Below, in pieces: positions 1 through 64,000 of a DNA stretch of 64,000 nucleotides (positions are counted from its first letter, which is position 1; every line of letters begins with the position of its first letter). A program made the translations under genes and the position numbers. The notes under the pieces were generated by a model, which was given only the letters and a program-made list of their open reading frames with translations, searched no databases and was not told the DNA's origin. This DNA comes from Actinomycetota bacterium (GTDB lineage: Bacteria > Actinomycetota > Geothermincolia > Geothermincolales > RBG-13-55-18): NCBI GenBank assembly GCA_013178005.1, contig JABLXL010000006.1, forward strand, positions 24,455 to 88,454. Reading direction: 5' to 3'.

Positions 1-1104
1 GCGGGGCGCTTCGAGGCAGGGCTGCCGCGCATCAGCGACGGGCAACTGCTATTCCTCCAACATATGCTCTCCCACATGAAACCGGTCGAGGAGGGAGGAT
101 CAAGAGTATGTATCATTATGAATGGGTCTCCCCTTTTCACCGGCGACGCCGGAAGTGGTGAGAGCGAGATAAGGCGGTGGGTTCTCGAGAACGACTGGCT
201 TGATGCGATTATCGCCCTGCCTGAACAGCTCTTTTACAACACGGGCATCGCCACTTATATTTGGGTCCTGACAAACAGGAAAGAGCAGAGGCGGAGAGGG
301 AAGGTCCTTCTCATCAACGCGACCTCCCTTTGGGAGCCCATGGAGAGAAGCCTGGGTGACAAGAGACGCAGGATATCCGATGGGCAGGCCCACCATATAA
401 TACGCCTTTACAACGCATACCGGGAAAGGGAGGATTGCCGCATTTTCCCGTACACCCATTTCGGTTACCGCAAGATAACCGTGGAACGGCCCCTGCGCCT
501 CAACTTCCAGTCAAGCCCCGAGCGAATCGCCCGACTCGAGGACGAAAAGGTCTTTCAAAACCTGGCGGTGAGCAAGAAGAAGGATCCGAAGGCCAGGGAA
601 AAGGAGGAAGCGGAGGGGCGGGCCAGGCAGGAGGCGATATTGGCCATGCTAAGCGACATGCCCCAAGACCTGTTCAAGGAAAGAGAGCCGTTCCTGGAGG
701 CGCTGAAAGAAGCAGAGCGCAAAAGCGGGATCAAGCTGGCCGCGCCCCTGCGCAAGGCGATTCTCTCGGCGCTGTCGGAGAGGGATGAGACCGCCGGGAT
801 CTGCCGGGACGGGGAGGGTAACCCGGAGCCGGACCCGGAGCTGAGGGACACCGAGAACGTTCCTCTCTCCGAGACAGTCGAGGATTATTTCATCCGAGAG
901 GTCAAGCCATACATGCCGGACGCGTGGATCAACGAGGGCATAAGAGACCATAAGGATGGAGAGGTCGGCAAGGTCGGCTACGAGATAAACTTCAACCGCT
1001 ATTTCTATAAGTACGAGCCTCCCCGCCCCCTGGAGGAGATAGAGGCGGATATCCGAGAGCTGGAGCGAGAGATAACGCGCAAGCTGCGCGAGATAAGCCG
1101 GTAG
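1..1104 (+). CDS. hsdM: Type I restriction-modification system, methyltransferase subunit HsdM (C-terminal part, truncated by window edge)
   Basis: Reading frame is open from base 1 (AGRFEAGLPRISDGQLLFLQHMLSHMKP...). Contains SRVCIIMNGSPLFTGDAGSGESEIRRWVLENDWLDAIIALPEQLFYNTGIATYIWVLTNRK, typical of N6-adenine methylase HsdM, and is followed by hsdS and hsdR. Confidence 0.93.
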   Translation, partial: AGRFEAGLPRISDGQLLFLQHMLSHMKPVEEGGSRVCIIMNGSPLFTGDAGSGESEIRRWVLENDWLDAIIALPEQLFYNTGIATYIWVLTNRKEQRRRGKVLLINATSLWEPMERSLGDKRRRISDGQAHHIIRLYNAYREREDCRIFPYTHFGYRKITVERPLRLNFQSSPERIARLEDEKVFQNLAVSKKKDPKAREKEEAEGRARQEAILAMLSDMPQDLFKEREPFLEALKEAERKSGIKLAAPLRKAILSALSERDETAGICRDGEGNPEPDPELRDTENVPLSETVEDYFIREVKPYMPDAWINEGIRDHKDGEVGKVGYEINFNRYFYKYEPPRPLEEIEADIRELEREITRKLREISR

Positions 1105-1118
1105 CACTAGGCATCCCT

Positions 1119-1166
1119 TTTAAATAAATGTCGGCATATAATATTGATTGCCGATATTTATTTAAA
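1119..1166. promoter_or_regulatory. Near-perfect 18-bp inverted repeat (TTTAAATAAATRTCGGCA), putative AbiEi operator
   Basis: Left arm TTTAAATAAATGTCGGCA (1119-1136), spacer TATAATATTGAT, right arm TGCCGATATTTATTTAAA (1149-1166); one mismatch. The spacer contains TATAAT. Located 40 bp upstream of the abiEi-like start. Confidence 0.7.
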
Positions 1167-1205
1167 TATACTGGTGACAGTAGGTTCCTTAGGCACGAAA
1201 GCTGA

Positions 1206-1823
1206 ATGGCAATCTCGATGAATAAGGCTGACCTGACCCTGGAAGAGCTTAGGAGTGTCGGCGCCGGTGCGTTCTTCCGGCCCTCGCATGCCGAAGCCCT
1301 GGGAATTTCGTTCTACATGCTCCAGCGCATGGTCGAACAGGGACTGGTCGAAAAGGTCGCCAGGGGGCTGTACCGGCTGAACGCGGTCGAGCCCACCGAG
1401 CATTATTCCATGGCCGCTGTCTGCGCCCTGGTCCCCAGGGCAGTCGTTTGCCTCCTTTCGGCCTTGCACTATCATGGTATAGGCACTAGGCTTTCGCGCG
1501 AGATATGGATCGCCATCCCCCATAAGGCGAGGGCGCCGCGAATACATGGGTTCCCCGTAAGGATCGTACGTTTTTCGGGCCCTTCGGAGAAGTACGGGGT
1601 TGTTCCCTTCACCGTTGAGGGCGTGCCCACGCGTATAACGTCGCCAGCCCGCACAGTGGTCGATTGCTTCCGCTTCCGGCGTCTGGTGGGAAAGGAAACC
1701 GCCCTGGAGGCTTTGCGTGAGACCCTGCGGGAAGGAAAGGCGAGCGTGGACGAGATCATGCGCGCTGCCGAGGTGTGCGGTGCGAGGGCGCTCGTCGTAC
1801 CCTACCTTGAGGGGATGGCCTGA
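1206..1823 (+). CDS. AbiEi-type antitoxin / transcriptional regulator (type IV toxin-antitoxin)
   Basis: N-terminal winged-helix-like region (MLQRMVEQGLVEKVARGLYRL) followed by VCALVPRAVVCLLSALHYHGIGT...IWIAIPHKARAPR, typical of the AbiEi family. Overlaps the AbiEii gene (TGATG). Confidence 0.85.
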   Translation: MAISMNKADLTLEELRSVGAGAFFRPSHAEALGISFYMLQRMVEQGLVEKVARGLYRLNAVEPTEHYSMAAVCALVPRAVVCLLSALHYHGIGTRLSREIWIAIPHKARAPRIHGFPVRIVRFSGPSEKYGVVPFTVEGVPTRITSPARTVVDCFRFRRLVGKETALEALRETLREGKASVDEIMRAAEVCGARALVVPYLEGMA

Positions 1824-2776
1824 TGGGCGGGTTGAACGCCAACCCGGCGGCCTCAGTACGTCAACGCCTGCTGGATCTCGCCAGGCGAAGGGGCGATGAT
1901 TTCCAGTTAGTCCTGGCACGATATGGCGCGGAACGTTTCCTCTACCGCCTTGGGCGATCCGAGTTCAAGGACCGCTTCGTCCTCAAAGGTGCCATGCTTT
2001 TCGTGGTGTGGTGGGAAGATACGTACCGCCCTACCAGGGACCTTGACCTGCTGGGCCTGGGGCGGGGCGATCCGGATACACTTGGCGGCGCCATCGCGAG
2101 GATATGCGCCGTCCCATGCCCGGAAGACGGCCTTGTCTTCGATGCGGATAACATCTCCATCGCGGCTATCCGGGAGGAGGATGAGTACGGAGGCCTTCGC
2201 GTGAAGCTCGTAGCCTATCTCGGAAAGACGCGCATCCCGCTCCAGATCGACGTCGGTTTCGGCGACAAGGTAATCCCGCGGCCTCGCCTGGAGCGTTACC
2301 CTACCCTGCTTGATCTTCCCGCGCCTCGCGTCAAGGTGTATCCGAGAGAGACCATGGTGGCCGAGAAATTCGAGGCCATGGTGAGGCTGGGCGCGGCAAA
2401 CAGTCGCATGAAGGATTTCTACGATCTGGCCGCGCTGGCGGCGAGTTATGATTTCGAAGGAAGCCTGCTGCGCGAGGCGGTAAAGGGCACTTTCGAGCGA
2501 CGCCGATCTCCCGCCGGATCGGAGACGCCCTCCGCACTGCGCTCCGCTTTCTACAGCGACCCGGGGAGGGATGGCATGTGGCGCGCTTTCCTTAGCGGCA
2601 ACGCCTTGCGCCTCGAAATGCCCGGGAGATTCGAGGAGGTAGGCGAGCTGTTGATCGCGTTTCTAAAACCCGTTTGGGAGAGCCTCGTGAGCGATGGTGA
2701 ATTGAATGCGACCTGGACAGGAGGCGGCCCCTGGAGAACGAAGAGAGACACTGACCCTGGAGGCACCGGAGAATGA
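1823..2776 (+). CDS. AbiEii/AbiGii-family nucleotidyltransferase toxin
   Basis: FVLKGAMLFVVWWEDTYRPTRDLDLLGLG motif (nucleotidyltransferase AbiEii) and RETMVAEKFEAMVRLGAANSRMKDFYDLAALA. Confidence 0.88.
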   Translation: MGGLNANPAASVRQRLLDLARRRGDDFQLVLARYGAERFLYRLGRSEFKDRFVLKGAMLFVVWWEDTYRPTRDLDLLGLGRGDPDTLGGAIARICAVPCPEDGLVFDADNISIAAIREEDEYGGLRVKLVAYLGKTRIPLQIDVGFGDKVIPRPRLERYPTLLDLPAPRVKVYPRETMVAEKFEAMVRLGAANSRMKDFYDLAALAASYDFEGSLLREAVKGTFERRRSPAGSETPSALRSAFYSDPGRDGMWRAFLSGNALRLEMPGRFEEVGELLIAFLKPVWESLVSDGELNATWTGGGPWRTKRDTDPGGTGE

Positions 2777-4182
2777 GCATGAAAGAACGGTTGGATGATA
2801 AGGGAACAAGCGGTGGAGCAAAGAGCGGCATGGCAAAGAGCCGCTTCAAGCCGTATCCGAAATACAAGGACTCCGGCATCGACTGGCTAGGCGAAATCCC
2901 GGAGCATTGGGATTTAAGGAGAATGAAATACATTTCTTGTATCCAGCCTGGAAAATCTAAACTAAGAAAGTTAGGCGATATCGAAGTAAGCTTCATCCCA
3001 ATGGAATATATTGGCGAGTTCGGTACAATCAATTCTTCGGAAACCAGACAGCTTAATGATGTTTACGAAGGTTATACATTTTTTGAGGAAGGCGACATAC
3101 TTGTAGCGAAGATAACGCCTTGTTTCGAGAACTTCAAAGGTGCCATAGCAAGGAATTTAAGAAATGGAATTGGCTTCGGAACAACGGAGTTGTATGTCAT
3201 AAGGCCATCGCCAAACGTCCACGCTGATTTTCTGGCCTATATGACATACGCCGCACATTTCAGGCAAATTGGCAAGGTGGAAATGAAAGGTACAGCAGGA
3301 CAACAACGTGTGCCGATAGAGTTCATTGAGAATTTCCCATGTGTATTACCACCTTATTCTGAGCAGAAAGAGATTTCCGATTTTCTGAAAAGGGAGACGA
3401 AGAGAATCGATGATCTAGTGAATGCAAAACAGCGCTTGATCGAGTTGTTGAAGGAGAAGCGCGCGGCCCTGATCAACCAAGCTGTGACCAAGGGCCTTGA
3501 TCCCAACGTCCCCATGAAAGACTCAGGCATCGACTGGCTGGGAGAAATACCTGAGCATTGGGATGTATCTAAACTGAAACTCCTCGCTACTGTTGTGACC
3601 AGTAATGTAGATAAAAAATCATACGAAGGAGAGCAAGAAGTCAAGCTATGCAATTACACAGATGTCTACAACTATGAATATATAACCCCGGATCTTGATT
3701 TCATGCAGGCTACCGCATCTCCAGTAGAAATAAACAAGTTCAAGCTACGTGAAGGGGATGTTCTTGTGACCAAAGATTCCGAGGATTGGCGTGATATCGC
3801 AGTGCCAGCGTTTGTGTCAGCTATGGATGACGAGGATATTCTTTGCGGCTATCACCTTGCAATACTGAGGCCGAAGCAATCGATTGTCGACGGAGAATTT
3901 CTGTTCAGATCTCTTTCATCCAGTTCAATAAATTATCAATTCAGGCTATCTGCGACCGGAATAACTCGCTACGGGTTGTCAAAATATTGGCTGGACAATT
4001 CGCTAATCCTTCGCCCACCTTTTGAAGAACAAAATGAGATAGCGGATTTTCTTAGAGAGAAAACAGAGGAAATAGAGAAATTAATTGAGAAGATAAAAAA
4101 TGGTTTAAGGAGACTCAAAGAATACCGTTCCGCGCTCATCACGGCGGCGGTGACGGGGAAAATAGACGTGCGGGGGGAATAG
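2773..4182 (+). CDS. hsdS: Type I restriction-modification specificity subunit HsdS
   Basis: Two target-recognition halves, each introduced by KDSGIDWLGEIPEHWD, and conserved helices (PPYSEQKEISDFLKRETKRIDDL...; PPFEEQNEIADFLREKTEEIEKL). Confidence 0.95.
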   Translation: MSMKERLDDKGTSGGAKSGMAKSRFKPYPKYKDSGIDWLGEIPEHWDLRRMKYISCIQPGKSKLRKLGDIEVSFIPMEYIGEFGTINSSETRQLNDVYEGYTFFEEGDILVAKITPCFENFKGAIARNLRNGIGFGTTELYVIRPSPNVHADFLAYMTYAAHFRQIGKVEMKGTAGQQRVPIEFIENFPCVLPPYSEQKEISDFLKRETKRIDDLVNAKQRLIELLKEKRAALINQAVTKGLDPNVPMKDSGIDWLGEIPEHWDVSKLKLLATVVTSNVDKKSYEGEQEVKLCNYTDVYNYEYITPDLDFMQATASPVEINKFKLREGDVLVTKDSEDWRDIAVPAFVSAMDDEDILCGYHLAILRPKQSIVDGEFLFRSLSSSSINYQFRLSATGITRYGLSKYWLDNSLILRPPFEEQNEIADFLREKTEEIEKLIEKIKNGLRRLKEYRSALITAAVTGKIDVRGE

Positions 4183-4185
4183 GGC

Positions 4186-7100
4186 ATGGCTCCGGACATA
4201 TCCGAGAGAAGCTTCGAGGAAACCATCGAAAAGGTACTCACCTCGGATCCCGAGGCGTTTTCCAATACCGCTCCCGGTGAGGTCACATCCCGTGAGCCCT
4301 ATGGAGATTGGTTGCCGGGTGGCTACCTGAAACGTAAACCGGGGGATTACGACCGCTCGCTTTGCCTTATCCCTGGCGACGTCATCGCTTTCATCTACGC
4401 CACCCAGCCCAAGGAATGGGCGAAGCTCGAACAGCACCATGGAACCGAGGTAAGGGAAAAGTTCCTCGGGCGCCTCTCGCGCGAGATAGAGAGGCGGGGA
4501 GCCCTGGACGTGCTGCGCAACGGCGTCAAGGATTCCGGGTGCAAGTTCAAGCTCGCTTTCTTCCATCCCGCGAGCGGCCTCAACGAGGAGCTGCAAAGAC
4601 TGTACGAAGCCAACATTTTCTCCGTCGTGCGCCAGCTCCAGTACAGCGACAAATCCGCCAAGAGCATCGACCTGGCGCTGTTTCTGAACGGCATCCCCAT
4701 CTTCACCGCGGAGTTGAAGAACCCCCTCACGGGACAAAACGTTGAGAATGCCGTGAGGCAGTACCGCCACGACCGTGATCCCCGAGAGCCCCTCTTCTCC
4801 TTCCGCCGCTGCCTCGCTCACTTCGCGGTAGACCCCGACCTGGTGTACGTGACCACGCGCCTGGCGGGGCTGCTGACGAGCTTTATTCCCTTCAACCAGG
4901 GTAAGTACGGAGGCGCCGGCAATCCACCCGTGCCTCCCACGCAGAGCGGCTACGCGACTTCGTATCTCTGGGAGCGCATCTGGGCAAGGGACAGCGTGCT
5001 GGAGCTGATCCAGCATTTCATCCAGGAGGTCGAGGTGGAGGACGAGGACGGTAGGAGGACCGGCGAACGCGTCCTCATCTTTCCCCGCTATCACCAGCTC
5101 GACGCCGTGCGCCGCCTGGTTCGTGACGCGCGCGAGAAGGGACCTGGCCAACACTACCTAATCCAGCACTCCGCGGGAAGCGGCAAGTCCAACACCATCG
5201 CCTGGCTTGCCCACCGGCTGTCGATACTCCACGACTCCGAGGACAGACGGGTTTTCGACTCCATCGTGGTGATCACCGATCGCAGGGTGATCGACCGCCA
5301 GTTGCAGAGCGTGGTAAAGCAGTTCGAGCAGACCTTGGGGATCGTGGAGAACATCGACAGGACCAGCCGCCAACTTAAGGAGGCGCTGGAGGGGGGCAAG
5401 ACCATCATCGTCAGCACCCTCCAGAAGTACCCGGTGATCGCCGGCAACATGCAGGAGATGCCGGGGAAGCGCTTCGCGGTGATCGTGGACGAGGCGCATT
5501 CCTCTCAGACGGGGGAGAGCGTCAAGGGCCTCAAGTCGGTGCTCGCGGTCGATAACCTTGAGGAAGCCGAGGCCGAGGACTCCGTGGAACCAGAGGACTT
5601 CCAAGACGTTGTCGCCGAGCAGGCGAGGAAGCGGGGCAGGCTTCCCAACGTGAGCTTCTTCGCCTTCACCGCCACCCCCAAGTCCAAGACCCTGGAGCTC
5701 TTCGGGACCAGGCGGCCGGACGGTAAGTTCGAGGCCTTCAGCCTCTACAGCATGCGCCAGGCCATCGAGGAGGGTTTCATACTCGACGTGCTGGAGAACT
5801 ACACCACCTACAAGACCTACTGGAAACTGCTCAAGACTATCGAGGAAGACCCCGCCTACGACCGCGGCAAGGCGACCTATATCCTTCGCTCCTTTGTCGA
5901 CCTGCACGAGCATTCCATCCGCAAGAAGGTGGAGATCATGGTGGAGCACTTCCATGACCGGGTCGCACACCGCATCGACGGCCAGGCCAAGGCTATGGTA
6001 GTCACCCGCTCTCGCTTGCACGCGGTGAGGTTCAAGCTGGCCATGGACGCCTACCTGCGCGAGAGGGGTTATCCATACCGGACCCTGGTGGCTTTCTCGG
6101 GGACGGTGAAGGACGGAGGGATGGACTACACGGAGGCGGGGATGAACGGCATCCCGGAGGCCCAGACGGCAAAGGCCTTCAAGCGGCCGGAATACCGTTT
6201 CCTCATCGTTGCCGAGAAGTTCCAGACGGGTTACGACATGCCGCTGCTCCATACCATGTACGTGGACAGGAAGCTCTCGGGGGTGCACGCGGTACAGACC
6301 CTCTCGCGCCTTAATCGCATCTATCCCCCTGCCAAGACCGAGACCATGGTGCTTGATTTCGTGAACGAGGCCGAAGATATCCGCGAGGCCTTCCAGGAAT
6401 ATTATGAAAAGACCATCCTATCTGAGGAGACCGACCCCAACCTTCTCTACGACCTGGAGCGACGCCTTGCTGAGTTCGGCGTATTCAACGGGGGCGACGT
6501 GGAGGCCTTCGCGGGTTTGTACTTCAGGAACGCGGGACAGGACCAGCTGTACGCCGCCCTTGCCCCGAGCGCGGAACGTTTCGCGGAATTGACCAAAGAG
6601 GAGAAAGCGGATTTCCGGGGGGTCCTTGACGACTATGTGCGGCTGTACGCGTTCCTTTCCCAGGTGGTTACCTTCGTGGATCCCGACCTGGAGAAGCTCT
6701 ACGTGTTCGCCCGCCTGCTTAGGCGGTACCTGCCGTACGAGCGCGAACGCCTGCCGCTGGAGATCCAGCAGGACATAGACATGGAATCCTACCGCATTAC
6801 GCGGAGGTTCGAGGGTCCGATCGTACTTGAGAGAGGGCAGGTCGAGATTCCTCCCATCGGGGCAGGTGCCTCCCGTGGCATTGCCCCGGAAGACATCGAG
6901 CCCCTGTCGGAGATCATCAGGGAATTGAACGAAAGATTCGGCACCGATTTCTCGGATGAGGACAAGGTATTCATCAGCCAACTCGAGGAGAGACTGGCGG
7001 GAGATCCCTCCCTGCGGGCCAGCGTGCGCGCCAACACCCCCGAGAACGCGCGCCTCACCTTCGACTACGTGGTCACCGACCGGTTGCAGGAGATGGTGGA

Positions 7101-7206
7101 CACGAACTTCGAGTTCTACAAGCGGGTTACCGACGACCGGGCGTTCGCGGAGTTCTTCCTCGACTGGCTTTTCGAACGTTTTCGGAAATCGCTGGAAGGT
7201 TCATAA
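4186..7206 (+). CDS. hsdR: Type I restriction endonuclease subunit R (HsdR)
   Basis: Walker A HSAGSGKSNTIAW, DEAH (VIVDEAHSSQTGE), FTATPKSKTLELFG, and a RecB-like N-terminal nuclease region (LFLNGIPIFTAELKNPLTGQN). Confidence 0.96.
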   Translation: MAPDISERSFEETIEKVLTSDPEAFSNTAPGEVTSREPYGDWLPGGYLKRKPGDYDRSLCLIPGDVIAFIYATQPKEWAKLEQHHGTEVREKFLGRLSREIERRGALDVLRNGVKDSGCKFKLAFFHPASGLNEELQRLYEANIFSVVRQLQYSDKSAKSIDLALFLNGIPIFTAELKNPLTGQNVENAVRQYRHDRDPREPLFSFRRCLAHFAVDPDLVYVTTRLAGLLTSFIPFNQGKYGGAGNPPVPPTQSGYATSYLWERIWARDSVLELIQHFIQEVEVEDEDGRRTGERVLIFPRYHQLDAVRRLVRDAREKGPGQHYLIQHSAGSGKSNTIAWLAHRLSILHDSEDRRVFDSIVVITDRRVIDRQLQSVVKQFEQTLGIVENIDRTSRQLKEALEGGKTIIVSTLQKYPVIAGNMQEMPGKRFAVIVDEAHSSQTGESVKGLKSVLAVDNLEEAEAEDSVEPEDFQDVVAEQARKRGRLPNVSFFAFTATPKSKTLELFGTRRPDGKFEAFSLYSMRQAIEEGFILDVLENYTTYKTYWKLLKTIEEDPAYDRGKATYILRSFVDLHEHSIRKKVEIMVEHFHDRVAHRIDGQAKAMVVTRSRLHAVRFKLAMDAYLRERGYPYRTLVAFSGTVKDGGMDYTEAGMNGIPEAQTAKAFKRPEYRFLIVAEKFQTGYDMPLLHTMYVDRKLSGVHAVQTLSRLNRIYPPAKTETMVLDFVNEAEDIREAFQEYYEKTILSEETDPNLLYDLERRLAEFGVFNGGDVEAFAGLYFRNAGQDQLYAALAPSAERFAELTKEEKADFRGVLDDYVRLYAFLSQVVTFVDPDLEKLYVFARLLRRYLPYERERLPLEIQQDIDMESYRITRRFEGPIVLERGQVEIPPIGAGASRGIAPEDIEPLSEIIRELNERFGTDFSDEDKVFISQLEERLAGDPSLRASVRANTPENARLTFDYVVTDRLQEMVDTNFEFYKRVTDDRAFAEFFLDWLFERFRKSLEGS

Positions 7207-7397
7207 GGCGTTGATTGCTTACAAGTAATGACAAGAGGTTAAGAGATCGATGTCGTGCAACTTACATTCGATGGAAATGAAGAGCGAACTGCACCCTGAT
7301 GGTAGCATGGAGTCCCATTGAAGAACTTCGCTGTTCGATTTTCGGATAAGGATGAGTCGGATAGTTAGAATGGTTTCATACCAGCAGCCCATCTTCT

Positions 7398-7426
7398 TTG
7401 ACTGGCCCCTTAAGCTGGCCTATAAT
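7398..7426 (+). promoter_or_regulatory. Putative sigma70-type promoter for greA
   Basis: TTGACT-17 bp-TATAAT. Confidence 0.55.
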
Positions 7427-7571
7427 AGCAACTTGTGACTCCGGGTTCGAGCGTCATGCCCCGCCAAGCGACGATCCCGGGTTTCGTGTTAGTTGGGAGA
7501 AAGAAGGCGGGCCGACCGTTATCGAGCCGTGGCGGCCGGGCGGCGTGGCCCTGGAGGACGAGGACGGAAAG

Positions 7572-8093
7572 ATGGAGGATAACCAATACGAACCCACCCT
7601 GGGAGAGTACCGCGAGGAGAAGGCCGACGACGTGGTGCTGACCCAACAAGGATACCTCAAGCTCCAGGAGGAGCTGGATTACCTGAAGAACGTCAAGCGC
7701 TGGGAGGTGGCCAAGCGCATCGAGCAGGCAAGGGCGTTCGGCGACATCATGGAGAACTCCGAGTACGACGACGCCAAGCACGAACAGGCTTTCGTGCACG
7801 GCCGCATCATGGAGATCGAGAACATCCTCGACAACGCCAGGGTCATAAAAGACGACGAGATAGACCTCAACGTAGTGACCATAGGCTCGTCGGTGGTGCT
7901 CGAGGACATGGAGCGAAAAGAGGAGATGCGCCTGCGCCTGGTGAGCGCGGCGGAAGCGCGGGGCGACCGGGATTGCATCTCCGACCAGTCCCCGGTCGGC
8001 AAGGCCATCCTGGGGCGCAAGGCGGGCGAGGTCGTGGACGTGCAGGTCCCCTCGGGAGTGCTCAAGTACCGTATCCTTCAGATCGAACGCTAG
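7572..8093 (+). CDS. greA: Transcription elongation factor GreA
   Basis: LTQQGYLKLQEELDYLKN...RIEQARAFGDIMENSEYDDAKHEQAFVHGRIMEIE; C-terminal SPVGKAILGRKAGEVVDVQVPSG. Confidence 0.95.
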   Translation: MEDNQYEPTLGEYREEKADDVVLTQQGYLKLQEELDYLKNVKRWEVAKRIEQARAFGDIMENSEYDDAKHEQAFVHGRIMEIENILDNARVIKDDEIDLNVVTIGSSVVLEDMERKEEMRLRLVSAAEARGDRDCISDQSPVGKAILGRKAGEVVDVQVPSGVLKYRILQIER

Positions 8094-8130
8094 GCCGCGG
8101 AAGGGCTTGCGCCGCGAGCGGCCTTTCCCC
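8093..8130 (+). terminator. Possible rho-independent terminator after greA
   Basis: GGCCGC...GCGGCC stem followed by TTTCCCCTT. Weak U-tract. Confidence 0.35.
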
Positions 8131-8322
8131 TTAGGGGTTGGTTGGGTTCTGGCTCCGAGCCCAGGCGAGGACGAGGGACGGCGGCTGCGGGCAAGGGCAG
8201 CGGTTTGCCGACCGGTCCTCTATCCGGCACGGAGTCGCATGTGTCGCGAAGGGCGAGAACTCGAGCCCCTTAGTTAACGGCAAACGACGTTTATCGGTGC
8301 GTTTGGGGCCAACGATCGCGCC

Positions 8323-9852
8323 GTGTTCGACCGCAAAGGAAATGAGCCCATGGGAGACGAGGACATCCCCCCCGCTTTCGTGGGGGAGAGCGACCTGGTG
8401 AGGGGACGCCTGGAGAAGCTGCGCCTATGGAGAGAGCGCGGCGTGGAGCCCTACGGCCTGGGTTTTTCGCGCGGCGACAATACCGCGGAGATAAAAGAGC
8501 GGTTTGCTTCCCTCGCCGACGGGGAGGAGAGCGGATACAGGGCTTCCCTGGCGGGAAGGCTTATGGCCTTGCGGAGGCACGGGAAAGCGTGCTTCGCCGA
8601 CCTGGAGGACCGGGAAGGGAAACTCCAGCTCATGGCCTCCCTCGACTCGCTGGGAGAGGAGGGCTACACGCTTTTTCAGGATCTGGATATCGGCGACATA
8701 GTGGGGGTGGAGGGAGAGGTGTTCCGCTCCCGGCGCGGGGAACTCACCCTGCGGGTTTTCTCCTTCACCCTCCTCTCCAAAAGCCTCAGGCCTCTGCCCG
8801 AGAAGTGGCACGGCCTGAAGGACGTGGAGCTTCGCTACCGCCAGCGCTACCTGGACATGATCGTCAACCCCCAGGTGAGGGAGAACCTGCTGGTGAGGGT
8901 AAAGACCATCCAGGCCCTGCGCCGATTCCTGGACGGGCATGGCTTCATCGAGGTGGAGACCCCCATGTTGCAGCCCATCCCGGGTGGCGCCACGGCGCGA
9001 CCCTTCGTGACCTATCACCAGGCCCTGGGACAGAACCTCTATCTCCGCATCGCGCCGGAGCTTTACCTGAAGCGCTGCATCGTGGGGGGACTGGAGAAGG
9101 TCTACGAGATAAACCGCAACTTCCGCAACGAGGGCATCTCCTACAAGCACAATCCCGAGTTCACCATGCTCGAGTTCTACTGGGCCTACGTGGATTACCT
9201 GGCGCTGATGGATTTCCTGGAGGAGATGGTGTCGGCGGTGGTGGGCGAGGTCAAGGGCGCCCTCTCCTTCCCCTACCAGGGCAGGGACCTCGATCTGACC
9301 CCGCCCTGGCGCAGGGTGACCATGTCGCGGCTGGTAAGCGAGGCGGTGGGGTGCGAGATATCCTCCGGCACGCCGGAGAGGGAGCTGCGGGCCATCGCCG
9401 CCGAGCGCGAGGTGCCCCTGGAGGAGGGATGGGGTCCGGGCAAGATCGCCACCGAGCTCTTCGAGAAGCTGGTGGAGCCCAATCTCTGGGAGCCCACCCT
9501 GGTCATGGATTACCCGCGCGAGGTATCGCCCCTGGCGCGCGCCCATCGCAACGATCCTTTCCTCACCGAAAGGTTCGAGCTCATCGTCGCCGGACGGGAG
9601 ATCGCCAACGCCTTCTCCGAGCTCATCGACCCCCTTGATCAGCGCGAACGCTTCGAGGAGCAGGCGCGCCAGAGAGAGCGGGGGGACGAGGAAGCCCACG
9701 TTGTGGATTACGATTACCTGCGAGCCCTGGAATATGGCATGCCCCCCGCCGGAGGCCTCGGCCTGGGGATCGACCGCCTGGTGATGCTGCTGACCGACTC
9801 CCACTCCATCCGCGAGGTCATACTGTTTCCGCACCTGCGCCCCGAATCCTGA
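8323..9852 (+). CDS. lysS: Lysyl-tRNA synthetase, class II (start may be ATG at 8350)
   Basis: Class II motifs: FIEVETPMLQPIPGGATARPFVTYH, NRNFRNEGISYKHNPEFTMLEFYWAY, MPPAGGLGLGIDRLVMLLTDSHSIREVILFPHLRPES. Confidence 0.96.
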   Translation: MFDRKGNEPMGDEDIPPAFVGESDLVRGRLEKLRLWRERGVEPYGLGFSRGDNTAEIKERFASLADGEESGYRASLAGRLMALRRHGKACFADLEDREGKLQLMASLDSLGEEGYTLFQDLDIGDIVGVEGEVFRSRRGELTLRVFSFTLLSKSLRPLPEKWHGLKDVELRYRQRYLDMIVNPQVRENLLVRVKTIQALRRFLDGHGFIEVETPMLQPIPGGATARPFVTYHQALGQNLYLRIAPELYLKRCIVGGLEKVYEINRNFRNEGISYKHNPEFTMLEFYWAYVDYLALMDFLEEMVSAVVGEVKGALSFPYQGRDLDLTPPWRRVTMSRLVSEAVGCEISSGTPERELRAIAAEREVPLEEGWGPGKIATELFEKLVEPNLWEPTLVMDYPREVSPLARAHRNDPFLTERFELIVAGREIANAFSELIDPLDQRERFEEQARQRERGDEEAHVVDYDYLRALEYGMPPAGGLGLGIDRLVMLLTDSHSIREVILFPHLRPES

Positions 9853-10431
9853 CCCCAGGCATGACACGGCCCGAAACCTGGCCCATTGGCCGGCAAGCGG
9901 TGTTTTCGGGTTTTCCTCGCAATATGTCAAGCCTGGTACCCCAGCCATAACGATATCTTCGTAAAATTGCCGGCGATTTCCCCCGGGTTGGGTGGAGTCT
10001 TTCTGGGGGAGGGTGGTGCTGATGAACATAAGCGGTGCGAGCCGCCTGCGGCCGAAAAGCACCGTTCGAGGCCGGGAAAGACCCCGCTTGGGGGGTTCGT
10101 CAAGACACCGATGGGTGATGACGACTTACATAGGGAAACGTTTACCATTAAAAAGCGTATATGTCGATGGGGGCGCGAGAGTTATGCGAGGGGAATCTGC
10201 CGGGAAACCCGCCGGTACGAGACCCCCGCACAGGAGACCTGGAGGCCCCGCGCCGGCGACCTGGGGGGCGGCGGAGGAGATGACGGAACGCATGGCGAAG
10301 GTTCCCCCAAAGGCATATAAATAGGTATGATTGAGGCGTGATATTTCAGCGAAAAAGGTGTGATAATAAAAAGTGAAGAAGACTAAATCGCGCGATACAG
10401 GTGGCGCGAGACATATGCGGAGGTAGATATC

Positions 10432-12906
<2,475 letters not shown>

Positions 12907-12908
12907 AA

Positions 12909-13007
12909 TGGGGTCGTATCTTGAATTTTTCCTCGCTTTGCTTGTGGTTGCTTTTTTCTTTGGGGTCGTATCTTGAATTATTCCTCGCTTTGCTTGTGGT
13001 TGCTTCT
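12909..13007. repeat. Two tandem copies of a 52-bp unit (TGGGGTCGTATCTTGAATTNTTCCTCGCTTTGCTTGTGGTTGCTT...)
   Basis: Copies begin at 12909 and 12961; immediately follows the clpC stop codon. Confidence 0.9.
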
Positions 13008-13008
13008 T

Positions 13009-13434
13009 CCGGCCCGGGCCGTCGGGTAGCGGTCTCGCTCGGCGCGCACGAGGCCGGCCAGGAGAAAAGAAACCCCATCCAGCGCGGCCTCCCTGCGACC
13101 GACCCGGTCGTTCCCGGGCTTGTAGCAGCACTTCCCTCCTTCATCCGGCCCGGGCCGTCGGGTAGCGGTCTCGCTCGGCGCGCACGAGGCCGGCCAGGAG
13201 AAAAGAAACCCCATCCAGCGCGGCCTCCCTGCGACCGACCCGGTCGTTCCCTGGCTTGTAGCAGCACTTCCCTCCTTCATCCGGCCCGGGCCGCCGGGTA
13301 GCGGTCTCGCTCGGCGCGTACGAGGCCGGCCAGGAGAAAAGAAACCTCATCCAGTGCGGCCTCCCTGCGACCGACCCGGTCGTTCCCGGGCTCGTGGCAG
13401 CGTCTCCCTCCCTCTTCCGGCCCGGGCCGCCGGG
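13009..13434. repeat. Tandem array of a 136-bp unit, three full copies plus an 18-bp partial fourth
   Basis: CCGGCCCGGGCCG(T/C)CGGG unit starts at 13009, 13145, 13281 and 13417 (period exactly 136). Copies 1 and 2 are almost identical; copy 3 is more diverged. Confidence 0.95.
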
Positions 13435-13612
13435 AAAGCTGGCCGGCGTGAGATGGGAGGAAGGCTGGGGCAGGGTGCCAGCCTAACGATCTCTTTTCAC
13501 CTGGAAAGCGCCTACCGAAACATCAGGACGTTCGCGCCCTTGACACTGGGAGGGAATATAATCGGTCCGGGATCCAGGTCCGGGTCGGTGGTTGTGAGGC
13601 AAGGAGGCTGAT

Positions 13613-14977
13613 TTGAAGACGGAGCGATCCATGTACGTCTGCGGCGAGTGCGGAGGAGCCTCCCTGCAATGGCTGGGCAGATGCCCCGCCTGCGGCAGCT
13701 TCGGGACCATGCGCGAGGAGAGGGAAGAGCCCCCGCGGCGGGGGACGAAGGCGCGCGAAAGCTCGCTTCTGCGCATGGAGACGGTGGAAGGGGAAAGCCC
13801 ACGGTTACGCACGGGCATCGGCGAGCTTGACCGGGTGTTGGGCGGAGGGGCGGTGCCAGGGTCCTTGGTGCTCCTGGGGGGAGAGCCGGGGATAGGAAAG
13901 TCCACCCTGCTTCTTCAAGCCGCGTCATCCTTCGCTATGGGGGGCGCCAAGGTCCTGCTCGTTAGCGGTGAGGAATCGGCCGCCCAGATAGCCTCCCGCG
14001 CCAGGCGCACCTTCAGCCTCAACCCTGATCTGTATCTCGCGTGCGAGACGGATATGGAGTCGGTGGAAGGCGTGGCAAGAGAACTTTCCCCCCAGGTTAT
14101 GGTGGTGGATTCCATCCAGACCATGCGCAGCCCGGAGCTCGAATCTTCCCCCGGAGGCGTGAACCAACTGCGAGAGTGCGTGGCTCGCATGCAGGCGCTG
14201 GCCAAGGAGACCGGAGCGGTGATCTTTCTGGTGGGTCACGTCACCAAGGAGGGGGTGCTGGCCGGCCCCAGGCTGGTGGAGCATATGGTGGACTGCGTCC
14301 TTTATTTCGAGGGAGAACGCTTCGACTCCCTGCGCGTCCTCCGTGCCGCCAAGAACCGTTTCGGTTCCGTGAGCGAGGTGGGTATTTTCGAGATGACCGA
14401 CGCCGGGTTGCGGGAGGTGGAGGACCCCTCGCGACTCTTCCTTGACGCGCGCGAGAAGCCGGTGCCAGGGACGGCGGTGACGGTGATAATGGAGGGCAAG
14501 CGCCCGCTGCTCGTGGAGGTGCAGGCCCTGGTGGCGCCCTCGAGACTCCCCGCGCCCAAACGCGTATCCACCGGCATGGACGGCAGACGCCTGGCGATTA
14601 ACGTGGCGGTGCTGGAGCGCAAGGCGAAGGTCGCGCTTTCGGAGCGCGATATCTACGTAGGAGTGTGTGGGGGCCTGCAGGTCTCCGAGCCGGCCCTGGA
14701 CTTGGGGGTATGCATGGCTATAGCATCCTCGCGTTATGATCGGACCCTTCCCCCGCACGCGGTCTTCGTGGGCGAAGTGAGCCTCACGGGGGAGGTGCGC
14801 CCGGTTTCCCGTATCGGCGAGCGGGCCCGTGAGGCGTCGCGCCTGGGGTTCCTCTCCCTGGTCATTTCGGACAAGGCGCGCGCCCAAGGTTTGCCTCACG
14901 GCATCGAGGTGGTGGGGGTCCGGGATGTGGCTCACGCCCTGGCGGCATTTGGGATATCCCGTGCGCGCGAGCATTAA
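13613..14977 (+). CDS. radA: DNA repair protein RadA/Sms
   Basis: YVCGECGGASLQWLGRCPACGSFG zinc finger; GGEPGIGKSTLLLQ Walker A; KNRFGSVSEVGIFEM. TTG start. Confidence 0.96.
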   Translation: MKTERSMYVCGECGGASLQWLGRCPACGSFGTMREEREEPPRRGTKARESSLLRMETVEGESPRLRTGIGELDRVLGGGAVPGSLVLLGGEPGIGKSTLLLQAASSFAMGGAKVLLVSGEESAAQIASRARRTFSLNPDLYLACETDMESVEGVARELSPQVMVVDSIQTMRSPELESSPGGVNQLRECVARMQALAKETGAVIFLVGHVTKEGVLAGPRLVEHMVDCVLYFEGERFDSLRVLRAAKNRFGSVSEVGIFEMTDAGLREVEDPSRLFLDAREKPVPGTAVTVIMEGKRPLLVEVQALVAPSRLPAPKRVSTGMDGRRLAINVAVLERKAKVALSERDIYVGVCGGLQVSEPALDLGVCMAIASSRYDRTLPPHAVFVGEVSLTGEVRPVSRIGERAREASRLGFLSLVISDKARAQGLPHGIEVVGVRDVAHALAAFGISRAREH

Positions 14978-15219
14978 GTGAAGGCCCGCGGCCTGCGCTG
15001 CCTCGAATTACCCTTCCCTTACGCAAACCATGCGGCACGAATACACTATTGCCGTGCATTGGTCAAGGCGGGTGCTCGCTGCCGGCGTTGACGCGAACCA
15101 TTTTTTCAGCCTCCGCGCGCGACAAGGCACGGGTGCGCTTTTTTCGCGCATTGATTATGATATAGGCAGCTCGAGGCAAGTGCCGTCAGGCCCGTGGCAC
15201 CACCGTTGACGGGAGGCCC

Positions 15220-16296
15220 ATGGAAGATTACCGCAAGGACCGGGATTACCTTGAATACCTGCGCCTGGTCGCGCCGGGAACGGAGCTGCGCGAAGCGCTG
15301 GCCCGACTAATGTCCTCGCATCTGGGAGCTCTTATAGTGATGGGTGACGGCGACGATGTCCTTGAGGTGGTGGACGGCGGGGTCGAGCTGAACTGGGAGT
15401 TTTCCGCCGCCAATCTCTTCCAGGTATCGAAGATGGACGGAGCAGTGGTGCTTGACGAGGGGCTCTCGAAAATTCGTTTCGCCAATGTCCACCTGGTGCC
15501 GGATCCATCCATACCCACCAAGGAGGGCGGGACGCGCCACCGCACGGCGGAAAGGGTCGCGAAACAGACGGGCAGGCTGGTCATCGCCGTCTCCGAACGC
15601 ATGGAAAGAGTTACCATGTACAAGGACGACTGGAGCCACGTCATCCTCTCTGTGCGCGTGCTGATAAGCAAGGCGAACCAGGCGCTGCAGACGCTGGAGA
15701 AGTACAAAGCACGCCTCGACCACGTTTCCGCCACCCTGAGCGCGCTGGAGTTCGAGGACCTGGTAAGCCTCCAGGATGTGGCGAGCGTGCTGCAACGGGC
15801 GGAGATGATGGTCAGGTTGGCGGAGGAGATCAAGGTATACCTTGCGGAGTTGGGGGTGGAAGGCAGGTTGGTTGAGCTCCAGATGGAGGAGCTCATGTTC
15901 GGGGTAGAGAGGGAGAAGAGAAACGTCATCAGGGATTACCGCGTCGAGGAGCGGGGAAAAACGGTGGAGGCGGTGGAGAAAAGCCTCACCAACCTGACCG
16001 ACGAGGAGCTGCTGCAGTTGACCAGCGTGGCACAAGCCCTTGGCTATTCCGGCGCACACGATGAGATGGACCGGCCCCTTTCTCCCCGGGGATACCGCAT
16101 GCTGGAGCGCATCCCCAGGCTGCCTTCATCGGTGGTGGAGAAGCTGGTCAAGAATTTCAAGACCATGCAGAACATCATGCAGGCCTCGGAGAAGATGCTC
16201 GACGAGGTGGAAGGGGTGGGCAAGGTACGCGCCCGCGCCATCAAGGAAGGGTTGCGCCGCATAGCCGAGTCGTCGCTGGTGGAGAGGTATATTTAA
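15220..16296 (+). CDS. disA: DNA integrity scanning protein DisA / diadenylate cyclase
   Basis: DAC domain (GALIVMGDGDDVLEVVDGGVELN, KMDGAVVLDEGLSKIRFANVHLVPDPSIPTKEGGTRHRTAERVAKQT) plus C-terminal HhH (VEGVGKVRARAIKEGLRRI). Confidence 0.97.
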   Translation: MEDYRKDRDYLEYLRLVAPGTELREALARLMSSHLGALIVMGDGDDVLEVVDGGVELNWEFSAANLFQVSKMDGAVVLDEGLSKIRFANVHLVPDPSIPTKEGGTRHRTAERVAKQTGRLVIAVSERMERVTMYKDDWSHVILSVRVLISKANQALQTLEKYKARLDHVSATLSALEFEDLVSLQDVASVLQRAEMMVRLAEEIKVYLAELGVEGRLVELQMEELMFGVEREKRNVIRDYRVEERGKTVEAVEKSLTNLTDEELLQLTSVAQALGYSGAHDEMDRPLSPRGYRMLERIPRLPSSVVEKLVKNFKTMQNIMQASEKMLDEVEGVGKVRARAIKEGLRRIAESSLVERYI

Positions 16297-16452
16297 GAGG
16301 CCCGCGGTCCCGAGGTCACTAGAGGGCTCTGTGCCAGTCGCAAAGGCCTGCGGCATGGCGATGATACCGATGGCGTATGCCGCGGACCAATGGATAAACT
16401 TATCCATTATATGGTACCTGCTTTACTGAACGGCGCTGTCGGTTTAGCGTGT

Positions 16453-16482
16453 TTGACACCCCCGAAAGACCGAACCTATAAT
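16453..16482 (+). promoter_or_regulatory. Putative sigma70-type promoter
   Basis: TTGACA-18 bp-TATAAT upstream of the ORF at 16500. Confidence 0.6.
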
Positions 16483-16499
16483 AAACTTAACCTGATGAT

Positions 16500-16907
16500 A
16501 TGGAGGAAATGATGCGCGAGGCGGATTGTGCGGAATTCCAGAAGACCGTTTCGGAGCACCTGGTCCGCAACCGCAGTATCCTCGATGTCATGACCAAGCT
16601 CCAGGATGCCGCAACAAGGATCAACCGCGCTTTGGCGAAGACCGTCACCAGCTGCGGTTGTTTAAGTATAGAGGCAAAAAAGCAGGAATTGCCCGAGGAT
16701 GCTAGTTTTTCCCAGGTGGCCAATTACGTCAAGAGCCATATAGAGGGCAAGCTCTGCCCCAACTGCGCCGACGTCATCGAGATGGAGCTGGGCAACGCCA
16801 TGTTCTATCTCGCGGCTACCTGTTGCCTGCTCGACCTGGATCTTAAAAGCGTGCTGGAGAGGGAAAACGACCGCATAAACACCCTGGGAGTGTACAGCCT
16901 CACCTAG
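16500..16907 (+). CDS. Conserved hypothetical protein of the disA-carD neighbourhood (MazG-like C-terminal region)
   Basis: CAEFQKTVSEHLVRNRSILDVMTKLQDAATRINRALAKTVTSCGCLSIEA and NAMFYLAATCCLLDLDLKSVLERENDRINTLGVY. Promoter and RBS present. Confidence 0.7.
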   Translation: MEEMMREADCAEFQKTVSEHLVRNRSILDVMTKLQDAATRINRALAKTVTSCGCLSIEAKKQELPEDASFSQVANYVKSHIEGKLCPNCADVIEMELGNAMFYLAATCCLLDLDLKSVLERENDRINTLGVYSLT

Positions 16908-17094
16908 CGGAGCGGTGACCCCGGTGCCAGGATACGGGCAGGAGCGTCCGCAGAGTACTTGAGTTTACAGCGAAGGATGGTTGTTGCCCGGATAGCCTGG
17001 ACCGCGCTTTGACCACCCCGGTACTTGCGCAAGAACGGGATGCTTTTTCGCGCGGGAGGGAAACGCCGGGAAAGCCCAAGAGGCCTGAGAGGTG

Positions 17095-17583
17095 ATGAGG
17101 ATGTTTCATGTGGGCGATGTGGTAGTCTATCCTCACCATGGGGCGGGGGTCATCGAGGGCATTTCCGAGAAGGACGTGGAGGGGGAGAAAAAGAAGTATT
17201 TCGTCCTCAGGATGTGCCAGGGAAACCTAAAGGTGATGGTTCCCGCGGATAGCTCGCAGGAAGTGGGTCTGCGCAGCGTCATCGGCGAGGAAGAGGTCGA
17301 GAGGGTTTTCGACATCCTGGGCGAGAAACCGACCCCCATGCCAAGCAACTGGAACCACCGCTACAAGAAGAACCGGGAAAAGCTGCACAGCGGCGATATC
17401 TTCCAGGTGGCGGAGGTAGTGCGCAACCTCACCGTAAGGGACATGGAGAAGGGGCTTTCCAGTGGCGAGAAGCGCATGCTGGCCCACGCCCGCGAGATAC
17501 TCGCGAGCGAGTTGGCTTTTGCCGTGAGGGTGGAAGCCGAGGAAGCCCTGCGCATGATCGAGGAGACGTTCTCCTCCTCCTGA
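17095..17583 (+). CDS. carD: CarD/CdnL-family RNA polymerase-binding transcription factor
   Basis: MFHVGDVVVYPHHGAGVIEGISEKDVEGEKKKYFVLRM and NWNHRYKKNREKLHSGDIFQVAEVVRNL. Confidence 0.93.
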   Translation: MRMFHVGDVVVYPHHGAGVIEGISEKDVEGEKKKYFVLRMCQGNLKVMVPADSSQEVGLRSVIGEEEVERVFDILGEKPTPMPSNWNHRYKKNREKLHSGDIFQVAEVVRNLTVRDMEKGLSSGEKRMLAHAREILASELAFAVRVEAEEALRMIEETFSSS

Positions 17584-17703
17584 CCCGGCGTCTTGCGCTA
17601 TAATCTATATGGACCCCCGGGTTCCATCATCTTTTTATCATCCGCTCGGGGGAATAACTGCGAAGGGAGGGTTGCGCCGCTGGTGCGGAAGCATGGTTAG
17701 TAC

Positions 17704-18768
17704 ATGGTAGTCCTCGTCGTCCGACTCATCTTCATGTTTGTCGGAGGGATAGGGGGCTATGAGCTGGGACAGCTTCTGGAGAGGCAATACCTGCACGATC
17801 TCGACCCGACTTATTATCTTATCGGCTTAATCGTTTCCATAATCGTCTGCGTGGGGTTGGGGTTCGTGATCGGGGGAGCCGCGGGAAGGTACCTGGCCAG
17901 ACTCCTCAACCGTTTCGAGGTGGCTATTCAGGACGTCCCGGGCACCGATATCCTCATGGGAGCGATCGGCATCATAGCCGGTTTCCTCATCGCCTTCCTT
18001 CCCTCGGTCATACTCTTCCGTTCCTACCCGGGATGGGTTTTCGCCCTGGTTCTCTATGCCTTCTGTGGGGTCATAGGATACATCATCGCGGTGCAGAAAA
18101 AGGAGGACATCCTTAACCTGTTCCGGGGCTCGCGCCAGGCGCCGGCCGGTCCGGATGCGGAGAAGAAGGCGCGACCCGCGCTCATCCTGGACACCAGCGT
18201 GATCATCGACGGTCGCATCACCGATATCTGCCGCTCCGGCTTTATGGAAGGGCAGCTGGTGGCGCCCCGTTTCGTCCTCGAGGAGCTTCAGTCCATAGCC
18301 GATTCCGAGGAGCCCCTCAAGCGTAACCGCGGCAGGCGCGGCCTGGACGTGCTCAACGCCCTGCAGAGACTGGACCGCGTGGAGGTACGGATCGAGGAAC
18401 GGGACTTTCCCGAGATGTCCGGAGTGGACACGAAGCTGATCGCGTTGGCCAAGGATTTGGACCTGCCGGTCATGACCACCGATTTCAACCTCAACCGAAT
18501 CGCCGAGCTGCAGGGGGTGCGCGTGTTGAACATCAACGAGCTGGCGAACTCACTGAAACCGATAGTGCTTCCGGGGGAATCCGTCACCCTTACCCTGGTC
18601 AAGGAAGGCAAGGAGCAGGGCCAGGGTGTGGGGTACCTCGACGACGGCACCATGGTGGTGGTGGAAAGGGGAAAAAAGTATATCGGGCGCAAGGTGGACG
18701 TTGTGGTGACCAGTATCCTACAGACGCCGGCGGGGAGGATGATCTTCTCCACGCTGAAGGGGGGATAG
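17704..18768 (+). CDS. PIN/TRAM domain integral membrane protein (YacL family)
   Basis: N-terminal TM segments, then LILDTSVIIDGRITDICRSGFMEGQLVAPRFVLEELQSIADS (PIN) and a C-terminal TRAM-like region. Confidence 0.92.
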   Translation: MVVLVVRLIFMFVGGIGGYELGQLLERQYLHDLDPTYYLIGLIVSIIVCVGLGFVIGGAAGRYLARLLNRFEVAIQDVPGTDILMGAIGIIAGFLIAFLPSVILFRSYPGWVFALVLYAFCGVIGYIIAVQKKEDILNLFRGSRQAPAGPDAEKKARPALILDTSVIIDGRITDICRSGFMEGQLVAPRFVLEELQSIADSEEPLKRNRGRRGLDVLNALQRLDRVEVRIEERDFPEMSGVDTKLIALAKDLDLPVMTTDFNLNRIAELQGVRVLNINELANSLKPIVLPGESVTLTLVKEGKEQGQGVGYLDDGTMVVVERGKKYIGRKVDVVVTSILQTPAGRMIFSTLKGG

Positions 18769-18771
18769 GAG

Positions 18772-19500
18772 ATGGGAGGGGCGGCTGCGATAGTGGCCGG
18801 CGCGGGCAGAGGAGAGAGGATAGGCCACAAGGAAGGAAAACAGTTCCTGTCCCTGGGCGGCATACCGGTGCTCGCCCGTTCTCTTCTTAACCTGGCGGCG
18901 GTGCCCGAGGTGGAGGAGATAGTCCTGGTCGTGAACGCCGGGGACATAGAGCGTGCGGAAAGGGAGATCGTTAAGCGCTACGCCCTGGAGAAGGTGAAAG
19001 CCGTGGTGGAGGGAGGGGAATGGAGGCAGGAATCGGTCTTCCGTGCCCTGCGAACCCTGCGTTCGCGCGCGGAGACCATCGTGGTGCATGACGGGGCGAG
19101 GCCGCTCGCCACCCCCCCGTTGTTCAGGCGCGCCCTCAAGGCCTTGTCCGATTGGGACTGCGAGGGAGTGATAACCGCCGTCCCGGTGGTGGACACCATC
19201 AAGGAGGTGGAGGGAGGCTGGGTGATCAGGACCCCGGAGCGGAGGCGGCTCTGGGCGGTGCAGACACCCCAGTGTTTTCGCTCCGCCGCCCTCCAGGACG
19301 CCCACGAGCGCGCTTTCCGGGAGGGGGTTTGGGCGACGGACGACGCGGCGTTGCTGGAGAGGTACCGTTACCGCGTGAGGGTGGTGGAAGGAGAGATCAC
19401 CAACATCAAGATAACCTATCCCCGCGACCTCATCATGGCGGAAGCGTTGCTGGAGGAAGGAGGGCTGGAGGTTGTCGTTCCGGACGGGTCTGGGCTTTGA
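18772..19500 (+). CDS. ispD: 2-C-methyl-D-erythritol 4-phosphate cytidylyltransferase
   Basis: AAAIVAGAGRGERIGHKEGKQFLSLGGIPVLARSL; VVHDGARPLATP; WAVQTPQCFR; ATDDAALLE. Confidence 0.94.
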   Translation: MGGAAAIVAGAGRGERIGHKEGKQFLSLGGIPVLARSLLNLAAVPEVEEIVLVVNAGDIERAEREIVKRYALEKVKAVVEGGEWRQESVFRALRTLRSRAETIVVHDGARPLATPPLFRRALKALSDWDCEGVITAVPVVDTIKEVEGGWVIRTPERRRLWAVQTPQCFRSAALQDAHERAFREGVWATDDAALLERYRYRVRVVEGEITNIKITYPRDLIMAEALLEEGGLEVVVPDGSGL

Positions 19501-19957
19501 CGCTCACGCATTCGAGGAGGGCAGGAAGCTGGTGCTGGGAGGGGTTCAGGTGCCGTATGCACGTGGGCTGGCGGGTCATTCCGACGCGGACGTCCTGACC
19601 CACGCCCTCATGGACGCCCTGCTGGGCGCGTGCGGGGAGAGGGACATCGGGGAACATTTTCCCGATCAGGATCCGGCTTACCAGGGTATATCCAGCCTTG
19701 TGCTCCTGGAGGAAGTGGTGGGTTTGCTGAGGGAGAAGAACTACCGCGTGGTGAACGCCGACTGCGTGATCGTGGCGCAGGAACCGCGCCTGGCTCCTTA
19801 TATCCAGAGCATGCGTGAGGCCCTGGCCTTCACCTTGGGGATAGAGATCGACCGGGTGGGAGTCAAGGCCACCACCACCGAGGGAATGGGTTTCGCGGGG
19901 CGCGGCGAGGGCATCGCCGCCATGGCCACGGTGTTGCTCCAGAAGCCCGAGACCTAG
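19472..19957 (+). CDS. ispF: 2-C-methyl-D-erythritol 2,4-cyclodiphosphate synthase
   Basis: RTGLGFDAHAFEEGRKLVLGGVQVPYARGLAGHSDADVLTHALMDALLGACGERDIGEHFPD. TTG start overlapping ispD. Confidence 0.96.
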   Translation: MSFRTGLGFDAHAFEEGRKLVLGGVQVPYARGLAGHSDADVLTHALMDALLGACGERDIGEHFPDQDPAYQGISSLVLLEEVVGLLREKNYRVVNADCVIVAQEPRLAPYIQSMREALAFTLGIEIDRVGVKATTTEGMGFAGRGEGIAAMATVLLQKPET

Positions 19958-20136
19958 GTGAGCTTCCCTGAACAGGTCCGCACGCGCGGGGCTTGCAACA
20001 ATAGTATTGCGCCTGGCTCCGGGAATATGGTGCCCGGGTTCATAAATATTGATGCTAGGCTTAGAAGCATTGTGGACGCCCGCTTGACAGGCGTGTTAGC
20101 ATGGTAACGTTCGAGATTTCTTGAAAAGAGAAAAAC

Positions 20137-20300
20137 ATGCCTGCCGGATCCCGCGAGGGATAAAAGGGAAGTCGGTGAGAGTCCGACACGGTAGCGCCGC
20201 TGTGACCGGGGAGCGAAGCCCCAATGATCCACTGGCATCGGCCGGGAAGGAGGGGCGGAGCGAGGATCCGGGAGTCAGAAGACCTATCCGGCAGGGGTCA
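20137..20300 (+). promoter_or_regulatory. Cobalamin (adenosylcobalamin) riboswitch aptamer
   Basis: AAAGGGAAGTCGGTGAGAGTCCGACACGGTAGCGCCGCTGTGACCGGGGAGC...CCACTGGCATCGGCCGGGAAGG...GGGAGTCAGAAGACCTATCCGGC. These are the conserved B12-box elements. Confidence 0.93.
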
Positions 20301-20340
20301 GCAAGCTCTCCGCATCAGAGGGAACCTGACGTGAAAGGCG

Positions 20341-20378
20341 ATCTCCACTCTCAAGGCGAGAGCGGAGATTTTATTTTC
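20341..20378 (+). terminator. Intrinsic terminator of the riboswitch expression platform
   Basis: ATCTCCACTCTC-AAGGC-GAGAGCGGAGAT stem (one mismatch) followed by TTTTATTTT, between aptamer and start codon. Confidence 0.85.
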
Positions 20379-20435
20379 CGCGGCTATGCCCTCCTGAGCG
20401 CGGTGGAGCGGAAAGCGAGCCAAAGGAGGGAAAAG

Positions 20436-23048
20436 ATGTCGGCGGGAATCAGGGGCGGCAAACAAGTCGCCAGCGAGAGGAAAGGTGTTCGTTTCGTGGC
20501 CGTGGCGGTCCTTGCCGTCGCCTTGACGCTGGCGGGATCGGGAATCCCCGCCCTGCAGCGGGCGCCGCGCGCCGAGGTCGCCATTGCGCAAGGAACGGAA
20601 CCGGTTTTCGAGAGCGCCGATTACCGTATCAAGGACGGCACAGGACCGCGCATCGTGGATGGCGTGGCGTACCTCTTCGCCGGGAACGACCCCTGGATGC
20701 CGCCCGGGGAAAACAGCAGCGTGGTGGCCCTTGACGCCAGGGACGGTACGCTGCTCTGGCAGAAGGAGCTGGAGTGGGCGGGCGGCATGGGATCGAAGGC
20801 GCGCCCCCTCTACGACGAGGGCCGCATCTACATCGGCTGCGGAAAGAGCGTCTACTGCCTGGACGCCGCAAACAACGGCAACGTATTGTGGGCGAAGGAC
20901 ATCACCCCCGCGGACGCGTCCATGGGGAACTCGGTGATCATTGCCGACGTGGTTACGTATTCCAACGCCGCGGGCACCAAGGTGGTGGTGGTGGGGGATT
21001 ACATCTATGGCAAGTACCTGGGGCTCAACGCGGATACCGGTGCCGTGCTGTGGAGCTTCGACCTCGATGCCGGTTCCTCGGCCATCGGGGCGCCAGGGGT
21101 GGACGATACCGGAAATCGCCTCTATCTTCCCCAGCACGCTTCCTTCGGCAGCCCGGTGAACGGGAAGATATTCTGCCTCGACGTGTCGGTGGCCACGCCT
21201 GCCAAGAAATGGGAACTCAAGGCTGATTACGACGTGGCCGGATCCGTTGCCCTGGACGGCGCGAACCTCTACTTCAGCGACTTCGCCTATGGCGGACCCA
21301 TGGGCAACCTCTACCGTGTCGAGGACAAGGGAAGCGAGGCCGTTCTGGCCTGGAAACAGCCCATCTGGGGTTCGTCAGGCACCCCACTCGTCGACACCAA
21401 CAGCGGCACCCTCTATGTCTGCGGCAACGATTACTCCGTGGGAGGGAACCATTTCTACGCCTTCGACCTGGACACGGGCGGGCTGGTCTGGGATAACCCC
21501 AACTGGGGCGCTTATAACGGAAACTGCGTGCTCTCCCCCACCACGGGTTATTTGTACGCGGGGAGCTTCGACACTGGCGCCTGGGCGCACAACAAGGGCA
21601 TGGGGGCAATGGAAGCTTACACGGGCAGCGAGCTGTGGTACGTGCAGCAGAAGGGCGGGGGGGACCCCGTGGTCGCCGGCGGACTGGTCTATACCACCGC
21701 CGACGGCCGCCTCTACGCCTACGAGGAGTATAAACCCACCTCCTACGACTGGTACTTCGCCGAGGGTTATACCGGAGAGGGCTTCGAGGAATGGCTGTGC
21801 CTGGCCAATCCGGGCGACGCTCCCGAGGACGATGCCACGGTGAACGTCACCTACCTCTTCAACGGCGAAAGAGACCCCGAGACGCTTGTGTATGGGGTGA
21901 ATGCGGGCACCCGTGTCACCATCGATGTCAAGGGCGCCGTCGGGAAGGATGCGGAGGTCTCCATCAAGGTGGTTTCCGACAAGCCCTTGGTCGCGGAGCG
22001 CCCCGTTTATTTCCGGTACACCGGAACGGGCAACCATGCGTGGACGGGCGGACACTGCGTGGTGGGGGCGGACGATCCCCTGACCGACTGGTACTTCGCC
22101 GAGGGTTATACAGGAGAGGGCTTCGAGGAGTGGCTGTGCCTGGCCAACTTCGGAGACAGCCTGGCCACGGTGAAGGTCGCCTACATATACCAGGAGGGAG
22201 AACCACTGGAGAAGGAATACTACGTGCCGGGAAACCGCCGCGTGACCTTCAGCGTCAACTCGGAGGCAGGGGAGGGGCGAGATGTCTCCATAGCCGTGGA
22301 GAGCAACCGCCCGGTGGTGGCGGAGCGCCCCATGTACTTCTCCTACCAGGGCATGGGATCCCATGGCTGGACGGGAGGCCACTGCGTGATCGGCGCGGCG
22401 GGAGCCGGCACTAGCTGGTACTTCGCCGAGGGTTATACAGGAGAGGGCTTCGAGGAATGGCTATGCCTTGCTAACCCCGGTGATGAGGACGCGCTGGTGG
22501 AAGTCACCTACCTCTACCAGGATGGAGAACCGGAGACCAAGGAATACGGCGTGCCCGCGCATACCCGCCGTACCCTGAGCGTCAACCTGGAGGCGGGTGC
22601 GGGCAGGGAGCTGGGCCTGGCGGTGAAGTCCACGCGGCCCGTGCTGGCCGAGCGCCCCATCTATTTCAACTACAGGGGCGCCTGGGACGGAGGCTCCTGC
22701 GTCATCGGGGCCGCCATTCCCGGCAACTACTGGTGCCTCGCGGAGGGATACACCGATGTCCATTTCGACCAGTACGTTTGCGTATCCAATCCCGGCAAGG
22801 AGGACGCGACGGTGGTGGTGACGCCACTGTTCGGAGACGGCGAGGCGGAGGAATACGCGGTCTCCGCCGGCCGCCGCTTCACCCTGACGCTATCAAGCGC
22901 AGAGCCCACAGAGCGCGCCTACGCTATAACCTCGGACCGGGGCGTGGTGGTGGAAAGGGCAATGTATTTCGACTACCAGGGCCTGGGCGCGCACGGCTGG
23001 AAGGGCGGACACTGCACCAGGGGAGCAACCCTGAGCGATATCTACTAA
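20436..23048 (+). CDS. Secreted PQQ-like beta-propeller protein with four C-terminal ~105-aa WYFAEGYTGEGFEEWLCLANPGD repeats
   Basis: RBS GGAGGG then ATG (MSAGIRGGK...). Signal-peptide-like segment, propeller repeats (VVALDARDGTLLWQKELEW, LGLNADTGAVLWSFDLDAG), then four repeats. The longer ORF 5' end (20121) lies inside the riboswitch. Confidence 0.85.
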   Translation: MSAGIRGGKQVASERKGVRFVAVAVLAVALTLAGSGIPALQRAPRAEVAIAQGTEPVFESADYRIKDGTGPRIVDGVAYLFAGNDPWMPPGENSSVVALDARDGTLLWQKELEWAGGMGSKARPLYDEGRIYIGCGKSVYCLDAANNGNVLWAKDITPADASMGNSVIIADVVTYSNAAGTKVVVVGDYIYGKYLGLNADTGAVLWSFDLDAGSSAIGAPGVDDTGNRLYLPQHASFGSPVNGKIFCLDVSVATPAKKWELKADYDVAGSVALDGANLYFSDFAYGGPMGNLYRVEDKGSEAVLAWKQPIWGSSGTPLVDTNSGTLYVCGNDYSVGGNHFYAFDLDTGGLVWDNPNWGAYNGNCVLSPTTGYLYAGSFDTGAWAHNKGMGAMEAYTGSELWYVQQKGGGDPVVAGGLVYTTADGRLYAYEEYKPTSYDWYFAEGYTGEGFEEWLCLANPGDAPEDDATVNVTYLFNGERDPETLVYGVNAGTRVTIDVKGAVGKDAEVSIKVVSDKPLVAERPVYFRYTGTGNHAWTGGHCVVGADDPLTDWYFAEGYTGEGFEEWLCLANFGDSLATVKVAYIYQEGEPLEKEYYVPGNRRVTFSVNSEAGEGRDVSIAVESNRPVVAERPMYFSYQGMGSHGWTGGHCVIGAAGAGTSWYFAEGYTGEGFEEWLCLANPGDEDALVEVTYLYQDGEPETKEYGVPAHTRRTLSVNLEAGAGRELGLAVKSTRPVLAERPIYFNYRGAWDGGSCVIGAAIPGNYWCLAEGYTDVHFDQYVCVSNPGKEDATVVVTPLFGDGEAEEYAVSAGRRFTLTLSSAEPTERAYAITSDRGVVVERAMYFDYQGLGAHGWKGGHCTRGATLSDIY

Positions 23049-23301
23049 GAGTCAAGAGGGGCGGGCGGCAGCAGGCTTGCCGTCCCGGGAGAAAGCCGGG
23101 AGGCGCACGAACCTCGCGTTTGCTCGCGGAGGGTATGAAGGTGAGAAGCGGGAGAAGAAAGGACCCTGGATGCCGCGTCCTGGCATGGCCGTTTCGTCCA
23201 TGTGGGCCCGACCAGGCGCGGGGTGACGGGGCATAACCAAGATCTTCCTGATCAGCGGTCCCACTTGACCTCGCGGTCGACCAAGCCGGTCCCAGCCGGC
23301 G

Positions 23302-23330
23302 GGGCGGGGAAGCGTTGAGCTTCCCCGCCC
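23302..23330. other. Perfect 12-bp-stem GC-rich hairpin in intergenic region
   Basis: GGGCGGGGAAGC-GTTGA-GCTTCCCCGCCC; no U-tract. Confidence 0.8.
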
Positions 23331-23696
23331 GACCGCGTGTCCGGGAAGGGAGGGATCGTGCATGGGGGAGAGGTTTCGATGGGGGCGTTGGGAAGCGATA
23401 TGGGAAAGCGCATGGAGCCGCCGGCGGGCGAAGTGGCCCGGCGGAGGGAGTGAGGACGGCGAACCGCCAGATGCCTTCGCGCTGGAGCTCACGGCACTGA
23501 TGTCGAAAGCGCGGACGTTCTTGCAGGGCGCTTGGCCGCTTGGCTTGAAGGAACGGCCCGCGCAGAGGGTCATTCAGCGGTCTGCCCGTGCCTTTTACCT
23601 GGCGGGGAAGTGGGGCGGTAACGACGCCGGCGCGTGGGGACACATAACGTGTACGAGTCCATGCGCAGCGGAGAGTGCTGGAGCGGCGAAGGAGCG

Positions 23697-24683
23697 ATGA
23701 AGGGAATGGCCAACCGCTGGACTTGGCGTTTAGGCGCCATGGTATTCGTATCACTGGCGGCGTTCTTCCTCGTCCGGGGATGCGCCTTTATGCCCTGGAA
23801 TTCCGGGGGCGGCTCCGTCTCCGTAAGGGTCACGGTCTGCAGGGATTTTGGAAAGGAGGTCCTTAAAGACGAGGCCATCGAGGTAAGGGAGGCGAGCAGC
23901 GCAATGGAGGCGTTGCAGGCGGTGGCCGAGGTGGAAACGGCCTACGGCGGAGGTTTCATCCAGGCGGTGGACGGCGTCGCCTCGCAGTATGACGGTGGGG
24001 CGGGCCGGAAGGCGGACTGGTTCTTCTACGTGAACGGGCAGATGGCGGACGTGGGGGCGCGGGCTTACGAGGCGCGCGAGGGAGACTGGCTGCTCTTCGA
24101 TTTCCACTCCTGGGAATACTCCATGTTCACGCCCGTGCTGGCGGGTTGCTTCCCCGAGCCCTTCGTGCACGGTTACGGTGGATCCCCGGAGGGCATAGCC
24201 GTGGCTTACGCCACCGGAAGGAGGGTTGAGGGAGAGGAGCTGGCCGAGTTTCTCGCCTCGCGATCGGCCTCCTCCTGCCGCCTGGTGCAGCTTGGCGGGG
24301 AATGGAGGCCCGATGATGGGGAATACGCGCTCCTGGTCGGCACGTGGCAGGAACTGGCAGGTAACGAAATGGTAGCGGAGGGCTTTCTCAACCACGCCCG
24401 CCTCGGCCTCTTCGCCTTTTTCGAGGGCGGGGAGCTGCGACTGCTTGACGCGGCAGGGTCGCTCGCGAGAAGCGTTGACGGTTCGGCGGGTCTCGTTCAG
24501 GGTCTGGGAGCGAGGCTGGGAGACGGCGAGTCGGCGCTCGTGGTGACCGGCACCGACGAGGCGGGCTTGCGCCGGGCCTTGGACTACCTGCTGGGGGCGG
24601 ATTCCCGCGCTCCCCGTCCCGTGCCGGGCGTGGTCTTGCTCCCGGGAGGGAAATCGCTAGCCCTGCCGGTGGGGAGGGATTGA
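23697..24683 (+). CDS. Membrane-anchored/secreted DUF4430 (transcobalamin C-terminal-like) protein with additional C-terminal domain
   Basis: Single N-terminal TM (WRLGAMVFVSLAAFFLVRGCAF). EVREASSAMEALQAVAEVETAYGGGFIQAVDGVASQYDGGAGRKADWFFYVNGQMADVGARAYEAREGDWLLFDFHSWEY matches the DUF4430 pattern (...W.FYVNG..A..GA..Y....GD.I.....W). Confidence 0.82.
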   Translation: MKGMANRWTWRLGAMVFVSLAAFFLVRGCAFMPWNSGGGSVSVRVTVCRDFGKEVLKDEAIEVREASSAMEALQAVAEVETAYGGGFIQAVDGVASQYDGGAGRKADWFFYVNGQMADVGARAYEAREGDWLLFDFHSWEYSMFTPVLAGCFPEPFVHGYGGSPEGIAVAYATGRRVEGEELAEFLASRSASSCRLVQLGGEWRPDDGEYALLVGTWQELAGNEMVAEGFLNHARLGLFAFFEGGELRLLDAAGSLARSVDGSAGLVQGLGARLGDGESALVVTGTDEAGLRRALDYLLGADSRAPRPVPGVVLLPGGKSLALPVGRD

Positions 24684-24687
24684 GCAT

Positions 24688-25605
24688 ATGCTTCCCGTGT
24701 ACCGCGAGAAGGACACCCTCGTGCACGGCCTGCATCCCCTTGCCGCGTTGGCCCTGGTGGCTTCCGTGGCCGCCGCCGCGCTGGTCCTGGAAAACCCGCT
24801 CTACACCGCGGTGGTTTGCGTGGGCGCCCTCGCCCTGCTGGCCCGGGCGGAGGCATTGGCCGACGGAAAGGCCATCCTGCGCGCCGCCGCGGTCATGGGT
24901 CTACTGGTGGCGTTCATAAACCCGCTGGTCAACAACGCGGGAGAACACGTGCTCGTCTACGGCCCTTCGATACCCCTCTGGGGAAAACTGGATATAACCG
25001 CCGAGGCGCTGCTTTACGGCCTGGCTGCCGGCGCGCGGCTGTTCACCGTGGTGGCAGCCTTCTGCCTCTTCGCACTGGCGGTGAACCCGGACGATCTGCT
25101 CGAGCTTATGTCGAGGCTGTCTTTTCGCTCCTCCCTCGCGGCCGCCCTGGCGGTGCGCCTTTATCCGAGCATGGTGGTGGAGGCGGTGGAGATGCGGGAC
25201 GCGCAACTGGCGCGTGGCGACCCGCTGAGCGGCGGCGGGAGGTTGAACCGGGCCAAGGCCTATTTGCCGCTGCTCCTCTCCCTCTTCCAGGGCGCCCTTG
25301 ACCGCGCAGCCTCCATTGCCGAGTCCATGAGCGCCAGGGGTTTCGGATCCCGGGGGCGCACGCGCCGCAAGGTTGGGATTTTCCGCCCTCGCGACATCTT
25401 GGCCGCCCTGGTTTCGTCGGGGATCGCCGCCGCGGTAGTTCTGCAATCGCTGCGTGGCGGCGGCTACGATTTCTTTCCCGTTCTCGCCGATCCCCTGGCG
25501 GAAACGGATCTACCGGCGCTGGGATTGCTTTGTTTCTCGCTCGTTTCCTTCCTTTTCGTGTGTGGGAGCTGGAAGAAATGGCACTGGTGGAGATCGAGGA
25601 TCTGA
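24688..25605 (+). CDS. ECF transporter transmembrane component (EcfT/CbiQ family)
   Basis: Multi-TM; DTLVHGLHPLAALALVASVAAAAL; MRDAQLARGDPLSGGGRLNRAKAYLPLLLSLFQGALDRAASIAESMSARGFG (EcfT coupling-helix signature). Confidence 0.88.
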   Translation: MLPVYREKDTLVHGLHPLAALALVASVAAAALVLENPLYTAVVCVGALALLARAEALADGKAILRAAAVMGLLVAFINPLVNNAGEHVLVYGPSIPLWGKLDITAEALLYGLAAGARLFTVVAAFCLFALAVNPDDLLELMSRLSFRSSLAAALAVRLYPSMVVEAVEMRDAQLARGDPLSGGGRLNRAKAYLPLLLSLFQGALDRAASIAESMSARGFGSRGRTRRKVGIFRPRDILAALVSSGIAAAVVLQSLRGGGYDFFPVLADPLAETDLPALGLLCFSLVSFLFVCGSWKKWHWWRSRI

Positions 25606-27485
25606 CCTTCCGTTACCCGGGGGAGGAGAAAGCCGCCCTGGATGGCTTGAACCTGAAGGTGGACAAGGGCGAGTTCGTCCTCTTGACCGGTCCCACGGGT
25701 TGCGGAAAGACGACCTTGTTGAGGCTGCTGGGAGGCCTGGTGCCGCATTTCCACGGGGGGAGGATAAGGGGGCGGGTGACCGTCGCGGGACGCGACGTTC
25801 TCGGGAGCGATCCGCGGGAGATGGCTGCGGCGGTGGGAATGGTCTTCCAGGACGCGGAGGGGCAGCTGGTGAGCACCACCGTGGAGAGGGAGATCGCCTT
25901 CGGCATGGAGAACGCTGGGCTGCCGGCACCGGTCATCAACAAGAGGACCGAGGAGATGCTGGTGGGCCTGGGCCTCTCCCGCCTTCGCCGCTCCTTCATC
26001 CCCGGGCTGTCGGGGGGCGAGAAGCAGAAAACCGTGCTCGCCTCGGTCATGGCCATGCATCCCCTGGTCCTGGCCCTGGACGAGCCCACCTCGCAGCTCG
26101 ATCCCCTGAGCGCCGAGGAGCTGCTGACGCTGGTGCGCCGCCTGCACGAGGAGACGGGGACCACGGTGGTGCTGTGCGAGCACCGCCTTGAGCGCTGCTA
26201 CCATTACGCCTCACGGGTGCTCTACATGGAAAGGGGGCGAATCCTCTTCGACGGTGGACCCCGCGAGGCGGCGGCCTGGTGTTCCAGACACGACGATGCC
26301 TTCATACCCCCGGTGCCAAGGGTGTTCGCCCGCGCGGGATGGAAGGAGTTGCCATTGACGGTCAACGAGGGCAGGGCTTTGCTGGCCGGACTCCCGACGA
26401 GGATCGGGGACTTCTTCGGGGGAACACAGGGAGGGAGCGCTCCTCATGGCGGGCCAGGTGGGATTTCCGTTCGCAAAGCATGGGGAGGAGACGCGGTGCC
26501 CGGGCGGGGCAGCCTCGACCAGCGCGAGTCGAGCACGGCGCGCTTGGGGTGGGCGGCTCTGGGCAGAAACGGCGGAAAGAAGCGCTCCGAACGCGGTGTC
26601 TTCGGGGAAGAGCCCTCGCGGGCGAGAGGAAGAGGGCCCGCGGCAACGGGGCCGGAAGAGCTTTTCTTCGCCCGTGGCCTCTGGTTCGTGTATCCGGGAG
26701 GACAGGAGGCCTTGAGGGGGTTGGATTTCCGTCTGCGCGCGGGAAGCGGGATGGCTTTGCTGGGGGAGAACGGCGCTGGAAAGAGCACCTTCCTTCGTTG
26801 CATGCTCGGCCTTCTCGAGCCCTCGCGCGGTAAGGTGGAGCTCTTCGGCGGGGAGCCCTCGCGCGAGCGCCTCCCCACCCTGGCGACGCGCCTGGGATAC
26901 TGTCCCCAGAATCCCCGCGCCTATTTCGTGTGCCCCACGGTGCGCGAGGAGTTGCTGCGCACCATGCGCTTGCGGGGTCGCGCGGGAAAAGAGGCGGAGA
27001 AGGCCGTGGATGAGCAGATGGAACGTATGGAGCTGTCGCACCTGGCACGGCGGAACCCGCATGACCTCAGCGCGGGGGAAAGGGAGAAGGTGATGCTGGC
27101 CTCGGTCCTGCTCCCGCCCCTCCCGGAACTGCTGGTGATGGACGAGCCCACGCGAGGCCTGGACCATCGCAACAAGTCGGCGGTGTCGCAAATGCTGGGC
27201 GAGTACCGCGCGTCGGGCGGCACGGTTCTGGTGGTGACGCACGACATGGAATTCGCCGCCTCTCTCGCTGAGAGGGCGGCGATAATGGGCAACGGGGGCA
27301 TCGTGGCCGAAGGTCCGGCACGCGAAGTCCTGGGGGATTCCCTGTTCTTCTCCCCCCAGGTTAACCGCCTGCTGGGCGGTTTCGGAGTGGAGGTGCTGCG
27401 GGAGGAAGAGGCCATCCTCCTGCTCCGCGATGCCTTTCCAGGCGGGGAGGAGAGAAGGGGCACGGGGCCATGTTTCCCACCATAA
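25578..27485 (+). CDS. ECF transporter ATPase, fused double ABC domains (A-A')
   Basis: Two Walker A motifs (GPTGCGKTTLL; GENGAGKSTFL), two signature motifs (LSGGEKQK; LSAGEREK), two Walker B (LALDEPTSQLD; LVMDEPTRGLD). Confidence 0.93.
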   Translation: MALVEIEDLTFRYPGEEKAALDGLNLKVDKGEFVLLTGPTGCGKTTLLRLLGGLVPHFHGGRIRGRVTVAGRDVLGSDPREMAAAVGMVFQDAEGQLVSTTVEREIAFGMENAGLPAPVINKRTEEMLVGLGLSRLRRSFIPGLSGGEKQKTVLASVMAMHPLVLALDEPTSQLDPLSAEELLTLVRRLHEETGTTVVLCEHRLERCYHYASRVLYMERGRILFDGGPREAAAWCSRHDDAFIPPVPRVFARAGWKELPLTVNEGRALLAGLPTRIGDFFGGTQGGSAPHGGPGGISVRKAWGGDAVPGRGSLDQRESSTARLGWAALGRNGGKKRSERGVFGEEPSRARGRGPAATGPEELFFARGLWFVYPGGQEALRGLDFRLRAGSGMALLGENGAGKSTFLRCMLGLLEPSRGKVELFGGEPSRERLPTLATRLGYCPQNPRAYFVCPTVREELLRTMRLRGRAGKEAEKAVDEQMERMELSHLARRNPHDLSAGEREKVMLASVLLPPLPELLVMDEPTRGLDHRNKSAVSQMLGEYRASGGTVLVVTHDMEFAASLAERAAIMGNGGIVAEGPAREVLGDSLFFSPQVNRLLGGFGVEVLREEEAILLLRDAFPGGEERRGTGPCFPP

Positions 27486-27706
27486 TCTGGAGGTATGCCG
27501 CGTGGTGAGGATGATGAGGGTGGAAGCGGGAAGGGATGTGGCGTGTGGACGCAGGTGCCTCGCGCCGCCCGCGGGAGCGAACCGGAAGGGTGGGGGTTCT
27601 CCGCGCTCCAAGGAAGAAAATGGTCGCCGTGGAAGCGCCGCGCGGAGCGCGAGATAAGCGCCGCGTCAGGCGACGGTGAATGTCGGGATGCAAGGAAGGA
27701 AATGCC

Positions 27707-28561
27707 ATGACACGCGGTAGAAAGAGCGGTCGCTCAGGCAAACGCGGGACGTTGAGGTGCCTTCGATACGCACTTCTGATCCTGGCGGCGGCCGCGGTTC
27801 TCCTGGGAGTTAAAGAGGTGCCCCCTTTCGATGCGTGGTCGCTCGTATCGCTGCTTCTCGCCGGGATATTGCTCGCCGTGCTTTTCATCCGTTTCGAGGA
27901 GGGGGAATACGGATCCCGAGAGGTCGCGGTGGTGGGAGCGATGGCCGCGGCGGGCGCGGCCGGACGGGTGCTCTTCGCCGCCATCCCGGGAGTGCAGCCG
28001 GCAACCTTTATCGCCGTGGTCGCGGGATACGTCTTCGGGGCGGAGATGGGTTTCATGACCGGCGCCCTGATCGCCCTTCTCAGCAATCTCTTTCTTGGGC
28101 AGGGACCTTGGACACCCTGGCAGATGCTGGCCTGGGGAGGAGCGGGCGCGGCGGGCGCGATCACCGCGTGGCTTGGCGGCGGGAAGGCACGCGTCTGGGC
28201 GGTGGCCACGGTCGCCGCTATCTGGGGTTTCGTCTTCGGCTGGTTCATGAACCTCTGGTTCTGGCTTTCCTTCGTTTACCCGTTGACCTTGAAAACATAT
28301 CTCGCCGCGTGCGCGGCGAGCTTGTGGTTCGACATATTCCATGCCGCCGGCAACCTACTCTTCGCGGCGGTCCTGGCGCGTCCCGTGATAGAGATGCTCT
28401 CGCGCTTCCGCGCGCGTTTCTCCATCACTTTCGAGGTGGAGGAAGCGGGGTCGGATGACATGAAACCGGCGGGCGGCGGCACCGGAGAGGGGGAGACGGG
28501 GATGTTCGGATGTGACCCCGTGGACGTGGCATGGGGCGATGCGGACTCGGCTCGTGCCTGA
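27707..28561 (+). CDS. ECF transporter substrate-binding (S) component, predicted corrinoid-related
   Basis: Polytopic protein (AGRVLFAAIPGVQPATFIAVVAGYVFGAEMGFMTGALIALLSNLFLGQGPWTPWQMLAWGGAGAAG), typical ECF S-component pattern, next to ECF T/A genes. Confidence 0.85.
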   Translation: MTRGRKSGRSGKRGTLRCLRYALLILAAAAVLLGVKEVPPFDAWSLVSLLLAGILLAVLFIRFEEGEYGSREVAVVGAMAAAGAAGRVLFAAIPGVQPATFIAVVAGYVFGAEMGFMTGALIALLSNLFLGQGPWTPWQMLAWGGAGAAGAITAWLGGGKARVWAVATVAAIWGFVFGWFMNLWFWLSFVYPLTLKTYLAACAASLWFDIFHAAGNLLFAAVLARPVIEMLSRFRARFSITFEVEEAGSDDMKPAGGGTGEGETGMFGCDPVDVAWGDADSARA

Positions 28562-28571
28562 GCCAACGGGG

Positions 28572-29921
28572 ATGCGAGATGAGACGGAGGTGGTTCGCGT
28601 GATCCGGGGATGGTATAAAAAGGCAACAGCATTCCTGTTGCCTATCCTGGTGTCGTTGCTGCTTCTCGCTCCGCCATGCGCGCTCGAGGAAGCTCACGCG
28701 GGCATCGACGAGGGGGTTGCTTATATATTGGCCAACCAGGGCGCCGATGGAGGTTTCCGCGAGCCGGGAAAGGGGGAGGTCGGCCAGGACGCCACCACCG
28801 CCTGGTGCGTTATGGCCCTGGCGGCCGCGGGGATCGACGTGCGCGGGGTAAAGAGGAACGGGAAGTCCCCACTGGATTTCCTGGCCACCCAGTCATGCAA
28901 TTGGCGAAGCGTGACCGACTACGAGCGCACCCTCCTCGCCGTGGCCGCCGCGGGAGAGGACCCGCGTTCCTTCGGGGGAGTGGACCTCCTGGCCAGGGTG
29001 CGGTCTTACCAGGGCGCGGGGGGGAACATAGGAGAGGCGGTGAACTCCAATGCCTTCGGCATCCTCGCCTACCGGGCGGTAGCAGAGCCCGTTCCGGAGG
29101 GGGCGGTGACCTGGCACCGCAGAGTCCAGAACCCCGATGGCGGCTGGGGCAACAGCCCGGGGGCGGCGAGCAACCCCGACATGACCGCGGCCTCCATCAT
29201 GGCTCTGAGGGCGGCGGGTGCGGAGGCGGGAGATCCCTCTATAACCGCGGCCCTCTCCTACCTGCGCACCATACAGAATCAGGACGGTGGTTTTTCCTTC
29301 CAGCCAGGAACCTCGGACACCGCCGCCACCTCGTGGTGCGCCCAGGCCATCCTGGCGGCGGGCCAGGACCCGGGGGGAAGCGCCTGGTCCAAGGGTGGCA
29401 ATACCCCTATATCTTTCATTAGGTCCACGCAGGCGGCGGATGGCGGGTTCTCGTGGATGAAGGGGAGGAGCATGAACCCGGTATGGACCACCTCCTACGC
29501 GGTATGTGCCCTGGCCGGAAAACCTTACCCCGTTGCCGTCTTCCAGCCTCCCAGGCCGTCTGCGGAAGGGGGCGGTCAGGATTCGGTTTCGGGTGGAGGC
29601 GGGGATAACAGCGCGGACTCGGAAGGAAATGCGGCAACAAGCGAGAACGTCAGCGATCCTGAGAGCGCTTCCGGGCAGGAAGGAGAGGAAGGAGCGGGGA
29701 CCGGGAACAGAGACGGGGTGAGCGAGTCCGCTGGAGATGAGGCGGTGCATGAAGAACACGTTATGGCAGCGGGAGAGGACGAGAGCGTTGAAAAAAGTGG
29801 AGGTTCTCCCCTTACGCCGGTTATTGCCATCGCGGTCGTTTTGCTGTCAGGCATCTCGGTCTGGTTGTTTTACCGCTTACATCCCCGGCGGGCAGAAAAC
29901 GATTCGGAGCTTCGCCGATAG
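28572..29921 (+). CDS. Membrane-anchored prenyltransferase/squalene-oxidase-repeat (alpha/alpha-barrel) protein, intrinsic-factor-like
   Basis: N-terminal signal; repeated AYILANQGADGGFREPGKGEVGQDATTAWCVMALAAAG, VQNPDGGWGNSPGAASNPDMTAASIMALRAAG, YLRTIQNQDGGFSFQPGTSDTAATSWCAQAILAAGQ; Ser/Glu-rich linker; C-terminal TM followed by basic tail (VIAIAVVLLSGISVWLFYRLHPRR). Confidence 0.85.
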   Translation: MRDETEVVRVIRGWYKKATAFLLPILVSLLLLAPPCALEEAHAGIDEGVAYILANQGADGGFREPGKGEVGQDATTAWCVMALAAAGIDVRGVKRNGKSPLDFLATQSCNWRSVTDYERTLLAVAAAGEDPRSFGGVDLLARVRSYQGAGGNIGEAVNSNAFGILAYRAVAEPVPEGAVTWHRRVQNPDGGWGNSPGAASNPDMTAASIMALRAAGAEAGDPSITAALSYLRTIQNQDGGFSFQPGTSDTAATSWCAQAILAAGQDPGGSAWSKGGNTPISFIRSTQAADGGFSWMKGRSMNPVWTTSYAVCALAGKPYPVAVFQPPRPSAEGGGQDSVSGGGGDNSADSEGNAATSENVSDPESASGQEGEEGAGTGNRDGVSESAGDEAVHEEHVMAAGEDESVEKSGGSPLTPVIAIAVVLLSGISVWLFYRLHPRRAENDSELRR

Positions 29922-30080
29922 ACCCGGTGGAATCCCCATATCTTTGCAAGTATGGGCAAGGGCTGCCTCACTATACCTTGGTCGCCCTACCGCCTGTTTT
30001 CCCCACAGGTGAAAACGGTTCTGAGCTTCGCCGATAGACCCGGTGGAATCCCCCTACCTTTACAGGCATAGGGCAAGGGC
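29895..30080. repeat. Two copies of an imperfect ~70-bp element (116-bp period)
   Basis: GAAAACGATTCGGAGCTTCGCCGATAGACCCGGTGGAATCCCC... (from 29895) and GAAAACGGTTCTGAGCTTCGCCGATAGACCCGGTGGAATCCCC... (from 30011), each followed by a CCCNTA...TANGGG hairpin and GGGCAAGGGC. Confidence 0.9.
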
Positions 30081-30094
30081 CTTCCCCTAATGCC

Positions 30095-30372
30095 TCAGCC
30101 GTTGGTGATAGTGGGAACCTCGCTTCGCTCCTCTTCCTCAGCTCCCTCGAAGTAGATGTCCTCGCGCTCGAGGATATCCGCTGGATAGGGTTGCACCGTC
30201 CTCCACCCCTCGCGCAGGTCGTCGGGAAGGCAGCCCTCCACCGCGGCGGCGGTATCCTCCGGAAGCAGGCTCTTGAGGATGCCCACGATGACCCGCACCG
30301 CCCCGTCGGCCTGCCTCAAGCTGGCAAGCCCCGCCTCCTCCTTTACCCTGGTGAGCAGCTCCCTGCGGTCCA
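30095..30372 (-). CDS. DUF2267-like protein
   Basis: MDRRELLTRVKEEAGLASLRQADGAVRVIVGILKSLLPEDTAAAVEGCLPDDLREGW resembles the DUF2267 pattern. Confidence 0.65.
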
Positions 30373-30563
30373 TAACATCACCCCCTACATGCTCCTGGCG
30401 TCTTGGTCGCCTCCTATATTCATTGTTCCCAGATGCAGGCGCCGTGAAGCACGGGACGCGGAACGAGAATTCCTGGCTCCTCATTAAATTTAGGCAACAC
30501 GTTTGAAATGCTATCTTTGACGGTTCAACGACGACTTGATTACAAGTTCTTTCTATCGCACCG

Positions 30564-30740
30564 AAGAAAACGGAGTCAGGGTACCAGTGGCCACGATTTG
30601 GTTACGGCGAACCGGCTTGTATGGTGTCTGCGGTTGCGCTGGTTGAGAAACATGGCGGAAAACCTCATCCCTGTATGGCATGCAAGAAAACGCGGCCGGG
30701 GCACCTGTGTTCGCGGTTTGGCTGCGCTGAACCGGCAGAC
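30564..30740 (+). repeat. Two imperfect direct repeats with 120-bp period upstream of a strong terminator; candidate ncRNA or small-protein gene
   Basis: AAGAAAACGGAGTCAGGGTACCAGTGGCCACGATTTGGTTACGGCGAACCGGC (30564) and AAGAAAACGCGGCCGGGGCACCTGTGTTCGCGGTTTGGCTGCGCTGAACCGGC (30684). Confidence 0.7.
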
Positions 30741-30855
30741 ACGGTTGCGTAGTTTTATGGCATATTCTATAATGTGTTCGCCTGGAAAAGCAGCAAGGGC
30801 GGCAAGAAGCCGCAATGGAAGCAGGCCAGGCACGGCGGAATAGCATTGAATGTAG

Positions 30856-30892
30856 CCACGAAGGCTGCGGCCTTCGTGGTTTTCTATTTTTC
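30856..30892 (+). terminator. Rho-independent terminator
   Basis: CCACGAAGGC-TGCG-GCCTTCGTGG perfect 10-bp stem followed by TTTTCTATTTTT. Confidence 0.9.
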
Positions 30893-30968
30893 GGTTGAGA
30901 GCTAAACCCGGACAGGGCGGCCTGGAGGGATGGAAGCAGAAGTTGAAATAAGTATAGGAGCGCGGACT

Positions 30969-31571
30969 ATGATGACGGCGGTGCGCAATTTCTTCAACCA
31001 GAGGGCGGATACCTGGGACGACGAGGGCGTCCGGGAAAGAAGTGCGGTGAGCGAAAGGATCATCCGCGGCCTGGGCATCTTACCGGGCAGCAGGGTGCTA
31101 GATGTGGGGTGCGGGACAGGCCTCATTATACCTTGGCTTCTGGAGGCGGTCGGCGAGAGCGGTCACGTGACGGCCCTGGATATCGCGGAGCGCATGCTCC
31201 GCATCGCCCGCGAAAAGCACGGTGGCTCCAACCTGGAGTTCATCCACGCCGATATCGCCGACACTCCGTTCCTGGACTGCTCCTTTGACGAGGTGGTCTG
31301 CCATAACTGTTTTCCGCACGTGGGCGACAAGCTGAGCGCCGTGGCGGAGATGTTCCGCATCCTCAGGCCGGGGGGAAGGGCGACGGTCTGCCACAACGAG
31401 AGCCGCGAGGAGGTCAATGCCCTGCACCGCTTCATCGGCGGGGAGGTGGGCCTGGACATGCTTCCCGGCATCGACGAGATGGAGCGCCTCTTCTCGGACG
31501 CCGGCTTCGTGGAGGTGTCGGTGCATGACGGCGAGGACATGTTCGTGTTGCAGGCGCGCAAGCCCGAATGA
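30969..31571 (+). CDS. Class I SAM-dependent methyltransferase
   Basis: VLDVGCGTGLIIPWLLEAVGESGHVTALDIAERMLRIAREK. Confidence 0.9.
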   Translation: MMTAVRNFFNQRADTWDDEGVRERSAVSERIIRGLGILPGSRVLDVGCGTGLIIPWLLEAVGESGHVTALDIAERMLRIAREKHGGSNLEFIHADIADTPFLDCSFDEVVCHNCFPHVGDKLSAVAEMFRILRPGGRATVCHNESREEVNALHRFIGGEVGLDMLPGIDEMERLFSDAGFVEVSVHDGEDMFVLQARKPE

Positions 31572-31682
31572 CCCAGGCGAAGATGGAGGCATGGCTTACG
31601 GGCCTTTCTCATGCATGACGGGGGCCGTGCGCGGTTTTCCGCGGGCGGCTCCCACCTTTGAAAGCGGCAGGAAAACACGGAG

Positions 31683-32477
31683 GTGATGCGCGTGCCCAAG
31701 GTCATAGTGTGCGGTCGAGGTGGAAGCGGAAAGAGCACCTTGGTGGCCCTCCTGGCGAGGGAACTGGGGACGAGGGGTAAGGTGCTGGTGGTGGACGCCG
31801 ACGAATCCAACCTGGGCCTGGGAAGCATGCTCGGGGTGGAGCCGCCTGTGGATACCATCATGGGCTTCCTGGGCGGCAAGCGCGCCGTGGGGGAGAAGCT
31901 CATGGCTCGCTTAAGGGGCGAAGGCGATGAGGAGTTGCGGCTGTTCGACGAGGAACTCGTGCCGGGGAGTATGCCCGCTGGCATCGCCGGCGGAAACGGC
32001 GTCGTCTCCATGGTTAGGGTGGGAAAGATAGAGCACAGCATGGAGGGGTGCGCATGTCCCATGGGCGCGGTGGCGCGGTCTTTCCTCAAGAGCGTCTCCA
32101 CTCCGGACGGAGAATGGGTCCTGGTGGACACCGAGGCGGGCATTGAGCACTTCGGCCGCGGCGTCCTCGAGGGCGCCGACTATGTCCTGGCGCTGGTCGA
32201 TCCCTCCCAGGAGGCAGTGATTCTCGCGGAGAAGGCGTGCCGGCTCGCTGAGGAAGCGGGCAAGCCTTGCGGGGTGGTCTTGAGCAAGGTCGACGCCAGG
32301 GTGAAGCCGGTCCTCGAGGGTAAGCTGGCCCACAAAGGCCTTTCCGCCATCGCGGAGATCCCTTATTCCGAGGCCGTGGCCCGGGCGAATCTCGAGGGCG
32401 ATCCCGTGGTTGACGAAGACCTGCGCGAAACGGTCCGCAGCATCCTGGTGACAGTGGAAGGAGCGCTAGGGGCGTGA
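31683..32477 (+). CDS. CooC/MinD-like nucleotide-binding maturation ATPase
   Basis: VIVCGRGGSGKSTLVALLARELGTRGKVLVVDADESNLGLGSMLG; WVLVDTEAGIEHFGRGVLEGADYVLALVDPSQEAV. Confidence 0.88.
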   Translation: MMRVPKVIVCGRGGSGKSTLVALLARELGTRGKVLVVDADESNLGLGSMLGVEPPVDTIMGFLGGKRAVGEKLMARLRGEGDEELRLFDEELVPGSMPAGIAGGNGVVSMVRVGKIEHSMEGCACPMGAVARSFLKSVSTPDGEWVLVDTEAGIEHFGRGVLEGADYVLALVDPSQEAVILAEKACRLAEEAGKPCGVVLSKVDARVKPVLEGKLAHKGLSAIAEIPYSEAVARANLEGDPVVDEDLRETVRSILVTVEGALGA

Positions 32478-32650
32478 TTGCGCGCCAAGAGGCGCTCGGC
32501 ACTGGGGAGGGGATTAGGCGGCTTCTTAGCGCCGGGGCCATCGGCCGGCCGGCGTCATAGGCCCGGAAAGATCCGGCAGGGGCTTAACGAGGAATGGCCG
32601 TGAAGGTGGTCGTTCAACCCGGATGGCTGGATTCTATTGAAAAACGGGAA

Positions 32651-32682
32651 CGAGCGCGAGGCGTAACGTACGCTCGCGCTCG
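32651..32682. other. Strong inverted repeat upstream of the solute-binding lipoprotein gene
   Basis: CGAGCGCGAGGCGTA-ACG-TACGCTCGCGCTCG (one bulge). Confidence 0.75.
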
Positions 32683-32724
32683 AGAAAAAGACGGAAAGGT
32701 CACGAAAAGAAGGGAGAGGGGAAG

Positions 32725-33846
32725 ATGAAGAAAAGAGGCGCTATTTACCTGACCCTTTTGATCGCGGTGTTCGTCGCCGCGCTGTCGCTCGCGGGATGCG
32801 GCGACAAGGGGGCCGAGGAGAAGGCATCCGGTCCGAAGACGACGCTGGTAACCGACCTCGCGGGGCGCGAAGTCGAGGTCACCGTGCCCGCGGAAAGGGT
32901 CACGGCCATAGGTCCCGGCGCACTTAGGCTGGTCTGCTACGCGGGATGCGACGACAAGGTGGTGGGGATCGAGAACATGGAGAAACAGTGGTCCACCGGC
33001 AGGCCCTATATCATCGCCAATCCCGAGTTGCTGGACCTCCCGGTTATCGGGCAGGGGGGACCGGACTCCACGCCCGACCCGGAGATGCTGCTTAACGCGG
33101 ATCCCGACGTCATTTTCGTCGCCTACCTGGTGGACGCTGCCAAGGCCGACGAGCTGCAGGCGAAGACGGGTATACCGGTGGTGGTGCTGAGCTACGGACA
33201 GCTTGGCACCTTCGACCAGGAGGTATACGACTCCATCGCCCTCATCGGGGAGATCACCGGCGAGACCGAGAAGGCGGAAGAGGTGATCGCTTACATCAAG
33301 GGGTGCCGGAAGGATCTGGAGGAGCGCACCGCGGACATCCCCGAAGATGAGAAGCCCAGGGTGTACGTGGGCGGCATCGGTATGAAGGGCACCCACGGGA
33401 TCGAGAGCACCCAGGGCAACTTTCCCCCGCTGGCCTCCATCGGCGCCGTTAACGTGGCGGATGAGACGGGCAGCAAGGGGAGCGTGATGATAGACAAGGA
33501 AAAACTCATTGAATGGGATCCCGACATCATCTTCATCGACGAGTCCGGCCTGCAGATGGTGAGGGAAGACTACGCTGGGAACCCGGGATTCTACCAGACC
33601 CTCAAGGCGGTGAAGGAGGGCAAGGTCTACGGCTACCTGCCATACAACTACTACACCACCAACATCGACACCGCCATCGCCGACGCGTATTTCATGGGGA
33701 AGATCGTGTTCCCCGAGGCCTTCGAGGATGTCGATCCGGAGGAAAAAGCCGACGAGATCTACGAGTTCCTCCTGGGCAAGGCCTTGTATGCACAGATGGC
33801 CAAGGACTTCGGGGGCTTCCAGAAGATCGACTTGGCCGCCAAGTAG
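32725..33846 (+). CDS. ABC transporter substrate-binding lipoprotein (FepB/BtuF type)
   Basis: Lipobox LSLAGC; TTLVTDLAGREVEVTVPAERVTAIGPGALRLVCYAG...KVVGIE; typical cluster A-II SBP with downstream FecCD permease and ATPase. Confidence 0.9.
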   Translation: MKKRGAIYLTLLIAVFVAALSLAGCGDKGAEEKASGPKTTLVTDLAGREVEVTVPAERVTAIGPGALRLVCYAGCDDKVVGIENMEKQWSTGRPYIIANPELLDLPVIGQGGPDSTPDPEMLLNADPDVIFVAYLVDAAKADELQAKTGIPVVVLSYGQLGTFDQEVYDSIALIGEITGETEKAEEVIAYIKGCRKDLEERTADIPEDEKPRVYVGGIGMKGTHGIESTQGNFPPLASIGAVNVADETGSKGSVMIDKEKLIEWDPDIIFIDESGLQMVREDYAGNPGFYQTLKAVKEGKVYGYLPYNYYTTNIDTAIADAYFMGKIVFPEAFEDVDPEEKADEIYEFLLGKALYAQMAKDFGGFQKIDLAAK

Positions 33847-33984
33847 CAACCCGGCAAGCGGTTGCGAGCCGGGCGGGTCGGCGAGAGCAGCCGACAGCCT
33901 GGACTCGCGGCGGGCGGTCCCTTGAGAGGTCGCACGCCAGGCGCCGCCGCGGTACCGAAAGGGCAAGGGGAGAGGCTGGTGGAC

Positions 33985-35052
33985 ATGGCGCTCACGGAGT
34001 CCGTAAGAGAGTCATATCGCGTTTACACGCGACGGAAGGTGCTCTTCATCGCGGGAGTTGCCGTCGCCACCCTGGCGCTGGGAGTGTTTTCCATGACCTT
34101 GGGCTCCGCGGGCGTCACTCCGCTGGAGGTGCTGAAGGCCCTCGTCGGACAGGCGGACCAGCGCACGGCGCAGATCGTCGTCCATATCAGGCTGGTGCGC
34201 GTGCTCGCGGCCGTTGTGGCCGGCATAGGGCTTTCGGTGGCTGGATGCATCATGCAGGGCGTGCTCTTGAACCCCCTTGCCTCCGACTATACCCTGGGGG
34301 TCTCGCAGGGGGCGGCCTTCGGCGCCGCCCTGGCCATCGTGGCCATGGGCGCGGGCAGCGTGCAGAGCACGGGGGCGGACGCGGTGATCATCAGGAACCC
34401 CTACCTGGTAACCGTGGCCGCTTTCGTCGGAGCGATATCGGCCACCCTTGCCGTCCTTGTCCTTGCCAGGTATAAGGGGATATCCCCCGAGGCCATGATC
34501 CTGGCGGGCATAGCCTTCGGCTCGCTTTTCTCCGCGGGCACGGTGATCACACAGTACTTCGCCAACGATGTGCAGGTGGCGTCCATCGTCTTCTGGACCT
34601 TCGGAGACATAGGCAGGGCTTCCTGGCAGGAACTGGCGATAATGTCCGCGGTCACCCTTCCCGTCGCGGCGTATTTCGTCCTCAACCGCTGGAATTACAA
34701 CGCCCTGGAGAGCGGGGACGACACCGCCAAGAGCCTGGGGGTGAACGTGGGTCGCACGCGCATGGCGAGCATGTTCCTGGCCTCGCTGATAACCGCGGTG
34801 GCGGTTTCCTTCCTGGGCATCATCGCCTTCGTGGGGCTGGTGAGCCCGCACCTCGTCAGGCGCGTCATCGGGAGCGATTACCGATACCTGATCCCCGGCG
34901 CTTGCGCCATGGGGGCATTGCTGCTCCTGGCCTCGGATACCCTGAGCAGGACCATCATCGCCCCAGTGGTGCTTCCGGTGGGAGCCATAACCTCCTTCAT
35001 GGGCGCCCCCCTTTTCCTCTACCTGCTTGCCAAGGGTTACAGGAGGGCATGA
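33985..35052 (+). CDS. FecCD-family ABC transporter permease
   Basis: IRLVRVLAAVVAGIGLSVAGCIMQGVLLNPLASDYTLGVSQGAAFGAAL; VGLVSPHLVRRVIGSDYRYLIPGACAMGALLLLASDTLSR. Confidence 0.94.
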   Translation: MALTESVRESYRVYTRRKVLFIAGVAVATLALGVFSMTLGSAGVTPLEVLKALVGQADQRTAQIVVHIRLVRVLAAVVAGIGLSVAGCIMQGVLLNPLASDYTLGVSQGAAFGAALAIVAMGAGSVQSTGADAVIIRNPYLVTVAAFVGAISATLAVLVLARYKGISPEAMILAGIAFGSLFSAGTVITQYFANDVQVASIVFWTFGDIGRASWQELAIMSAVTLPVAAYFVLNRWNYNALESGDDTAKSLGVNVGRTRMASMFLASLITAVAVSFLGIIAFVGLVSPHLVRRVIGSDYRYLIPGACAMGALLLLASDTLSRTIIAPVVLPVGAITSFMGAPLFLYLLAKGYRRA

Positions 35053-35867
35053 TGCTTACGGTGGAGGGCATAGTTTTCAGCTACGGCGTCAGGTTGGTGC
35101 TGGATTCGATCTCCCTCGAGGTCGCCGAGGGCGAGATCTGCTCCATCATGGGAAACAACGGAGCGGGAAAGAGCACTTTGCTCAAGTGCATCCTGGGCGT
35201 CCTGCGCCCGCGCGCCGGCGTGGTGTACCTCTCGGGGGATGACGCCTCTCGCATGGCCCGCATGGAGCTGGCGCGCCGCATGGGGTACGTGGCGCAGAGG
35301 GACGGCCAGGGGGCAAGACTCACGGTGTTCGACGCGGTGCTCATGGGCCGAAGGCCGCATATCGGCTGGGCGGCGGGCGCCAGGGATCTGGAGGTCGTGG
35401 AGGAGGTCATAAGCGAGCTCAACCTCGGGCACCTGGCCCTCCGCCACCTGGACGAGCTCAGCGGCGGGGAATTGCAGAAGGTGATGATCGCGAGGGCGCT
35501 GGCCCAGGAACCGGGAATACTGCTGCTGGACGAGCCCACCAGCAACCTGGACTTGAGGAACCAGCTCGAGGTGATGGAGACGTTGGGGAGGGCGGTGGAG
35601 GAGAGGGGCATCGCGGCCTTGATGGCCATCCACGACGTCAACCTCGCCCTGCGCTTCTCGCGCAAGTTCATCCTGCTTTGCGGCGGCTCCGTCTTCGCAT
35701 GCGGGGGCCCGGAGGTCATAGACGAGGAAAGCATGGAGAAAGTCTACGGCGTGAAAGTGGAGGTGGAGACGCGGGGCGGCTTGAGGATGGTGGTGCCGGT
35801 GAGCGCGTGTTGCGTGGCCGGGGTAAATGGCGAGAGGAAAGGGACGAGAGATGGCGAACGAGTTTGA
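35049..35867 (+). CDS. Iron/cobalamin-type ABC transporter ATPase
   Basis: Walker A GNNGAGKSTLLK; signature LSGGELQKVMIARALAQEPGILLLDEPTSNLDLRNQ. ATGATG overlap with the permease stop. Confidence 0.95.
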   Translation: MMLTVEGIVFSYGVRLVLDSISLEVAEGEICSIMGNNGAGKSTLLKCILGVLRPRAGVVYLSGDDASRMARMELARRMGYVAQRDGQGARLTVFDAVLMGRRPHIGWAAGARDLEVVEEVISELNLGHLALRHLDELSGGELQKVMIARALAQEPGILLLDEPTSNLDLRNQLEVMETLGRAVEERGIAALMAIHDVNLALRFSRKFILLCGGSVFACGGPEVIDEESMEKVYGVKVEVETRGGLRMVVPVSACCVAGVNGERKGTRDGERV

Positions 35868-36432
35868 CGCGTGCGGGTTGCGCGAGGGGATGGAGTTGAA
35901 AGCAATCGGGGTGATCAGGTCGCCCTACCGCACCATGGACGAGGCACCTTTCCAGGGGCGTTTCTCCAACGAGGAAGCGGAGTTGTGCATATTCGAGGAA
36001 TACGCGGAAGGCCTCAAGGACGTGGAGGCATCGCGCTACCTCATCCTCCTCTACTGGGGGCACCTGGCGGACCGGAGCGTGCTTCAGACCGTCACCCCCT
36101 GGGGTCCGGAAGTGCGCGGCGTATTTGCCTGCCGGTCGCCTTCGCGGCCGAACCCGGTGGAGTTCTGCGTGGTGGAGCTCCTGGAAAGAAAAGGGAACCG
36201 CCTGCGGGTACGCGGCATGGACGCCGTGGACGGAAGCGCCATCGTCGACATCAAGCCCTACAGCGCGAGGATAGACTCCGTTCCTGGGGCTGGAATCGGC
36301 TGGTTCGAGGAGAAGGACGGCCGGTGGCCGCCGGCGGGCCGTGGAGACGAAGCAAGCGCCGCCGGCCCCGGAAAGGAGGGCGACCACGGTGCGGTGAACG
36401 TGGAAGGCGAAGGTGACGCGGAGGTGGTATGA
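35851..36432 (+). CDS. TrmO/TsaA-like tRNA N6-threonylcarbamoyladenosine methyltransferase family
   Basis: LKAIGVIRSPYRTMDEAPFQGRFSNEEAELCIFEEYAEGLKDVEASRYLILLYW...RGVFACRSPSRPNPVEFCVVELLERKGNRLRVRGMDAVDGSAIVDIKPY. Confidence 0.92.
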   Translation: MANEFDACGLREGMELKAIGVIRSPYRTMDEAPFQGRFSNEEAELCIFEEYAEGLKDVEASRYLILLYWGHLADRSVLQTVTPWGPEVRGVFACRSPSRPNPVEFCVVELLERKGNRLRVRGMDAVDGSAIVDIKPYSARIDSVPGAGIGWFEEKDGRWPPAGRGDEASAAGPGKEGDHGAVNVEGEGDAEVV

Positions 36433-36433
36433 A

Positions 36434-37009
36434 ATGGAACTGAGACCCGATCAATTCAAGCTCATGCTGCCCCTGCCGGTTACGGTGATAACCACCGTGG
36501 ACGGCCATGGGGTGGCGAACGCGGCGCCCTATGGTTGCGTCATGCCCATCCTGAGACCCCTTGACCTGGTGGCCATCGCCTCCGCCCTCCCGCGCCACAC
36601 CCTTCACAACATCAGGGAAACGGGGGAGTTCGTGATCAACGTCATCGGGGCGCCGTCCTTCGAGAAGGCCATGCTCACCGCGAGGAACTATCCCCCGGAA
36701 GTGGATGAGCTGCAAGAGGTAGGCCTGGAGACCTCGCCATCCAGGACCGTCGCGCCCCCCAGGATCAATGACGCCCTGGGTTGGATAGAGGCGACCCTCG
36801 ATCGAGAGGTCACGGGGAAGAACTACAGCCTGGTGATCGGGAAGGTGCTGTGCGCGGAGATCAACGACCGCTTCTGCAGCGACGGCCGCCTGGCCGAGCC
36901 CCCCGCCCTGATGCTGAGCCCCTACTACCATCTTCTGGGAGGGCGCATCGGCGATGTGCGCGAGACCATGAAGCTCTTCCTGGGCGACCAGCCGCCGCAA
37001 GGCGAATGA
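36434..37009 (+). CDS. Flavin reductase-family (FMN-binding split-barrel) protein
   Basis: LPLPVTVITTVDGHGVANAAPYGCVMPILRPLDLVAIASALPRHTLHNIRETGEFVINV. Confidence 0.88.
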   Translation: MELRPDQFKLMLPLPVTVITTVDGHGVANAAPYGCVMPILRPLDLVAIASALPRHTLHNIRETGEFVINVIGAPSFEKAMLTARNYPPEVDELQEVGLETSPSRTVAPPRINDALGWIEATLDREVTGKNYSLVIGKVLCAEINDRFCSDGRLAEPPALMLSPYYHLLGGRIGDVRETMKLFLGDQPPQGE

Positions 37010-37088
37010 CCTGAGCGGCGCAGTGAAAGGGGAGAGAGGCGCATCCGGTGCGCTGGTAATGCCACGGGAAGTGGAGGCCGTTTACGGA

Positions 37089-39503
37089 TCAAAGATCGGA
37101 TTTCGTTATGCGGATGCCGCGGGAGAGCTCGTCGGCCGCGTATTTACGAATCTCCTTCCCGTTGATCACCAGGCCGAGGGGCCGGTCGTTCTCCAGTTTG
37201 AACCTGAGCAGCGCGTCGCGCGGCGAGGGGAGCAGGTCAGCGACCTCCAGCCTCATCCCGTCATCGTCCAGCTTGAATTCCCGCACCGCGAAACCGTCGA
37301 TGCCGAAGGCGTGCCTGGCGGGTATGTCCACGTATATATCGCCATGGGCCGGGAGGATGCGGGCCGCCGCGTAAAGGGATGAACCCGCGCCCCAGTCCAG
37401 CATGAGGTAACCGGGGGTGGGGACATCGTAGCCGAAGTGGGCGTAGTTCTCCTCGATGGCGCCCCGCACCGAGGGGCGCAAGGGCACATACGGCTCTTTC
37501 CCGAGATACATGGTGGTGAAGCACGCGCGCAGGGCGGCGACCCCGCGCTCGAAGAGCTCGCGCTCGCCCGTGGCGTGGTAATAGTCGACGAGCAAGGGGG
37601 CGACGAGTCCCTGGCGCGCGTCGTTCCATTCCGCGTCGGTGTTCTGTGAGGCGAAGCCGCCGAAGGCATCTATGGAAAGAAAAGGCGGGCTCCATACCTG
37701 GTGGTAGGCGAGGAGGCGGTCGAGTGCCTTCCTTCCTGCCTCAAGGTAGCAGTCCTCGCCGCAGGCACGGTAAAGGTGCAGCAGGGCCGCCGCGGTCCAG
37801 TACATGCACATGGTGTTCTCGGGTCGGCAGCCGCTGCGCGGATCCACCCACCCCACCGGCTTGGGCGAACACGAGAAGAAGGCCTCGTAATCGTACCACG
37901 TGTTGGAGTCCACCACCTCGCGGATGAGGAAATCGCCGCCGTCCCGCGCGCTCGCCAGGCATTCCTCGTCCCCGGTGAGCGAGGCCAGCAGGGAGAGGAA
38001 CATCACCGCCGGCGCCGATTCCGCGCTCTCCGCGAGGCAGGGATCGATGACCGGCCCGCCTCGCCTGTAGGCGACCCAGGCGGGGAAGGCTCCGCTGGGG
38101 CGCTGGAGCGAGATCACGGCTCGCGCCTGCGCGCGGCAGGCCTCCAGGGCTTCTGAACCTTCCTCGGACATATCCTCGTTTGTCGTGCCGCCCTCGAGGT
38201 CGCGCAGCCATTCCAGGAGGTGAAAACCGGTGGTGCAGCTGTCCGCGAGGTGGTAGCGGTCGAACACGGTGAAGCCGCGCGTCCCCTCGCGCCAGACCAG
38301 CTGGTCCCCCACCAGGTAAAGGACGGCGGGGAAGAGGCCGTGCAGGCGGGGCGAGGCAAGCGCGAGATCGCGCACCAACGCTGCCCGTCGCGCCAGCTCA
38401 TCGTCCCCGCGCTCCCGCGCCAGCCAGGCCGCTCCGTACGCCGAACGCAGGTTGCAGAACCAGCCCTGGAACTCGATCGCCGAGGGGGAGGCGCCCGGGT
38501 TTGACCCCAGGGTCTTGCGCAAGAGGCGGTAAAGGAGGGGGCGGTTGGTGACATGCGCCGCCCCGAAGCGCAGTATCCAGGCGTAAAGGCCGGGCAGGCG
38601 GATGAAGGCTGTGTTGGTGAGCCTGTCCTTCCTCAAGGGCGGGTGCTTGGAGTTCATGTTGTAGGCGTAACCGCCCCCACACCTCCTTCCGCCCACTTCC
38701 ATCTCCACCCAGTTCTCCTCGTTATGGAAAGCCCATGTTCCCGCGAGATCGGTCAGCTCCGCCAGGGGAAGCGTCTGGGGACCGGGCTCCTGGGAGCGGG
38801 GCCTTCCGAAGCGATCCCAGAGGAAGGAGTTGACGCGGCGGTGCAGGGCGGCGCCGCCTCCCGTGGAGGCGAAAAGGTAATAGGCGAACACGATCTCCCG
38901 TCCCCTCTCCAGGGCGAAGCCCGGCAAAGAGCGGGTGTTGAAGTACACATGCCCCTTCACCCGGTGGCCCATTATGCCGTAGGAAAAGGTTTCCCCTTCC
39001 AGAGCCATCGCGGTTCGCAAGCCGGCCTTGTTCAAGGCGGCCAGGGACTCCAGGTCTGGAACCAGAGCCAGCGTCGCCGCCTCTCCCTCCAGGATGATGC
39101 AGGGGGAGCGGAAGACCTGGTCGGGCGCCACCATTCCCGGCTTGGGGTGGAGGTGGGGGACGAAACGGAAGCGACCCTCCTCCGCGCCGCCCGCCACATG
39201 GAAGGAAACGGCGTAACGGGAAAGCCTGAGACCGCGCTTGGCGCGCAAGGTGTGCTGGATCCTAAAGCACCCCCCGCCAAGATCCTCTGTGGTGGTTTCG
39301 CAATCAATGAGCGCCTGCGCGGAAACGCCCTTCATGTAAGAGGTCAAACTCCATGCCTCGACGGTCGCGGCGGGAGCCTCGGCCACCTTTATCTCACCGT
39401 CCCAGTCCTCGAGGTAAAGGGCCATGGAGGTTTCGTGCCCCTCGCCATGGCGGGCCAGGCGGAACATACCGTAATCTTCCAGGCTGTTTTTCATGGGCCT
39501 CAT
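37089..39503 (-). CDS. Hypothetical ~800-aa protein with six-hairpin glycosidase-like C-terminal region
   Basis: Long coding ORF; helical repeat region with PENTMCMYWTAAALLHLYRACGEDCYLEAGRKALDRLLAYHQVWSPPFLSIDAFGGFASQNTDAEWNDARQG. Confidence 0.65.
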   Translation of the reverse strand: MRPMKNSLEDYGMFRLARHGEGHETSMALYLEDWDGEIKVAEAPAATVEAWSLTSYMKGVSAQALIDCETTTEDLGGGCFRIQHTLRAKRGLRLSRYAVSFHVAGGAEEGRFRFVPHLHPKPGMVAPDQVFRSPCIILEGEAATLALVPDLESLAALNKAGLRTAMALEGETFSYGIMGHRVKGHVYFNTRSLPGFALERGREIVFAYYLFASTGGGAALHRRVNSFLWDRFGRPRSQEPGPQTLPLAELTDLAGTWAFHNEENWVEMEVGGRRCGGGYAYNMNSKHPPLRKDRLTNTAFIRLPGLYAWILRFGAAHVTNRPLLYRLLRKTLGSNPGASPSAIEFQGWFCNLRSAYGAAWLARERGDDELARRAALVRDLALASPRLHGLFPAVLYLVGDQLVWREGTRGFTVFDRYHLADSCTTGFHLLEWLRDLEGGTTNEDMSEEGSEALEACRAQARAVISLQRPSGAFPAWVAYRRGGPVIDPCLAESAESAPAVMFLSLLASLTGDEECLASARDGGDFLIREVVDSNTWYDYEAFFSCSPKPVGWVDPRSGCRPENTMCMYWTAAALLHLYRACGEDCYLEAGRKALDRLLAYHQVWSPPFLSIDAFGGFASQNTDAEWNDARQGLVAPLLVDYYHATGERELFERGVAALRACFTTMYLGKEPYVPLRPSVRGAIEENYAHFGYDVPTPGYLMLDWGAGSSLYAAARILPAHGDIYVDIPARHAFGIDGFAVREFKLDDDGMRLEVADLLPSPRDALLRFKLENDRPLGLVINGKEIRKYAADELSRGIRITKSDL

Positions 39504-39645
39504 CCCCCTTGCGCACTCGTTGGACAGCCGGAGTCATAGCGTATGTACCACGATCTCATTCTACAGGAAATGTGCCCGAAAACGTCATGGTTCCCTGATG
39601 GGCGCAGGCGGGGAACGGCTGTCTTGCCCGCAAGTTACGGATGGC

Positions 39646-39660
39646 TGCAATAATATTGCA
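39646..39660. promoter_or_regulatory. 15-bp perfect palindrome TGCAATAATATTGCA, possible operator
   Basis: Perfect dyad in the intergenic region upstream of the 37089-39503 gene. Confidence 0.4.
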
Positions 39661-39969
39661 ATGCTATCGTAATTTACCCTCCTATTTGGCTGTCGCATCC
39701 CAACAATGATTATTGCGCTTATTGAACAGCGCCACGTAATTGGCGCCGTCGAATCTGGGTGGGAGCATGCGGAGAACAGGAGGATGGATTCATTGCCGAT
39801 TCGGTGGTTACCCGAGCCTGTCAGTCTCTTGTGCTCACATGCAGTGGGGAAGGGTTTGCAAGGTTCTCCGCAATGGATCCGGAAAGGAGAATATTCATCT
39901 GCTAAGAGCGCCCTATATCTCTCTGCCCCCGCGTATGCCTTCCGAGGCCAGGACCCGGAAAAAGCTTCT

Positions 39970-40563
39970 TCAGTTACGGGCGGCGAGCCCGTAGATTAAA
40001 TAATCGGCTATCGCCTCGGCCACCCGTGGCACGTCCACGTTCTTTTTATAGAGGAACAGGTGAAGCCCCAGGTGCTGGGGCGCCCCCGCCACCATGGTCG
40101 CCACTACGTCCACGTCCAGCGGCCGGAACATGCCCATCTCGATGCCGCGGTTTATAAGCATCTTCACTAGCTCGTCCACTCGCTGTTGCCATTCCAAGAT
40201 GCGGTAATCGATCTCGGGGTTCATCCCCATTACTTCCTGGATGTAAATGGCGCTGAACTCGAGGTTCTCGGCGAAGAAGTTATAGAGTTGGATAAAGGCG
40301 TTCTTGGTTTTCTCCTTGAGTTCTTCCAGGTTGTTAGGCATCTCCGCGAACTCCCTGGCCGCGATCTCGAACATGTTGTTTAGGATGGTGTCCACCAGCT
40401 CCAGGAAGAGATCCTTCTTGCTGTCGAAGTAGCTGTAGAAGGTGGCCCGGGCGACGTGGGCTTCCTGCAGGATATCCTCGACGGAGCAACGCTGGAAACC
40501 CTTGCGGGAGAAGATACGTATCCCGGCGTTTACGATATCCGCTCTCTTGTCTCGTCTGGGCAA
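39970..40563 (-). CDS. TetR/AcrR-family transcriptional regulator
   Basis: KRADIVNAGIRIFSRKGFQRCSVEDILQEAHVARATFYSYFDSKKDLFLELV. Confidence 0.95.
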   Translation of the reverse strand: MPRRDKRADIVNAGIRIFSRKGFQRCSVEDILQEAHVARATFYSYFDSKKDLFLELVDTILNNMFEIAAREFAEMPNNLEELKEKTKNAFIQLYNFFAENLEFSAIYIQEVMGMNPEIDYRILEWQQRVDELVKMLINRGIEMGMFRPLDVDVVATMVAGAPQHLGLHLFLYKKNVDVPRVAEAIADYLIYGLAARN

Positions 40564-40842
40564 TTTGCGTCCTCCTTATTCGTATCCAACTGAACGAGTA
40601 TATACGTTTTATACATTTTCGCCGCTCGGTATGGGTTTTGTCAATTCGTGTGTTTAACCCTAAATTCGCTTTATGCTGGGTAAAGACTAAGCGGAGTCCG
40701 TTCACCTGCGTTAAAACTGTCAGGATGGCCGCAGAAGGGCGCGAAGGCGCGCAGGAAGGAAGAAGGCGAGCGGGCGTGTTAAGCTCATAGCGTCGATGGT
40801 CAATGGTTAGGCGAACGGGAGGTTCTTCGGGAGAGACGACGG

Positions 40843-41544
40843 ATGAAGGGCTCGGAACAAGGCGAAAAGCGTGGTGGCGAGGAGAAGGTTCGCGCGATTG
40901 ACAGCCGGCTGCTCAAATGTTACGGCGACCGCCCATGGAGCCCGCGGTTTCCGTCGCTCCTCGACGGCCTGGTGCACACCATCCTTTCCCAGAACACCAG
41001 CGACGTAAACTCCCACCGCGCCTTCGACGAGCTCAAGAAACGTTTTCCCGAATGGGAGGAAGCGGCGAGCTCACCCGTCGACGGCGTTGAGGCGGCGATC
41101 AGGAGCGGGGGAATATCTCGCGTGAAGGCGGAGCGCATCAAGGCCATATTGGGGATGTTGCGCGCGCGCTCGGGGTCCTTTTCCCTGGAGTTCCTCGGGG
41201 ACATGGAGGCGAGCGAGGCCCTTGCTTACCTCCTCGACTTACCGGGGGTGGGGAGGAAGACCGCGGCGGTGCTGCTCCTCTTCCAGCTAGGGTACCCGTT
41301 TTTTCCCGTGGACACCCATATCCTTCGGGTCGGAAAGCGGCTCGGTTTGATGCCGGCAAAGGCTACGCCGGAGAGGGCGCATGATATCATGGACGAGGCG
41401 GTGCCAGACGATATAAAGTTCAGGCTGCATATCAACCTGATCGAACACGGAAGGCGGGTTTGCAAGGCGAGGAAACCGCTTTGCTCCAAATGTTGTCTAA
41501 AGGAGATATGCCCGCGGATCGGCATCGAGCCGGTTGAGGCTTGA
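40843..41544 (+). CDS. nth: Endonuclease III-family DNA glycosylase
   Basis: FPSLLDGLVHTILSQNTSDVNSHRAFDELKKRF; LLDLPGVGRKTAAVLLLFQLGYPFFPVDTHILRVGKRLGL; CKARKPLCSKCCLKEIC [4Fe-4S] loop. Confidence 0.92.
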   Translation: MKGSEQGEKRGGEEKVRAIDSRLLKCYGDRPWSPRFPSLLDGLVHTILSQNTSDVNSHRAFDELKKRFPEWEEAASSPVDGVEAAIRSGGISRVKAERIKAILGMLRARSGSFSLEFLGDMEASEALAYLLDLPGVGRKTAAVLLLFQLGYPFFPVDTHILRVGKRLGLMPAKATPERAHDIMDEAVPDDIKFRLHINLIEHGRRVCKARKPLCSKCCLKEICPRIGIEPVEA

Positions 41545-41644
41545 GCGGCTGCTCGTGGCGGCTCGCGCGCAAGGGTCGATCGGCGGGAAGGATTGCAAGC
41601 GGCTAACGGCTGAGGGGGTCTCCTCGGAAAGGGAACGTGAGAAT

Positions 41645-43180
41645 ATGCGCAGGGTAATTCCCATATTTGCGGCCTCGGTAGCGGCGCTCCTGGTCTTCGT
41701 GCCCTTCGCCCTCGCCCAGGGCACGAGCGCCCAGATCGAAGAGGTCTTCGCCCAGACGGAGGCAATAAGGAGGCTGCAGGCGAGTCCCGACATAAAAGTG
41801 AATTTCCTTTCCAGGGAGCAACTCGAGGAACGCATGATCGAGGATTTCGAGAAGGACAACCCCGAGGAGGAGATGAAGGACGCCGAGGAGATCATGGAGT
41901 TGCTGGGGTTCATCGACCCGGATCTCGACCTGAAGGACTTCTACATCGACCTCCTCACCGAACAGGTGGCGGGCTTCTACGACCCCGAGGACGACGGCCT
42001 GTACCTCATCTCCGAGGAACGTGAGTCCATGAGCGTTATGGACCGCTACACCCTGGCGCACGAGTTCGTCCACTACCTGCAGGACGCCAACTTCGACCTC
42101 ATGCGGCCACCCTTTCACGACCCGGAGGGCGCCGAAGCGGAAACCGACGACGACGCCTCCTTCGCCGCCACCTGCCTGGTGGAGGGAGACGCCATGATCG
42201 CCTCGGAGTTTTGGCTCACGGAATACGTGGATGTGTCCGAGATGCTGGAGATGCAGCTGGAAAGCGGTGATTACTCCAGCGAGGTGCTGGACAGCGCCCC
42301 CGATTACATCCGTGACGGCCTGCTATTCCCATACACGGAGGGCGCGGAGTTCGTGAGGTACATACACAAGAGGGGAGGGTTCGCGGCCGTTGACGCCGCC
42401 TTCTCCGACCCGCCCACCACCACGGAGCAGATCTACCACCCCGAGAAATACGTCGAGGGCGAGGGGGCTGTAGCGGTGGACCTCGAGGACCTTTCCGATA
42501 CCCTGGGGGAGGGCTTCGAGCTGGATTACGAAAACGTGCTGGGCGAGTTCGACGTCTACGAGCTTTTCAAGCCCTACATGCGCGAGAAGGCGGCTACCCG
42601 CGCCGCGGAGGGGTGGGGAGGAAACAATTACCATTACTACAGCAACGGGGGCGGGGGCAAGCTGCTGGTACAGGAATACGCCTGGGACAGCGAAAAGGAC
42701 GCGCAGGAATTCGCCTCGGCTTATCTCGTTTACGTGGAGGGGCTTTTCGGGGATGAAGCCAGGAAAGGCGATTCCACAGGAGCCTGGACTACCTGGAGGA
42801 CCAGGGACTATTTCATCGGCATGAAGCTCGATGGCGACAGGACCTGGCTGGTGCAATCCACGGAGGATATGCCTTTCCAAAAGACCATCGCCTTCCTGGG
42901 CGGGGAAGGGGACGCCATCGAGGGAGGAGCGCTTGAAGATGAGGGGAGCGGTTCGGGCGCGGAAACCGACCTCACCTGGCTTGTGGTTGCCCTGGTGGTG
43001 GGCCTGTTGGTGTTGGGCCTCGCCCTGGTGGTTACCATGCTGGTGATGTACCGCAAGCCGCCCAGGCCGCCCGCTCCGCCCTCCGGGATTTCGCGCGGGC
43101 CATACTATTATCCCCCGCCTCCTCCCCCTCCCTCGAACGTCCCGCCTCCCCCGGGAATGCCCCCTACGCCCCCTACCTAG
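41645..43180 (+). CDS. Secreted/membrane-anchored zinc-metalloprotease-like protein (HEFVH), proline-rich C-terminus
   Basis: Signal peptide; VMDRYTLAHEFVHYLQDANFD (HExxH); C-terminal TM (TWLVVALVVGLLVLGLALVVTMLVMY) and a Pro-rich tail. Confidence 0.75.
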   Translation: MRRVIPIFAASVAALLVFVPFALAQGTSAQIEEVFAQTEAIRRLQASPDIKVNFLSREQLEERMIEDFEKDNPEEEMKDAEEIMELLGFIDPDLDLKDFYIDLLTEQVAGFYDPEDDGLYLISEERESMSVMDRYTLAHEFVHYLQDANFDLMRPPFHDPEGAEAETDDDASFAATCLVEGDAMIASEFWLTEYVDVSEMLEMQLESGDYSSEVLDSAPDYIRDGLLFPYTEGAEFVRYIHKRGGFAAVDAAFSDPPTTTEQIYHPEKYVEGEGAVAVDLEDLSDTLGEGFELDYENVLGEFDVYELFKPYMREKAATRAAEGWGGNNYHYYSNGGGGKLLVQEYAWDSEKDAQEFASAYLVYVEGLFGDEARKGDSTGAWTTWRTRDYFIGMKLDGDRTWLVQSTEDMPFQKTIAFLGGEGDAIEGGALEDEGSGSGAETDLTWLVVALVVGLLVLGLALVVTMLVMYRKPPRPPAPPSGISRGPYYYPPPPPPPSNVPPPPGMPPTPPT

Positions 43181-43378
43181 GTCGCCGCCCCGGGTGATTC
43201 GACCATGCCGCCATACCAGGATCCCGCGCCTGGAATACCTCCCGCACCGCCGACCCAAATCGTTCCTCCCGGTGGCCAGGCCGCTCCGACCTAATGGAAG
43301 ACCACCCTGTTATCATGACTGCTTTCCCTTCTTGTCCGCCACGTCCCATGGGTTATAATATTCTCCTGGAATGGACGA

Positions 43379-43454
43379 GGGCCCATAGCTCAGTCGGCAG
43401 AGCAGCGGACTCATAATCCGCGTGTCGTAGGTTCGAGTCCTACTGGGCCCACCA
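43379..43454 (+). tRNA. tRNA with CAU anticodon (tRNA-Met, or Ile-CAU), CCA encoded
   Basis: GGGCCCA acceptor pairs with TGGGCCC-ACCA; TAGCTCAGTCGGCAGAGCA D-arm; GCGGA-CTCATAA-TCCGC anticodon arm; GTAGGTTCGAGTCCTAC T-arm. Confidence 0.95.
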
Positions 43455-43576
43455 GTAAAAGGCCAGGTCAGAGGTATAATACCGAAGACCTGGTTTGTAT
43501 ATTAATGGTAAAATAATGGGATAATGTGGTAAATGCCCCACCTATGCCCTGTCCCTCATAATACAATCATCATTAC

Positions 43577-44803
43577 TCAAGGGGTCTTCTTGTATACTTG
43601 CGTCGATGAGATTAGTGCCTCTAGCCCAAAAATATGACGCTCAACAGCTGATTGAAAGAGGTGCCCATAAGTATCGAAAGTAACATTAATGCTGCAATGC
43701 CCCATTAATGATTGAAGCGTCTTCGGGTCGGTTCCCGCTTCGATAGACAGGCTGGCAAATGTGTGGCGAAGGGACTGAAAATCGACCTTTCTAATCCCTG
43801 CCCTTTGGAGTGCATTAGCTAGAGTGCGCTGGGTTAGATTATTGGAGTTCAAATGTTTCCCATTCTTGCTAGTGAACACAAGGTCGTCAGGCTTAGTTTC
43901 CTTTGACTTAGCTTTATGCTCTTTTAACAGCTCAACTAGAACAGGCGGAATAGGCACTATCCTTTTACCCTTTTCTGTCTTTGGGGTGCCCTCACGATGT
44001 TTTGGGTCGTATGTCTTCCTTACATAAATTGTGCCGCTAACGATGTCTATATCCCCCCACGTCAGCGCTATTATTTCCCCTTGCCGTAGACCTGCGAAAC
44101 AAGCTGTACCGAAGAGTGCTTTCTCGCTTGGGCTTGAACACGCCTCCAATAAACGATTTACTTCAGAAATGTTCAAGTAATCATGCTCGCGCCTCTCTTG
44201 CCTGGGGGCCCTTACGCCTAAGGTTGGGTCCATGTGAATGAACTGTCTTATGCTGGGATGACGTAATATTGCCCGTAAAACCCTAATAATCTTTGCCCGC
44301 GTCGAGGCGCTTAGGAAATGCTTCTCCCCCGGCTTTGAAGCTTTAAGAGACTCCCGCTCCGAAAGATATATTTTGAACTCCTCTACATCTTGAGGTGTGA
44401 TATAGCTAATTCGAATCTTACCAAAATAAGGTATTAAATAATTCTCGATTATCTGCGCGTAATCATCGTAGGTATTAGGTTTTATTTCTTCACGTTTGTA
44501 TATGAGAAAATCGTGGCAGACTTTGTCAAAAGGAGGTGCTTCCCAAGGGAGAGAACGCCCCATAGTGAGCGCTTCCTTAATCTCATCCCTTAAAGCCTCT
44601 GCATCCTTTATCAATTTACCGGCAGAACGTTCATGCCATTTACCATTGCGGTCCTTCCAGCGTACGACGAAACGGTCGGCAGGGATATGAGTATCGCCGC
44701 GCTCTTTAGCTCTCTCTTTCTTGGGTTTATTTCTGTTGTAAATCCTCACGTGTGGTCGCACAGCCTCAATCCTTTTTCTCCCGTTTGAGCTTCTCGTAAT
44801 CAT
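43577..44803 (-). CDS. Tyrosine-type site-specific integrase
   Basis: GTACFAGLRQGEIIALTWGDIDI; FQSLRHTFASLSIEAGTDPKTLQSLMGHCSINVTFDTYGHL (R-HxxR-Y pattern). Confidence 0.96.
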   Translation of the reverse strand: MITRSSNGRKRIEAVRPHVRIYNRNKPKKERAKERGDTHIPADRFVVRWKDRNGKWHERSAGKLIKDAEALRDEIKEALTMGRSLPWEAPPFDKVCHDFLIYKREEIKPNTYDDYAQIIENYLIPYFGKIRISYITPQDVEEFKIYLSERESLKASKPGEKHFLSASTRAKIIRVLRAILRHPSIRQFIHMDPTLGVRAPRQERREHDYLNISEVNRLLEACSSPSEKALFGTACFAGLRQGEIIALTWGDIDIVSGTIYVRKTYDPKHREGTPKTEKGKRIVPIPPVLVELLKEHKAKSKETKPDDLVFTSKNGKHLNSNNLTQRTLANALQRAGIRKVDFQSLRHTFASLSIEAGTDPKTLQSLMGHCSINVTFDTYGHLFQSAVERHIFGLEALISSTQVYKKTP

Positions 44804-45740
44804 TTATCAAGCCTGATTCATCCTCATAAGCAGCGTCAGGGAAATCGCGGTTCCATTCCTCGAGCTTCTGCTTCCACGAGCCGGCAGAGCTTTTCACAAA
44901 AGGAACGAGGTGTCTCCTTCTTACATAGGCTGCCCTGGCCCTGGCGCGCCCTCCGCATAAGTAGTCACAATACTTCTGTTTTCCCGCAGGGGCGTAGAAC
45001 TTCTTGCAGTAATAATTTGCACAACGCCTTAATTCCCGTGTGCCCACAATTACCTCGAGGCATTGCAGTAGGAGAACTTCTAGCAGACTATGGGCGGGGA
45101 ACACCACTTCAGGCACGTTTTCATCATAGGTAACCTGTGGGTGGAGGACGCTCAGGCGGGCGTTGACCTCTCCTAACATGTAGTCGAGCAGGGATGTGCT
45201 CGGGGAACCGAGCAGGGAATGAACATATTCACGAGAGGAACGGTGCTGCTCTTGCGCATCGAAGTGAAGGTCAAGAATATTTAGCACAAAGGCGTGGTGC
45301 GATTGCATATCCTCCAGCGCCTCGAAAGCGTATGCGTAATCACTGTAGAGGGGGCGTATTAGAACGTCTCCGTCATCGGCTGCATAGGCCCCCCTAACTT
45401 GTCCAAAAGGAGCGGTGAGGCCATACTTATTGCAAAACGCGACAAACTCATCATCGCTTTTAAGGTTTGCAAATGTGGGCAATACCTCCGGCACCTCATA
45501 GGGCTTATAGGTTTCTCTTACCTTTGCGTCCTTCAGATGGAGCGCGGCTGACTTCGGAGCGATAATTGGGAAGCTTACATCCCAACCGAAGGGCCTGTTC
45601 TTCTCGGGTGTTATGGCACAGAACTCCCTGAACTCCTCTCCGATAAGCTTGCGGAGCGATGGTGTGGGTTCATGTTGTAGCTCGACGTCGATGACAGGCC
45701 ATTCCAGAACGCTCTTATAACTCATGTTCCCTCCACTCAA
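44766..45740 (-). CDS. Hypothetical protein with CGNR-like C-terminal zinc finger
   Basis: RRCANYYCKKFYAPAGKQKYCDYLCGGRARARAAYVRRR; overlaps the integrase start by 38 bp. Confidence 0.7.
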   Translation of the reverse strand: MSGGNMSYKSVLEWPVIDVELQHEPTPSLRKLIGEEFREFCAITPEKNRPFGWDVSFPIIAPKSAALHLKDAKVRETYKPYEVPEVLPTFANLKSDDEFVAFCNKYGLTAPFGQVRGAYAADDGDVLIRPLYSDYAYAFEALEDMQSHHAFVLNILDLHFDAQEQHRSSREYVHSLLGSPSTSLLDYMLGEVNARLSVLHPQVTYDENVPEVVFPAHSLLEVLLLQCLEVIVGTRELRRCANYYCKKFYAPAGKQKYCDYLCGGRARARAAYVRRRHLVPFVKSSAGSWKQKLEEWNRDFPDAAYEDESGLINDYEKLKREKKD

Positions 45741-45749
45741 ATCAAACCC

Positions 45750-45778
45750 GTAAACTCTAACAGTTGGTTAGAGTTTAC
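45750..45778. promoter_or_regulatory. Perfect 12-bp inverted repeat GTAAACTCTAAC-AGTTG-GTTAGAGTTTAC, operator candidate
   Basis: Perfect dyad in the divergent intergenic region between the CGNR-like/integrase operon and the XRE gene. Confidence 0.75.
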
Positions 45779-45809
45779 CACGGACGATACTATATTGGCA
45801 AAAATGTTA

Positions 45810-45825
45810 ACGTAGAGAGCTACGT
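45810..45825. promoter_or_regulatory. Second dyad ACGTAG-AGAG-CTACGT in the divergent region
   Basis: Perfect 6-bp inverted repeat close to a TTGACA-like box (TTTGACAAATC). Confidence 0.5.
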
Positions 45826-45907
45826 ATATTTGACAAATCTCGTAGACTATGTCATATTGGAGCAGTCGATAATGGCAGTCTCGTTTTGAAGTGTCAGGAG
45901 GAAATTC

Positions 45908-46204
45908 ATGCAGCCAAGGAAAGAAGATGACCCGAGATGTGCGGGTCCCATACTAAGGATGGCCTACCCCAACAGAATCAGGTTTTTTCGGTACCAGAGA
46001 GGATACAGCCAGGTCCATTTGGCGAGTTTGGTGCGGGTTTCCCCATCGCTCATAAGCGCCGTAGAGCGCGGGGAAAGGCCGTGTTATCCAAAACTTAGTC
46101 GGATGATTTGTGAAGCGCTTGGCGCAACGGTTGAAGAGGTCTTCGGTGAGGAGATTGAGGGAAAGAAGCAGAGCACTGCCTCTCGACTTGCAGGCAAAGG
46201 TTAG
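45908..46204 (+). CDS. XRE-family HTH regulator
   Basis: NRIRFFRYQRGYSQVHLASLVRVSPSLISAVERGERPCYPKLSRMICEALGATVEEVF. Confidence 0.92.
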   Translation: MQPRKEDDPRCAGPILRMAYPNRIRFFRYQRGYSQVHLASLVRVSPSLISAVERGERPCYPKLSRMICEALGATVEEVFGEEIEGKKQSTASRLAGKG

Positions 46205-46224
46205 ACGTAAAAGGAGCGCGAGAT

Positions 46225-46452
46225 ATGTCGTCAGATTGGATTTCAGCAGATGAACTGGCAAGGCGAACAGACCTCCACCGGGTCACCATTTATAGGTACG
46301 CCAGGGAGGGAACCATCCCATGTATACGCGGGCACAGGGCAATGCGTTTCTCTTACGAAGACTGTATTGAAGCTCTCGAGGAACGAAGCAGACAAAAGCG
46401 GGGTGATAGAAGAAAGGCAAAAAGTTACAGGAGAGGCGGGCAGAGATTGTGA
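46225..46452 (+). CDS. Excisionase-like (MerR/Xis-type HTH) DNA-binding protein
   Basis: DWISADELARRTDLHRVTIYRYAREGTIPCIRGHRAMRFSYEDCIEAL. Confidence 0.85.
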   Translation: MSSDWISADELARRTDLHRVTIYRYAREGTIPCIRGHRAMRFSYEDCIEALEERSRQKRGDRRKAKSYRRGGQRL

Positions 46453-46530
46453 CTTCCCTGCCTAAGGGCTCAAATGATGTATTAACAGACCTACCGAAGG
46501 CTGTGGTAAAGGAATGATAGCGGAGAGAGG

Positions 46531-47079
46531 TTGATAGTAATGGGGCTTACAACAGACATTCTTGCACATTATCTTGAAAGCGGGCAACGAAAGAATAAGT
46601 TCCTCTGCCCATTCCACGAAGACGCCAAGCCCTCCCTCTCCATCAAGACCGACTCCGGGGGCGAGGAGCTCTACTGGAAGTGCTTTGGCTGCGGGGCCAG
46701 TGGCCGCGATGGGGTTGATTTGGTTTCCCAGCTGCGGAAAGTCTCCCAAATCCGGGCCTGCCAGATAATCTCCGAGGAGATGGGCATCCCCCTGGAGAGG
46801 CTACGCACCTTCTCCGCCCAGGAGAGGGAAAACGCCGAGCTCAGCGGCTACCGCAACCAGTTCATGGCCCTGGCCCGGGCAGGGCTGGAAAGCGACCCCT
46901 TCATAGCCCAGTACCTGGAGAAACGTCGTATTCCCCTTGAGCTGGCCAAGAAGGCCGGGCTGGGGGCGTACACCCACACCGTGCTCACCGAGGCTGTTCA
47001 GCTGATAAAGGCGGAAAACCTGAAGCAAATAGGCCTTCTGAAAAAGGATGGTGCCCCAGCCTTCCGTATCCCGTGTTAG
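46531..47079 (+). pseudogene. 5' part of a primase-helicase gene (CHC2-type zinc finger), interrupted by an IS
   Basis: KFLCPFHEDAKPSLSIKTDSGGEELYWKCFGCGASGRDGVDLV. Frame resumes exactly at 48505 once the IS and one 8-bp repeat are removed. Confidence 0.92.
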
Positions 47080-48496
47080 AGTCCCCGGTAGTGGTGTATA
47101 AACCAAAAACCCTCTAGCAAAGCAAGGACCACCGTGCCATCCTTTCCTCAAAGGAGTAACTGAGAGACAAAGGAGAAGCACGATGGTCAACCCTACTATG
47201 GACCTTATGGAGTGGTTGCGCAAGCAGCTGGAGGAGGCGGATACGGACCTGCTGAGGGAGATGATGAGGCTGATGGCGGGCATGCTCATGGATGCTGAAG
47301 TAGCCGCCATCTGCGGGGCGGAGTACAGGGAGAGATCGGAGGAGCGCGTGAACTCGCGCAACGGACACCGGATGAGGCCCTGGGACACGCGGGTGGGAAG
47401 TATCGATCTGCCCATACCCAAGCTCAGGGAGGGCAGCTACTTTCCCGCCTGGCTGCTGGAGCCACGCCGGCGGGCGGAGCAGGCGCTTATGAACGTGGTG
47501 GCTGACTCCTGGCTGGCCGGCGTCTCCACCCGCCGGGTGGACAAGCTGATAAAGACCCTGGGGATCGAGGGCATATCCAAGTCCCAGGTATCCCGCATGG
47601 CCAAGGCCTTGGACGAGATGGTGGCCTCCTTCCGCTCTCGCCCCCTTGATGCCGGGCCCTATACCTACCTCTGGCTCGATGCGCTCACCCAGAAGGTGCG
47701 CGAGGGCGGCAGGGTGATGAATGTATCCTGCGTCATCGCCATTGCGGTCAACGCGGACGGGCACCGCGAGGTGTGTGGGGTAGACCTCATAACCACAGAG
47801 GACGGCGCGGGCTGGACGGCGTTCCTCAGGGGTCTGGTGGCCCGCGGGCTCTCCGGGGTGTCTTTGGTCATCTCCGACGCCCACTCCGGTCTGGTCGACG
47901 CCATCGCCGCTTGCCTGCCGGGAGCTGTCTGGCAGAGATGCCGCACCCACTTCGCCCGCAACCTCCTTTGCAAGGTCCCCAAGGCCTCCCAGGACTTAGT
48001 CGCCACCTGCGTGCGCACCATCTTCGCCCAGCCGGACGATAAGAGCGTGTATGCTCAGCACCAGGCGGTGGTGGAGCAGCTGGAGGCACGCTTCCCGGAG
48101 GCGGCGGAGATGCTCGCGGAGGCCCGCGACGACATCCTGGCCTTCGCCTCCTACCCCAAGGCGCACTGGCGGCAGATCTGGTCCAACAACCCACTGGAGC
48201 GGCTCAACCGCGAGGTGCGCAGGCGCACCGACGTGGTGGGTATATTCCCCAACCGGGCGTCGGTGATGCGCCTGGTCGGGGCCGTCCTGGCCGAGCAGCA
48301 CGACGAGTGGATGGTCTGCCGCAGGTACATGAGCCTGGAATCGCTTGCCAAAGCCAGGATGAAGAAGCTCGACGGGAACGCTATCGAGACAGCAGAGAAG
48401 GAGGTGAAAGAGCTCGTGCCGGCAGCCGTCTAGGCTGTCATCATGAGGGGGATGGTATGATGGTGCTTAATACACCACTTGACGGGACTTGGCCGT
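47075..48496 (+). mobile_element. IS256-family-type insertion sequence, 8-bp target duplication TATCCCGT (47067-47074 / 48497-48504)
   Basis: Ends carry an imperfect inverted repeat (AGTCCCCGGTAGTGGTGTAT / AGTCCCGTCAAGTGGTGTAT), encode one transposase and are flanked by identical 8-mers. Confidence 0.92.
47183..48433 (+). CDS. IS256-family (Mutator-type) transposase
   Basis: AAICGAEYRERSEERVNSRNGHRMRPWDTRVGSIDLPIPKLREGSYFP; GVSLVISDAHSGLVDAIAACLPGAVWQRCRTHFARNLL; NNPLERLNREVRRRTDVVGIFPN. Confidence 0.97.
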   Translation: MVNPTMDLMEWLRKQLEEADTDLLREMMRLMAGMLMDAEVAAICGAEYRERSEERVNSRNGHRMRPWDTRVGSIDLPIPKLREGSYFPAWLLEPRRRAEQALMNVVADSWLAGVSTRRVDKLIKTLGIEGISKSQVSRMAKALDEMVASFRSRPLDAGPYTYLWLDALTQKVREGGRVMNVSCVIAIAVNADGHREVCGVDLITTEDGAGWTAFLRGLVARGLSGVSLVISDAHSGLVDAIAACLPGAVWQRCRTHFARNLLCKVPKASQDLVATCVRTIFAQPDDKSVYAQHQAVVEQLEARFPEAAEMLAEARDDILAFASYPKAHWRQIWSNNPLERLNREVRRRTDVVGIFPNRASVMRLVGAVLAEQHDEWMVCRRYMSLESLAKARMKKLDGNAIETAEKEVKELVPAAV

Positions 48497-51215
48497 TATC
48501 CCGTCCCTGTTGTTCGCAATTGCCGAACGTGGTGACATCAAGACCTTCGTAGCGAAGCCCGCACTTGACCTCATCAACCATGACTATAAATACCAAGCGG
48601 TTAAGGGCGAATCTGAGCCCTTATGGGGCACTGACGCTATCTATGAGGCAACCGACCACGTTTACCTCGCAGAGGGCATTTTCGACGCTCTCACGCTGCG
48701 TCAGGCCGGTCTGGCGGCCATGTCGCTGCAGGGCACCGATAACGCAAAGCGAGCGGCAAGGCTACTTGCAGAGATTAACAAGAGGTTCAGTATGCCGAGC
48801 ATTGAGGTGTTACTGGACGGAGATTCCGCGGGAGAGAAAGCCACAGAAGTATTTATATTGACCGCAATCTCTATGGGGCTAACGGGACGTGTAGTCAGGC
48901 TCGATTGGGAGCAGCATTCGGGGGAAACGCACTACGAGGATATCAACGAACTCTTTGTAGGGACGGGTTGCTCACCTGAAGAGCTTAAACGGATAGTAGT
49001 CGATTCTGCAAGGATTTCGGATGAAGAATTCTTGCTGGATATTCTGAGAGACAAACGAAGAAGCCTTAAGAACCTTCTGGCAGAGTATATGCCTTCAAAG
49101 GGGGAGGCAGCCGCCAAATGGCGCCATGCCTGTAAAAAGGCAAGGGGAATAAACCAGAAGGAATTCGAAGAAGAAATACGACAAGCTGAGCAAATCTGCA
49201 ACTTAAGGGAGCCAGTTGTAAAGTCGACAGAAGTTGGGTCAGATTTTTATGACCATGAATTGTCTACCTGTGATTTCTTGCCGTATATAGCAGATGCGCC
49301 AGAAAGCTGCCCTGCCTTGGGGGTATTTATGAGCAGCGATAGACAAGGCGAAGTTCAGCGCTTCTATTCCTTTCCAATTATGGGAGAAAGAATCCTTGGA
49401 GAGGGTAACGAGAAAGTTAAGGCATGTAAGCTTTTAATTGTGACTAGTGATAGGAGCTGTATGTATTATGAGACCCCCCAAGCGCTTTACGAACGCCTGG
49501 GAATTCTCTTTCCCGCAGATGTTCCGCAGTGGTTGAGAAACCAACCGTGGGATAATCGTTGGAGCCGGGAACATATGAAGGACTTTATGCGGGGAGCCGA
49601 TTGGAGCCCCAAGGAGGTATACGAAAAGCTATGCGATAAAATCCGGGAATTGCTGGACCTGGGAAGCATTGCTACAGAGAGCATAGTAGCCCTCTGGATT
49701 ATGGCCACCTATTTCTTTGACATATTTGACGCCTTCCCGTATCTATACGTGTCAGGAGAGATGGGCTCAGGGAAAACGAGGTTGCTCGAGCTACTTGCAC
49801 AAGTATCCTTTAACGGCAATATGCTATCCGGGACAACGGTTGCCGAAGCGGCGCGCAAGATAGACATTGGTCGCGTGACTTTTATCCTTGATGAGGCAGA
49901 AATGCTTGGGGGAGCGAAAAGGGGCGGGGAGGAACGGTATCAAGACCTACGCTTAATATTGCAGGCCGGCTATAAAGCGGGTTCTACCATCGGGAGAGCC
50001 GTCAAGGACAAGGATAAGTGGGACGGGTCTACTGTCGAGTACAATGTATATTCTCCCAAAGCGTTTGCATGTATCGTGCCGCCACACAGGGTACTGCGGT
50101 CAAGGTGTATCGAAATAGCCATGTTGAAAACAGGAAACCGAGACATCAGCAAGAGGCCAATCGACAGCGAAGCTGAAATATGGGAAGAAATCCGGTCGGG
50201 GTGTTATACGATTGGCCTGGGCTATATCAAGCAAGCCATGGAATTGCTGGCAGATAAGGAGAATAAGCTTGTCTATCCTGACTATCTTTCAAACAGGGAG
50301 CAAGAGCTGTGGCTTCCCATTTTGTTGATGGCGAATCTAATAGACCCTAATGGGACAGAGGAAGGGCTGTACGACGAAATCGTTGCGGAGATTAAAAAGA
50401 GACCCCCTAGCTCAAGGGTAGCGGAATACATAGAGAATATTGCCATTGCGCTACAAGCATATGGTGCTATAAACAAAGCCAGTGTCTTCAGAAAGACTAT
50501 TCCAGAAGTTGTTGAAATTGTGAAGGATTTCTTTGGGGGAGAGGAAGAGCAAGCTGAATGGCGTCAAGGTAAGGATGATAATTGGAGACCAACGAAGATT
50601 GATGAAAAAAAAGTATCGACGTTCATAAGGCGGTTTCATATCCCACAAGCGGAAAAGGTTAAAGGAGAATACAAATATAAGTTTAGGGTAAGCGAGCTGG
50701 AACACATTGTCACAGTCTATATAAAGGGGCTTACGGGGGTTGAGGGACAAGATGAAAAGCTTGGAAAGATGGAGAAGATGGTCGAGGCCAGTCATTTGTA
50801 TGACTTCGTGGACGACCCTGATTTTTGTGTCTTGTCGAAAGAAAAATGGAGTAGTACTGAAGAAATCGCAAGGGCTATGCGCCTTTTCTGGAACACAAAG
50901 GCTGAAAGCAATTGGTACTGGGACGAGGAGGAGTTCGGTCCTGCACCCTGGGGCAGCATAAATGACAAGACGCTAAGGACACTCGGGAAGATGGTCTCAC
51001 ATATAAAGGACAATTTGGATATAGAGGCAAAGCGAAATTGGGTTGAAGGAAAGATAGTCCACGGATGGCAGGGCATTTATGTTGAACCTGCGATTTTGAG
51101 AGAATGGGAGGAGAGTGGTAGGAGCGAAAACGAAGCAGATGCTGACAGCGCCAAAGCCGGTATCGACGGGCTTCTTAGGGAAGACGAAAACGTGATAGTT
51201 GCACTCGATGCCTGA
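48489..51215 (+). pseudogene. 3' part of the primase-helicase gene: Toprim-like and superfamily 3-like ATPase region
   Basis: VYLAEGIFDALTLRQAGLAAMSLQGTDNAKRAARLL (Toprim); YLYVSGEMGSGKTRLLELLAQVSFNGN (Walker A); TFILDEAEML. The predicted start is created by IS end sequence. Confidence 0.88.
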
Positions 51216-52051
51216 AACGCAAACATGCATGGAAATGAGACAGACGAAGGCCGCGTTAGACGAAGATAGACTCAAGCAAGATAAGAAGCATGTAAGATGC
51301 ACCAGCAAGCGGAGTAACCCTTGGGGTGATTGCGCTGGAGAAGAGATGAGAATTGGATAACTGGCGGCGATAAGCCCTGCCCTCACGCTCTCCATATCGC
51401 TGAACATAGCGGGCACAATTAAAAAATGCGACGCTTAATAATCTATTCTGTATTATGCTTGGTTAAGCCGGTGCCGATGGATAGGGATTGTTGCCGTTGA
51501 AACTACTCCGAATTGACGTTGGTATTTATCCAGAAACCCTAGTTGAAGTGCAGGTTTACTGTATTCTGCCTGAATAGAGCTTGAAATCACCCCATAATTA
51601 GTAGGGCGTCTATAGAATTTTTTCATAGTTTTCACATTGTCCCTCCCAAGGGCACCCAAATTGGTTTTTCTTATATTATGAGCATTTGCAACAGTAGAGA
51701 CATACTGGTGCAATGGCACAATATTGATAGCCAACGGCACAATTTGGGGCTTTCAACGGCATCATTATGCGTTGGAAGAAGAATAGAAAAGTGATAGTTT
51801 CGTATATGCCCTGCTTATATGAGCTCTAAATCTAATGTTCTCCAGAATACTACCCCACTATGTTTCCAACGGCATATGGATACACTGCCTGGATATGATT
51901 AGACCTAGGGGGGCTCTAGGTCAATATTGCTATCCAAGCAAATACTCCTGCATTTGCGGATAGGCTAAAGCCATACTATGACCAATTCAGTCAGTACCTT
52001 CCCTTACCATAATATTGAAGGCCTAAAACGACCGAAAGAAAGGAGCGACAA

Positions 52052-52525
52052 ATGGCCAAACCGATGACCCGCCAAGAGCGTCTCGAGAGCGACAAACTCG
52101 TCGAGCTTTTCTCCGGCAAACCCCGCACTATGTACCTCGACTTCAACGGCAAGCGGACACGGCTGGACCCTATACCGGAGTTCGCCCATGCTTTCGTCCA
52201 CGCGTTCGACTCAGACGACCTTTTCCCCAATGGTTCCTACAGTGACGTCTTCTTCGCCGGGCGTTGCCCCCGCAAGCGCTTCCTCGCTTGGGCAAGGCGC
52301 TCAGGAATAATTCCCGAAGCCCAGCGCGGCCAGGAGGCTGGCTGGGGGCAGTTCGAGTGGCTAGACGCCCTCTACGGCAGGGCCAAGATATGGCCAGACG
52401 GCGTCCCGGCAACCATCGCAGTCGTGCGCCGACCCCGGGGCGACGTGTTCGTGTTCGGGGTTTACCCCGAGTCGCGTCTGAGCGCCGAACGTGAGCGGTT
52501 CCTGGAATCTTGGTGGGGGCAATGA
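52052..52525 (+). CDS. Hypothetical protein
   Basis: RBS (AAAGGAG) and ATG; MAKPMTRQERLESDKLVELFSGKPRTMYLDFNGKRTRLDPIPEFAHAFVHAFD. Confidence 0.6.
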   Translation: MAKPMTRQERLESDKLVELFSGKPRTMYLDFNGKRTRLDPIPEFAHAFVHAFDSDDLFPNGSYSDVFFAGRCPRKRFLAWARRSGIIPEAQRGQEAGWGQFEWLDALYGRAKIWPDGVPATIAVVRRPRGDVFVFGVYPESRLSAERERFLESWWGQ

Positions 52526-52569
52526 AGGCTACGTCGCTATCCGTAGTAGCCAACATACAATGCTGGGGG

Positions 52570-52696
52570 GCCCGACATCGCCCAGCGAGGCGCAAGGGTT
52601 CCAGCGCAGCCCGGCATCGCCCAGCGAGGCGCGAGGGTCCCACCACAGCCCGAAATCGCCCAGCGGGGCAGCCGCCGCGTTTCGCAGCCCGCAATC
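52570..52696. repeat. 39-bp tandem repeat, three units plus partial fourth (GCCCGRCATCGCCCAGCGAGGCGC...)
   Basis: Units begin at 52570, 52609, 52648 and 52687 (period exactly 39). Confidence 0.85.
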
Positions 52697-53276
52697 CTTT
52701 CTCTGCGTTCAAAGCGCTCTATGCACTCCCAGCCAGGCCATTTGCCTTAGCTGGCAGCACCTTCGGCTACACTGGGATAAGACGGAAAAACGCAGATGGG
52801 TACCCGCAAGAAGGGAGCAAGGAGATGGCCCACAAACCGCCCGCAGAATGCCTTTACCAGGGCTCTTGTCTTGAGCCGACGGCCCGCGTGAGCTTTGTGG
52901 GGGAATCGTGGATGGCAACCCCGGAGTATTTATTAACAGTAGATTACTATAGCAACATTACCATCATTATTATACATAAACAACAAGCAGAGCGCCCCCG
53001 AGGAACCCCAGCAAACAGCCCACTAGGCGCTGTCAGGTGGAGACCTCCCAGAGCGCCGTACGCGTTCGCGCTTTGTGCGCGAAGGAAGTCTTGGGGGGGA
53101 AAGAAGGGCTTATGGGGTGCCGCGGGATGTCGCGGGGGGGCGCAACAGGGCTTTCAGCAGGGAGTTTCCTCATATACGAGGCTTGACCAGCCCTCCGCGG
53201 AGCCGGAGTTGTCACTACCTGTCTGTATAATAATGGAATACCTGGAAGTAATGGGAAGATAAGAAAGGAGACAAAA

Positions 53277-53753
53277 ATGTCTAATGGCTACAACGGCCGC
53301 AACGGCAACAATGGTAAGCGGTATATGCTCGAGGGCTCCAACGGGGACCGGACACGTTTCCGCGGAACCTATAGGAGGAAGAGTACTAAAGAATACGGCA
53401 CGGGCGTGAAGACCAGGCTTTGCTTCGAGGACCTCCGCTTTGCTGGCACGGGCAAGTTCATAGCCCACCACATCTGGGTGAACGACGGCAAGGGGTTTAT
53501 GCGCGCGGGGCTGACTTCGGGGGACATAATTGAGTTCGACGCGCGCGTGTGCAAATACAAGCGTAAGAACGGCAGCGAAGACTACGGGCTGAAATACCCT
53601 ACGAAAATCATTAAAGTCGGGCACGATGGCAATCCTCATCACAGGCGCTACCCCCGGGGTAACAACCTGCTGACCACGGTACTGTGCGGGGAGGGGCTGG
53701 GCGGTATAGCGCCGGACGGGCGGCAGGCGCCGTTTGACATAGACAAGAATTGA
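53277..53753 (+). CDS. Hypothetical small basic protein (possible OB-fold nucleic-acid-binding)
   Basis: RBS GAAAGGAGAC; TRLCFEDLRFAGTGKFIAHHIWVNDGKGFMRAGLTSGDIIEFDARVCKYKRKNGSEDYGLKYPTKIIKVG. The strand/turn pattern is suggestive only. Confidence 0.6.
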   Translation: MSNGYNGRNGNNGKRYMLEGSNGDRTRFRGTYRRKSTKEYGTGVKTRLCFEDLRFAGTGKFIAHHIWVNDGKGFMRAGLTSGDIIEFDARVCKYKRKNGSEDYGLKYPTKIIKVGHDGNPHHRRYPRGNNLLTTVLCGEGLGGIAPDGRQAPFDIDKN

Positions 53754-54193
53754 CGGTAAAAAGACGGCTTCAAAGGAGGTCGAGAAGATGGCGGCGAGTC
53801 CCGGAGGTGTGTGGGACTATATAAGCCGTGTGCACCCTTTCGGCATCGCCTACACCGTGCTTGGCGAAGGGGCCGCCGCCAAGGGCCGGCCAGGGGACGC
53901 GAGCCTTCCGGGGCTGGAGGTGCGGCTGCGGTTGGAGTACACAGCGGCGGCGAGGCCATCATCGCCCTGGACGGAGGCTCCTACCTAATACGGCACGACC
54001 CACAAGAGCTCCCAGTCGGGGTGCTGGAGAGGATATCCTCGTGCGACTCTCCCAGCCCCATGATACGAGGGCTGTTGGAGTCGGCCGAGCGGAACGCGGC
54101 CGCGTCGCCCGGTATGCAGAGGCCCTCGAGGAAGCCGTGGTGGTCAAGGCCCTCTGAGGCGACCTTATAAGGGGCTAGGAGTTAACCGGGCAT

Positions 54194-54247
54194 GGCAGGG
54201 CAGGGCGTCGCAGGGCGTGATGTGTTGAGGCAGGGCAGGGCATCGCA
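54194..54247. repeat. 19-bp direct repeat GGCAGGGCAGGGC(G/A)TCGCA, two copies 35 bp apart
   Basis: Starts at 54194 and 54229, upstream of the ORF at 54296. Confidence 0.7.
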
Positions 54248-54295
54248 AGGAGCAGACGATAACTGTTGGACGAGGCATAAAAAGGAGGAAACGAA

Positions 54296-54634
54296 ATGCC
54301 TTACTACACGACTTGGGGACCGCATTACGGGTGCTGTGGGCATCTACACCGTACGATGGAAGCTGCCTACGACTGCCTGTTCAAAAACCCCAACGATTTG
54401 CCGCGAAAGCGCCGCTTTGGCCGGCAGATTCGGGAGGTGGCCTCCAGAAAGGAGCTGCAGGACTTCGACCCCGAGCTTGGCCCGGGCAAGAGGGTTTCCT
54501 TAAGCCTGGAAGTCACGCCGATAACAACCATCAGGCGGGAGAATCTCGGAAAGGTGAGAAAGGAAAAGCCCGGGAAGCTGCGCTACGCCGCCACCGGGCA
54601 CTTGGTGTTCCCCGAGCGAGACAAGGAGAGCTAA
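54296..54634 (+). CDS. Hypothetical protein
   Basis: Strong RBS AAAAAGGAGGAAACGAAATG; MPYYTTWGPHYGCCGHLHRTMEAAYDCLFKNPNDLPRKRRFG. Confidence 0.6.
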   Translation: MPYYTTWGPHYGCCGHLHRTMEAAYDCLFKNPNDLPRKRRFGRQIREVASRKELQDFDPELGPGKRVSLSLEVTPITTIRRENLGKVRKEKPGKLRYAATGHLVFPERDKES

Positions 54635-57021
54635 GGAGCATACCCCACCACGTCGTGCCCGCCGTCCCAGCCGTTCCAGGAAAAGTACATGGGCCTCTCC
54701 GCCACGATTCCCGGCCCGGACAAGACCCTCAGGCGCGCCGAGAGCTGGTATCCCGCCCCGGCGTGGTCGTTGACCCATAGCGTCACCCGCGTCCCGGCAG
54801 GGACGGCCTCCGTCCTTGCGGGGAGCTGCCCGGCCTCCTGGGTGAGGTAGGTTATCTCCACCACGGCGTCCTCGTCCCCCGGGTTCTGCAGGCAGAGCCA
54901 CTCGTGGAAGCCTTCCCCGGTGTAGCCCTCGGCGAACAGCCATTCGCCTCCCGCCGAGCCAGTCCCGATGACGCAGTGCCCGCCCGTCCAGTCGGCTCCG
55001 TAACCCGTGTAGCGGAAGTACATCGGCCTCTCGGCCAGGAACAGGTCGGCGCAGGACAGCTTCACCGAGACGTCTTTCTCCGTGCCCACCTCTTCGGGTA
55101 CGAACACCGTGCGCCTCTTGCCGGCCCCCACCTCATACGATTTCTCTACGGGCTCCCCCTGGCCAGGCCCGAGCTGGTAGGTGGCCTTCACGGTGATGGC
55201 CTCACCGCCCGGGTTCTGCAGGGTGAGCCATTCCTCGAAACCCCCTCTCGTCGTCCCTTCTGCGAAGCAATACTCCGTTGCTAGCTCGTTCAAGCCCATC
55301 ACGCAGTGCCCGCCGGTCCAGTGCCAATCGCCCCGGCCGGCGTAGTCGAAGTACATCGGTCTCTCGACCACCACTGGCTGGTCGGATAGCAGTTTAAGGG
55401 AATTCTGATACCCCGTCCCGAGCACGTCGTTCACCCGGAAGGTAGCCCGTGACTGCGCCGGCACAGACAAGCCCGCCTTCACGACCTCTCCCGCCTCCTC
55501 GGTCTGGAAGCGGAAGGTGAGGTTGGCGACAGTCGCCCCGGGGTTGAGCACGCAGACGTACTGCTCGAAGCCCGCGCCCGTGTACCCCTCTGCGAAGTAC
55601 CACGTGTCATCGGGAGCCCTCGCCCCCATGGTGTCGTGGCCCCCCGTCCAGGCCCCGTTGTAGGCGAAGTACATCGGCCTCTCCGCCACGATGGGCGAAT
55701 CCGAGCAGACCCGGGCCGAGACCTCCCTGTCTGGCCCCGCGCTTGCGTTCACGTTAACCGTGGCCCTCGATGAGCCCGGTATCGTCAACTCCTCGAGCTT
55801 CCAGGTGCCGTCCTTGCTCAGGTAGAGCACCTGCGCCCTCGCCTCAGCTTCTCCCGGGTTGCCGAGGGTGAGGTACTCCTGAAAACCGTAACCCGTGTAC
55901 CCCTCGGCGAAGTACCAAGCCGTGTCGTAGCCCTCTGGGGGCTGGGGGATGGGGCCGCTGTACCATGCGTAAGGGTCGAAATACGGCTCCCCCGGGTCGG
56001 TGTTGTCCCCGTCGCCGTTCTTATCGCCCGGCACGTAGCCGTGCAGCACGGTGCGGAAAGTGGCCTCGGGGTCGCCCGCCCAGGCGGCGCTACGCCATAT
56101 CGCACCGTTGGTAGTTCCCGGCCGCTTGTTCTTGCGGTAGCGCATCCCGGCCCCGCCCATGTAGGGGTGTGGCCCCTCCAATAGCGTCGCCCCGCTGGAG
56201 CTGTAGTCGGGCACCGCCAGCTGCCCTATGGGCGTGTTGGGGTTGTGCGCCAGCGTGTCCAGGAAACTGGCGGCCGAGGAGAATGGCTTGGCCACGTATG
56301 TCCCCGCCCCAGGGCGCTCCTGGTGCAGGAAGGTGTAGGAATACTCGTTTATCCTGCGCAGGATTTCGGCGTCGGATAGTATCGGCGTGTCTGGGTCGAT
56401 ACTGCTCATCCCGGCGCTGTAGCACGCGCCCACCAGAAGCACCATCGCGTCCTCGTCCAGCTTGACCGGGTACTCGGTGCCGTTGCGGTCCCTCCACGGG
56501 GCGTAGTTCCTGGTGGGGTCGCCCCAGATTTTGCGGCCCTCGCACACGTTGTAGGCGTCAATGGGGTAGCGGTAGTCGTCGTAATGGTCCATGTAGGTCC
56601 CAGCATTGCCTACGACCATGCCCCAGTACTCGTTCCCGTGCCCGTAGTAGACCACCAGGTTGTAGGTGTTGAGCCGGAACATCTCGGCCAGGGTCCAATG
56701 CGTCCATGGGATGGGTTCGGTGTAGTCGGGAGCCGCGGTGTCTTCGTAGCGGTCCACGATGAAGCCCAGCTCGGAGAGCTTGGCCGCGGCCGCGTCGTCG
56801 TCCACGCCGTACTGCGCGCCTGCGGCGCCCAGGCAGTCGATTATGAGCGCCCGGGGCATCCAGGCCGGCTGGGGAGGGGCGGCGTGCGCCACGCCGGGCC
56901 GCGCAAGCCCCGCAAGCCCCGCCGGGCCCATCCCCACCCCCAGGGCCGCTCCAAGCACGAGCAGGCCCGCCAGGGCCAGGCCAACAATCCTATGCCCACC
57001 GATTCCTCGTCTCGTCCTCAT
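54631..57021 (-). CDS. Large secreted protein: N-terminal caspase-like (clan CD peptidase-like) domain plus four WYFAEGYTG repeats
   Basis: Signal peptide; NLVVYYGHGNEYWG and AMVLLVGACYSAGMSS (His...Cys arrangement); repeats WYFAEGYTGYGFQEYLTLGNPGEA, WYFAEGYTGAGFEQYVCVLNPGA, YCFAEGTTRGGFEEWLTLQNPGG, WLFAEGYTGEGFHEWLCLQNPGD. Confidence 0.75.
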   Translation of the reverse strand: MRTRRGIGGHRIVGLALAGLLVLGAALGVGMGPAGLAGLARPGVAHAAPPQPAWMPRALIIDCLGAAGAQYGVDDDAAAAKLSELGFIVDRYEDTAAPDYTEPIPWTHWTLAEMFRLNTYNLVVYYGHGNEYWGMVVGNAGTYMDHYDDYRYPIDAYNVCEGRKIWGDPTRNYAPWRDRNGTEYPVKLDEDAMVLLVGACYSAGMSSIDPDTPILSDAEILRRINEYSYTFLHQERPGAGTYVAKPFSSAASFLDTLAHNPNTPIGQLAVPDYSSSGATLLEGPHPYMGGAGMRYRKNKRPGTTNGAIWRSAAWAGDPEATFRTVLHGYVPGDKNGDGDNTDPGEPYFDPYAWYSGPIPQPPEGYDTAWYFAEGYTGYGFQEYLTLGNPGEAEARAQVLYLSKDGTWKLEELTIPGSSRATVNVNASAGPDREVSARVCSDSPIVAERPMYFAYNGAWTGGHDTMGARAPDDTWYFAEGYTGAGFEQYVCVLNPGATVANLTFRFQTEEAGEVVKAGLSVPAQSRATFRVNDVLGTGYQNSLKLLSDQPVVVERPMYFDYAGRGDWHWTGGHCVMGLNELATEYCFAEGTTRGGFEEWLTLQNPGGEAITVKATYQLGPGQGEPVEKSYEVGAGKRRTVFVPEEVGTEKDVSVKLSCADLFLAERPMYFRYTGYGADWTGGHCVIGTGSAGGEWLFAEGYTGEGFHEWLCLQNPGDEDAVVEITYLTQEAGQLPARTEAVPAGTRVTLWVNDHAGAGYQLSARLRVLSGPGIVAERPMYFSWNGWDGGHDVVGYAP

Positions 57022-57165
57022 CGAGCATCACCTCGCCGCTTCAACGGGCCATGCCGGGATACGCCTATTTCGCCCCGCCCTGCCCGACGGGGCGTGCCGC
57101 CAATGCCGCTCTCCTTGGGCCGCCGGGGCACCACCCCGGCGGCCGCGGCATCGCCAGCACTAGCG

Positions 57166-58857
57166 CTATTTATATGTATAATCCCCGGAGGAGTGCATCC
57201 CGCACCACTTGCCCTTGTAGTTGAATATCATGATGCGCTCGACGCCGCTCGAATACGCCTCCAGGGACAGCTCGGCGTTGGGGAAGTCCTTGTTCACGTG
57301 CCACATATAGGTGTACCAGCAGCCCTGGAAGCCGGCGGCCTGGAGCTCCTTGGTGGTGGCGCTGCGCCACACGGGCTCCCCGCCGCCCGGGAAGTAGACG
57401 TGCGCGCCGTGCCAGTTCCCCGTCGTCCCCTCCGCCACGCTTTCCTCCCACCACTTCTGCCACTGGCCGGAGTCGTCGAAGTAGTTGAGCGCCATCCAGG
57501 TGTCGAAGCCGGGGCCGGTGTACCCCTCGGCGTAAACGGCAGACGAGGAAGAAAACCCCCCGATGACCGTCCCCCCGGAGGGGGTTTGTCCCGTCGCCGC
57601 CGGGCGGTCGAACTCCATGTACAGCGGCCTCTCCACCAGGATGTTGTAGGGATAACCGTCCACCCAGTCTACCTTGAAGGCCCCGGGGTCGCGGGAGGAG
57701 GAGATGCCGTACTCGGCCAGCAGCTCGGGGTAGTAGAAGGTGCTGCGCTGCTGGGGCGGGAGCCACTTGATGAAGGCCATGAGGCCGCCGGGGGTGGAGA
57801 AGGTGAGCTTTATCGGCACCTTCTCGGTGTTGGGGTTCTGGAAGCAGACCCAGGTATCGGCCCAGCCCATGCCCGGGACGTAGGACACTGGCGCGAAGGC
57901 AAAAGCCTTGTCATAGTCCCGGTACATCACGCTGTCCAGCTTCTCCCTAGACGACCCCGGGAAGATGTGGCCGCCGTACCAGGCGCGCCCCGGCCGCTGG
58001 GGGTTGACGCTCCGGTACTGGAAGTACATGGCCCGCTCGGGGTAGATGGGGACCTCCGCGACCAGCTCCAGCGAGACGTCCTTGTTCAGCCCCACGTGGT
58101 CGGGCACGTACCACGTGCCCCGGTGCCGGGCGGGGAGGGTGCCTTTTTTCACCACCAGGCCCTCCCCCTCAATCATGTAGTTGAAGGTGAGGGCGGTCGG
58201 CTGGTCGGTGGGGTTGAGCACGCATATCCACTCGTCGAAGTGCCGTTCGGAGTCCTGGCGCGTGGTCCCCTCGGCGAAGTACCAGGTATTATGCGCCCCC
58301 TTATGGCAGGGGTTGTCGGGGTCAAAAAGGCTGGGGTCAATGCCCCACACGGCCCTGCCGACATGTCCCCCCTGCCAGGGCACGTGCCCGCCCCGGCCTA
58401 CATAGCTGAAGTACATGGGGCGCTCGATTATCACGTCGCTAGCGTAGAGGTTGCTCGTAACCCGGCATACGAAAGACACGTCGTAGCCCGGGCCTATCTC
58501 GGCGTTGACGTCGATGGTGGTGCGGGACTGCATGGGGAGGTCATAGGTCTTCTCCGCCACCACCCCCTCGTTGGTGACGTAGGAGACCTCCAGCTTCCAC
58601 CAGGGGTTTGGCGGCTGGGGCCTAGTCTCGCCGGGCATAAGCTGGCCGTCGCCGATATTGGCCACCGTGAGCCAGGTCTCGAAACCGTCGCGGGTGCATC
58701 CCTCGGCCAGGTGATAGACATTTTCGCTAATGTACTCCGACGCCGCGCCGGCCTCGCCGGGCTGCGCCAGCGCCGAAGGCAGCGCCCCGCCCGCAAAGGC
58801 CGCCAGGAGCAGCGCCGCTCCCACCACCGCCAAGAGCCTCTTCGCCATGCCACGCAT
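57166..58857 (-). CDS. Secreted multi-repeat protein of the same (F/L)AEG(Y/C)T repeat family
   Basis: Signal peptide (MAKRLLAVVGAALLLAAFAGGALPSALA); YHLAEGCTRDGFETWLTVANIGD, WYFAEGTTRQDSERHFDEWICVLNPTD, VYAEGYTGPGFDTWMALNYFDD, and IIERPMYFSYVGRGGHVPWQGGH. Confidence 0.78.
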   Translation of the reverse strand: MRGMAKRLLAVVGAALLLAAFAGGALPSALAQPGEAGAASEYISENVYHLAEGCTRDGFETWLTVANIGDGQLMPGETRPQPPNPWWKLEVSYVTNEGVVAEKTYDLPMQSRTTIDVNAEIGPGYDVSFVCRVTSNLYASDVIIERPMYFSYVGRGGHVPWQGGHVGRAVWGIDPSLFDPDNPCHKGAHNTWYFAEGTTRQDSERHFDEWICVLNPTDQPTALTFNYMIEGEGLVVKKGTLPARHRGTWYVPDHVGLNKDVSLELVAEVPIYPERAMYFQYRSVNPQRPGRAWYGGHIFPGSSREKLDSVMYRDYDKAFAFAPVSYVPGMGWADTWVCFQNPNTEKVPIKLTFSTPGGLMAFIKWLPPQQRSTFYYPELLAEYGISSSRDPGAFKVDWVDGYPYNILVERPLYMEFDRPAATGQTPSGGTVIGGFSSSSAVYAEGYTGPGFDTWMALNYFDDSGQWQKWWEESVAEGTTGNWHGAHVYFPGGGEPVWRSATTKELQAAGFQGCWYTYMWHVNKDFPNAELSLEAYSSGVERIMIFNYKGKWCGMHSSGDYTYK

Positions 58858-59125
58858 CGCAGTCCTCCTCTTGTGTCAACGTCGGGCACACGAAATACCG
58901 CGTCACTTCAAAGCCCAATGCCCCTAAATAAATATTCGGATATCCACATCGGCCGCTTGAGGTAAAACAGCCGGTTCTTGGTGGCTGAATAATGCTTTTC
59001 GCTGAATCAATGGCGAGGGAGAATTCCTCGTTACAATACATGTGAGGAAGTGATTAGGGGTAGGCTGGGTTGAAGTTGCCGCCTACGAGACTGCAGCGGG
59101 CCGTGCTGGTGGAGGAGGGGAGCCG

Positions 59126-60430
59126 ATGGGGATTACGGCGAGCGAAGCTGTAGAAAAACTTAGTAATCTGGACGCGCAGATTTTACTGGCGCTTTACAGA
59201 TTCGGCGCGCTTGAAATCGACCAACTCAGATTTGCTTTGGCACACATTAACGGAATAGAGCGCAGCCGGGCGACCATCGGCGACCATCTCTATCGGTTGC
59301 AACGCGAGGACCACGGTGAGCTAATCCAGGGTGTGATGTTATCTAGGCATCAGAGAGGTTCCTATCCACGTTCCTATTTCTTGTCCAGGGGAGCGCGCCC
59401 GAAGAAGGTGATGATGGCATTACTAGGAGAGCCGCCTTGCCCGGCGCAATGGTGTATCGCAACAGAGCTGAACGGAAGGCTGGAAGGACTTAGCGGGACG
59501 GTATGGATTGACAGGACCTTCATGCACGAAAGAACCATTAAAAATTTCCATCTGTGTTTGGCCGCCTCGAGGGCTGGCTCGGTCGAGTGGTGGAGGAGCG
59601 GGGGAGCGGGAGGACGCATAGAGTTCAGGTGCCAGGAGAGGGGGGCGATGAGAAAGAGAGTCGCAGCCCCCGACGCGATATTTTGCTGGAGGAGCACTGA
59701 CCCGTCGCTCGGTTACGAGCCCCTTGGTTGCCTGCTTGAGGTTGAGCTCTCGTGGGCGAAGAGCCACGAGGTCTCGGAGAGGCTGGTGAGGTATGCGGGA
59801 CTGTTCCGTTCGGGGTCATGGCGGGATAGACTCGAACTCGGGCATTTCCCCACTCTCCTTTTCCTCTTTGAGCGGCGCGAGGGTGCCGACACGCGCACGG
59901 GGCTCGCCGATATGGAGAGGCACGCCACAGTACTTCGAAAAACCCTTGCAAGAATCAACCCCGATATGAGGAGTTGGGCCAAGGTTTTCCGCTGCGGCTT
60001 CACTTATGCGGATTACTTCATGGGGGAGCTCGACGCAGCCGATTTCACAGACCCTCTGGCTGAGCCCATCTGGCTGGACGCGTTTGACTTGGCGGGCGCC
60101 AAGAGACATACATTGGCCGAAATCGTCCCCGAAAGCGCAAGGGCGTCGCGGGAGACAGGTACCGCCGGACAGAGGAGCACGAAAGCAATAACCGGTCGGC
60201 AGGCAGAGCAGCAGGTATCAACGGCCATAGCCGCACTATCCATCCTCCCGCCTGCGGTCATGGCGAAACACAATAGACTACTCGAGCGGATTAGGGCGGA
60301 GCTGCTTGGCGGCAAGGCTGTAGAGGACTTGGACGAGAAGGAGCAGAAGCTGGTAAGCATGGCAATCAAGAACATGGAGGCGAAGCGCTTTTTGGACTCC
60401 TCTCATGGACCTAAGCTAGACCATAGCTAG
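59126..60430 (+). CDS. Replication-relaxation family protein
   Basis: ILLALYRFGALEIDQLRFAL...RATIGDHLYRLQREDHGELIQ...YFLSRGARPKKVMM, then LLEVELSWAKSHEVSERLVRYAGLFRSG. Pattern of plasmid/ICE replication-relaxation proteins. Confidence 0.78.
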   Translation: MGITASEAVEKLSNLDAQILLALYRFGALEIDQLRFALAHINGIERSRATIGDHLYRLQREDHGELIQGVMLSRHQRGSYPRSYFLSRGARPKKVMMALLGEPPCPAQWCIATELNGRLEGLSGTVWIDRTFMHERTIKNFHLCLAASRAGSVEWWRSGGAGGRIEFRCQERGAMRKRVAAPDAIFCWRSTDPSLGYEPLGCLLEVELSWAKSHEVSERLVRYAGLFRSGSWRDRLELGHFPTLLFLFERREGADTRTGLADMERHATVLRKTLARINPDMRSWAKVFRCGFTYADYFMGELDAADFTDPLAEPIWLDAFDLAGAKRHTLAEIVPESARASRETGTAGQRSTKAITGRQAEQQVSTAIAALSILPPAVMAKHNRLLERIRAELLGGKAVEDLDEKEQKLVSMAIKNMEAKRFLDSSHGPKLDHS

Positions 60431-61036
60431 CTATGTGGCTACAGGTCAAATATGTAGCCATTTCTGCTTCTAAGGCGATAACCCCACCGGCGGGAGGGGA
60501 TTGTTGCGACAAGGCGTGTGGGAGCTCGTGCGGAAAGGGCACCACAAGACCAATTCAGTGTTACTTGTTGCCATATTTAGCAAAAAAAGACCAGCAAGAA
60601 GACATAACGAGTGGCGCTGCTTTCTAATATACCCCCCGGAGTATATTGAACGGATTTTCGCGTATAACGCTACCATCAACGTCGAAGGTTTCTGGTGAAT
60701 CGCGTATCCTGACACCCTGCCATATTCGATTTACGAAAGGATTAAGAGCCAAGAGAGATGGTGCGTCACGTCATGCTGCGCGCTTCATTGATGAGCTCTT
60801 CCCGTGGGCCGTAACCCGTCCCCCATCCCCGCGGCGCTCGCCGCTCAAGGCGGCAACAGGGCCCTTGCCGACCATAAGCCAGTACCACAAGGGAACGCCT
60901 CGCTGGGCGCCGCCGGGCAGGGCCACGCGTTGCGGGGCAATGCTGGGGCAGGATAGGATGTGCCCGGCATCGCCCAGGAGCTGTCGTCGCAGGGCTGTAG
61001 GATTATGATTTCCAGTATGGTTAATCAGAGGGGACA

Positions 61037-61521
61037 ATGAAGGGAAGTGATGCTGTGCTTTATATGCCTACGGCTCGAACCTCGACCCCGAGCAGATGAG
61101 TAAACGTTGTCCATCCAATACGTTCAAATGTGTGGCGCTTCCCATGGCTTCAGAATCGCCTTCACACGATACTCCGAAGATAGGAAAGGCGGAGTGGCCG
61201 ACGTGGTGGAGGATAACGGCAGCGAGGGGGCTTGGGGCTGTTCTACGAAATCACGGAGGAGGACCTTGAGCGGCTCGAAGCCTACGATGGCTACCGAGGG
61301 AAGGGCAAGAGAAACATCTTTGAGAGATACGGCTCCTTAGTGTTCGTAGAAGGGGACGAAGACCAACCGCTAGACGTGCTCCTCTACGGTGTGGCCAACA
61401 AATCGACAGAAGAGTACCTGCCCAAAAGGAGTATAAGAACCAAATCATAACCGAGGCGGAGCATTGGGGACTGCCCGAGGAGTATGTTGGGAAGCTTAAG
61501 GGGCTGCCAGTACGCAAGTAA
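61037..61521 (+). pseudogene. Frameshifted gamma-glutamylcyclotransferase (GGCT/AIG2-like) gene
   Basis: Pieces in different frames: ALYAYGSNLDPEQMSKRCPS, GFRIAFTRYSEDRKGGVADVVEDNGSE, GLFYEITEEDLERLEAYDGYRGKGKRN, KEYKNQIITEAEHWGLPEEYVGKLKGLPVRK*. Together these read as one GGCT protein. Confidence 0.88.
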
Positions 61522-61569
61522 TATGTTTGCAGGAATCCTGTTAGGGCAATGAGGGGATTTGGGTCGCGC

Positions 61570-62313
61570 TCAGAGGAGCCTCTTGAACGCGCGGAACAGA
61601 TTGCTCGAATCGATGGCCATCTCGACGGATTCGTATCCGTATACCTCCACCGCTGCCTCCCATAAGGCCTCCACTTTATCCATGATGTCCCCCTCGTCAT
61701 TCGGGCACGGCCCGGTGTGGGGGTTTGAGGCAACACTAATCCACGGGCCCAAGTTCTCATAATTGACTAACTCGACCTCTCCCGCAGAGAGTATCGCTGT
61801 TCCGCCGTTCCGGGGGTGACTGCGTGCGATAGCGCAAAGCGCCAGGAGATACTGCGCGGTGCGCGCCAGGCGGTCGCGGGTATATTCTGGCAGCCTGTCC
61901 ACCATCATCTCCGTGAGCCGCTGCTCCCTGAAAGAGGTACCCCGACCCGACCTCAAGAGCTCATGGCCGGGGTCACGAGAATACATGCGGGTGAAAACCA
62001 GGAAGTGCAGGTCGTCCCGTAAAGCCTCGGGGCAGCGTTCCGCGACAAGGTCCTCAAGCCGGGCTATACTGGGGTCTGTCTCGTGCTCCAAGCACCAATC
62101 AAGGAATAGCTTGTACTCCCAGCTAGATTGATATGCCAGACGGGGCTTCAGCCAAGCCACGAGGACCTCGGCGACGTCTGAATCGCTAATAGCGTAGAAA
62201 GTGAAGCGGGATAATTCCCACTGGGCCCATCTGGGCAGGGCATCCCATCCTGGAAGCCTATCCTCCATAGACATACAAGCCACCTCATGTATCTCCAAGA
62301 CGGTCATGCGCAT
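61570..62313 (-). CDS. Hypothetical protein
   Basis: ORF of 247 aa with plausible composition; convergent with the GGCT remnant. Confidence 0.6.
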   Translation of the reverse strand: MRMTVLEIHEVACMSMEDRLPGWDALPRWAQWELSRFTFYAISDSDVAEVLVAWLKPRLAYQSSWEYKLFLDWCLEHETDPSIARLEDLVAERCPEALRDDLHFLVFTRMYSRDPGHELLRSGRGTSFREQRLTEMMVDRLPEYTRDRLARTAQYLLALCAIARSHPRNGGTAILSAGEVELVNYENLGPWISVASNPHTGPCPNDEGDIMDKVEALWEAAVEVYGYESVEMAIDSSNLFRAFKRLL

Positions 62314-62317
62314 CGTG

Positions 62318-62707
62318 CTACAGACCCTTCCCGCTGAATATGAGCACGAGCTTGGCGCTGGTCAGCGCCTCCTCCATACCAGGGGTGAGCTCGCCGGCCT
62401 TATCCAGCCTGTCCAGCTCCCGCAGGAAAACCCGGGGCGCCTCACTGAGCGATATACGGTGCCCTAGGCGGCCGCTAGGCCTAATCGGCGGTTCCGGCGG
62501 CTTTCTGATATGCGAGCTACAGCTGGGTAGCCAGGGCGCAATACCCCGGATGGTTACCGCCATTCCCGCCCGCACGTCCAGTATGGTAAGGCACGCGATG
62601 TTACTGCTCCGGGCCTTGGTCAGGTAGCACCTAACGTCTGGCGAAGCCCCTTTCGTTGCCACCATCTTCTTGCCTCCTTTCGCGAGTATCGGCTTCGTTT
62701 GCTTCAT
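62318..62707 (-). CDS. Hypothetical protein
   Basis: ORF of 129 aa immediately upstream of and co-oriented with the 247-aa ORF (4-bp gap). Confidence 0.55.
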   Translation of the reverse strand: MKQTKPILAKGGKKMVATKGASPDVRCYLTKARSSNIACLTILDVRAGMAVTIRGIAPWLPSCSSHIRKPPEPPIRPSGRLGHRISLSEAPRVFLRELDRLDKAGELTPGMEEALTSAKLVLIFSGKGL

Positions 62708-62869
62708 TTATTGTAATGGAAGGTACTGACAGCTCTGGTCTGTTGGTAATGAGCAGGAGCGATGGGACCGTATTGTCACCATTGAGGGATAAAATAGCAT
62801 TAAGTCTAAGCTGCGATTAGGAAGCGTAAGATTGACGGAGCGTGAGCCAGAAGAGGCAGGCTCCAACTA

Positions 62870-63160
62870 TTATGTATCTTCTTCAGATAAGTCTATCTCC
62901 TTAAGAGGGCCGCTATAACAATAGGGGCAGCACACATCGGAAATCAATTCTGAACGCTCCCCACAGCCCTCTTTCGTACAACGGTCTTGAAACCCAACAG
63001 GTGTCTCCGCCTCGCTGAAGATATTCCCGCAGGCTGGGCATTGATACAACGGGCTATCATATGCTTCATCTTTTTCCATAATAGCGCCACATGCTTCACA
63101 TTCATATCCGATTTCTTTTTCTTTGATAACGCTCACCCCCTTATTGCCCGATAAGCACAT
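62870..63160 (-). CDS. Zinc-ribbon protein
   Basis: Paired Cys motifs: YECEACGAI...YQCPACGNIF; DRCTKEGCGER...CCPYCYSGP. Confidence 0.7.
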   Translation of the reverse strand: MCLSGNKGVSVIKEKEIGYECEACGAIMEKDEAYDSPLYQCPACGNIFSEAETPVGFQDRCTKEGCGERSELISDVCCPYCYSGPLKEIDLSEEDT

Positions 63161-63339
63161 TTACCCTTAAAAGGACTTGTGGACTCCTGCAATGAATAGG
63201 TGCCAGCTCACTATTATATTACCATGACTTATCAATAAGCTCCTGCAAATATCTTCATGCGTAGTATTAATATCTTTCCATGATTCTAGAATATATGGCG
63301 TGAGAGGACTATTGAGCGAGCATTTCCCATATTTAACTC

Positions 63340-63882
63340 TTGATATCAATATTCTATCATCCAGCGGGCTTGTTAAGGAGCCTAAGCACAGTTTTTCTCC
63401 TTACCGAACGAGGATTCTGCCAGACATGGCACAAGAGACTTCCTCCAAAACGATATCCGGAGAGGCTTGAGCGCCAGCGCCGTGCTCCGTATGCGGTCTG
63501 CGCTGTTCATGCGGGCGCTGAGTTGACGAGAAGAGGCTACAAGGTGGCATTCACCTACGGTTACTGCCCCCGCGTGGACATGTATGTGGAAAGCCCGAAC
63601 GGGGTTCCCTTTATGGTCGATGTGAAGGGGCTGAGTATACACACGTTCTGGCCGATAAAGCATTGCCTGGAGGACAAAGACCTCTACTTCATACTGGTCC
63701 TGGTGCCTGAGGTGGACAACCCCCGCTACTTTATCCTCTCCAGCAGGGACCTGAACGCCGAAATCAGGAGATACAGGGATTACGCGTTGAAAAAAGGACT
63801 GAACTACAAACCGGAGTGGGGAGGCTTCAACTGTTCCTATGCCCTTCCATACGAGGACCGCTGGGATGCGTTGTGGAATTGA
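63340..63882 (+). CDS. PD-(D/E)XK nuclease-like hypothetical protein
   Basis: AVHAGAELTRRGYKVAFTYGYCPRVDMYVESPNGVPFMVDVKGLS shows an (E)...VD-x(n)-DVK arrangement. Confidence 0.6.
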   Translation: MISIFYHPAGLLRSLSTVFLLTERGFCQTWHKRLPPKRYPERLERQRRAPYAVCAVHAGAELTRRGYKVAFTYGYCPRVDMYVESPNGVPFMVDVKGLSIHTFWPIKHCLEDKDLYFILVLVPEVDNPRYFILSSRDLNAEIRRYRDYALKKGLNYKPEWGGFNCSYALPYEDRWDALWN

Positions 63883-63941
63883 CCCGCTTTCGTTGACATC
63901 CTGGATTGGGGGATAATGGGTCCCTCGAGAAAGGAGAGAGC

Positions 63942-64000
63942 ATGGCACAAGGAAAACCCTACCCACCGGAGTTCCGGACCGAGGCGGTGAGGCTTTACCG
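63942..64000 (+). CDS. IS3-type transposase OrfA, N-terminus (truncated by window edge)
   Basis: ATGGCACAAGGAAAACCC... = MAQGKPYPPEFRTEAVRLYR, the classic IS3 OrfA HTH start; AGAAAGGAGAGAG RBS. Confidence 0.85.
   Translation, partial: MAQGKPYPPEFRTEAVRLY

Follow-up and report, generated by a model that had tools for sequence, protein, structure and literature searches.

Peptidases of clan CD, among them the C14 caspases and metacaspases (PF00656), the C25 gingipains (PF01364) and families C11 and C13, have their catalytic His at the end of strand 3 and their catalytic Cys at the end of strand 4 (PMC4357240). The ASRAH superfamily was described by De Souza, Iyer and Aravind (2009; PMC2739507), who united ASRT with actinobacterial secreted proteins as beta-sandwich domains, whose hallmarks are an aromatic residue where strand 1 begins and an Asn where strand 2 ends. 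Sugar binding by ASRAH domains is a prediction, founding members included, and the architectures reported comprise tetrads, on secreted amidases only, and dyads in actinobacterial lipoproteins (PMC2739507).

The stretch of actinobacterial DNA analyzed here (64,000 nt, hereafter the window) encodes on its minus strand a predicted exported protein of 796 aa (54631-57021), delineated by open reading frame, Pfam matches and alignment of relatives, which joins a caspase-like N-terminal domain to a C-terminal ASRAH tetrad. New in this combination is an unclassified clan CD-like domain carried on an expanded, class-wide ASRAH modular surface-protein system.

Layout of the 796-aa protein and its neighbors

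The first 47 residues (56881-57021, minus strand) constitute a signal-peptide-type N-terminus, judged by eye from the sequence without a predictor, with a basic start, a long hydrophobic core and the cleavage-type motif AHA↓A; this agrees with the earlier note, which had described the protein as secreted. The N-terminal domain spans about residues 48-345, and its caspase-like core (residues 56-330; 56032-56856, minus strand) was delimited from relatives, models and profile comparison. Within the core, NLVVYYGHGNEYWG (residues 121-134; 56620-56661, minus strand) comprises predicted strand 3 and the catalytic-type His128 (codon 56638-56640) in the context YYGHG, while AMVLLVGACYSAGM (residues 192-205; 56407-56448, minus strand) comprises predicted strand 4 and the catalytic-type Cys200 (codon 56422-56424) in the context VGACYSAGM. 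Both motifs lie where the earlier note had read a clan CD-type arrangement of His and Cys.

An acidic loop, GDxNxDGDNxDxGEP, invariant in the alignment of relatives, joins the N-terminal domain to the repeats (55984-56031, minus strand) and may be a calcium-binding loop, given its resemblance to those of the dockerin/EF-hand type. Four ASRAH/DUF5719 repeats follow on the same strand, beginning near residues 369, 474, 584 and 694 and located from Pfam matches and repeat starts at 55609-55923, 55279-55608, 54949-55278 and 54634-54948, the last extending to the C-terminus. They match DUF5719 (PF18986) with 66.2 bits against a cut-off of 26.2 and ASRT (PF07100) with 25.5 bits against a cut-off of 25, and all four show the superfamily hallmarks, strand 1 opening with W, W, Y and W, respectively, and strand 2 closing with the Asn of NPG.

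Upstream, across a gap of 144 bp and on the same strand, lies a gene for a 563-aa protein with a signal peptide and about three ASRAH-type repeats (57166-58857). A 793-aa open reading frame on the strand opposite both genes (56584-58965) was rejected as a spurious artefact of GC-rich coding sequence, because all relatives match the minus strand. Elsewhere in the window, near ECF/B12 genes, a chromosomal 975-aa protein (20121-23048, plus strand) combines a PQQ propeller with four copies of the same repeat; the shared repeat and its fusion to the N-terminal domain, both pointed out in the earlier note, were thus recovered.

Relationship of the N-terminal domain to clan CD

Relatives of the N-terminal domain were found in 8 of the 31 genomes of the class, the source genome counted. 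All come from one bacterial family, in which the named records are Candidatus Solincola. The source genome contains a second copy, on contig C22, which is 47% identical to that in the window and represents the type common to the relatives' genomes. No relatives were found in viral contigs, plasmids or phages, searches of PDB sequences with the domain and with its alignment gave chance matches only, and an NCBIfam scan gave no match.

In an alignment of nine sequences, His128 is invariant in all eight that cover its position and Cys200 in all nine, the latter being the sole invariant cysteine of the domain. All full-length relatives show the His-Gly...Cys pattern, and the two copies without it (L017 and L021) represent a single truncated sequence. 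When the domain was shuffled 20,000 times, a loose regular expression for this pattern matched 47 of the shuffled sequences; among 64 N-terminal modules taken from repeat proteins it matched just two, those of the 796-aa protein and of its own-genome paralog, and the pattern is above chance. The spacing between His and Cys is 57 in the orthologs and 72 in the window protein, and the residues at the Cys differ, RHTC in the orthologs versus GAC here.

The AlphaFold model of the window protein is of low confidence (pLDDT 44, pTM 0.50), and in it strands E76-80 and E147-151, in model numbering, fall at the His and Cys motifs. In the model of an ortholog, which reached moderate confidence (pLDDT 60.7, pTM 0.67), the elements follow the order beta1-alpha-beta2-alpha-beta3(67-74)-His75...beta4(120-130)-Cys132. 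As modeled, the C-terminal ends of strands 3 and 4 bear the His and the Cys, respectively, consistent with the clan CD arrangement, and this placement and the conservation in relatives support the His-Cys signature suggested earlier. Along the chain, the order of elements is compatible with a caspase/haemoglobinase core (sheet 2-1-3-4, helices 1-3), and the Foldseek matches mix caspases and flavodoxin-like folds. For the window model the top match was procaspase-1 (E 5.8e-3, probability 0.90); with the ortholog model, probabilities were 0.98 for caspase-11 and procaspase-1 and 0.96 for a SAVED-CHAT protease, and NQO-type flavodoxin-like reductases also stood among the top matches. No structure match of either model reached E 0.001. 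The comparison with clan CD folds proposed in the earlier note gave caspases among the best matches, and neither of the refuting results named there, a non-caspase fold or a His far from the Cys as judged by strand assignment, emerged from these models of low to moderate confidence.

The position of NQO-type flavodoxin folds high in the ortholog list raises the alternative of an alpha/beta domain of flavodoxin-like or another Rossmann type that carries the HG and AC motifs by coincidence. To tell the two folds apart, the family profile of the N-terminal domain was aligned to profiles for C14 and FMN_red that were derived from sequences of the same phylum. Local scores slightly favored FMN_red (25.1 versus 22.4 for C14) and by themselves did not separate the folds; however, the FMN_red match was confined to a generic beta1-alpha1-beta2 segment, whereas precisely the Cys motif and the His motif gave the two strongest matches to C14. 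The global score was two-fold higher for C14, at 29.6 against shuffles of 3.2 ± 2.3 (maximum 10.1), than for FMN_red, at 13.6 against a shuffled mean near 3.2 (SD 2.0). An exported FMN protein would also be unexpected, and we regard a flavodoxin-like domain as improbable.

Comparison with the CHAT profile (PF12770) gave a score of 0.02, below shuffles, and the source genome contains no PF12770 match; a single C25 sequence, which as one sequence has little power, showed no similarity. Pfam scans of the domain gave no peptidase family at its cut-off, and no Pfam family claims it. PF00656 had no match at its cut-off in the source genome or in these scans, leaving a distant profile similarity to C14, and the best peptidase match was PF01364 in one ortholog, at 11.4 bits against a cut-off of 23 (E 0.18), with none in the source genome. 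The N-terminal domain is very probably clan CD-like, nearest to C14 by profile and outside every named clan CD family tested.

The class-wide tetrad and the integrative element

The source genome contains 133 segments matching the repeat, and the 430-residue tetrad is strongly matched in 26 of 30 genomes of the class. In the 67 tetrad proteins retrieved, a median of 2 residues follows the last repeat, and the N-terminal part ranges from 42 to 1016 residues; these proteins were chosen by their match to the 430-aa tetrad, so the count of four repeats is partly built in. Modules preceding the tetrads include WD40-like propellers (13 of 63) and TIG domains (11 of 63), as well as GH39, GH10, GH42, GH5, GH123, subtilase S8, purple acid phosphatase/metallophosphatase, SpoIID and beta-helix domains. 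On account of these numbers and of the variety of modules, the exported proteins of the lineage use the repeat as a general C-terminal module, and it is no mark of the 54631-57021 locus. The "adhesive repeats" of the earlier note are accordingly real as repeats, but they are predicted sugar binders in a standard class-wide tetrad, with nothing special at this locus.

The gene lies within a genuine integrative element, as the earlier note had supposed. The integration target is a tRNA-Met (43379-43454, plus strand), adjoined by the tyrosine integrase of the element (43577-44803, minus strand). The 49-bp attL core (43407-43455, plus strand) runs from the anticodon arm to just beyond the 3' end of the tRNA gene and has an identical copy at C80:5745-5793 (L033), oriented as expected for the right end of the element. 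This copy is probably the right end itself, on a separate contig. The 54631-57021 gene is located about 11 kb inward of the left end, and the GC content of the cargo region is 64-66%, versus 45-60% for neighboring element genes.

In a relative of the same genus (G002), a different integrase sits at this tRNA-Met and the 10 kb read there contain no ASRAH cargo, which indicates that this site is probably an integration hotspot with variable cargo; in another relative (G005), a fragment of an integrase lies close to the syntenic locus. In the relatives read for an empty-site comparison a similar hairpin follows the tRNA; the G002 site is occupied, so that it offers no empty site. Within its own family the tetrad of the 796-aa protein lacks a close ortholog; with weak support (SH-aLRT 81; FastTree branches 0.23-0.91), it groups with tetrads from the other families in the class and not with the clades of its own. 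This grouping and the GC content would fit a horizontal arrival of the gene, without proving it.

Other features of the window were read from the nucleotide sequence. A Mutator-family transposase gene (47183-48433) directly precedes a primase-like open reading frame that starts with TTG (48489-51215), and this insertion sequence may have split the primase gene. Three head-to-tail 39-nt repeats (52570-52686) have a counterpart in inverted orientation within the element, at 60896-60923. At the beginning of the window (64-7206), genes for apparent methylase, specificity and helicase subunits resemble a type I restriction-modification cluster, which also encloses a nucleotidyltransferase-like gene.

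Proposed function and comparison with known systems

The 54631-57021 product is, on balance, probably an exported, surface-held cysteine peptidase-like protein, held on glycan by its ASRAH tetrad and cutting peptide bonds by its His128/Cys200 dyad. As far as knowledge of such families can be extended to it, the protein would be exported via its signal peptide and then held by the tetrad on cell-wall or extracellular glycan, where the caspase/gingipain-like domain would cleave peptide bonds near the surface and could possibly also cut its own chain. It would be one of a class-wide exported set with differing N-terminal modules and the same C-terminal tetrad, its copy in the window having arrived as cargo of the tRNA-Met-targeted element. 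A displayed hydrolase is the natural reading, because sibling tetrad proteins bear hydrolase-type modules.

Many sibling modules are non-enzymatic (propellers, TIG/IPT, beta-helix), and the variable surroundings of the Cys likewise agree with a caspase-like fold that serves as an inactive binding or structural module, the whole protein being an adhesin or matrix component. We consider this unlikely, since the invariance of the catalytic-type Cys, as the only such cysteine, and of His128 wherever that position was sequenced is hard to explain without chemistry there. The linkage of a clan CD-like domain to a C-terminal beta-sandwich tail common to many exported proteins could also suggest a maturase or sortase that cleaves or attaches the tetrad proteins of the class; PorU, of family C25, is a precedent for such processing of type IX CTD proteins. 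A general role of this kind was rejected, however, and the reading as a whole is very unlikely: the N-terminal domain, confined to 8 of 31 genomes versus 26 of 30 for the tetrad, is absent from most tetrad-bearing genomes and therefore is no general processing enzyme. Least credible is an element-borne defence protein or contact-dependent effector, the function to which the earlier note had inclined. Carriage on an integrative element and the SAVED-CHAT defence protease among the structure matches speak for it, but PADLOC matches neither cargo protein, the 796-aa protein is exported, the profile comparison with CHAT shows no similarity, and related genomes hold an ordinary ortholog whose flanks, where read, contain no visible integrase or phage-like gene.

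Going beyond the peptidase-like reading of the single protein, we tentatively propose that the ASRAH tetrad is a new class-wide surface-attachment tail, comparable to SLH domains or the type IX CTD, for dozens of enzymes and propellers, and that the caspase-like domain is a new clan CD family that is presented on such tails and disseminated by an integrative element. If so, the caspase/gingipain clan would gain an unclassified family, and a large modular exported-protein system would be exposed in deep-branching, uncultured actinobacteria. Of the two, the tail system may hold the greater interest. The ASRAH domain has so far been assigned to sugar binding by computation only, and the many natural tetrad fusions make the role of the tail directly testable.

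Overall, the N-terminal domain shares with clan CD peptidases the order of strands and helices, a His-Gly after strand 3, a Cys after strand 4 and a conserved dyad, and it resembles C14, its best profile match, and C25, its best sub-threshold Pfam match. As in gingipains, the exported protein has beta-sandwich domains attached to a domain of clan CD type. It differs in falling below all clan CD Pfam cut-offs, in its restriction to one family of the class, in its fusion to ASRAH domains and in a His-Cys spacing longer, in the orthologs and in the window protein alike, than in the clan CD enzymes reviewed (PMC4357240).

The repeats belong with the ASRAH superfamily (ASRT, DUF5719 and the amidase-linked Chloroflexi tetrads) by Pfam cut-offs, by the aromatic and Asn hallmarks and by the presence of a tetrad on an exported enzyme-like protein; unlike in the 2009 description, tetrads here are C-terminal tails on dozens of unrelated modules across the class. 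With PorU and the type IX secretion CTD proteins, which include clan CD peptidases, they have in common that many exported proteins end in one kind of beta-sandwich tail, whereas ASRAH is another domain family in another phylum and forms a tetrad rather than a single CTD, with no sign of tail cleavage or of a machinery of its own. The element has the tyrosine integrase by tRNA-Met, the 49-bp duplication of the tRNA end and the primase and replication-relaxation-like genes of tRNA-targeted integrative elements, and is distinguished from them by the position of its right end on another contig and by the lack of identified conjugation genes in the part read.
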